Part shown: piece by piece, positions 1 to 33,694 of the stretch
How positions within the stretch are numbered: the stretch's first letter is position 1
Layout of the letters: the number at the start of each line of letters is the position of its first letter
Origin: Planctomycetota bacterium
Lineage (GTDB): Bacteria > Planctomycetota > Planctomycetia > Pirellulales > Lacipirellulaceae
Reading direction: 5' to 3'
Assembly: GCA_003576855.1 (NCBI GenBank)
Contig: QEVI01000011.1
Location: forward strand, 1-33,694
Length of the DNA stretch: 33,694 nucleotides
Made by a program: the position numbers and the translations under genes
Notes under the pieces: model-generated
Databases searched by the model: none
What the model was told of the DNA's origin: nothing
What the model saw: only the letters and a program-made list of their open reading frames with translations

Positions 1-148
1 CATGGTGGAATCGGCGATGGAGTACATCCGCATTTGCGAGAAGCACGGCTATCGTAACCTGATCCTCTCGCTCAAGGCCTCGCGCGTGCCGAACGGGCCC
101 TCGGCATCGCCTCCCGTGCGGGAAGGAGCTGCGCGGCCAGGTAGTTGA
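1..148 (+). pseudogene. ispG: ispG (gcpE) internal fragment, broken
   Basis: The frame opened at position 2 reads [12 protein letters not shown]...SLKASRVP, about 30 residues matching the interior of 4-hydroxy-3-methylbut-2-enyl diphosphate synthase (IspG), the iron-sulfur enzyme of the MEP isoprenoid pathway. The match is to the stretch preceding the VKAS/LKAS segment of the TIM barrel. After about position 91 the similarity stops and the frame runs through unrelated sequence to a TGA at 146-148. The 5' part lies outside the window. The C-terminal half, which should carry the cluster-binding cysteines, is missing. The product could not be functional from this copy. The fragment abuts a monooxygenase fragment on the opposite strand, so this is either a rearranged remnant or an assembly chimera. 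Confidence 0.7.
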
Positions 149-560
149 ACGTGCCGCTCAGCCGCTGGCCGGTCTTCACGCCGTACTTCAGGTCCTCGTG
201 GCAGAACAGGAAGTTCACCGTGTTGACCTGCTCGTTCACGAAGGCCCCCGCCGGCTCGCAGACCTTGATCCGGCGGCGGTACTCCTTGATCTTCGCCTCC
301 TGCTCGCGGAAGCCGCCGAAGGTCAGGCCCAGGCTGCCCATGCCCCGGTCGGCGGCGTCCAGCTCGGTGCCCGGGCTGGTGACCGCCACCCACATCGGCG
401 GGTGGGGCTTCTGCACCGGCTTGGGGATGATCGCCCGCTCGGGCATCGAGAAGGCGCGCCCTTGGTAGGAGAAGCGCTCCTGCGTCCACATCTTGGGCAG
501 GATGCGCACCCACTCGTCCCAGGTCTTCTTCGTCTCGTCGACGTTCGCCGAGAAGCCAAA
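95..560 (-). pseudogene. LLM-class flavin-dependent oxidoreductase fragment
   Basis: On the minus strand about 150 residues read like the middle of a luciferase-like monooxygenase (F420/FMN TIM barrel). Recognisable parts are WVRILPKMWTQERFSYQG, then AIIPKPVQKPHPPMWVA and GTELDAADRGMGSLGL, the usual order in this family. The open frame continues upstream to 911, but residues before the equivalent of position 560 are the antisense of another gene and show no family resemblance. Downstream the frame runs into the ispG fragment and stops at 72-74. Both the N-terminal third and the true C-terminus are therefore missing. It is called a truncated fragment, not a gene. A protein prediction of 279 residues here would be a chimera. 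Confidence 0.7.
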
Positions 561-872
561 ATCTCCTGCACTTGCGGCGACTGTCGCGAACTCAAAAACT
601 TCCTCGCCGACCGCGCCGCAACCGTGCACCGCTTTCCGGTGGCAAAGGACCGTCGGAAGCATCTCCACCAAGTAATTGAGGGCGCCCGCTGCGACCTGAC
701 CCACGTCACCACGAGGACCGGACGACCGTACACGCTCGTTTGCACCAAGACCATGGCGTCGTACGAAGCCGCCTGCCAGACGCATGCCAGTGACGTTGAA
801 CATCTCAAGCGTCTGCGCGACATCGAGAACAGCATTGCCCAAACGATCGATCTTCGCACGCGCCAGCCGTAG
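561..872 (+). pseudogene. C-terminal fragment of an oxygenase-like protein (CxCxDC motif)
   Basis: The plus-strand frame ending in TAG at 870-872 reads about 103 residues with a Cys-rich start (CTCGDC), then RRKHLHQVIEG, THVTTRTGRPYTLVCTKT and a helical tail. From memory this resembles the C-terminal domain of bacterial 2OG-Fe(II) oxygenase (prolyl 4-hydroxylase-like) proteins; the assignment is tentative. The same frame upstream of about 560 is the antisense of the LLM fragment, so only the C-terminus exists and no start can be assigned. The three short pieces in 1-872 alternate in strand and come from unrelated genes. Confidence 0.5.
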
Positions 873-916
873 CCATACCGCGACGCCCTCGCTCGTCGGC
901 CGGTCGCGCAAGCCGC

Positions 917-1405
917 CTATTGGCAGCCGCAGGCGCCGTTGGTCGCCGGGTCGCCCAACAGCTTTTCCATCGTCAAGCAGTTGCCGCGATCGTTGTACTG
1001 AACCCGGGTCATGTAGGCCCTGATGAGGGCCAGGCCGCGGCCGCCGATGACCTCCAGGCGATCGTCCCGGCAGCAGTCGGGTACTTCATCGGGCTTAAAC
1101 CCTGCCCCCTCGTCGCAGACGCGGCTCCAAAACCGGTTTGGAGCCAAACGGCATTCGACCTCGACGCGTTTGGAGGCGTCCTCCTTATTCCCGTGTCGAA
1201 TCGCGTTGGAAATCGCTTCTTCTAGCGCCAGGTGCACGCCGAACAGCGGCTCCTTCTCCCAGTTGAGCTCGCGCAACTGCTCAAGCACGGTCTGAATAAA
1301 CGCATGGTAATCCGCCAAGTTGCTGGGGAGCGACGCGTGCAGCGTCCGTTCGGCGGAAGAGTGAGAGGCGGCCACGGGCGCTTTGCAGGGAACGAGAGAG
1401 GCCAC
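917..1405 (-). CDS. Anti-sigma regulatory factor, RsbW-like serine kinase ATPase domain
   Basis: The protein has 162 residues from a GTG start. It carries an HATPase_c_2 fold: the N-box helix ALEEAISNAIRHGNK (about residues 61-75), the G1-like DEGAGFKP (about 98-105) and the G2-like GGRGLALIRAYM (about 121-132). These bind ATP in RsbW/SpoIIAB-type switch kinases, which phosphorylate a STAS antagonist and/or hold a sigma factor. The gene follows the STAS gene by 14 bp and is almost certainly co-transcribed with it, so the two form a partner-switch pair. The C-terminus ends in the unusual CGCQ. The first 20 residues are poorly conserved in appearance, so a slightly later start is possible. No PP2C phosphatase, sensor or sigma factor is adjacent, so the target is unknown. 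Confidence 0.88.
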   Translation of the reverse strand: MASLVPCKAPVAASHSSAERTLHASLPSNLADYHAFIQTVLEQLRELNWEKEPLFGVHLALEEAISNAIRHGNKEDASKRVEVECRLAPNRFWSRVCDEGAGFKPDEVPDCCRDDRLEVIGGRGLALIRAYMTRVQYNDRGNCLTMEKLLGDPATNGACGCQ

Positions 1406-1419
1406 GGCCAGCGGACGCG

Positions 1420-1773
1420 CTACAGCACCGCCAGGGCGTCGGCTTCGCTGTCCTTGATCTTGAACAGCTTATCGAGGTTGGTGATCGCAAAGACCTGGAA
1501 GATCTCCGGCGAGATGTTGGTAAGTATCAGTTCGGCGCCGATGCGCTTGGCCTTCTTTTCAAACGTGATAAGTTTGCCGAGCGCTGCGCTGGACAGAAAT
1601 TCGACGTTGCGGAAGTTCAGCACGATCTTGCGGCGCTCGTCTTTCTCCACCAGATCAAACAGCTCCTGGCCGAGCTCCTGGATCGCCACGGGGTCAATGA
1701 TTTTCTGATCGATGAAGCGAACGACCGAGATGTTGGCCGATTCGCTAACTTCAATGCGTTGAGGCTTGGCCAT
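1420..1773 (-). CDS. STAS-domain anti-sigma factor antagonist (SpoIIAA/RsbV-like)
   Basis: The protein has 117 residues, the usual length of a single STAS domain, with an ATG start. The signature RNVEFLSSAALGKLI holds the expected phospho-acceptor serine (Ser62) in the loop before helix 2. It matches the DSSGLG site of SpoIIAA/RsbV, although here the usual Asp is Leu and the Gly is Ala. In the family, the unphosphorylated antagonist binds the partner kinase and frees the sigma factor or other client. It is the first gene of a two-gene unit with the anti-sigma factor at 917-1405. A sigma-70-like promoter lies about 95-120 bp upstream. Family assignment is firm; the pathway controlled is not visible. 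Confidence 0.9.
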   Translation of the reverse strand: MAKPQRIEVSESANISVVRFIDQKIIDPVAIQELGQELFDLVEKDERRKIVLNFRNVEFLSSAALGKLITFEKKAKRIGAELILTNISPEIFQVFAITNLDKLFKIKDSEADALAVL

Positions 1774-1866
1774 GGCGGCGTGGCGCTCCGACGCGAGCGC
1801 GGAAGGTAGGACGAGCGAGGCAGCGTCCTAAGAGTCCGGAGAGCTTCTACAGGCGTGGCACCATGG

Positions 1867-1894
1867 ATGATATCCGTCCCCGTCTCAATGTCAA
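1867..1894 (-). promoter_or_regulatory. Sigma-70-like promoter for the STAS/anti-sigma operon
   Basis: On the minus strand TTGACA (1894-1889) is followed after 16 bp by TATCAT (1872-1867). This is a perfect -35 and a five-of-six -10, reading toward the STAS gene whose ATG is at 1773. Predicted transcription would start near 1860 and leave a leader of about 87 nt. Seen in sequence; activity not tested. Confidence 0.5.
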
Positions 1895-1966
1895 GCCAGC
1901 GAACGCCTTACGGCCGATGTGGAACCCCTTCGCACGCAGGGCGCCGCGGGCGAACGCCGCGACGCC

Positions 1967-2500
1967 TTAGCGCGAGTGCAGCGGCGCGACCTCGTCGGAG
2001 GCCGCCGCGGCAGGCGACCCGCTTGCTGCTATCGCCGGCTGGGCGAGCACCTCCGGCCGCCCCACGACTTCCGGCGGCGGCGGAGCGGTCGCCGACCGGT
2101 GGACGGCGCGTTTGATCAGCACGTAGTTGCGGCCGCCAAACTCGGTGATGGCGCCGCTGACGCTCCATACGACCGCCTCCGGTTCTTCGGCGCTACGCAA
2201 CGTCCTCGCGATACGCTCCAAGTTCAGATTCGGCAGTCCAGTGATTTCGCGGTTCTGCGAATCGATGAAGACGAGCGCGTCGCCGCTTTGTCGGAAGCGA
2301 CCTACGGCGTCAATGAGCTTCGATCCTTCACGAAGTTTGAACGCCGGCGCCGGTTTATCCGTTGCGGAACTGGAAGCGTCCAGCGCCGCGGCAGGGAGAG
2401 GCGGAGCGACCGCCGCTGCCGGATCGTCAGCCCTCACAGGCAGTATCAACCAGGCCCCTGCCACTCCGCTCAGCGTTGCCGCAATTATCACACGACGCAT
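1967..2500 (-). CDS. Secreted hypothetical protein, planctomycete type
   Basis: The protein has 177 residues from ATG. Residues 1-24 form a signal peptide (MRRVIIAATLSGVAGAWL..., cleavage near VRA-DD). An Ala/Pro-rich linker follows to about residue 50. Next comes a compact middle region containing LREGSKLIDAVGRFRQSGD, LPNLNLERIARTL and VSGAITEFGGRNYVLIKRA (about 56-132), and then a low-complexity Pro/Ala tail. The middle part looks like a small conserved beta-rich domain of planctomycete hypothetical proteins; no function is recognised. It is co-directional with the two short membrane proteins upstream (2660-3507) and may belong to a cell-envelope group with them. Confidence 0.75.
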   Translation of the reverse strand: MRRVIIAATLSGVAGAWLILPVRADDPAAAVAPPLPAAALDASSSATDKPAPAFKLREGSKLIDAVGRFRQSGDALVFIDSQNREITGLPNLNLERIARTLRSAEEPEAVVWSVSGAITEFGGRNYVLIKRAVHRSATAPPPPEVVGRPEVLAQPAIAASGSPAAAASDEVAPLHSR

Positions 2501-2542
2501 CGGTGCGTTCCATGGATCTGGCGTGGGTTAGTTCAATGTAGT

Positions 2543-2560
2543 CATCTCGCTTGCGAGATG
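2543..2560. other. Perfect inverted repeat (hairpin)
   Basis: CATCTCGC is followed by TT and GCGAGATG. It folds as a 7-bp stem with a CTTG loop. It lies between the stop of the 95-residue membrane protein (2660) and the start of the secreted protein (2500), both on minus. No T-run follows on either strand, so it is a hairpin in a leader or intercistronic spacer and not a clear intrinsic terminator. Confidence 0.5.
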
Positions 2561-2659
2561 CGATTCCTCTTACCGAGCAAGCGGACTACTTCGTTTTCCC
2601 CCTCATTGCGTTCACTTCCGGGCGCAGGCGGAGGGCGTTCAACAGCGCGCGGTTTGATC

Positions 2660-2947
2660 TCAGCTACCTGGCTTTTTCATGGCCAGGCTATGCAGAATAA
2701 GAACGCACCCCACGGACATCAGGCACCAGCCCAGCCACTCCGGCGGGTTGATCACCTTCTTCGGCAGTGCGCCAACGTCCGTTGAAAGGTTGAACACGGT
2801 GGTCTGGGTGGCAGAGTTCTGTGTGCGCTGAGCAAGGAACTTGGTCGCTTCGTGCGTCAGCGTATACGAACTGACCATCCGCAGTTGAACGCCGATCAAC
2901 AGCACCACCAGGCCGATGAAAAAATACTGATTGCGATTGAGTTCCAT
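2660..2947 (-). CDS. Small two-helix membrane protein, hypothetical
   Basis: The protein has 95 residues with ATG and a GGAG about 10 nt upstream. It has two hydrophobic segments: residues 9-26 (YFFIGLVVLLIGVQLRMV) and about 71-89 (WLGWCLMSVGCVLILHSLAM). A polar loop of about 45 residues lies between them and is probably extracytoplasmic. A short basic tail follows. The MxLNRNQYF start resembles other small planctomycete envelope proteins known to me only as hypothetical. No catalytic residues are visible. It sits between two other short envelope genes on the same strand, with 257 bp of featureless DNA upstream (2948-3204). Confidence 0.72.
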   Translation of the reverse strand: MELNRNQYFFIGLVVLLIGVQLRMVSSYTLTHEATKFLAQRTQNSATQTTVFNLSTDVGALPKKVINPPEWLGWCLMSVGCVLILHSLAMKKPGS

Positions 2948-3204
2948 GGCGCAGCGACTCCATCGGTTCGGCGGCCGTCCCGTTCAAGTCGCGCCGGGTG
3001 AAACCGCACACGCGGCCAGAGGCGAACCTGGGCGGGCTGCATCGCCATCCGCTGATATCGTGCTCAACGCGAAAACGGCTATAGCCCATTGCGTTAAATG
3101 CCGATGCGAGAGGTCCTGCGGGCGGCGACGCCGGAACCGCGGAAGAACGGGCGCCCCCGTGTGGCCCTGAAGACCGAGTTCTCGCGCCGGGCGAGTTGTC
3201 GCGG

Positions 3205-3507
3205 CTATTCCGATTGTGCGGGCGACGGCAGTATCCGGTCGATGCCGTTCCAAAGCGACTCGTTCGCCGCCGACTGCATGAGGTCCGTGCGATCGGCCTG
3301 GAACAGCGCGACGGCGACGTCCGCGTGTCGAGCCCAATCCGCCGGCGTAAACCCGCGGACGTCGACATAGGTTTCCGCCAGCGTAGCGCGGGCCTTCGGC
3401 ACGAGGTGCAGGCCGGTAGAGGCATGGATCAGGTGATAATTAAGCGCGGCGTAAATAAGCAGTCCGCCCGCCGCCATGCCGAAGATGAACGTGGATAGTC
3501 GTCGCAT
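3205..3507 (-). CDS. Small membrane-anchored hypothetical protein
   Basis: The protein has 100 residues. The start is set at the ATG at 3507, because AAGGAAGG lies 4-11 nt upstream and the protein then opens MRRLSTFIFGMAAGG, a normal N-terminal anchor or uncleaved signal. An in-frame start at 3549 would add 14 polar residues and is less likely. One hydrophobic helix (about 5-23) is followed by a soluble region with TLAETYVDVRGFTPADWARH (about 46-65). No known domain is recognised, though the layout resembles small conserved planctomycete proteins. It is divergently transcribed from the devBCA-like operon across a 302-bp spacer. Confidence 0.7.
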   Translation of the reverse strand: MRRLSTFIFGMAAGGLLIYAALNYHLIHASTGLHLVPKARATLAETYVDVRGFTPADWARHADVAVALFQADRTDLMQSAANESLWNGIDRILPSPAQSE

Positions 3508-3668
3508 GCCGTACCTTCCTTGGCCGCGCTTCGAGCCCAATCCGTACAATCAACATAATCGTTCGGAGCCGCCGTCGCCGCCGAACGGTTTACGAAGCAG
3601 GCCGCCCTTGGGTTCGTGCCCGAGCCGGTCGCCGACGGCTCCGCAGTTTAGATAAGTGCGAGGTTTTC

Positions 3669-3693
3669 TTGACAGTCCAGAACGTACTGTCAA
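3669..3693. promoter_or_regulatory. 25-bp palindromic operator candidate upstream of the ABC exporter operon
   Basis: TTGACAGT, nine bases, then ACTGTCAA form a perfect 8-bp inverted repeat. Each arm contains a consensus -35 hexamer (TTGACA), one per strand. It lies in the 302-bp divergent spacer (3508-3809), 117 bp before the ATG of the membrane fusion gene. The best -10 at 17 bp on + is weak (AATTCT), so a regulator-bound or activator-dependent promoter is possible. Nothing else is recognised in the rest of the spacer. Confidence 0.5.
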
Positions 3694-3809
3694 TTCTGAA
3701 GTCCTGCGGCCGAGGCCCCCGCCGACGCCGCCCGCCGGCGCCAGCGATTGCGGCCACTGGCCGCGCCGACATAGCCGCGGGCGACTCTCCTCCTGCCGAG
3801 CGACGTGTG

Positions 3810-5051
3810 ATGTCCCACCGGTTCGACCAACTCGGAAACCTCCGCCGCATCGGCGCCCTGCTGCTAGCAGCGACGGCGGCCCTCGGCTGCAATCGGTTCA
3901 CCGCCTCGCGGGTCGAACCGCCGCCGCCCGGCGCGGCTGCAGGGCCGCGTCAAGTGGTCGCACTCGGGCAGCTCGAGCCCGCTGGCGGCGTCATATCGAT
4001 TAGTTCGATTCCTGGCGAGCAACTGCTGTCGCTGGCCCCGGGCGTCGTCGAAGGCGCGACGGTTGCCGCGGGCGACGAACTCGCACGCATGGCCAGTTAC
4101 ACGGTGCGGCAGGTGCAGCTCGATGCGGCCGGCGTCAAGCTGCGGCTCGCCCGGCAACAACGGGACCAACAGCGCGCGACCGCCCAATTACAGGTCGAAC
4201 AGGCCCAGGCCGCGCTCGCGCAGGCCGAGGCCAGGCTGCAGGAAACCCTCTCGCAAGAACAGCAGTTGCAAAGCTTGGGCGAAGCCGCGGCCATCGCCCG
4301 CGACGACCTGGAACAACTCGAGCGTTTACGGCAGTCCGATCCCGAGTTGGTAACCGATCAGCAGCTTCGCCGACGGCGGAACGCCAGCGAACGCGCCGCG
4401 AAAGAGCACGAGTCGGCCGTTGCAGTCTATCCGCACGCGCTGGCGGCGGCCGAGAAGTCCGTTGAGGCCGCCAGGGCGAGCGTGCGGCTGGCGGAGAGCA
4501 ATCTCCGCATGGCCGAGGAGGTCGATCAGACCCTCGCTGTGGAAATGGAGCAGGCCGCCGCGCAAGCGGCGCTTGAGCAGTCGGTGCTGCGGGCGCCCCT
4601 CGTCGAGGGGGGATCGGCGCAGTTCACCGTGCTGCGAGTGCTCATGCAGCCCGGCGAGCTTGTCGCACAAACGCCGGTGCTGGAGCTCGGCGACCTTAGC
4701 CGCATGGTCTGCGTCGCCGAGGTTTACGAAGCGGATGTCAAGGAAATCCACGTCGGGCAGGAGGCCGCCATTCGCAGCCCCGCGTTTGCCGGCAAATATG
4801 CTGAAAGGCCGGGCCAGTCGCCAGGGGCAATCAAGGGCCGCGTCATCCGGGTGGGCGGCGTGGTTTCCAGTCCAGGACTTACGAACCGTAATCCGCTTGC
4901 GCCCAGCGACCGTTCGATCGTCGAAGTGGTCGTCGCGATTGATCCTACTGATCGCGAGGCGACGGCCGAGGCGGCGCGGCGCATCGGGTTGCAAGTGACT
5001 GTCGAATTCGCTGAACGTTCAGAAGCCGCCGCTCAACAGCCGGGTGCATAA
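3810..5051 (+). CDS. devB: DevB-type membrane fusion (periplasmic adaptor) lipoprotein of an ABC exporter
   Basis: The protein has 413 residues with the start at ATG 3810. From there residues 12-27 give a lipoprotein signal ending in AALGC (lipid-anchored Cys27). An upstream in-frame TTG at 3669 would bury this signal behind 47 Pro/Arg-rich residues. A lipoyl/barrel half follows (VVALGQLEPAGGVISIS... about 45-85), then a long alpha-helical coiled coil rich in Q, A and E (about 90-280), and a second barrel half with LRAPLVEGG...LMQPGELV and LELGDLSRMVCVAEVYEADV. This is the layout of HlyD/DevB adaptors that bridge an inner-membrane ABC pump and a TolC-like channel. It is followed after 236 bp by two permease genes and an ATPase. 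The substrate is unknown, and no TolC homologue is in the window. Confidence 0.88.
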   Translation: MSHRFDQLGNLRRIGALLLAATAALGCNRFTASRVEPPPPGAAAGPRQVVALGQLEPAGGVISISSIPGEQLLSLAPGVVEGATVAAGDELARMASYTVRQVQLDAAGVKLRLARQQRDQQRATAQLQVEQAQAALAQAEARLQETLSQEQQLQSLGEAAAIARDDLEQLERLRQSDPELVTDQQLRRRRNASERAAKEHESAVAVYPHALAAAEKSVEAARASVRLAESNLRMAEEVDQTLAVEMEQAAAQAALEQSVLRAPLVEGGSAQFTVLRVLMQPGELVAQTPVLELGDLSRMVCVAEVYEADVKEIHVGQEAAIRSPAFAGKYAERPGQSPGAIKGRVIRVGGVVSSPGLTNRNPLAPSDRSIVEVVVAIDPTDREATAEAARRIGLQVTVEFAERSEAAAQQPGA

Positions 5052-5287
5052 CGACTTCGCGGCGACCCGCTGCCGCACCAGTGACAAGCCGCGTAGCTAC
5101 CGCGAGTCATCGTGCGAGCGCCGCGCAGCATTGTGGCCTGAACGTACGGGTTCTTCGTTTTGTTTGGGATCACGCTCGCGACACCGCGGTGACCTGCAAT
5201 GGCCGCCCCAGAGAATCGCCGACCTGCCGAGAGCCGTCGGAGAGGTCGGTCGGGCGACGCCATTGGCCGGGCCAGATCTGGTGTGAA

Positions 5288-6505
5288 ATGAAAACGCCGC
5301 TCGCCTGGAAGAACGTCGTTCACAACAAGGTTCGCACGGCGGTGGGCGTGGCGGGCGTTGGATTCGCCGTGATCCTGATCTTCATGCAGATGGGTTTCAA
5401 GGGGGCCGTGCGAAAGACGGCGACGCAGATCTATGATGCGCTCGAATTCGACCTCATGCTGCGCTCGCCGTTGTATCTGCACCTGACGGAGCCGAGTACG
5501 TTTCCCCGCACCCGCGTCTTCCAGGCGGCGTCGATGCCCCACGTGGCCAAGGCGCGCCCCTTTTATCTCGGCCTGAGCGAGTGGCAGCGGCCGCAGAGAC
5601 CCGATTCGCCCGCAGGACAGTGGCAAGGTGACTGGCGAGGCATCATCACGATCGGCGTAGACCCGCATGATCCGCCGTTTATTCCCGCTGAGCTCCGGAA
5701 CAAGGCGGCCCAGCTCACCGACCCCCGGTTCGTGTTGATCGACAGCAAAAGCAAGCCTGAATTCGGGCCGGTCAACGGCGTACAGTTCACCGAACAAGAC
5801 ATCGGCGTCGAAACGGTGCTGGGTAGCGACCGGGTGAGGATCGTGGACGTGATCACTCTGGGAACGGGCTTGGCGGCCAACGGGGCATGCGTGGCGAACA
5901 TCGAAGGCTTTGCCCGCGCCTGCCCCTGGCAGCCGCTCGACGAGGTCAACTTCGGCTTGATTGTGCTGCAGCCCGGCGTGAATGCCGCTACCGCCAAGCG
6001 GCAATTGCAGGCGCTGTTAGGCACGCCGACGACGTCCTCCGCCCCCTCGGCCAAGCCGGCCGACGTCGAAGTCCTGGCCAGAAGCGAAGTCGTCGCGCGC
6101 GAGGAATACCGCTGGGTCGTTCAGACGCCGTTAGGGCAGATCTTCAATTTCGGCGTCTGGATCGCACTGTTCGTGGGCGTGGCGATCGTCTATCAAGTCC
6201 TTTCCACCGATATTGCCAACATGATGGGGGAATACGCCACGCTCAAGGCGATGGGCTACTCGAACTACTACCTGGCGTCGGTGGTATTGCAGCAGTCGGT
6301 GCTGCTGGCGCTAGTGGGGTACGTGCCGTCGTTGGCGATCTCCTGGCTGCTGTACCGGTTGGTCGGCGCTCATTCCGGCTTGCCGATGATACTCACGTGG
6401 CAAATTGCCGCTACCGTGCTCGCGCTGGCGGTCCTCATGTGTGCGCTATCCGGGATGGCTGCGCTCAAAAAGCTTTTTCAGGCCGACCCGGCCGACTTAT
6501 TCTAG
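5288..6505 (+). CDS. devC: DevC-type FtsX-like ABC exporter permease (copy 1)
   Basis: The protein has 405 residues, with ATG chosen at 5288 so that it begins MKTPLAWKNVVHNKVRTAVG, the usual DevC opening. There is one N-terminal membrane helix (about 18-38), a large periplasmic region (about 40-280), then three helices (about 286-305, 332-357, 369-392) around the coupling motif EYATLKAMGYSNYYL. It ends in QADPADLF. This is the MacB/FtsX-type fold of type VII ABC systems, which transmit force to a periplasmic adaptor instead of forming a classic channel. A second, related permease follows 41 bp downstream, so the pump is likely a heterodimer. The 236-bp spacer before it (5052-5287) holds no gene that I can support. 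Confidence 0.9.
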   Translation: MKTPLAWKNVVHNKVRTAVGVAGVGFAVILIFMQMGFKGAVRKTATQIYDALEFDLMLRSPLYLHLTEPSTFPRTRVFQAASMPHVAKARPFYLGLSEWQRPQRPDSPAGQWQGDWRGIITIGVDPHDPPFIPAELRNKAAQLTDPRFVLIDSKSKPEFGPVNGVQFTEQDIGVETVLGSDRVRIVDVITLGTGLAANGACVANIEGFARACPWQPLDEVNFGLIVLQPGVNAATAKRQLQALLGTPTTSSAPSAKPADVEVLARSEVVAREEYRWVVQTPLGQIFNFGVWIALFVGVAIVYQVLSTDIANMMGEYATLKAMGYSNYYLASVVLQQSVLLALVGYVPSLAISWLLYRLVGAHSGLPMILTWQIAATVLALAVLMCALSGMAALKKLFQADPADLF

Positions 6506-6546
6506 ACGACGCGGCTGGGCCCTCCGTCCATCACAGCAGCGAAAAC

Positions 6547-7740
6547 ATGCCGCTAATCACACGCACGCCGCTAGCCTGGAAGAACCTGACGCACGACTGG
6601 CGTCGGCTGGCTGTCGCCGTGGCCGGAATCGGGTTCGCCGTGCTGCTGATGTTCACGCAGGTAGGTTTCCAGAATGCGCTGTTCGACAGCCAGGTGAAGC
6701 TCATCGACGACCTGGAAGGGGACGTTTTTCTCGTCAGCCGGGCCAAGTACACGCTGGCGGCCGAAAAGCGATTCCCGATCGAACTGATCAATCAAGCGCG
6801 GGCCTGCCCCGGAGTGCTCGACGCGTTTCCGCTCTATAGCGAGTTGACGCTGTCTCGCCTGAAGAACCTCCAGCAGGGGAGCTCGCGCAAGGCCTATCCG
6901 ATCCGCTCCATCGGTTTCCACTTGGAAGACCAGATTCTCCGTTCGCCGGAAATCAAGGCGCAGCTACCCAAACTGCGGGCGTCGAATACGGCGCTCATCG
7001 ACGTCCGCAGCAAACCCGAGAACTTCGACTTCCCGCTGGAGGACCCCCAGGCTCTGGCGGCGGCGCCGGCGGAACTTGCCGATCGTCGGGTCACCCTCGT
7101 CGGCACGTTCGACATGGGCGCCGACTTCGCCCACGACGGCAACCTGGTCATGAGCGCCGAGAACTTCGCCAACTACTTCCCGCAACGGCAAGCCTTCGGC
7201 GATCCGCTGGCGGTCGTCGACCTGGGAATCGTTCGCGTCCAGGGGGGCGCCGATGCCGACGCTGTGCGCGACACGATCGACCAGATCGTCGATGATCAGG
7301 TCTTCGTATTCACGCGCAGCCAGTTCCGGAACCAGGAAATCAAGTTCTGGGACGACAGCACGCCGATTGGCATCGTGTTCAACGCCGGGAAAATCATTGG
7401 CTTCGTGGTGGGCATGGTTATCTGCTATCAGGTCATCTATTCGGATATCGCCGACCATATGCCGGAGTTCGCCACGCTGAAGGCCATGGGCTATTCCGCC
7501 GGATACTTTCTTCGCCTGATCGTCGCCGAAGCGCTGCTGCTGTCGATCATCGGCTATGTGCCGGGGTTGGCCGTGAGCGCCGCGCTGTACGGAGTGCTCG
7601 CCGACGCGACCGGACTGTTGCTGCGGATGACGCCGCAGTCGATGGCGCTCGTTTTAGGACTGACGATCGCCATGTGCATCGCCTCCGGACTCCTGGCGGT
7701 GCGAAAGCTTCTGGCGGCCGATCCGGCAAGCTTGTTCTAG
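6547..7740 (+). CDS. devC: DevC-type FtsX-like ABC exporter permease (copy 2)
   Basis: The protein has 397 residues starting at ATG 6547 (MPLITRTPLAWKNLTHDWRR). It is a clear paralogue of the preceding gene. Both share TPLAWKN, a first helix of the type AVAGIGFAVLLMFTQVGF, the cytoplasmic EFATLKAMGYSAGYF motif between helices 2 and 3, and the terminal DPASLF. The periplasmic domains are more divergent. Four membrane helices are expected. The gene is 41 bp behind copy 1 and 40 bp before the ATPase gene, so all are probably one transcript. Tandem duplication and divergence to a heteromeric permease is inferred; each could instead pair as a homodimer with the same ATPase. Confidence 0.9.
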   Translation: MPLITRTPLAWKNLTHDWRRLAVAVAGIGFAVLLMFTQVGFQNALFDSQVKLIDDLEGDVFLVSRAKYTLAAEKRFPIELINQARACPGVLDAFPLYSELTLSRLKNLQQGSSRKAYPIRSIGFHLEDQILRSPEIKAQLPKLRASNTALIDVRSKPENFDFPLEDPQALAAAPAELADRRVTLVGTFDMGADFAHDGNLVMSAENFANYFPQRQAFGDPLAVVDLGIVRVQGGADADAVRDTIDQIVDDQVFVFTRSQFRNQEIKFWDDSTPIGIVFNAGKIIGFVVGMVICYQVIYSDIADHMPEFATLKAMGYSAGYFLRLIVAEALLLSIIGYVPGLAVSAALYGVLADATGLLLRMTPQSMALVLGLTIAMCIASGLLAVRKLLAADPASLF

Positions 7741-7780
7741 CGGCGCCATAACCTTGTGCCACCCACGGTGGAGCGAACAG

Positions 7781-8926
7781 ATGCCAGGCACGAAACCAAT
7801 TCCCGCCACCAGCGGCGTCTTCACCGACGGACGCCAGGCGCCCAAATCCATTAAGGTTTCCAAGCTCAATCACTATTTCGGCGAGGGCGAACTGCGGAAG
7901 CAAGCGCTCTACGACAACAACCTCGAAGTGAAGCGCGGCGAGATCGTCATCATGACCGGACCGTCGGGTTCCGGCAAAACCACGTTGCTGACGCTCATCG
8001 GCACGTTGCGCACTGTGCAGGAAGGGAGTCTCAAGGTGCTCGGCCAGGAGCTTCACGGCGCCACGCGCGACGACGTCGTCCGCCTCCGCCGCGAACTGGG
8101 CTTTATCTTTCAAGCGCACAATCTGTTCGAGTCGCTTACCGCCTATCAGAACGTGAATATGGCCGCAGAATTGGCCGGCATGGACCGCAAGGTCGCCAAC
8201 GACCGCATCGAATACCTTCTCGCCCGGCTGGGGCTTGGTCACCGAATACATTACAAGCCCAAGTCCCTCTCCGGCGGCCAAAAACAGCGCGTGGCGATTG
8301 CACGCGGGCTAGTCCATCAACCGAAGTTGGTGCTCGCCGACGAGCCGACCGCCGCCCTCGATGAAAAATCTGGCCGTGAAGTAGTGACGCTCTTTCAGGA
8401 ACTGGCTCGCGACGAGGGTTGCACGATCGTCATGGTCACGCACGACAACCGCATCCTCGATGTGGCGGATCGCATCGTCAACATGGTCGACGGTCGCATC
8501 CGGTCCGACGTCGCCGTGCACGAGACTTCGGTTATCTGCGAGTTCTTGAGGCAGTTCCCGTTGTTCGCCGATCTCCAAACCAGCACCCTTTCTGAAGTGG
8601 CCGACAAGATGATGGTCGAAGACGCCGAGCCTGGCGACGTAGTTATCCGCCAGGGGGACCCGGGCGAGCTGTTTTATCTCATCCGCAGCGGACACGTCGA
8701 CGTCATCGTCGAACACGATGGCGACAAGAAGAAAGTCGCCGAACTGGGCGAGGGACAATACTTCGGCGAGGCGGCGTTGCTCCGCGACGAGCCCCGAAAC
8801 GCGACCATTGTCGCGCGCAGCAAATGCGTCTTCTACACCCTCGGCAAAGCCGACTTTAAAGACGTCCTTGCACGCAGCAAGAGCTTTGTCGAAGAGCTGC
8901 GGACTGTCCTCGCCAGCCGCACATAA
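7781..8926 (+). CDS. devA: DevA-type ABC ATPase fused to a cyclic-nucleotide-binding domain
   Basis: The protein has 381 residues. ATG 7781 is preferred because GGTGGAG ends 7 nt before it; a TTG at 7754 would add nine residues. The ATPase half (about 20-245) has Walker A GPSGSGKT (60-67), signature LSGGQ (163-167), Walker B LVLADEP (about 183-189) and switch His221, as in MacB/LolD/DevA exporters. Residues about 258-376 form a second domain of CRP/PKA-regulatory-subunit type. Its phosphate cassette FGEAALLRDEPRNAT retains the Glu and Arg (about 330 and 339) that in PKA contact the ribose and phosphate of cAMP. The fusion suggests that export is gated by a cyclic nucleotide or similar ligand. 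The ligand is not known from sequence. The gene ends the operon and converges on the sialidase gene at 9030. Confidence 0.92.
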   Translation: MPGTKPIPATSGVFTDGRQAPKSIKVSKLNHYFGEGELRKQALYDNNLEVKRGEIVIMTGPSGSGKTTLLTLIGTLRTVQEGSLKVLGQELHGATRDDVVRLRRELGFIFQAHNLFESLTAYQNVNMAAELAGMDRKVANDRIEYLLARLGLGHRIHYKPKSLSGGQKQRVAIARGLVHQPKLVLADEPTAALDEKSGREVVTLFQELARDEGCTIVMVTHDNRILDVADRIVNMVDGRIRSDVAVHETSVICEFLRQFPLFADLQTSTLSEVADKMMVEDAEPGDVVIRQGDPGELFYLIRSGHVDVIVEHDGDKKKVAELGEGQYFGEAALLRDEPRNATIVARSKCVFYTLGKADFKDVLARSKSFVEELRTVLASRT

Positions 8927-9029
8927 TCGACATCGCCGCGAGTCGTGCTCACAATCGCCTGCCTGCCCGGCGCCGACCTCCGCCGCAGCGTCTCAACCAA
9001 GGCGCCTTTACTCGCACGCCCGTCCGCAG

Positions 9030-10244
9030 CTAATGCCCGTCGGAACCTGCGGCCCAATCGATCGGAAAGCGGGCGAACGTGAGCGTTCCTTCCGTCTCGT
9101 ACAGGATGCCAATTCGGCCGTCGCGCAGCACCGTCATGCACGAGTACATGCAGCCGCGGGGGTCGAGCAACCGGCCCGCGCTCCACGTGCGTCCGTCGTC
9201 GACGCTTGTGCGAATGGTCAACGCGATTCGCTTGTTGGGGCTGTTAGGGTTCGAAAACAGCAGCCGCCCCGCAGGATGGCGCACGAGGCTGGCCATGCAC
9301 GTAGGATCGGGCACGATAAACCATGGGGCCGACCAGCGTCCCGCCGACGTCTCCCGCGAGCCGTCGTCGGCAGTCGCATCGCCGCTCGGCTGCGACCACT
9401 CCCACCGAGCCCACGCCCGGACGCCGGCTCGCGACTCGTTGCGCATGGTCATCAGCAGCGAACCGTCGGCGAGCTCGGCGAGCTGCGCTTCGCTCGTCGG
9501 AGGCTCGCCGGGAATAGCCGGTGGTGAGATCGACCACGTATCGCCGTGATCGCGGCTGTAGATAAAGCATGAATGCGGCGCGCCGGCAGCGTCGCGGAAC
9601 TGCGCGGCAAAGACGAGCGTCCCGTCCTTGGTCTGAATCCCAGCGCCCGGCCCCTGAAAGCAAAGCCGCCACGCCGGGTCCTTGACCTGCGCGGTGATAT
9701 TGATGGGCGGCGACCAGGTGTTGCCGTCGTCGGTGGACCGGGTGAGCACAAGCTGCCCGGTTTCTTCGGGTTTCATACCGGGACCGGATCCGTGCCAGCC
9801 GCGGTCGCCGTGAGACCACAGCGCAGCGATAAACGCGGCGCCAGTCTCACGATCGACGAAAATCGCCGGGTCGCCAACTCCGTTGCCGCAGGCATTGGGC
9901 GCTCGCTTGTCGAAGTTGAGCGCCCGCTGCATCGGACCCCACGATTCACCCGCGTCCGTGCTGCGCATCACGCCGACGTCGATGTCGGCCGGCAAGTCGC
10001 CAGGCCCGTCGTACCGGATGTCGAACACCGCCAGCAGCGTCCCCTGCAGCGTCGTCGCCAGGCCGGGAATGCGATAGGCCTTCGAGCCGTCGTCGCCGGG
10101 TCGGCGTAACACGGTGCGAAAGACTTCCGGATCGGCGCTGGCGTCGGCTTCCCCGGCGACGAGTCGAGCGGCGCTCACGGCGAGCGCCAACGCTGCCAGC
10201 CGGAAGGACAAAGCAAGATCTTCAGCATGATAAGAGCGGTTCAT
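9030..10244 (-). CDS. Exo-alpha-sialidase (BNR/Asp-box), secreted
   Basis: The protein has 404 residues with an N-terminal signal peptide (about 10-31). The six-bladed sialidase fold is marked by the YRIPG motif (Arg58 of the arginine triad) and four Asp boxes: STDAGESW (95-102), STDDGNTW (170-177), SRDHGDTW (230-237) and SVDDGRTW (about 347-354). The catalytic Glu/Tyr pair is likely Glu252 (TSEAQLAEL) and Tyr367 (CMYSCMTVL). It cleaves terminal sialic acids from glycans. The ATG overlaps the stop of the mutarotase/symporter gene (TGATG at 10246-10242), which implies translational coupling. There is no anchor, dockerin or PEP-CTERM, so this copy is probably periplasmic or released. The long upstream open frame to 10547 is antisense-like and was discarded. 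Confidence 0.92.
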   Translation of the reverse strand: MNRSYHAEDLALSFRLAALALAVSAARLVAGEADASADPEVFRTVLRRPGDDGSKAYRIPGLATTLQGTLLAVFDIRYDGPGDLPADIDVGVMRSTDAGESWGPMQRALNFDKRAPNACGNGVGDPAIFVDRETGAAFIAALWSHGDRGWHGSGPGMKPEETGQLVLTRSTDDGNTWSPPINITAQVKDPAWRLCFQGPGAGIQTKDGTLVFAAQFRDAAGAPHSCFIYSRDHGDTWSISPPAIPGEPPTSEAQLAELADGSLLMTMRNESRAGVRAWARWEWSQPSGDATADDGSRETSAGRWSAPWFIVPDPTCMASLVRHPAGRLLFSNPNSPNKRIALTIRTSVDDGRTWSAGRLLDPRGCMYSCMTVLRDGRIGILYETEGTLTFARFPIDWAAGSDGH

Positions 10245-12823
10245 CACAACGACGGCTCCTCGCGGACCGCGCGGCGAGTGTGAATCGTTAAACCGGCCAG
10301 GTTCTTGGATCGGGCGGGGATCACCAGGCTTGCCGCCCACCCAACGCCGCAGCAAGTGAGAAAACCGATCGCTCCGTAAGTGAAAAAATGCAACGCCGTG
10401 ATGCGGGCGTACGCCAGCGCCGCCACGCTTACGACAGCGCCGACGATGGCGCCGCGTCCGTGAGCACGTCGTGAAAAGATGCCCAGGGCGAACAGGCCCG
10501 CCAGCGTGCTGCCGGCCAGCGCGAGCATGCCAAGAAATGCGTCCCACGCCGATGCGATATTGTACTTCGCCATAATAAGCGCGATCGCCGTTCCGAGCAG
10601 CCCCGAGCCGATCGTGACAAGTTGAGCGACGCGCAGTCGCCTCGCGTCGCTCATCGCGGGCCGTAGGCGGACATGGAAGTCGTTGACCCAGGCCGTCGCG
10701 ATGCCGTTGAGGCTACTGGTGGGCTGAGCGGCCGCGAAAATGCCCGCAACGACAAGCCCCCCCAGGCCTACAGGAAGCTCGTTGACGATGAACTGCGGGA
10801 ACACGGCGTCGTTCTGCAGCGTGGGGTCGAGGTTAGCGGGGTGGATCTTGTAGAACGCGTACAACGCCGTTCCCACCGAAAAAAACAACAGGCTCGACGG
10901 CAGCACCATAATGGCGTTGGTCCATATCGCCTGCGCCGCTTGCCGCGCATCGGGCGTTGAGATGTATCGCTGAACGATATCCTGTCCGGCGGTGTACGAG
11001 CTCAGCGTGATGAACAGGTTGCCCAGCAGGATCACCCAGCCGGTGGCGGCCGTCAGTTCCGGGGTCCAGCGAAGAGCGCCGAACAGCTTGTCGTCGGCCT
11101 GGGCGATGCTCCAGATTTCGGCGGCGCCGCCGGGAATGCTCGCCACGGCGGCGACGAGCGTGGCGATGGCGCCCGCCAAAAGTATGATCGTTTGCGCCAC
11201 GTCGGTCCACACCACCGACTCCAGTCCCCCTTGGAACGTCATCAAGATGCACAGCACGCCCATGATCGCGATGCACGCGTGGATTTCGATGTTGCTGACC
11301 GTCGCCAGCGCAAGCGCCGGCAAGTACAACACAATCGCCGTTCGACCCAGTTGCAAGGCGATGAACGCCGCGCTGGCGAACCAGCGGATGGCCAGGTTGA
11401 AGCGCAGTTCGAGGTACTCGTACGCGCTGGTGACGTTGAGCTGCCGAAAGAACGGCAGATAGTACGCTACGATGATCGGCGCCAAGAGCAGCACCGACGC
11501 GTTCGCCAACAGAAACGACCAGTCCGCGACGAACGACTTTGCAGGCACGGCCATGAACGTGATGCTGCTAAGCATCGTGGCGTAAATGCTCATCCCTGCG
11601 GCCCACCAAGGAATGCGCTGGCCGCTCCGGAAGAATTCGTCGCTGGTCCGCTGCGTGCCGACCGCCCATGCCACGGCGAGCATGATGATCGGGTACAGTC
11701 CCAGCGCGGCGTAGTTCCAGAGTCCGAACCTCGTCCGCCGCGACTCGGCCCGTAACGCCCAAGTTTCCGGCGACCGCACGCCCGGTCGCCGCTCGCCGCT
11801 CACCAACACCCAAGCGTCGTCCCAGCGAACCATGGGCGCCGTTACGCTCGGCGCCGGCGTGCGGCCAACTCCGGCCCAAACGTCGGTTACGGCGTTGTAC
11901 GCCAGCACGCCCGTCGCGAAGCCTGGATGCGATTGCGGAGGCTGAAAGCCGACGTTGGCGCCGTCGTCGCCGCCAAGGATCAAGAACTGCGACGGCCCGA
12001 TCGCCGGCGACGGCGACGGCGCGCCGGCCGCCGCGCGCGGCAGGTCCGCCAGCCGCGACCAGCCGCCGCCCGGGCGGTAGCGGTACGCGTCGGTCAAATA
12101 GCGGCGCTTCGGGGAACCGTCTTCGGCTGCCGACAGCTCGACGCCGCTGATGAGAAAAAAGCTGCCGTCTTGTACGGCGGCCACCGCCAGCATCCGTGGC
12201 GGACCGGGCCACGAATCCAGCGACTTCCACGCGGCGGTTGGACTCGCCAGATCGAGCGCGTAGAACGATCCAAGCGCCTCGACGGAGCTGGGCGACTCGC
12301 TGCCGCCGGCGATGTACAGCGTATCGCCCAACACGGCGCCGCAGGCATTGGCCACCGGTCGAGGCAGTTGCGGCAGCGGCCGCCGACGCAGCGAACCCTT
12401 CTGCAACGACAGCAAGAAGCAGTCGGCGTAGTGCCGCTGCGAATCACTGCCGCCGACGCACGCCACGCCGCCGGCCGTTGTGACGGATACGCCGTAAGCC
12501 AAGGGCCTGGGCAGCCGCCCGACCTGTTGCCAGGTTGCACGGGGCGCGTCGATCGTCCAGACGCGATCGTACCAGGCCTTCTGGCCCCCCTCCCAGGGCG
12601 CCCCTTCAGGAAAATTGGCGCCGCCCGCAACGAGCAATCGGTCGGCGCTGATCCCCGCGAACGCGCCGGCGACGCCGCGCGAATCCGGCACGGGCGAGAG
12701 CACCTGCCAGCGCAGCCCCGCTTCGCCTGCCTTGGGCTGCTCGCCCTGCACGCGAGTCGCCGCCACGCAACACGCGAGAACAGCAATCAAGCAATCACGG
12801 GTACGAGAACGCACGTCGGACAT
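10244..12823 (-). CDS. Sialic-acid mutarotase (Kelch, NanM-like) fused to sodium:solute symporter
   Basis: The protein has 859 residues. After a signal peptide (about 10-27), residues about 38-360 form a Kelch propeller with the cyclically permuted mutarotase signature AGGANFP...PWEGGQKAWYD and repeated AGG/CVGG strands. NanM converts alpha- to beta-N-acetylneuraminate. Residues about 368-845 are a sodium:solute symporter of 13-14 helices, with SDEFFRSGQRIPWWAAGMSIYATMLSSITFMA at its start and SSYTAGQDIVQRY in the core. Na+/sialic-acid symporters of this family are known. The signal peptide puts the propeller outside the inner membrane, next to the transporter mouth. The gene sits 6 bp after the esterase and overlaps the following sialidase. 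A sialic-acid substrate is inferred from this context. Confidence 0.9.
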   Translation of the reverse strand: MSDVRSRTRDCLIAVLACCVAATRVQGEQPKAGEAGLRWQVLSPVPDSRGVAGAFAGISADRLLVAGGANFPEGAPWEGGQKAWYDRVWTIDAPRATWQQVGRLPRPLAYGVSVTTAGGVACVGGSDSQRHYADCFLLSLQKGSLRRRPLPQLPRPVANACGAVLGDTLYIAGGSESPSSVEALGSFYALDLASPTAAWKSLDSWPGPPRMLAVAAVQDGSFFLISGVELSAAEDGSPKRRYLTDAYRYRPGGGWSRLADLPRAAAGAPSPSPAIGPSQFLILGGDDGANVGFQPPQSHPGFATGVLAYNAVTDVWAGVGRTPAPSVTAPMVRWDDAWVLVSGERRPGVRSPETWALRAESRRTRFGLWNYAALGLYPIIMLAVAWAVGTQRTSDEFFRSGQRIPWWAAGMSIYATMLSSITFMAVPAKSFVADWSFLLANASVLLLAPIIVAYYLPFFRQLNVTSAYEYLELRFNLAIRWFASAAFIALQLGRTAIVLYLPALALATVSNIEIHACIAIMGVLCILMTFQGGLESVVWTDVAQTIILLAGAIATLVAAVASIPGGAAEIWSIAQADDKLFGALRWTPELTAATGWVILLGNLFITLSSYTAGQDIVQRYISTPDARQAAQAIWTNAIMVLPSSLLFFSVGTALYAFYKIHPANLDPTLQNDAVFPQFIVNELPVGLGGLVVAGIFAAAQPTSSLNGIATAWVNDFHVRLRPAMSDARRLRVAQLVTIGSGLLGTAIALIMAKYNIASAWDAFLGMLALAGSTLAGLFALGIFSRRAHGRGAIVGAVVSVAALAYARITALHFFTYGAIGFLTCCGVGWAASLVIPARSKNLAGLTIHTRRAVREEPSL

Positions 12824-12829
12824 CGCTCC

Positions 12830-14476
12830 TCAGCCCGCGGTGCTAAAACTTCTCATCCACGATCGTCGCCGGTGCATGGCAAACACCGCGCACATTGCGG
12901 CGCCCAAGACGCACGCGCCCGGTTCAGGCACGGCGCGAAACCCCTGAAACGCCAAGTCGGCGACCGTGCCATCCCCCGCATGGCCGATCGTCCATCCCGC
13001 CGTCAAGCTGCCAGAGATGACGACCTGGTGAATATTGGATTGCGCAGCGCCGCCAAGCCTGTCGCGCGAAACAAAGCCAAAACTGCCGTTGGACAGCTCG
13101 CCGGTGCGGTACAGCACATTTCCAGCAAAGTCCAGGAACGTTGCGACGATCTGGTCTTCCGGCACGACAAAGCCTACATCAAAAGCAACGCTGGCCACAG
13201 TCGCCAGGCGATGTGGGTTGTGCGGATCCACAAACGTAAAGGTTATCGCCCTGCCGGCAGGCGTGGCGCCGGCGGCATCACCGACGACCCGCGGCGGCGG
13301 CGGAGGCAAACCGACCGAACCGACGATCAAGTCCGACGATGGAAGTTGCGGGTGACGATCGCCAAAGGTAACGCGATTATCGGATGTTTCAACAAGCAGA
13401 CCGACCTGCTGTTGACCGTTGACGCCGTCGACGAACCCCCGGAATTGCCCTTGCTGGACAAGGTTAGTACCCGGCAGCGGCCCGTCAACATCGGGAACGT
13501 AGTTGTCGAACACCACGCGGATCGCATCCGGCGCGTCGGCCACGGCTGAGAACCCCACGGACTCGACCAGAGGCAAATGCCCGCCTGCTTGGAGAAACCG
13601 CAGTGCGAACCTGCGGCCAATCTCAAGCTTCGCCGACTTATCGAAGTGTAGACCGTCATATAGCGATCCTGCCAGATCGAGGTTGGAGAAGTAATCGATC
13701 GTCGGATCCGCCAGCGCCTCCGCCGCTTGTCGCGAACGCACGAGGTCCCGCGTCGCACCCGGGGCCGCAATGCCCCCTACAACGGCATGCAGCGCAGCGG
13801 CTTGCGGAAAGTCGGCGCGAAGGTTGCCCACCAGCTCAGCCAGTCGTTGCCCGGAAATCGACGCCTCGGCAGCGCTGTCGCTTTCTCCCTGAAGATACAG
13901 CAGACCGGCGATTCTAAACGTGTGCCCGGCCCTGGCTAGTTCTGCCGTCGCCGCATTAACTGTATCGAGAACATGCTGATACATGTGGCCCGAAGCAAGG
14001 TTGGCCAGCAGCGCCGACTTCGACCACAGCGTATTACCGCCGCCGCCGCGGCTAGCCTTGATTAACATCAGGTCCGTGTGCCCAGCGTCGGCCATCGCCC
14101 TGGCGAAGCCGAACTCCGGGCCCCAGAATTCGGTATTGGCGCGGCCATCGCCCTGCTGCACTTGCAGCGTCGTAATCGACCCCGCGGAGCTGCCATACAG
14201 GTTGCTGATCGGATAGCTGCCGTTGGCGGAGGAGACATTGCTCCAAAAGAACCGCGTCGACGCATACGCTGAACCGCTGCCCGGACTGCGATCCGACTCC
14301 TGCGGATCGGCCGTCGTGCCCAGCATATTAGACTGGCCCGTCAGCACGTACACGTCGATTTCAGCCGCGTTGAGCGCGCAGCCGCGCATCGCCAGCACGT
14401 GCGATGCCCAGAGGCACGTTATGGCGCCAAAGACCAGCCGCCGGCCGTTCAACGCAGCGCTGCTCAAACGGTTCAT
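12830..14476 (-). CDS. Sialate O-acetylesterase-like SGNH hydrolase with PEP-CTERM anchor
   Basis: The protein has 548 residues with ATG at 14476; 21 further in-frame codons upstream look non-coding. The signal peptide is followed by a carbohydrate esterase domain of the SASA type. It has nucleophile Ser49 in LTGQSNMLG, an oxyanion-region KASRGGGGNTLW (about 140-151), the YLQGESD block (194-200), and catalytic Asp274 and His277 in YDGLHFD. Residues about 285-510 are a beta-rich region of unknown role. The C-terminus is a sorting signal, VPEP followed by a hydrophobic helix and HRRR. It probably removes O-acetyl groups that block sialidases or uptake. It lies between a sialidase gene (90 bp upstream) and the mutarotase/symporter. 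Acetylesterase substrate specificity is inferred; acetylxylan or other sugar esters are alternatives. Confidence 0.85.
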   Translation of the reverse strand: MNRLSSAALNGRRLVFGAITCLWASHVLAMRGCALNAAEIDVYVLTGQSNMLGTTADPQESDRSPGSGSAYASTRFFWSNVSSANGSYPISNLYGSSAGSITTLQVQQGDGRANTEFWGPEFGFARAMADAGHTDLMLIKASRGGGGNTLWSKSALLANLASGHMYQHVLDTVNAATAELARAGHTFRIAGLLYLQGESDSAAEASISGQRLAELVGNLRADFPQAAALHAVVGGIAAPGATRDLVRSRQAAEALADPTIDYFSNLDLAGSLYDGLHFDKSAKLEIGRRFALRFLQAGGHLPLVESVGFSAVADAPDAIRVVFDNYVPDVDGPLPGTNLVQQGQFRGFVDGVNGQQQVGLLVETSDNRVTFGDRHPQLPSSDLIVGSVGLPPPPPRVVGDAAGATPAGRAITFTFVDPHNPHRLATVASVAFDVGFVVPEDQIVATFLDFAGNVLYRTGELSNGSFGFVSRDRLGGAAQSNIHQVVISGSLTAGWTIGHAGDGTVADLAFQGFRAVPEPGACVLGAAMCAVFAMHRRRSWMRSFSTAG

Positions 14477-14566
14477 GGTGCAGCCCAAGCAGCGGTTGTT
14501 TGGAAACGGCTGGCTCGCGATAAGCATCCAACCGAGCAACCAATTGAAAACTCGTGGGCCCTCACC

Positions 14567-16717
14567 TCACGGTACACAGCGAGCGATCTGTCGACCGCCG
14601 ACCACGGCGATTGCGTAGAGGGCGAACATCGCCCGGCCTCCTGGCTCCGGCACGGCCCGCAGCGACGCGAACGCGTTGTCGCCGTTGGCGGCGTTAAACA
14701 GCACGACGAATTCGGCGAAATCGGCCAGATCCACCAGACCGCTCGAATTGAAGTCGCCCTCGCGGCGCCGTTGCTCGCTCGGCAAAGCGCTGGTGTCGAG
14801 CCGCATTCTGCCGCGAAAAACCGCCCAGTCTTCCGCCGTGATCGTCCGGTCCCCGTTCAGGTCGCCCAGCACATCCGGCAACGACACCCCCGTGTCAACG
14901 ACGACCGCGTCGAACGCCGAGCCGATTCGCAAGCCATCCACTAACCAGTCGGCGCTTACGCCCGCGGAAAGCCTGATCTGCTCGATCGTTTCGGCGCTGT
15001 TCTCCGTAGTCGTTCCGACGAGCTGCCAGTCGACTTGCGCTTCCGCCGCGGGCACATCGGCGGGGTCGCCGTACCAGGCCAGTGAAATCTGATCCGCGTT
15101 GGCCCCGCCAGAGCCGTCTTGAGCGACGATTCGCACGAGCAAAAGGTAAGTTCTATCGCGGGCCAAGGAGTCGGCCGGAGCGCTGACCACGGCGCCCAAT
15201 TGATTGACGAAAAAATTCTCACCGCTGCCCACGCCGAATGCCGCCAGCGTGGCGCCGGCCGCATCCTGCAAAAGAATGTCCAAGAACTCGTTGCCGCCGG
15301 AGTCCGTCCCATCGACGCTGCTGTGCCGCACAAACAGAGAGGCGTACAGCGCATGATTGGCATCCAGGTCGAACGCGCCCGCGCCGAGCCGTCGCGTCAG
15401 GCTCGCGCCGCGGAGCACCGCGTGTTGCTCGTCCCCGGCTGTGTAGTACCCGTCAAACTCCAACGCGCCGGCGGCCACGCTCGCGCCCGCATTCGTCCAC
15501 GCGCCTGACCATCCGACGCCCCCTCGAAACGGCGCGATCGCGTTGCCGAAGCCGTCGTAGTGCGACATCGACGCAGGATGCTCGGCCTTCTCCAACTCGA
15601 CTAAATCGAAGTTGACGTACCGAATGGTGTTGTGGTCGACTTCATAAACCAAGCCGATTGTCTCATCAGGCAGCCTTTCGATGACCGAATACGCGGCCGA
15701 CCCGCTTTGAATCTGGACGGGATTGATGAACGTCCGCCCCTCGTCGTAACTGGTCCACACGCCAATATTGTCGCGTGAGTTGCCGGCGCCGGGCGTACTG
15801 CCCAGCGGCCCGGAGAACAGTATTCGATCGCGGTCGTCGCCGCTGCGGCGGGCCGAATAGCGCACCAAGCCGGCGTCCACGGCGGTGATCGTGATGTCGC
15901 CCTGATGGGGGTCGCTCCAAGTGTCGCCGCCGTCGCGGCTAATGAAGCGGTTCCGCGCCGCGCCGCCTGATTGCCGGCCATCCCACAGCAGGTCGCCGTT
16001 GGTCAGTTCAACCACTTCGGATTCGTCCGCAAAACCCGGCGTCGAGCCGCTGCCGTAGGTCCAAGTGGCTCCGCCGTCGTCGCTATGCAACGCAACGCCG
16101 CGGTACGACGGCGGCCGGTGATGCGCCGGCACGAGCAGCCGGCCGTTGCGGTCCGGCGCGCCGTCCTGCCACTGCAGTTGAATGCCGCGGCCCGGCCCGG
16201 TGTTCAACGACGCCCACGAAGGGTCCTTCACCTGGCCGTTGATGTTCGCCGGGCCCGACCAGCTTTGCCCGTTGTCGGTGCTTCTTTGGTGATAGACGAC
16301 CGAAGAATTGCTTCCCAGGCCGACGGGAACTCCCGCTTGCCCCGTGTTCGTGGGCCACTGGACGTACTGCAGATGAACGTCGCCGCTAGTGCGGTCAACG
16401 ACGACCCGCGGGTCGGAGTAGTCGAACCCATTGAGATCGTGCAACGCCGATACGCTCGACCAGTTTCGCCCGCCGTCGGTGCTGCGTGTGTAGACAAGAT
16501 CGATGTCGCCGGGGCCGCCAGGGTCGCTCTGACTGGGCCTTCCTTCGGCAAATAGGAGCAGCGAACCGTCTTGTGCTACCGCAAAGCCGGGGATGCGGTA
16601 AACATGGTAGCCGTTGCCAGCAACCAGTGCGTCGGACTGGCCGAGGACCGCCGCCCAGCCGCTGCCGGCCAACGCCAACGTAGCGCACGCCAATAGTAAG
16701 TGCCGTACCAATGCCAC
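14567..16717 (-). CDS. Multidomain exo-alpha-sialidase with dockerin-like repeat and PEP-CTERM
   Basis: The protein has 716 residues if it starts at the GTG at 16717, which has AGAGAGGA about 8 nt upstream and yields a compact signal peptide. A TTG at 16744 would add nine residues. The sialidase domain (about 28-372) has YRIPG (Arg41), five Asp boxes (STDGGRNW, STDNGQSW, SDDGGATW, SRDGGDTW, SYDEGRTF), acid pair ADESEVVEL and Tyr343 (AAYSVIERL). A lectin-like beta-sandwich (about 385-610), a dockerin-like pair of EF-hand loops (DLNGDRTITAEDW, DFNSSGLVDLADF) and a PEP-CTERM tail (AVPEPGGR...) follow. It would be a surface-retained enzyme, in contrast to the unanchored sialidase at 9030. A -10-like TATAAG lies at 16785-16780, but no good -35 is seen. 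Confidence 0.9.
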   Translation of the reverse strand: MALVRHLLLACATLALAGSGWAAVLGQSDALVAGNGYHVYRIPGFAVAQDGSLLLFAEGRPSQSDPGGPGDIDLVYTRSTDGGRNWSSVSALHDLNGFDYSDPRVVVDRTSGDVHLQYVQWPTNTGQAGVPVGLGSNSSVVYHQRSTDNGQSWSGPANINGQVKDPSWASLNTGPGRGIQLQWQDGAPDRNGRLLVPAHHRPPSYRGVALHSDDGGATWTYGSGSTPGFADESEVVELTNGDLLWDGRQSGGAARNRFISRDGGDTWSDPHQGDITITAVDAGLVRYSARRSGDDRDRILFSGPLGSTPGAGNSRDNIGVWTSYDEGRTFINPVQIQSGSAAYSVIERLPDETIGLVYEVDHNTIRYVNFDLVELEKAEHPASMSHYDGFGNAIAPFRGGVGWSGAWTNAGASVAAGALEFDGYYTAGDEQHAVLRGASLTRRLGAGAFDLDANHALYASLFVRHSSVDGTDSGGNEFLDILLQDAAGATLAAFGVGSGENFFVNQLGAVVSAPADSLARDRTYLLLVRIVAQDGSGGANADQISLAWYGDPADVPAAEAQVDWQLVGTTTENSAETIEQIRLSAGVSADWLVDGLRIGSAFDAVVVDTGVSLPDVLGDLNGDRTITAEDWAVFRGRMRLDTSALPSEQRRREGDFNSSGLVDLADFAEFVVLFNAANGDNAFASLRAVPEPGGRAMFALYAIAVVGGRQIARCVP

Positions 16718-16859
16718 CTGAAGCGTCCTCTCTGCGTTCCGCAAGACTGCGCCAAGCGCGCCCCGGACGACGCGATTGGCTTATAGTAGCGCTGCCCAAC
16801 CAGCCGAATTCAATGCCCTGCGGCTGGATTAGCAGCGCCGCTACGCCTCCAGCGCTCAA

Positions 16860-19800
16860 TCAGTTGTCAGCAAGCCGACGCCGAGCCATCTGCCAGGCGA
16901 TCAGGCCGCACGCCAGCAGGGCCCCTGCCGAGGGTTCGGGAACCGGGGCCGACAGCAGCTCGAAGTTCAGCGCCAGCCCGACGGCGTCGAGCGCGGCGTG
17001 AACGATGTAGGCGTCGCCCAGATCGACGTCGCCGCTGTAATCCAGATCGCCTTGTTGCCGGGAGTTCCAGTCGCCGATTTGCAGGCCGTCGACGAGGAAC
17101 GTCTTTCGCCAGTGCGACACAAACGCCGTCGCGTCGGCGGCGTTGATCACGCCGTTCAAATCGACGTCGCCGGTACTGGTTACGCCTAGGCTGGCAAGCT
17201 TCTGCTTAATCCAATCATTGTCCTCCGACAGGTTGAGCGTTCCCCAGTGGGCCCCGCCCAGGTATCCGCGAACTGTGTTGGCGTCGCCGGGGTCCCGATC
17301 GGCGTTCTCGCCCCACAGAAACACGCGGACTTCGTCGATGGCGCCGGCGTAGAAGTTGTCGTCGTGAGTCCGATTGCCACCGATCGACAGCCCGCTCGCG
17401 TCCGGATCGTAAAACGTGTTGCTGGCGACGATGGCGACGCCGTTGACCAGCAGCGCGCCGCCGAACGCCGAGTGCCCGCCGACCGGATCGTCCGCCCCCG
17501 TGAGCTCCATGACATGCACCCAGCCGTTGGCGTCCAGCGTCGCAGCGACGGAAACGCCCGAATCGATCGATCCGTTTTGCCGCGCGGTTGGGTTGCCGGC
17601 GCCGTTAGGCCCGTCGTATTGCAGACCCCACGTGTCGCCGGCGGTAATGAAAATGCCATGCTGATTCGAGTCCATCACCAGGTCTTGCCGGTGCGGCGTA
17701 GCGGCTCCGAGGCCAGTGGGCCGCGCCCAAAGCTGGATGCCGCGGCCGAAAACCGTTTGATAATTGTGTGGAAACGCCGGCGTGTAACTGGCGTCGCCGT
17801 CGGAACTGACGCCGCTGGTCGACGGCGCATCGTACAATCCGTCGTCGGCAGCGTCCGGCGGAATCAGCGCGGTGGGAAAGAACGCGGCCGTGTTGTACAT
17901 GTGGTTGGGCGAGTTCAAGCTCACGTTAGTCGTCAACGCGTCGTCCAAGCCGTCGAACGCCGCGCCGTTGGCCGCGGTCGCCAGGCCAGGCCGATTCAGC
18001 CCGCCGACGCCGACGTTCACTGTGGTCACCCCGCCGTTGTTGACCAGATCCTGGTACGCGCCGCTGTTGATGGCTCCGGGAAACGCCGCGAGATGGACGC
18101 CCTGCGAGTCGTATCCAATGTCGGCCAGGTCGCCCAAGGTGTAATGGCGATCGTTGAACACGTCGGCTGACGCCCGATCGACAGGACCGGCGTGCGTGAA
18201 GCAAACCGCGACGGCGGCCGCCGCGCCAACTCCCAGCCGGCGGAGACGGCGCCAGGCAAGCATCGCCGCCGAGCCGAGCGCTAGCAGCACCGCCGGCGGT
18301 TCCGGGACGGCGGCCGTCGCAGCGACCGCCGTGCCGCTGCCCAACTGACGCTGCCATGCCAGGAAGTCGTTGCCGTCGCTATCGCCGTCGCCGTCGGCGT
18401 CGCTCCCGGCCGTCGCAGCGAAGTCACTCTTCCATGTCGCGAGGTCAACGCCATCGACTTCGCCGTCGCCGTCGAAATCGGCGGAAAACCCTCCTGCGAC
18501 ATACTCGACTGTGCCGTTGAGGACGGCGCCCGCCGGCAGGCCGTTGTTCGTGGCCGTAAAGGTAAACGCCAGGTCCTGGACGGCGCCCGGCGTGAAAATG
18601 CTGCCTAGCGACAATGGGCCGGCCGTCGTCACCGTCGTCGAGCCGGCCAAAAAGCCCTCGCCGATGAACGCCTGCCCGACATTGTCGAACTCCTCCCAAC
18701 TATCGCCATTGTTCTTGTTGCCGGGCGTCGGGTCGCCGCCCACGCCCTGCTCTTCCAAGCTACTCCAGCCGTTGGTCTTAAGAGAACTTGCGCTGGTGAT
18801 CGAGTAGCTGTTGATGCTGAAATTGAGCGCCGAACCTGGGTTGACGATCGACACGGCGCCCGAGGTGGTGTTAACCACTAGCTTCAACGAAGTCACCGGA
18901 GCGAACTCGGCGACGAACTCGTTCCCCCAATCTTGCTCCGCTCCCCCTTGCGTATGAATCTGGGCCGTGTCATTCAGCAGATAACCGGCGGCGTTGTCGC
19001 CCGTCCCGGTGTTGCTGCCGCCGGTGGTCACGCGATGGCGGAAGTTAGACACCTCGCCTTCGACGTTGTCCTCTGAAAACACGAACCAGTACTTGGAGCT
19101 TTTGGTCAGCAGCAAATTCGCGAAGTCAAATGAATACGTGGCGTTTTGGGTCGTCTCCGACCAAGCCACGGAGCTGCTCGACGATCCCACATAGCCGCTG
19201 AACAAGTCGGTGGCGCCGTTGAGCGACGTGTACACGTCTAGAAACACCGGCGTCGTCGCGGCCGTCGTCTGGCGCGTGCCGGCGCCGAAGCTGGGCGTCG
19301 TCGCGTCGTCCGGCCGCTTCAAGGTGATTTTCTGCAGTACGAATAGATCCGTGAGCGAGCCCGGCGGGCTAACGCTCGCCGGGAACGTGCCGCCATCGCC
19401 CCGAAACGCAAAAGCCGACGTCGTGGCCTTATCGCCGGCGGCGGCGGTCCCCGGGTTGGTGATCGTGTTGGTCTGGGCGGAAGCGATCGACCCGCCGCCG
19501 ATCCCCGCGACGACGCCCATCGCCGCCAGCGCCCAAAGCCGCCCTGTGCGCGTCCGCGCGTGCTTGCGTCGAGTCATGATGTAAGTCGTCCCGCAGATTA
19601 CCAGGAGAGTGGCCGTCGTGGGCTCAGGAATAGCCGCCAACGCGCCGATGCCGTTAACCGCGTCGTAGGCCGCCTCGAAGACCGCGAAGTCCGCCAGCGA
19701 GTAAAGCCCATCCGCGTTCAAATCGCCCAAGTTGTAAAGTTCGGCGCGATGCGACGCAGGGGCTCCGACCGCCGCCAGGTTGCTCCCGTGGAACTTCGAC

Positions 19801-21050
19801 TTGAAAACGGCCCAGTCGGCTGGATCAACGTCGCCGTCGAAGTCCAGATCGCCCGTGGCGAACGGCGCGCCGCCGTTGCCGGTATAGCTAATGACGAAGT
19901 CCGAACCGGCGTTGCTCAGAATCGAGCCGTCGTCCAGCAGCAATTCCATCGCCACGTCCTCAAACGGCGACTTCCGCCAGGCATTGCCGAAGTTCCAGGC
20001 GCCGGTCGTCGCCGGGACGTCGCCGCCGTTGTCGTCTCCCGTCGAGCTGAGCACGGCTTCCGCCACTTCGTTCGACGTACCTGCCAGCGTCGTCCACTGG
20101 TCGTTGTCGTTCGACAGGTTCGAGCCTGTCGATTGCTTGTCCCAAGCGGCCGGATTCAGGCCGCCGGAGCCGCTCGTAATGGTGTAACCGATGATGTTGC
20201 TTAGCGGTGCGCCGGTCGTGTTCCGGAACGTCATCGCGCTGGTGTTGCGATTGATTTCCAGCGTCAACACGCCTTGATCCGCGATCGGCGAAAAAGCGCC
20301 GCTCATATCGTAGCGCACATACTGAATCTCGAATGGATCGACCGGGTTGCCGAGGCTGGAACAGCAATCGCCGACGATCAGCCGCGTATTCGCGTCGGAC
20401 GCTTGTCGGCTGACGCCCACGCCGGAAATCGGCACGTTGTCGCGCCACACGTGGTAGGTCCCCGTCGGTCCCGCGGTCAGGTTATTCGCCTCGTAGGCGA
20501 TGCGATACGTATGAAACGCGTCGGCGTTGTTGACTCCGCTGATCAGGTCCGCCCCCGTTTCGCCATAGCCTACCGCATCTTGCGCAATGCGGACGATCAG
20601 GCGGCTTCCGCCCACGGCCATCCAGAGGACGAAGTTGTCGTTCAGCGAGCTGGCTTCGTTCACCTTGCCGCTCAGCTCGATCGTCCAGTTGCCCGTGCCG
20701 AGTTCCCAAGGCGTCGAACCGGTGTCCTGCTGTAGCCAGCCGTTGTTGCCGGCGCCCGCGGGCGTGGTGATCAGCGAGTTGGTGACCCGCAGCGCCGACC
20801 CGCTTAGCGACAGCGCCGGCAGCGGATCGCTCCCCGCGGCGTAGCCAGCCTGCGACCAGCCGTTCTGAAACGCGCTGCCGTCCCAAATCTGGTTGCCGTT
20901 GTATTGGTGCGCGAACGTGCTGGAGCTCACGTTAAAACCATCGAGGCCGTGCGCCCACGACGCCACGCTGGCCGCCAGCGCCACAGCAACGAGTAATGCC
21001 GGCAGCCTCGGAACTCCGCTTTCCGCGGCGATGATCGATAACCTGTTCAT
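16860..21050 (-). CDS. Giant protein with three secreted modules and three PEP-CTERM signals (polyprotein-like)
   Basis: The frame is one continuous run of 1396 residues. ATG 21050 is preceded by AAGGG at 9 nt. Module 1 (about 1-490) has a signal peptide, a lectin-like sandwich, a beta domain (VLTLEINRNTSAMTF...), EF-hand loops DLDFDGDVDPADW and DLNADGLYSLADF, then IPEP at 474-477, a hydrophobic helix and MTRRKHARTR. Module 2 (about 492-930) opens with a signal-like helix ending SIASAQ. It has a domain paralogous to the protein at 21343-22074, a second copy of the beta domain (KLVVNTTSGAVSI), DGDG loops and VPEP at 915-918 with WRRLRR. Module 3 (about 930-1396) has another signal-like helix, a LamG-like domain, EF-hand loops and a terminal VPEP at 1370-1373. 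No enzyme signature was found; glycan binding is plausible from the lectin-like folds. It may be processed into three anchored proteins. Confidence 0.85.
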   Translation of the reverse strand: MNRLSIIAAESGVPRLPALLVAVALAASVASWAHGLDGFNVSSSTFAHQYNGNQIWDGSAFQNGWSQAGYAAGSDPLPALSLSGSALRVTNSLITTPAGAGNNGWLQQDTGSTPWELGTGNWTIELSGKVNEASSLNDNFVLWMAVGGSRLIVRIAQDAVGYGETGADLISGVNNADAFHTYRIAYEANNLTAGPTGTYHVWRDNVPISGVGVSRQASDANTRLIVGDCCSSLGNPVDPFEIQYVRYDMSGAFSPIADQGVLTLEINRNTSAMTFRNTTGAPLSNIIGYTITSGSGGLNPAAWDKQSTGSNLSNDNDQWTTLAGTSNEVAEAVLSSTGDDNGGDVPATTGAWNFGNAWRKSPFEDVAMELLLDDGSILSNAGSDFVISYTGNGGAPFATGDLDFDGDVDPADWAVFKSKFHGSNLAAVGAPASHRAELYNLGDLNADGLYSLADFAVFEAAYDAVNGIGALAAIPEPTTATLLVICGTTYIMTRRKHARTRTGRLWALAAMGVVAGIGGGSIASAQTNTITNPGTAAAGDKATTSAFAFRGDGGTFPASVSPPGSLTDLFVLQKITLKRPDDATTPSFGAGTRQTTAATTPVFLDVYTSLNGATDLFSGYVGSSSSSVAWSETTQNATYSFDFANLLLTKSSKYWFVFSEDNVEGEVSNFRHRVTTGGSNTGTGDNAAGYLLNDTAQIHTQGGAEQDWGNEFVAEFAPVTSLKLVVNTTSGAVSIVNPGSALNFSINSYSITSASSLKTNGWSSLEEQGVGGDPTPGNKNNGDSWEEFDNVGQAFIGEGFLAGSTTVTTAGPLSLGSIFTPGAVQDLAFTFTATNNGLPAGAVLNGTVEYVAGGFSADFDGDGEVDGVDLATWKSDFAATAGSDADGDGDSDGNDFLAWQRQLGSGTAVAATAAVPEPPAVLLALGSAAMLAWRRLRRLGVGAAAAVAVCFTHAGPVDRASADVFNDRHYTLGDLADIGYDSQGVHLAAFPGAINSGAYQDLVNNGGVTTVNVGVGGLNRPGLATAANGAAFDGLDDALTTNVSLNSPNHMYNTAAFFPTALIPPDAADDGLYDAPSTSGVSSDGDASYTPAFPHNYQTVFGRGIQLWARPTGLGAATPHRQDLVMDSNQHGIFITAGDTWGLQYDGPNGAGNPTARQNGSIDSGVSVAATLDANGWVHVMELTGADDPVGGHSAFGGALLVNGVAIVASNTFYDPDASGLSIGGNRTHDDNFYAGAIDEVRVFLWGENADRDPGDANTVRGYLGGAHWGTLNLSEDNDWIKQKLASLGVTSTGDVDLNGVINAADATAFVSHWRKTFLVDGLQIGDWNSRQQGDLDYSGDVDLGDAYIVHAALDAVGLALNFELLSAPVPEPSAGALLACGLIAWQMARRRLADN
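18165..18308 (-). other. Internal PEP-CTERM / signal-peptide hinge 2 in the giant protein
   Basis: The same design appears a second time: VPEP, hydrophobic segment PAVLLALGSAAMLA, basic WRRLRRLG, then GVGAAAAVAVCF and a possible cleavage site before ADVF. An ATG at 18263-18261 (residue 930) lies just before the basic run. No Shine-Dalgarno sequence is seen before it. Confidence 0.7.
19473..19631 (-). other. Internal PEP-CTERM / signal-peptide hinge 1 in the giant protein
   Basis: This stretch encodes IPEP, a hydrophobic segment (TTATLLVICGTTYIM), a basic run TRRKHARTRTGR, then a second hydrophobic segment ending in an SIASA-Q signal-peptidase-like site. An ATG at 19577-19575 (residue 492) could start an independent protein with a textbook signal peptide, but no close Shine-Dalgarno sequence precedes it. 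No stop codon separates the modules. Confidence 0.7.
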
Positions 21051-21079
21051 GTGGCTCAACCCTTGTCTCAAAGGCATGG

Positions 21080-21095
21080 TGCACGCCCACGTGCA
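21080..21095. promoter_or_regulatory. Inverted repeat upstream of the giant PEP-CTERM gene
   Basis: TGCACG-CCCA-CGTGCA is a perfect 6-bp inverted repeat 30 nt before the ATG at 21050. It contains CACGTGC, a core also present in the 14-bp palindrome before the neighbouring PEP-CTERM gene (22112-22125). The spacing to the start codons is similar (about 41 and 45 bp from centre). It is a candidate operator or mRNA-leader structure. Confidence 0.35.
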
Positions 21096-21291
21096 TGGTA
21101 AGAACGACCGGCTCGAATTATCGCGGTAACCACAGCTCGACCTGCCGCAGCTCACAATCGCGCTTAATCGGCTACGCCTCCATGCAGCTCTCTCCGCATA
21201 CTGGCGCAGCAGCATCCATCAGCGCGTCTGACGCCGATTTGGCAACTTCCTCCGATAAGGTTCGCGCTGATTAGAAAGCTGCAGCGAGCGT

Positions 21292-21324
21292 GCCGCCGAC
21301 GGCCGCGGCCGGGCCGTCGGCGGC
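21292..21324 (-). terminator. 13-bp GC-only perfect stem-loop after the PEP-CTERM gene
   Basis: GCCGCCGACGGCC (21292-21304) and GGCCGTCGGCGGC (21312-21324) are exact reverse complements around a 7-nt loop. The structure begins 18 bp beyond the stop of the gene at 21343-22074. There is no T-tract, so it may be a transcript-end or mRNA-stabilising structure and not a classic rho-independent terminator. The rest of the 292-bp spacer shows only the repeat at 21080. Confidence 0.5.
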
Positions 21325-21342
21325 GATCTGCTGCTGCTCCTA

Positions 21343-22074
21343 CTAACGCCGCGACCGAGACCGCGTCGCGGCCGTCAGGCCGACGGCCGCCAGCGCCAAC
21401 GCCGCCCCCGACGGCTCAGGCACTGACGTGAACTCCACGACGTACTCCGCGGCCCAGTCGCGCGAGTTGCCGCCCTGGTCGAGAATCTGAAATGCGTCGC
21501 TCACCAGGTAGCCCTGGCCCGGTCCAGCAGTGGCGTCATTGCCGCTGGTATTCACGCGGAGCCGGAAGTTGGAGAACTCCCCGTCCACGTTGTCCTCGGA
21601 AAACGCAAACCAATACTTCGAGTTGCTTTGCAGCGGCAAATTGGCGAAGTCAAATGAGTAGCCTTCCCCCTCCAGCGGCATGTCCTGCCAGGCGATCGAG
21701 TTGGTCGAAGCGCCCAGGAATCCGCTGAAGCTGTCTGTCGCCGAGTCCGCGGCGGCGTATACCTCCAAGAAGACCGGCGTCGCCGCACTCGTCGTTTGGC
21801 GAGGCCCCGTGCCGAAGCTGGGAGTCGTCGGGTTAGTTGGATCCGAACTCGCCGGCCGCACCAGCGTGACCTTGGTCAATTGGATGTGCGGCCTGAGCGA
21901 ACCCGCCGGATCGATGCTGGCCGGATAGTTGCCCGCGTCGGCCCGGAACGCAAAACCCATGATATTCGCCCGATCGCCGGCGACGCCCGACCACGGATTG
22001 GTAACAGTCGCCGCCCGCGCCGAGGCGACTATGCCCCAGGTCACAGCGACAGAAAAGACAAGCTTGTGCATCAT
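21343..22074 (-). CDS. PEP-CTERM protein, paralogue of module 2 of the giant protein
   Basis: The protein has 243 residues with ATG 22074 (MMHKLVF...) and AAAGGGGA about 7 nt upstream. A signal peptide (1-22) is followed by a single beta-rich domain. It runs in the order FAFRADAGNYPASI, TPSFGTGPRQTT, TPVFLEVY, YSFDFANLPL, KYWFAFSEDNVDGEFSNFRLRV and GGNSRDWAAEYVVEF. The tail VPEPSGAALALAAVGL...RSRSRR is a PEP-CTERM signal. The domain aligns block by block with residues about 530-715 of the giant protein encoded just downstream, so one arose from the other by duplication. I do not recognise a named family. A surface structural or ligand-binding role is inferred only from its position among sialidase genes. 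Confidence 0.85.
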   Translation of the reverse strand: MMHKLVFSVAVTWGIVASARAATVTNPWSGVAGDRANIMGFAFRADAGNYPASIDPAGSLRPHIQLTKVTLVRPASSDPTNPTTPSFGTGPRQTTSAATPVFLEVYAAADSATDSFSGFLGASTNSIAWQDMPLEGEGYSFDFANLPLQSNSKYWFAFSEDNVDGEFSNFRLRVNTSGNDATAGPGQGYLVSDAFQILDQGGNSRDWAAEYVVEFTSVPEPSGAALALAAVGLTAATRSRSRR

Positions 22075-22111
22075 TAGTCGTCCCCTTTCGAGCAGCTAAA
22101 GCAGAGTTGAA

Positions 22112-22125
22112 TCCGCACGTGCGGA
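22112..22125. promoter_or_regulatory. 14-bp perfect palindrome upstream of a PEP-CTERM gene
   Basis: TCCGCACGTGCGGA is its own reverse complement and lies 38-51 nt before the ATG at 22074. It shares the CACGTGC core with the inverted repeat at 21080-21095. It is a candidate binding site for a dimeric regulator, such as one of the two GntR-type proteins of the locus. Assignment to a regulator is speculative. Confidence 0.4.
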
Positions 22126-22193
22126 GGAAAAGAAGCCTGTATTGACGAGCAGTCCACAGTGCGCCGCGCCGGCGCCTTGGTCCCCTTGGGCAG

Positions 22194-22679
22194 TCAGCTC
22201 GCACTGCCGCGGAGATTGAAGTCCTCTATCTGCGGGTTCTGTTCTCCTGTGACGGTAATGATCAGCCCTGGCCGAGCGTTGTACTCCGGCGGCAGGAATT
22301 GCTCGCGGCCTTCAAACCGATAGACCGGCAGCGACGTCTTCTGAGGCCGACCGCCCGCCGCCAGCAGGTCTCCCTCAGCCGCTCCCTCTGCGGCCGCCCC
22401 GACGCCTTCGATAATGAACGCCCGCAGAATGACTCGATGCGTCCCGATCGGCACGCCGCCCTTCTGGCCGATGTGATACTTGCCGTCCACGATCGGCGCC
22501 GTCGACGCGACCCCCGGCGTGCCGGCCTCGGGTTCAAGGCGAATGTCTCCGTTGACGACTTTTTTGCCATTGAACGTGACGGTGCCTTCGACCGGAACGC
22601 TCTGCGACTTGCCGCTGCAACCGGCAGCCGCCAGCAGCGCGATCGCGCCCAACGCGGTTTTGGTAAATACTGCGCTCAT
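22194..22679 (-). CDS. Lipoprotein, carboxypeptidase-regulatory-like (planctomycete type)
   Basis: The protein has 161 residues with ATG at 22679; the earlier in-frame start at 22751 would hide the signal. Residues 5-21 end in a lipobox, LLAAAGC. A single beta-sandwich follows, opening VEGTVTFNGKKVVNGDIRLEPEAG, with GKYHIGQKGGVPIGTHRVILRA in the middle and LPPEYNARPGLIITVTGE at the end. This is the pattern of the short transthyretin-like lipoproteins that planctomycetes often encode beside DUF1559 pilin-like proteins. Here it lies 68 bp downstream of one. An insertion of about 30 residues rich in Ala, Glu and Gly (EGVGAAAEGAAEGD) sits in the second half. The role is unknown; attachment of surface proteins or glycans is a guess. 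Confidence 0.82.
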   Translation of the reverse strand: MSAVFTKTALGAIALLAAAGCSGKSQSVPVEGTVTFNGKKVVNGDIRLEPEAGTPGVASTAPIVDGKYHIGQKGGVPIGTHRVILRAFIIEGVGAAAEGAAEGDLLAAGGRPQKTSLPVYRFEGREQFLPPEYNARPGLIITVTGEQNPQIEDFNLRGSAS

Positions 22680-22747
22680 ACGGTTAAAACAAAGTGCATG
22701 TCGACTGCTAACGCATGGTCGTGATCCGCGAACGGAGTAATGGCGCC

Positions 22748-23779
22748 TCACCGCGGCGGCGGTGCGCCCGGCGTAACCGGCTTCCGGTACGGAGCTCCGC
22801 CCTCGACGTCGCCGCCGTCGCGCGTGGTCAGCACGCCGAGGAGGTTTTGATCGATGCTGTCGGACAAGAACTGCACGCTGGCGTCCACCATGGCGAAGTG
22901 GGCTCCGCCGACGTGAAAACTGGAAAAGCCAGCTTCGTCGAAGTACTCGTAATGGCGGTTGCCGCCGTCTCCATCGAACGGGTCGGTCCGGTCATCGCGG
23001 CCGCCAGGGACGCTTCCGCTGCCGTTGATCCCCGCCGCCGTATCTTGAACGTTCCACGTGACGTACATGTGGCCGATGTACGCCGCGCCGCCGGAGGGGT
23101 GGAGTCCGCGGCCGCCGGTGACTTCCCCCACCATCAACGTGCGGCTCGTGCCGTCGCCGACGCGCTTCAACTCGACGGGAAAATAATTGAACAGCACCCC
23201 TCCGCCGTCCGCGACCGGCTGCGGGTTCGAGTAAAAGGCGTTAAACGCATCGGCTACTCCCGCGAAATTGGTCTCGCGGAAGTCGTCGTTCTCGCCCTGG
23301 CCGTGCTGCACGCCGCTGCAGCATTCGACCCAGTGATCGGTCTCCGACGGCGCGGAGGGACAAAGGTACGACGAAACGAGCGTCCCGGCGCCGGCGCTCG
23401 CCGCGAAGTCGCCCACCGGCTTCTTCATATCCATCCGCGCGAAGGCGGCGCCCCCCTCCAAATAGGGCAAGATGAACGCGCCCCAACCATAGCCGTGCGA
23501 CACCGTGCCCGGCGGCACTAGCGGATCATTGGCGAAGTTCATAATCGTGCCCTGCGGCAACGATCCCTTCGCGCTCTCATAGTTCAACAGCGCCAGCGCC
23601 GTCTGCTTGGCGTTGTTCTGGCACGCCGATCGGCGCGCCGATTCCCGCGCAGCTTGCACGGCCGGCAGCAGCAGCGCCACGAGCACCCCGATGATGGCGA
23701 TCACCACCAAAAGCTCGACGAGGGTGAATCCCCGCAAAGCGGTTCGGCGCGAATCCGGCGAACGATGGCGGCGGCACAT
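22748..23779 (-). CDS. DUF1559 pilin-like protein with type IV prepilin N-terminus
   Basis: The protein has 343 residues. It begins MCRRHRSPDSRRTALRG, then FTLVELLVVIAIIGVLVALL, a type III/IV signal cleaved before Phe by a prepilin peptidase. A long amphipathic helix (AARESARRSACQNNAKQ) follows. The C-terminal globular domain matches DUF1559, a family much expanded in Planctomycetes, with YGWGAFILPYLE, LCPSAP and a late His motif. The usual H-x9-DG signature reads HVGGAHFAMVDA, so the Gly is replaced by Ala. It is followed by the lipoprotein and PEP-CTERM genes and preceded by a transcriptional regulator (90 bp). A pseudopilin or surface fibre used in glycan capture is a hypothesis from context. 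Confidence 0.9.
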   Translation of the reverse strand: MCRRHRSPDSRRTALRGFTLVELLVVIAIIGVLVALLLPAVQAARESARRSACQNNAKQTALALLNYESAKGSLPQGTIMNFANDPLVPPGTVSHGYGWGAFILPYLEGGAAFARMDMKKPVGDFAASAGAGTLVSSYLCPSAPSETDHWVECCSGVQHGQGENDDFRETNFAGVADAFNAFYSNPQPVADGGGVLFNYFPVELKRVGDGTSRTLMVGEVTGGRGLHPSGGAAYIGHMYVTWNVQDTAAGINGSGSVPGGRDDRTDPFDGDGGNRHYEYFDEAGFSSFHVGGAHFAMVDASVQFLSDSIDQNLLGVLTTRDGGDVEGGAPYRKPVTPGAPPPR

Positions 23780-23869
23780 GCCAACTCCTCCTACGAGACG
23801 AGTTCCACGAGTAGTCGCAACGACAGGCGACGGCGCGACCCATCGCCGCGAGGTCGGCGGTTGTCGGCG

Positions 23870-24988
23870 TTACCGCCGGCGCTGATCGTCGTTTCCGTTA
23901 CGCCGATCGCCCGGCGTTGCCGGATACTGAAAATGGACGGGAATCAGGATCGACCGCAATTCGTCCTGCTCCTTGCGCGAGGCGGCGGTCAGCACCTTCG
24001 AGACATGCTCGATCTGTGCGGCCAGCGACATGCTCGAACAGACCCGAGCGAACGGCAGCGGGCCGTCGGGCGGTGCATGGCTTCCGCTCACGACGCACGG
24101 CAACCGGCGGCTGCCGCCCAGCTCTTCGCACACAATGTTCGCGTAAAAATCGTTGCGGCACAGGAAGCCGTCCGGCGGATCGGCGTCGGCCAATATTTCA
24201 TGCAGCGATTGCTCGACCACCTCGCGCTCGGCGGGAAGGCTGCGGATCTTCAATGAGTCCAGCGCTACTCCAGCCGCGCTGAGCGTCGCCGTCGCCGAGT
24301 CGATCATGGCATGGTCGCCGAAGCGCCACAGCGCGTGCGTCAGAATCGCAAATCGCTTCGCCCCTTGTTGCCGCGCATACTCGGCGATCATCCGCCCTAC
24401 CGAAACCTGATCGTGCTCCACGCACGGCAGGTTGACTCCTGGATACGCCTGGCCAAATACCACGGCCGGCAGGCCCGACTCGCTGACGCGAAGCTGGACG
24501 TCGCGCGAACAACGAATCAGCACGAAACCCTCGCGCGTCGACTGGCCGATCCGCTCGATGACCTGATTGATGTATCGCTTGGCGGCCGCGTCCAGAATGT
24601 GATGCACCTGAACCGTCACGCCGGACAACGTCTTGCTGAATTCATCGACCAGCACATCGCTGGAGAAGGTCTGCGTGCGGTGATAGTCCATGGCCATCAC
24701 CAGATGAAGCACGTCTAGGTCATGTCGCATCTGGCCCGCCGGGTGAAACAGGGGACCGACGAACGTGCCCCGGCTCCGCTGCCGGACGAGTATCTGCCGC
24801 TCCGCAAGCGTTTGCATGGCGCGGTGCATCGTCATCGGCGCGACGGAGAAGACGTGGCTCGCCTCGGCCGCCGTCAGGTAGCGATCGCCCGGCCGCAGGC
24901 CTTTCTGACGCATATCGCCTTCGAGCTGGGCCGCCAGTCGCTCGATCGTCGTCGAAGGTAATACGCCGCTGCCCATTTGACCCAACAT
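23870..24988 (-). CDS. GntR-type winged-helix regulator with LacI/periplasmic-binding-like sensor domain
   Basis: The protein has 372 residues. The N-terminal winged helix (about 10-77) has RLAAQLEGDMRQKGLRPGDRYLTAAEASHVFSVAPMTMHRAMQTL and ends RQRSRGTFVG, as in GntR proteins. The remaining part (about 90-350) resembles the sugar-binding fold of LacI/ribose-binding proteins, with EGFVLIRCS, LPAVVFGQ, VSVGRMIAEYARQQGAKRFAILT and DGFLCRNDFYANIVCEEL. This is the AraR-like domain order. It is probably a sugar-responsive repressor or activator for the surface-protein and sialidase genes downstream. The ligand is unknown; sialic acid, ManNAc or a glycan fragment would suit the locus. The start at ATG 24988 has only a weak ribosome-binding site, and the next plausible Met is residue 5. 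Confidence 0.88.
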   Translation of the reverse strand: MLGQMGSGVLPSTTIERLAAQLEGDMRQKGLRPGDRYLTAAEASHVFSVAPMTMHRAMQTLAERQILVRQRSRGTFVGPLFHPAGQMRHDLDVLHLVMAMDYHRTQTFSSDVLVDEFSKTLSGVTVQVHHILDAAAKRYINQVIERIGQSTREGFVLIRCSRDVQLRVSESGLPAVVFGQAYPGVNLPCVEHDQVSVGRMIAEYARQQGAKRFAILTHALWRFGDHAMIDSATATLSAAGVALDSLKIRSLPAEREVVEQSLHEILADADPPDGFLCRNDFYANIVCEELGGSRRLPCVVSGSHAPPDGPLPFARVCSSMSLAAQIEHVSKVLTAASRKEQDELRSILIPVHFQYPATPGDRRNGNDDQRRR

Positions 24989-25070
24989 GCCTGCAGTCGT
25001 GCGGCAGGAGCTTCAAAAAGCCGCGAGAGAACCTAGTAAAGGGCCGGTCGCTCGCGTTGCACGTTGCTGA

Positions 25071-25160
25071 ATTTAGTAGAAGCTGTTGAAAATTTCAAGA
25101 TATTTACCATCTATTTTCAGAAAAAACCAGAAATAACACAACTCCTTCAATAACAGATAC
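25071..25160. other. AT-rich island in the 323-bp spacer between epimerase and regulator genes
   Basis: This 90-bp stretch has 25 G or C bases (28%), in sharp contrast with the GC-rich surroundings. It lies in the spacer 24989-25311. It contains a 13-bp palindrome, TTGAAA-A-TTTCAA (25086-25098), and several T-runs. It probably holds the promoter and operator of the regulator gene (ATG 24988, minus), but no convincing -35/-10 pair could be fixed. Frames through it are not protein-like. Confidence 0.45.
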
Positions 25161-25311
25161 TTAAAACAACAGTGCCACTCGTATTCGGAGCGAAATGTCA
25201 TAAAGCCAGCCGCCTTGTAACAGCATTTGTCGCCGCCGACCGCGGCCTCGGCAGGCTTTCCAGCGTGAACACCTGCGCCCCCCGCTTCCCATCGTCGGCA
25301 AGCGGTTGAGA

Positions 25312-26493
25312 TCACCCGTCGTGCCGCATTTCTTCGAGAATCTGCCAGCACGTCAGTTGCATTCGCGGCAGGTGGAATGGGCCCTTCCAGAGACTCCCCT
25401 TCAGCGACGTACTGAGGCGACCGTCGCGGTGCAGGTAACCGAACCACTCCCCGTACTGGCGGTCGGCGAAGTGCGTGTACGACCAGTCGTGCACCTGCTG
25501 GTGCCACGAGGCATAGCGGCGGTCGCCGGTGAGCCGGTAGGCCAACAGCGTAGCGATAATCGTCTCGTTGTGCGGCCACCAGAACTTCATGTCGTGCCAG
25601 TATTCCTGTACGGGCAAGCCGTCCACGCCGACGAAGTACAGCATGCCCCCGTAGCACGGATCCCAGCCGCGACGCCACATCCAATCGAGCATCGTCGCGC
25701 CCATGGCGATCAGTTCGGCGTCGCCGCGCCGCTGGCCTTCCCGCATGATGAACCAGGCGCCCTCGATCGCGTGCCCCGGATTGAGCGTGCGGCCATCGAA
25801 GTGGGGAAGGATCTCCCCTTCGACGCCGACCGTTTCCATGACGCACTCGATGTCGGGCTTCATGTGATCGCGACGAATCGTCTCGATGCTGCGATCGATC
25901 AAAGCATCGGCCTCTGCAAGCCCGATCGATTCGCGCAGCTCCTGCGCGACGGCGATCGTAATCATGGGGAACCCGATCGACTTCATCGGCCTGACGTCCG
26001 TGAACTTGGCGTCGACGCCGCGCGGCTGAAGATGGTGATCGATGAAGCGCTGGAAGACGCGCCGGGCCTGCTCCGCGAAGCGAACGTCGCCGGTCGCCTG
26101 CGCCAGTTCGCCGTAGGCGATCGCCGCAAAGCTCTCCGAATACGCGTAGCGCCGCTTGCGGATCGGCCGGCCTTCGCGCGTCACGTGAAACCACATCCGG
26201 CCATCCGCCGGATCGAAGCAGTGGGCGTCCAGGAATTCGGCGCCGCGAAGTGCCAATTCGAGCCACTCCCGCCGCGGCTCGACGTTGTTGTAGAGTTCCC
26301 CCAGCAGCCACGTGGAGCGCCCCTGCTGCCACACGCCCTTGTCCGTGTCGACGATCGAGCCGTCGCGATTGAGCGACGTCATGACGCCGCCGTACTCGCG
26401 ATCGACGCCATGAGTGATCCAGAACGGCAGCACGTCGTCGAGCAAGCCGTCGCGATACACGCCAATCAACTCGTCAACGCGATCGCAGTCCAT
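25312..26493 (-). CDS. N-acylglucosamine 2-epimerase (AGE) family protein
   Basis: The protein has 393 residues, full length for an (alpha/alpha)6-barrel AGE enzyme, with ATG 26493 behind GAGGTGGGG. Family landmarks are WQQGRSTWLLGELYN (Arg59), the YAYSESFAAIAYGELA stretch, His241 in LNPGHAIEGAW and His308 in KFWWPHNE. The two histidines act as general acid/base in AGE enzymes that interconvert ManNAc and GlcNAc. The gene is 92 bp behind the sialic-acid-lyase gene, so ManNAc released by the lyase would be converted directly to GlcNAc. Related isomerases act on mannose, cellobiose or sulfoquinovose; the context favours ManNAc. The frame extending upstream to 27066 overlaps the lyase gene and is not used. 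Confidence 0.9.
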   Translation of the reverse strand: MDCDRVDELIGVYRDGLLDDVLPFWITHGVDREYGGVMTSLNRDGSIVDTDKGVWQQGRSTWLLGELYNNVEPRREWLELALRGAEFLDAHCFDPADGRMWFHVTREGRPIRKRRYAYSESFAAIAYGELAQATGDVRFAEQARRVFQRFIDHHLQPRGVDAKFTDVRPMKSIGFPMITIAVAQELRESIGLAEADALIDRSIETIRRDHMKPDIECVMETVGVEGEILPHFDGRTLNPGHAIEGAWFIMREGQRRGDAELIAMGATMLDWMWRRGWDPCYGGMLYFVGVDGLPVQEYWHDMKFWWPHNETIIATLLAYRLTGDRRYASWHQQVHDWSYTHFADRQYGEWFGYLHRDGRLSTSLKGSLWKGPFHLPRMQLTCWQILEEMRHDG

Positions 26494-26585
26494 GTCCCCA
26501 CCTCGTGCGCAATCCGCGGCGCGCGGACCGGCGGCAGCATTGCGGCGGCGACGGCGCACCAGCCATCCGCCCGCCAGTTCGCCGT

Positions 26586-27605
26586 CTAAACCCGCTCGTG
26601 GCGAGCCGTCGCCGCGTGCGGCAAACCGGCCGCAGGCGCCAGCGGCTGCTGCTCTGCGCCGGCGTCCGTGCGCCGGTGCACGGACGGCGCCCGCTGGGCG
26701 TTCCACTGGAAAAAGCCGATTTCGTCGAGCGATCGCCGCAACGCCGCCGTGTCGGCCGCCGTCAACCGTCGCAGCGGCAGGCGGCACGGTCCGCACTGCA
26801 TGCCCAGCAGGTTCATCGTCTCGCGGAGCGCCGAATGGAAGGGGTACGTCGAAAGAATGCGGATCATCGTCGATACCCGCGATTGCCACGCCCGGGCCTC
26901 GGCCAACCGCCCTTCCTGGACGGCGCTCATCACGTTGAGGTATGCCGTCGGGGCGATGTTGTAGGTGCTGCCGACGGCGCCTCGGGCCCCCGTAGCCATC
27001 GCCGGCAAAAGCATTTCGTCCACGCCCCACAGCATGTCGAACTTGCCGCCGCCGTATTCCTGGCAAAGCTGATACTCGTTGAGCGTCGCCATCGTGTACT
27101 TCAACCCGGCGAGACTCGCGATGCGGTCCTCCGCCTGGCGCAGAAAGTCGACCATGTCGAACTGCGCGCCGGTCAAGCCGGGAATGTGATAGTAATAAAA
27201 CGGCAGGCTCGGAGCCCCGGCAGCCACCTGCGCCATGGAATCAACGAGCGAATCCAATCCATTGAGCGGAAAATAAGACGGACAGGTGGCGGAGATCGCG
27301 TCGGCGCCGTTCTCTTGCGCGTGTGACGCCAGTCGCGCCGCCGACTGCAGGCTGTTATGGCCGACCTGGATCATCACGGGAACGCGCCCCCGCACCGCGC
27401 GGATGTACGCCTCGGCGACGGCGCATCGTTCGTCGTCCGCCAGCGACATCCCTTCGCCCGTGCTGCCGCAGACGTAGAAGCCCTTGACGCCCTGTTCTAG
27501 CAGTCGATCAACCAGCGGCGCGACCTGCGGGAGGTTCAAGCGACCATCGTCGCACAGCGGCGTTACGGCGGCGGCGATCAGGCCCTCCATTCGAGATTCA
27601 ATCAT
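26586..27605 (-). CDS. nanA: N-acetylneuraminate lyase (DHDPS/NAL family)
   Basis: The protein has 339 residues, a TIM-barrel class I aldolase that splits sialic acid to ManNAc and pyruvate. It has the carboxylate-binding GSTGEG (47-52), Tyr139 in YYYHIPGLTG and Schiff-base Lys169 in LAGLKYTMATLNEY. The YHIPxLTG form is typical of sialic-acid lyases, in contrast to the YNVPxRTG of dihydrodipicolinate synthases. ATG 27605 is chosen; upstream codons to 27749 look non-coding and overlap the GntR gene's 3' end. The enzyme core ends near residue 305, and the last 35 residues (APSVHRRTDAGAEQQ...) form a low-complexity tail not usual in the family. It lies between the GntR/FCD regulator and the AGE gene. 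Confidence 0.88.
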   Translation of the reverse strand: MIESRMEGLIAAAVTPLCDDGRLNLPQVAPLVDRLLEQGVKGFYVCGSTGEGMSLADDERCAVAEAYIRAVRGRVPVMIQVGHNSLQSAARLASHAQENGADAISATCPSYFPLNGLDSLVDSMAQVAAGAPSLPFYYYHIPGLTGAQFDMVDFLRQAEDRIASLAGLKYTMATLNEYQLCQEYGGGKFDMLWGVDEMLLPAMATGARGAVGSTYNIAPTAYLNVMSAVQEGRLAEARAWQSRVSTMIRILSTYPFHSALRETMNLLGMQCGPCRLPLRRLTAADTAALRRSLDEIGFFQWNAQRAPSVHRRTDAGAEQQPLAPAAGLPHAATARHERV

Positions 27606-27726
27606 CGGTTTTCGGCTTTCGTATAGTTTCAACGCGGCCGTCGAGTTGCATCGATCGGCAAGGCGGAAGCCGCGGTTCGTGAGGGCGAGCTCTCGCCAGC
27701 ACGGAGTTGACGCCGTCGCGGAGCCC

Positions 27727-28446
27727 TTACGCTCGATCTCCGGATGCACGGCCGATTTCGCGGCGGCGGTGAAGGTGATTAAGCACTGTCTTGCGACCGA
27801 CCTTTATATGCTCGCTCATCAAGCGACGACAGAGCGCTGCGTCCCGCGCCCGCAGCGCCGCCAGCAACCGTCGACGGTCCCGGCAGGTCGTCTCGGCAAC
27901 CTGGGCCGTCAGTAAACTTGGATCCCGCCGATGGGCGTCGAAGACCCTCGTGATCGCGCGGTGATCGCGAATCACCTTCGACAGCAACCGATTCCGCGCG
28001 GCGTCGACGAGAATCGAGTGAAAGTCTTCCTCGCAGTCGAGCCAGCGGTTGAGCAGGGCCGGCGTGGCGACCTTCGACCTCCGCTCTTCGATCGCCGCGT
28101 GGATGTGCTGCATCTCTTGCAGCCCCCGCTCCAGCTCGTCCAGTTGCTCCGCGGTGATGTGCAGGGCAGCCTCTTCGGCGGCGCAGCTTTCCAGGGCGTC
28201 CCGCAGCACGTACAACTCATCCAGATCCCGCCAACTCGGCTCGCGGACGAACGCCCCCGCGCCGGGGACATGTTCGACCACCCCTTCGCTAGCTAGCCGC
28301 TGGATGGCTTCGCGCACCGGGATCACGCTGACGCCAATCTCGCTGGCCAGCGTTCGGTTCACCAACTGCGTGCCGGGCGGAAATTCGCCCCGCGACAGCT
28401 TACGGACGATGTGGCGGTACGACTTTTCCGCAAGACTTCGATCCAC
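27727..28446 (-). CDS. GntR-family regulator, FCD subfamily (NanR/FadR-like)
   Basis: The protein has 239 residues from GTG 28446. The longer frame to TTG 28539 is rejected because that codon is part of the predicted -35 box. The winged helix (about 5-75) contains LSRGEFPPGTQLVNRTLASEIGVSVIPVREAIQRL and GAGAFVREP. The all-helical FCD ligand domain (about 85-215) has LYVLRDALE, DCEEDFHSILVDAARN and late His residues (HRAIT, SEHIK), which bind a metal and small carboxylates in this family. NanR of enteric bacteria belongs to the same subfamily. It sits 121 bp upstream of the lyase gene on the same strand, so it is a good candidate for a sialic-acid-responsive repressor. It may autoregulate through the palindrome in its promoter. 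Confidence 0.85.
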   Translation of the reverse strand: MDRSLAEKSYRHIVRKLSRGEFPPGTQLVNRTLASEIGVSVIPVREAIQRLASEGVVEHVPGAGAFVREPSWRDLDELYVLRDALESCAAEEAALHITAEQLDELERGLQEMQHIHAAIEERRSKVATPALLNRWLDCEEDFHSILVDAARNRLLSKVIRDHRAITRVFDAHRRDPSLLTAQVAETTCRDRRRLLAALRARDAALCRRLMSEHIKVGRKTVLNHLHRRREIGRASGDRA

Positions 28447-28510
28447 GGTGCGCCGTCTCGTGCATAAGCGGGGCAGGGATAGACCCGGTCGGCCGACCGG
28501 CTGTCCGTAT

Positions 28511-28539
28511 GTTATAACGTCGCATAGCGCGGCGTTCAA
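28511..28539 (-). promoter_or_regulatory. Promoter with overlapping palindrome for the GntR/FCD gene
   Basis: On minus, TTGAAC (28539-28534) and TATAAC (28516-28511) are spaced 17 bp, a strong sigma-70-type match. The -10 lies inside the near-palindrome ATGTTATAACGT (28509-28520), whose core GTTATAAC is perfect. A GT...AC operator of the GntR kind placed there could allow autorepression. This placement supports the GTG start at 28446, with a leader near 58 nt. Confidence 0.5.
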
Positions 28540-28645
28540 GAAGACGCCGCCCCCGGGCTGGCGCCGCTACGTCGCCCGCCCGATACGGAGAAGCTTGCGC
28601 AGACGGCGAACCGCCACTGGGCCAGCGGGATTCGCGCCTTGAGCG

Positions 28646-29290
28646 CTACGCCGTCGGGGCCCGCCTGGCCCGCGCGTACTCAACTACAGCCGGCAGCAGC
28701 GAGATCAGCACAATGGCGATGATAATCAGCGAAAAGTTCTCCTTGACGATTTCCAGCGTGCCGAAAAAGTAACCCGCGTACACGCCGATCACCACCCACG
28801 CAATCGCGCCGGTGACGTTGTACATCGCGAACCGGCCGTAGTTCATCTGCCCCACGCCGGCCAAAAACGGCGCGAACGTCCGCACGATCGGCACGAACCG
28901 AGCGATGATGATCGTCTTGCCGCCATAGCGCTCGTAGAAGGCCTGCGTGCGGTCCAGATGCTCGCGCTTGAAGAATCGAGCTTTCTCCCGATTGAACACC
29001 GCCGGGCCGAGATATCGGCCAATCTGGTAGTTCACCGCATCACCCAACACAGCGGCGACGGTCAAAAGCACTACCAGCAAGTGCGGATTCAAGGAACCCA
29101 GCCCGGCGATCGCCCCCGCGGCGAACAGCAGCGAGTCGCCCGGAAGAATCGGCGTCACCACCAGCCCGGTTTCGCAAAACACAATGATGAACAGCAGCAG
29201 GTACGCCCAGCCGCCGTACGCCTGCACGAGCTCCGCCAGGTGCTTGTCGAGGTGCAGGAAAAGATCGATGAACTGGCAAACGTAGTCCAT
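28646..29290 (-). CDS. DedA family (SNARE-associated/VTT domain) membrane protein
   Basis: The protein has 214 residues with ATG 29290. It is a standard-length DedA protein with about five hydrophobic segments. Family motifs are FCETGLVVTPILPGDSLLFAAGA (about 39-61), GDAVNYQIGRYLG and the conserved arginine motif ARFVPIVRTFAPFLAGVGQMNYGRF (about 127-151), followed by GAIAWVV. DedA proteins act at the inner membrane as proton-dependent lipid-carrier flippases or scramblases (undecaprenyl-phosphate or phosphatidylethanolamine recycling is known for members). It is not obviously part of the sialic-acid locus, although co-directional with it. It is divergent from the sugar-binding-like gene at 29647. 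Confidence 0.92.
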   Translation of the reverse strand: MDYVCQFIDLFLHLDKHLAELVQAYGGWAYLLLFIIVFCETGLVVTPILPGDSLLFAAGAIAGLGSLNPHLLVVLLTVAAVLGDAVNYQIGRYLGPAVFNREKARFFKREHLDRTQAFYERYGGKTIIIARFVPIVRTFAPFLAGVGQMNYGRFAMYNVTGAIAWVVIGVYAGYFFGTLEIVKENFSLIIIAIVLISLLPAVVEYARARRAPTA

Positions 29291-29646
29291 GGGGAGCTCG
29301 CAGTGCGTGCGCAGCCGCACCGGCGCGGCTTCAGGTGTGAAAGGATAGCTTACGGGCGCACCCTGGGCGAGTCGCACCCGACCGCGGACGCCGCCAAGGA
29401 TTTCCCCAAATCCGGCGTCGCGCTGCAGATTTCGCAGTCCGACCAGCAGGCCACATCGTTCTATCAGTAAAGGACGCCGCGCCGCCGGCCGGTCGTGACG
29501 AGACCGCAGTCCTTCCAGCGCACGCGACAGCGGCGGCGTCATGCAACCCGCCGCCGCTAGCGCCTGTTGTCGTAGCCGGCGCCGCTCCACGCCGCAGGCC
29601 TGCGATCGCGGCGCGTGTTTTCCCAGCGCATTCACGGGAAGTGGCC
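29291..29646. other. 356-bp divergent intergenic region, no gene supported
   Basis: Open frames cross this spacer on both strands, but none shows a family motif, a signal peptide or a ribosome-binding site of its own. GGGAA at 29636-29640 serves the plus-strand gene starting at 29647. No clear promoter pair or strong inverted repeat was found. Confidence 0.4.
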
Positions 29647-30663
29647 ATGACTGCTGTCACCACGCGATGGGCCCTCTTTGGCGGCATTCCCATGGCGGTC
29701 CTGGTCATCGCCGCCGCCTATCGAGCGGAACTTGAAAGCCGACCGGGCGGCCATAAGCACCGGGCCGTGCTCGTGGCCGGCGGCGCCGACGCGCACTGGC
29801 GTCAAGTCATCAGCGGCGCCAGAGCCGCCGCCCGCAACGCCGGCCTCGATCTGGAGATCCAACTGCCCGGCCGTGGCGACCTCCAGAAACTTGTCCGCCA
29901 CGACGGCCGCAACCCGCGCGACGAGCTGGCCGGGATGATTGTCGCCGCCGAAGTCCTCGGCGTAGAGCCGTTCCCCGCCGGCCTGCCTCAGAACGTCAAA
30001 CTCATCACGCTCGGGCGCGATCTCGCGCCAGACAAACGCCATTGTCATGTGGGGCCGGGCGACTTCGCCGCCGGCCGCCTGGCCGCGAGCCTCCTGGGGG
30101 AAGCGTTGCCCGAGGGCGGCGCTATCGTCGCGCTGGCGCCCGATGATGAGCCTGGCCGGCGCCAGGTGTGCGGACTCCGCCATGCCCTCGGCGTCCTCAA
30201 CCGAGCCAGTCCCCGGGGCGACGGTGCAATGCGGTACGTACTGGAAAGCGCGCTGATCGCCAGCAGCGGCTCGCCGTTGCCGTCGTCGCTCCGAAAGCTC
30301 ATCGATTCACGCCCCCGGACCGACGTGGTGATCGACTTCACGGCCGCGCCGGCGCTGTCGGTGCTCGATGCCCTTCGTTCTCACCCAGCCGCCGCGGAAG
30401 CCGAGCTAATCACGCTCGATAATTCGGACGCAGCGCTGGAAGGCGTCGAGCGGGGCGACGTCTTCGCCGTCTTGGCCCACCAGCCGTATCACGTCGGTTA
30501 CGAGGCCGTCGCCATGCTGGCGCGAATGCATCGCGACGGCCGGCTGGGGACCCCCGCGCCGGGCAAAGGGCTCATCAACGTATGCCCGCGAGTCGTTCGT
30601 CAGCGGGAAGCGGCGGCGTACCGCGCCGCGCAGCAGGCGCATGCGATGGACGAGGCGGCGTAA
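29647..30663 (+). CDS. Membrane-anchored sugar-binding-protein-like (periplasmic binding fold), orphan
   Basis: The protein has 338 residues with ATG 29647, GGGAA six nt upstream. A hydrophobic helix (about 8-26) without a clear cleavage site suggests an anchor or signal. The rest resembles the ribose-binding/LacI type I periplasmic fold: HRAVLVAGGADAHWRQVISGARAAARNAGLDLEIQ, MIVAAEVLG, GPGDFAAGRLAASLLGEALPEGGAIVALAP, and HQPYHVGYEAVAMLARM near the end. No permease, ATPase or HTH accompanies it. It may be an orphan solute sensor, a binding protein for a transporter elsewhere, or a structural relative. Sialic acid or amino-sugar binding is possible given the neighbourhood but is not shown. Confidence 0.78.
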   Translation: MTAVTTRWALFGGIPMAVLVIAAAYRAELESRPGGHKHRAVLVAGGADAHWRQVISGARAAARNAGLDLEIQLPGRGDLQKLVRHDGRNPRDELAGMIVAAEVLGVEPFPAGLPQNVKLITLGRDLAPDKRHCHVGPGDFAAGRLAASLLGEALPEGGAIVALAPDDEPGRRQVCGLRHALGVLNRASPRGDGAMRYVLESALIASSGSPLPSSLRKLIDSRPRTDVVIDFTAAPALSVLDALRSHPAAAEAELITLDNSDAALEGVERGDVFAVLAHQPYHVGYEAVAMLARMHRDGRLGTPAPGKGLINVCPRVVRQREAAAYRAAQQAHAMDEAA

Positions 30664-30746
30664 ACCGCATCCGCCCTGGGCGCCGCTGCTCGCCCTGGCG
30701 CTCGACCACGCCCCGCGGCCCGGCCCGCTGCCGGTCCCGCTCAGCT

Positions 30747-32066
30747 TCAGCCCATGTGCTTGACGACGGCGGCGCCGAACTCGCTGCACTTCAACAGCGT
30801 CGCGCCGTCCATGAGCCGCTCGAAGTCGTAGGTCACCGTCTTGGCCCCGATGGCCCCGTTGAGCCCGCGAATGATGAGGTCGGCCGCCTCGGTCCAACCC
30901 AGGTAGCGGAACATCATCTCGCCCGACAGGATCACGCTGCCGGGGTTCACCTTGTCTTGGCCAGCGTACTTCGGCGCGGTGCCGTGAGTCGCTTCGAAAA
31001 TCGCGTGCCCCGTGACGTAGTTGATGTTGCCGCCCGGGGCGATGCCGATGCCCCCCACGCACGCGGCCAAGGCGTCGCTGATGTAATCCCCGTTGAGATT
31101 CGTCGTCGCGATGACATCGTATTCCGCCGGTCGAGTGAGAATCTGCTGCAGGAATGCGTCGGCAATGGCGTCTTTGACGATGATGTCGTGGTTCAGTCCC
31201 GGAACCTTCCCCTTGCGGATGATCTGCCACGGTCCGCCCTCGAAGTCCTCGGCGCCGTAATACTCCTTGGCGACCTGGTAGCCCCAATCGCGAAACGCCC
31301 CTTCGGTGAACTTCATGATGTTCCCCTTGTGGACCAGCGTCACGCTCTTGCGCCCCTCCTTGACGGCGTAGCCAATCGCGCTGTGGACCAGCCGCTCCGT
31401 TCCCAGGTAGCTGATCGGCTTGAAGCCGATGCCGACCGCCACCGGCAGATCGCGCGGAGGGCTGCCGATGGACTCGAGCTGCTTGTTCCAGGCATCGGTC
31501 TTCTGCTTCGTCCCGAAACGAACCTTGTCGAACTCCTTGGGAAACTGCTGGGCCAGGAAATCGAGCACCTTTTGCGACTGCTCGCTGCCGGCGACATACT
31601 CGATGCCCGCGTATATGTCCTCGGTGTTCTCGCGAAAGATCACCATGTCCGTCAGTTCCGGGCGCTTCACAGGCGATGGAACGCCCGTGAAGTACTGCAC
31701 CGGCCGTAGGCAGACGTACAGGTCGAGCAGTTGGCGCAGGGCCACGTTCAGCGACCGGATGCCGCCGCCCACCGGGGTCGTCAGCGGGCCCTTGATTCCC
31801 ACCAGGTAGGTCCGAAAGGCGTCGAGCGTCTCGTCGGGCAGCCAGTTGCCCGTCTGGTTGAACGCCTTTTCCCCGGCGAGGACCTCTTTCCAGGCGATTC
31901 GCCGCCGGCCCCCGTAAGCCTTTTCGACCGCGGCGTCGAACACCAATTGGCTCGCCCGCCAAATGTCCGGACCGGTGCCGTCCCCCTCGATAAATGGAAT
32001 CACCGGGACCTCGGGAACTTCGAGGCGACCCTGGTGCATGGCGATTGTTTGCGGCGAGGCGGACAT
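30747..32066 (-). CDS. icd: Isocitrate dehydrogenase, NADP-dependent
   Basis: The protein has 439 residues starting at ATG 32066, with AGGAG seven nt upstream. It converts isocitrate plus NADP+ to 2-oxoglutarate, CO2 and NADPH in the TCA cycle. The sequence follows Escherichia coli Icd closely: [12 protein letters not shown], substrate-binding [13 protein letters not shown] with Ser105 (equivalent to the phosphorylated Ser113), [14 protein letters not shown], metal-binding [19 protein letters not shown] and the NADP-selecting [16 protein letters not shown], where Lys-Tyr marks NADP over NAD. It is a single-gene unit, convergent with the binding-protein-like gene (83-bp spacer). Its promoter must lie in the 375-bp divergent spacer 32067-32441, which also holds an inverted-repeat element. 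Confidence 0.96.
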
Positions 32067-32093
32067 CGACGACTCCTGAGGGCCTAACAGTAG

Positions 32094-32179
32094 GTTGAAC
32101 GAGGGGACTGGCTCGCGGCCCCACTGCAAGAAGCGGCCAGAAACCGCGACGCAGCAGCGTGCCTGTCCCCTATTTCAAC
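32094..32179. repeat. Inverted-repeat element (REP/MITE-like) upstream of icd
   Basis: The left arm (32094-32116) and the reverse complement of the right arm (32157-32179) match at 19 of 23 positions. Both arms share GTTGAA, AGGGGAC, GGC and CGC blocks; 40 bp separate them. The GGGGAC(A/T)GGC core resembles palindromic repeats associated with REP-type (Y1) transposases in many bacteria, from memory. No transposase is nearby. The element lies in the icd leader or promoter region, so it may affect icd transcription. Confidence 0.5.
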
Positions 32180-32375
32180 AGGCTGCTAAGGCGGCTATCC
32201 GTGGGTCCAAGTGCAGGCTGAAAACCTGCGATTCTCGCGGCACATGCGTACCCAGGTCAATGGGCCCCCGGCTCATGGCGGGCGGCGAGTCCGGCGGGCG
32301 GCGGCAACGGTGGGCTCTTGCTACCCTGAAGGGATTGGCGCCTTTCGTAGGGCCCCACGGTCGCCGAGAATCGGC

Positions 32376-32381
32376 TATACT
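32376..32381 (+). promoter_or_regulatory. Possible -10 box for the TIM-barrel gene
   Basis: TATACT preceded by CGGC lies 61 bp before the ATG at 32442. No good -35 is present at 16-18 bp. The rest of the spacer to the inverted-repeat element is GC-rich and otherwise featureless. Confidence 0.3.
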
Positions 32382-32441
32382 CTGGCTCGGCGGGGCGCTG
32401 GTGCTTTGCCAAGGGAACCTCATTCGGAGCTAGTGCGGGCT

Positions 32442-33368
32442 ATGAACGAACACATGGCGAGGTTTGGTCGGCGGCAATTTCTGCAGGCGGGGGCTGTCGC
32501 GGCGGGGGCGGGCTGGGCGGTAGCACGCATGGAAACCCCCTTGCTAGCTGCGAGCGGGAAGGAGCCGCTGTTCAAGATCTCCCTCGCCGAGTGGTCGTTC
32601 CACCGCACCCTGCAAAAAGGGGACATGGACAACCTCGACTTCCCGAAGGCGGCCAAGGACCTGGGCATCGAGGCCGTCGAGTACGTCAACCAGTTCTTCA
32701 AGGACAAGGCCGAGGACGAGCAGTACCTCGGCGAATTGGAAAAACGCTGTAAAGATGAGGGGATAACTAGCGTACTGATAATGTGTGATGGAGAAGGAAA
32801 TCTGGGGGATCCCGATAACGCCAAGCGCAAGCAAGCTGTAAAGAACCACCAGAAGTGGGTTCACGCCGCCAAACGGCTCGGCTGCCACTCGATAAGAGTG
32901 AATGCACATTCCGAAGGGAGTCGCGAGGAACAGGCCAAGCTGGCGGCCGACGGCTTGCGGCAGCTTTCCGAGTACGCCGCCCCCCACAAGATCGGCGTAA
33001 TCGTGGAAAACCATGGCGGCCTCTCCTCGCATGGCGACTGGCTCGCTGGCGTCATCAAATCAGTGGGCCTGGAGAACTGCGGCACTTTGCCGGATTTCGG
33101 CAACTTCTACGAGTACGACCGCTACCAGGGCGTCAAGGAGCTGATGCCGTTCGCCAAAGGCGTGAGCGCCAAAAGCCACGAATTCGATGACCAGGGGAAC
33201 GAGGTCAGGACCGATTACCGCCGGATGATGGAGATCGTCCTGGATGCCGGCTACCACGGCTACGTCGGCATCGAATGGGAGGGCGACCAACCGGGCGAAC
33301 GCGAGGGCATCCTTCTCACCAAGCAGCTCCTCGAGCGAGTTCGGGACGAGCTCTCGGCGAAGGCCTGA
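32442..33368 (+). CDS. Tat-exported sugar phosphate isomerase/epimerase-like TIM-barrel protein
   Basis: The protein has 308 residues with ATG 32442 (GGAG 12 nt upstream; a second ATG at 32454 would still keep the signal). The N-terminus [19 protein letters not shown] is a twin-arginine signal, so the folded enzyme goes to the periplasm. The xylose-isomerase-like barrel (about 45-305) has metal-ligand candidates in [22 protein letters not shown] and the terminal GIEWEGD. Such proteins are numerous in planctomycetes and their substrates are mostly unknown; a free sugar or keto-sugar is likelier than a phosphate in the periplasm. It stands alone and is followed by an intrinsic terminator 100 bp downstream. 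Confidence 0.9.
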
Positions 33369-33468
33369 TCCTGCCATTTTGGCATGCCACTGCCCTCTCG
33401 GCGTGAGAGCGGCGTGGGGGGATTTGCTCGCCGCGCTTGAAGTCACGCGACATGGACCAACTATGCTT

Positions 33469-33500
33469 AGGGCGATCCGCAAGGATCGCCCTTTTTCTTT
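33469..33500 (+). terminator. Rho-independent terminator
   Basis: AGGGCGATCC, loop GCAA, GGATCGCCCT form a perfect 10-bp stem with a GNRA-type loop, followed by TTTTCTTT. It lies 100 bp beyond the stop of the TIM-barrel gene on the same strand. It is the only textbook intrinsic terminator found in the window. Confidence 0.85.
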
Positions 33501-33584
33501 GCCGTGCAACCACTTGCGCGTCGCAGAATAGCGGGATGCATCGATTGCCGCGAAGTGGACACTTCCGTTTTCGGGAAATCTGCG

Positions 33585-33652
33585 GGCGCCCAAAAACTAG
33601 GCGCCGGCGGCGTGCAGCTCCCTTGAGCAGGTGGCGCCGAGATATAGGCGCC
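33585..33652. repeat. Four copies of GGCGCC within 68 bp
   Basis: The palindrome GGCGCC occurs at 33585, 33600, 33633 and 33647, two of them preceded by TA. The terminal stretch 33501-33694 holds no gene that can be supported. The repeats could be structural, regulatory or chance in GC-rich DNA. Confidence 0.3.
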
Positions 33653-33694
33653 CGTGGCCGTGCGACGTAAGTGCAAGCAATGCAAGGACCTTAT

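Follow-up and report, generated by a model that had tools for sequence, protein, structure and literature searches.

Three-module PEP-CTERM frames of Lacipirellulaceae as likely secretory polyproteins

Introduction

Sorting signals of the LPXTG and PEP-CTERM type are taught and annotated as strictly C-terminal, with one per protein. What, then, is made from a single open reading frame that carries three of them? Such a frame lies on the minus strand at 16860–21050 of the window, by which we mean the whole 33,694-nucleotide stretch of contig QEVI01000011.1 that was analysed. The source is a 417-contig Lacipirellula draft genome (Lacipirellulaceae, Planctomycetota). An initial annotation of the frame had proposed a membrane-threaded polyprotein, and had named two findings that would refute it: a sequencing error hiding stop codons, or homologues that are always three separate genes.

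PEP-CTERM signals sit near the extreme C-terminus, 87% of them with fewer than ten further residues, and where "two" or "multiple" PEP-CTERMs are mentioned these are counts per genome, not per protein (PMC1569441). Two of the three signals in the 1396-aa frame fail this criterion, as they are internal, with 922 and 481 aa still to follow, and the third alone is terminal.

Results

One open frame with three sorting signals

The frame runs without interruption for 1396 codons from ATG 21050 to the stop codon at 16860–16862. It is also open further upstream (16860–21215, minus strand) and would give 1451 aa if begun at ATG 21215, but ATG 21050 is the start with a signal peptide directly behind it. 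Because GC3 is high along its whole length (0.78–0.87 in every 100-codon block), junctions included (0.83 at the first, 0.77 at the second), the frame is coding throughout.

Three modules of about 440–475 residues each make up the frame, and each ends in an EF-hand/dockerin-like pair followed by a PEP-CTERM-type segment of PEP, hydrophobic helix and basic run. The PEP motifs stand at residues 475, 916 and 1371 (window 19628, 18305 and 16940), which agrees with the initial annotation (about 474, 915 and 1370), and its EF-hand pairs do precede all three, with Dockerin_1 finding two stretches.

All features described here are on the minus strand. Signal peptide 1 (20952–21050, residues 1–33, MNRLSII...ALLVAVALAASVASWA) is inferred from its n-, h- and c-region pattern. 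The mature part of module 1 (19629–20951) comprises a variable N-terminal domain, a conserved domain (LTLEINRNTSAMTF...) that is also present in module 2, and an EF-hand pair (19656–19853, GDLDFDGDVDPADWAVF...LGDLNADGLYSLADFAVF) recognized from its sequence and the Dockerin_1 stretches in the frame. Internal PEP-CTERM 1, its PEP and hydrophobic helix, follows at 19575–19628 (junction model A5, own genome, E 8.1e-14). The net positive loop TRRKHARTRTGR (19539–19574) is common to this signal and to internal signal peptide 2 (19476–19538). Module 2 (mature part 18306–19475) repeats the order of N-terminal domain, conserved domain and EF-hand pair (18336–18479, ADFDGDGEVDGVDLATW...SDADGDGDSDGNDFLAW). 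Its N-terminal domain is paralogous to a stand-alone single-module PEP-CTERM protein at 21343–22074, with 53% identity to 21421–22050. Internal PEP-CTERM 2 (18252–18305; model A5, E 3.5e-14) is followed by basic loop 2, RRLRR (18237–18251), and by internal signal peptide 3 (18165–18236). Module 3 (mature part 16941–18164, defined from alignments A1 and A6) has a DRxYxLGD head, a laminin-G/ConA-like domain and an EF-hand pair; Pfam finds Laminin_G_3 at 17319–17735 (PF13385, E 1.4e-7, 32.2 bits against a cut-off of 27.6) and Dockerin_1 at 16989–17171 (PF00404, best stretch residues 1349–1409 of the 1451-aa version). The terminal PEP-CTERM (16863–16940) lies 26 aa from the stop. Predicted structures of module 3 and of the segment from junction 1 through module 2 to junction 2 reached a pLDDT of only 31 (AlphaFold, alignment of 5 sequences).

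Each junction couples a sorting signal to a new signal peptide

Both internal PEP-CTERMs lead directly into a further Sec signal peptide that ends in AxA, at ...TRRKHARTRTGRLWALAAMGVVAGIGGGSIASA/Q (SIASA/Q at residue 525) and ...RRLRRLGVGAAAAVAVCFTHAGPVDRASA/D (DRASA/D at residue 962). Judged by pattern, a signal peptide is present at the start of the frame and after each internal PEP. As the signal peptide begins at once, the basic run has two functions: it closes the PEP-CTERM on the cytoplasmic side and forms the n-region of what follows. Judged from this pattern, each junction of the frame is a putative two-helix hairpin with a basic cytoplasmic loop. The internal signal peptides were absent from the initial annotation, and they complete the topology of the model.

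The same anatomy of PEP-helix, loop and second hydrophobic helix is found in 70 junctions of homologues, where AxA is present in 65 and the loop has a net charge of +2 to +8 (mean +4.1). Using fixed criteria on all fetched loci, we find a signal peptide behind 140 of 148 internal PEP sites, and behind only 5 of 159 terminal PEP sites when these are read in frame past the stop; some of the five resemble starts of neighbouring genes. Chance adjacency of a hydrophobic stretch is ruled out by this comparison. The count for internal sites is somewhat favoured by selection, since junction models were used to retrieve some of the loci, but loci fetched purely by protein homology (the 70-junction set) give the same pattern. 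A 118-column junction model likewise has its full-length matches in open frames, and matches to its PEP half usually reach a stop.

A model for export and processing

We consider it likely that the frame encodes a secretory polyprotein, in which three exosortase substrates are made as one chain, which signal peptidase and exosortase then divide into surface proteins that are sorted separately. Signal peptide 1 would begin export of the chain, and the helix of PEP-CTERM 1 would act as a stop-transfer sequence, leaving PEP outside and the basic run inside. The next helix would serve as an internal signal peptide that restarts export, and the cycle would be repeated at junction 2. By the positive-inside rule, the loop would be cytoplasmic, and the outer ends of helix 1 and helix 2 would be marked by PEP and AxA, respectively. 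Cutting by signal peptidase I after each AxA and by exosortase at each PEP would remove a hairpin of about 30–60 residues, and would leave three proteins in a 1:1:1 ratio, as if they had come from separate genes.

This model rests on observations of the open frame and its junction anatomy, on the recurrence of the architecture, on modules inherited together, on junctions under selection and on a genome that has both enzyme families; the topology in vivo and both cuts are inferred. Against the model, exosortase would have to accept a hairpin in place of a lone C-terminal helix, something still to be shown for PEP-CTERM proteins. Furthermore, the cleavage sites are inferred without proteomics, and the internal PEPs of the 1396-aa frame fall below curated models.

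Sorting signals and enzymes

Only the terminal PEP of the 1396-aa frame passes TIGR02595 (19.5 bits, cut-off 16), and neither internal PEP, cut out and searched alone, matches any NCBIfam model. The few long-tailed PEP-CTERM examples may be non-functional according to Haft et al. 2006 (PMC1569441), which also counts against the proposed processing. The low scores of the internal PEPs also fit a chain cut by signal peptidase only, as would result if exosortase does not accept a hairpin: each upstream module would stay anchored by two helices, that of its PEP segment and that of the spent signal peptide, and no exosortase site would exist at the internal PEP. The internal signal peptides are indeed formed at least as well as the PEP signals. 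We nevertheless find this unlikely, as PEP is invariant at the internal sites in alignments and the internal sites of other genomes score as full PEP-CTERMs. Those of a paralogue on contig C407 of the same genome lie above the Pfam PEP-CTERM cut-off, and TIGR02595 matches at 10 places in one 2531-aa frame and at 7 in a 2427-aa frame.

The genome encodes both enzymes that the polyprotein model calls for, with two exosortase matches (PF09721, E 7e-56 and 2e-36) and a signal peptidase I. In two other genomes, exosortase domains (G027:C58:16917–17675 and G011:C2:93067–93819; handles of this form are our own) lie in frames of 1744 and 1755 aa, far above the usual size, which are possibly fusions.

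Fused and split forms of the modules

Relatives divide the modules in several ways. As the alternative ARRANGEMENTS, G003 has modules 1 and 2 in one 924-aa frame and module 3 as the next gene (479 aa), and G022 has module 1 (555 aa) followed by modules 2 and 3 fused (939 aa). One set in G018, a genome that also holds a dozen intact polyproteins, is fully split into genes of 551, 492 and 448 aa, all three of which end in a PEP-CTERM of their own, and G053 carries four single-PEP genes in tandem. On gene layout alone, fused and split forms look interchangeable; natural splits at either junction or both are what would be expected if the mature products are separate proteins. These arrangements show that fusion of the modules is preferred, not essential.

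They also bear on whether the chain is cut at all. It could remain one surface protein that spans the membrane several times and keeps its three globular parts tethered, and the strong conservation of module order and size (median 1421 aa) could reflect a need to stay joined. We hold this to be improbable, however, given that relatives, and even the same genome, carry the modules as two or three separate genes and that complete signal peptides with AxA would be pointless in a chain that is never cut.

Translation and inheritance as one chain

Upstream ribosomes must read through all junctions, as no stop separates the modules. Between mid-helix 1 and the signal-peptide core, 107 of the 148 junctions contain no ATG, and 29 contain no ATG, GTG or TTG, so that in these 29 separate initiation of the downstream module with the usual codons is impossible. 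Translation of the modules as a single chain is well supported.

The modules have also travelled together. Across 25 three-module frames, the module distance matrices agree with Mantel r values of 0.66, 0.80 and 0.64 (the largest r in 2000 permutations was 0.30), and the nearest relative of each copy of module 1 or 2 is the module at the same position in another frame (50 of 50), never the other module of its own frame. It follows from both results that the three-module gene predates its spread and that its modules were inherited together. In five close pairs, pN/pS is 0.50–0.57 at the junctions, 0.15–0.37 in the body and 0.33–0.72 in terminal PEP tails. The ratios are rough, with synonymous sites near saturation, but the similarity between junctions and tails indicates that the junctions are translated and held by purifying selection like ordinary PEP tails.

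There is very little room for modules translated separately from internal starts, with the missing stops being incidental. A Met does stand just before the second helix at some junctions (for example, in the G019 copies) and could be a relic of separate genes, but every ribosome from upstream continues, 29 of the junctions offer no start codon, and the modules co-evolve as one gene.

Recurrence within the family

A single such frame in a 417-contig draft could be an error. The same genome has a second three-module frame of 1411 aa on contig C407, and a protein search of 40 relatives returned many frames of 1340–1510 aa with modules 1, 2 and 3 matched in that order; several of these frames are in single-contig genomes. 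One subfamily of the three-module frame is found in a closed chromosome, NZ_CP036339.1 of Lacipirellula limnantheis I41 (locus L112, 5103–9398). A module-3 model gives 85 matches, spread over 25 of the 44 family genomes. Frames of at least 1150 aa (median 1421) hold 60 of them, two-module frames of 900–1149 aa hold 7, and frames under 600 aa hold 18; some of the short frames may be contig ends. Neither of the refuting findings named at the outset is met: the homologues are not always three separate genes, and a stop-hiding error is excluded by some 60 frames of about 1400 aa in one family, single-contig and closed genomes among them. That three genes were fused by sequencing or misassembly, a suspicion the draft state of the source invites, is ruled out for the family by its closed genomes and about 60 cases with conserved junctions, and can be dismissed. 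The membrane-threaded polyprotein of the initial annotation remains the best supported reading, with the cutting itself inferred.

Distribution outside the family

Searching 297 genomes order-wide with the family-specific junction, the full-length hits among the matches listed are all in Lacipirellulaceae. A general junction model finds full junctions outside this family too. In a class sample of 298 genomes (E<=1e-9), full junctions among the matches listed are almost all from Lacipirellulaceae, plus G061 and G086, and in a phylum sample of 294 genomes the only full junction in a long open frame outside the own genome, again among the matches listed, is in G374. Several more families have one or two junctions. 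These counts are lower bounds, as only the best 15–150 candidates per genome were scored, and they cover planctomycete genomes only.

The longest frames come from G069, of another Pirellulales family, where 2531 and 2298 aa hold 10 and 8 PEP-CTERMs; the phenomenon seems to be at its most extreme in this lineage. Both (L147 on G069:C91 and L148 on G069:C80) are from one draft genome and have nearly identical junctions; at residue 1968 of L147 there is no immediate signal peptide, and a long charged linker takes its place. A 2427-aa frame of G086 (L152, 1094–8374, minus strand) has 7 PEP-CTERMs. Seven beads of about 330 aa make it up, and the near-identity of their starts (VTIPTVPVGNAGN) suggests that an entire PEP-CTERM gene was recently duplicated in tandem within one frame; by its general appearance, the repeated unit may be similar to SUMF1-type PEP-CTERM proteins. 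The 7-, 8- and 10-module frames are independent expansions. In the distant planctomycete G374, a 1241-aa minus-strand frame (L153) links a sulfatase-like enzyme module to a second module through a PEP-CTERM/signal-peptide junction, so polyproteins can include enzymes as well.

On balance, we lean towards a wider view, in which planctomycetes make co-translated chains of 2–10 exosortase substrates that are joined by hairpins and cut by both enzymes, giving fixed-ratio sets from one promoter.

Locus context and possible role

The polyprotein gene sits in a sialic-acid utilisation locus (10244–28539, minus strand). The locus encodes a GntR/FCD regulator (NanR-like), a DHDPS-family lyase (NanA-like), a GlcNAc 2-epimerase, a second GntR regulator, a DUF1559 pseudopilin-like protein (22748–23779; PF07596, E 4.5e-47), the single-module paralogue, the polyprotein, a BNR sialidase-like protein (14567–16744; PF13088, E 2.9e-20) with a dockerin-like region and a C-terminal PEP-type signal, and a sialate acetylesterase. 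An 859-aa frame in the locus joins a NanM-type kelch epimerase to an SSF symporter.

Among the most frequent neighbours of 17 polyproteins in other genomes, DUF1559 recurs 15 times, BNR 6, DHDPS-family proteins 5 and, as regulators of the sugar type, Peripla_BP_3 8, AraC 6 and GntR 4. In G018, which has 84 DUF1559 matches, a DUF1559 gene is found within 5 kb of 11 of 12 polyproteins, against a mean of 2.1 and a maximum of 8 in 5000 random trials, a hint that the two work as a pair. We infer that in a substrate-specific regulon each polyprotein provides the component bound to the surface, possibly for glycan binding; that its products capture glycans at the surface, here sialic acid, is likewise an inference.

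Dockerin_1 is found in module 3 and in 17 of 26 homologues. A search for cohesin (PF00963) gave no match in the own genome (92% complete), in G002 or in G016, and one or two matches each in G003 and G018. As the own genome lacks a cohesin match, the dockerin-like pairs probably serve as calcium-binding linkers or have another binding partner, and membership of a cellulosome is rejected despite their presence. The cohesins at G018:C1:2374297–2375274 and G003:C1:6327345–6327608 lie in giant frames of 3520 and 4005 aa; dockerin-like pairs are abundant.

Discussion

Three-module PEP-CTERM frames are real, conserved and, as far as we searched, undescribed; processing of their products is likely but unproven. 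The initial annotation was aware of no described system of this type, and we too found none in the open-access literature searched, where no paper treats PEP-CTERM together with polyprotein or dockerin, "midcut", or tandem or internal PEP-CTERMs. The question is directly testable, since a closed genome with a polyprotein belongs to a named strain, Lacipirellula limnantheis I41. To our knowledge, exosortase cutting is still poorly characterised biochemically, and each junction would serve as a natural single-chain test substrate for the enzyme.

The modules share with the PEP-CTERM/exosortase (EpsH) system (TIGR02595/PF07589) the PEP motif, the hydrophobic helix, the basic run, an exosortase in the genome and many substrates per genome. 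They differ in that their signals are internal and repeated, each with a new signal peptide behind it. In this conserved class of frames up to nine signals are internal and almost every one leads into a fresh signal peptide, which shows that a sorting signal can end one protein and start the next. By its name, the midcut-by-XrtH family (NCBIfam NF033207) is a precedent for internal sites, with an exosortase cut in mid-protein. The model has no match in the 1396-aa frame at E<=1 and gives 20 bits on the seven-module G086 frame, below its cut-off of 45, and membership is thereby ruled out; we know of no polyprotein array among midcut-by-XrtH proteins.

The FbcH cytochrome b/c1 precursor of Bradyrhizobium is reportedly split at an internal signal peptide by signal peptidase. 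This differs from the present case in having two respiratory subunits, one cut and no sorting signals. In the structural polyproteins of the flavivirus type, stop-transfer and signal helices alternate as hairpins and are cut by signal peptidase. The working logic is the same, but those polyproteins are viral, are made at the eukaryotic ER and involve no exosortase, and we claim no homology. If the cuts proposed here happen, the polyprotein is a bacterial means of making surface proteins in stoichiometric sets, and the planctomycete frames would stand beside the hairpin polyproteins of enveloped viruses as their bacterial equivalent.
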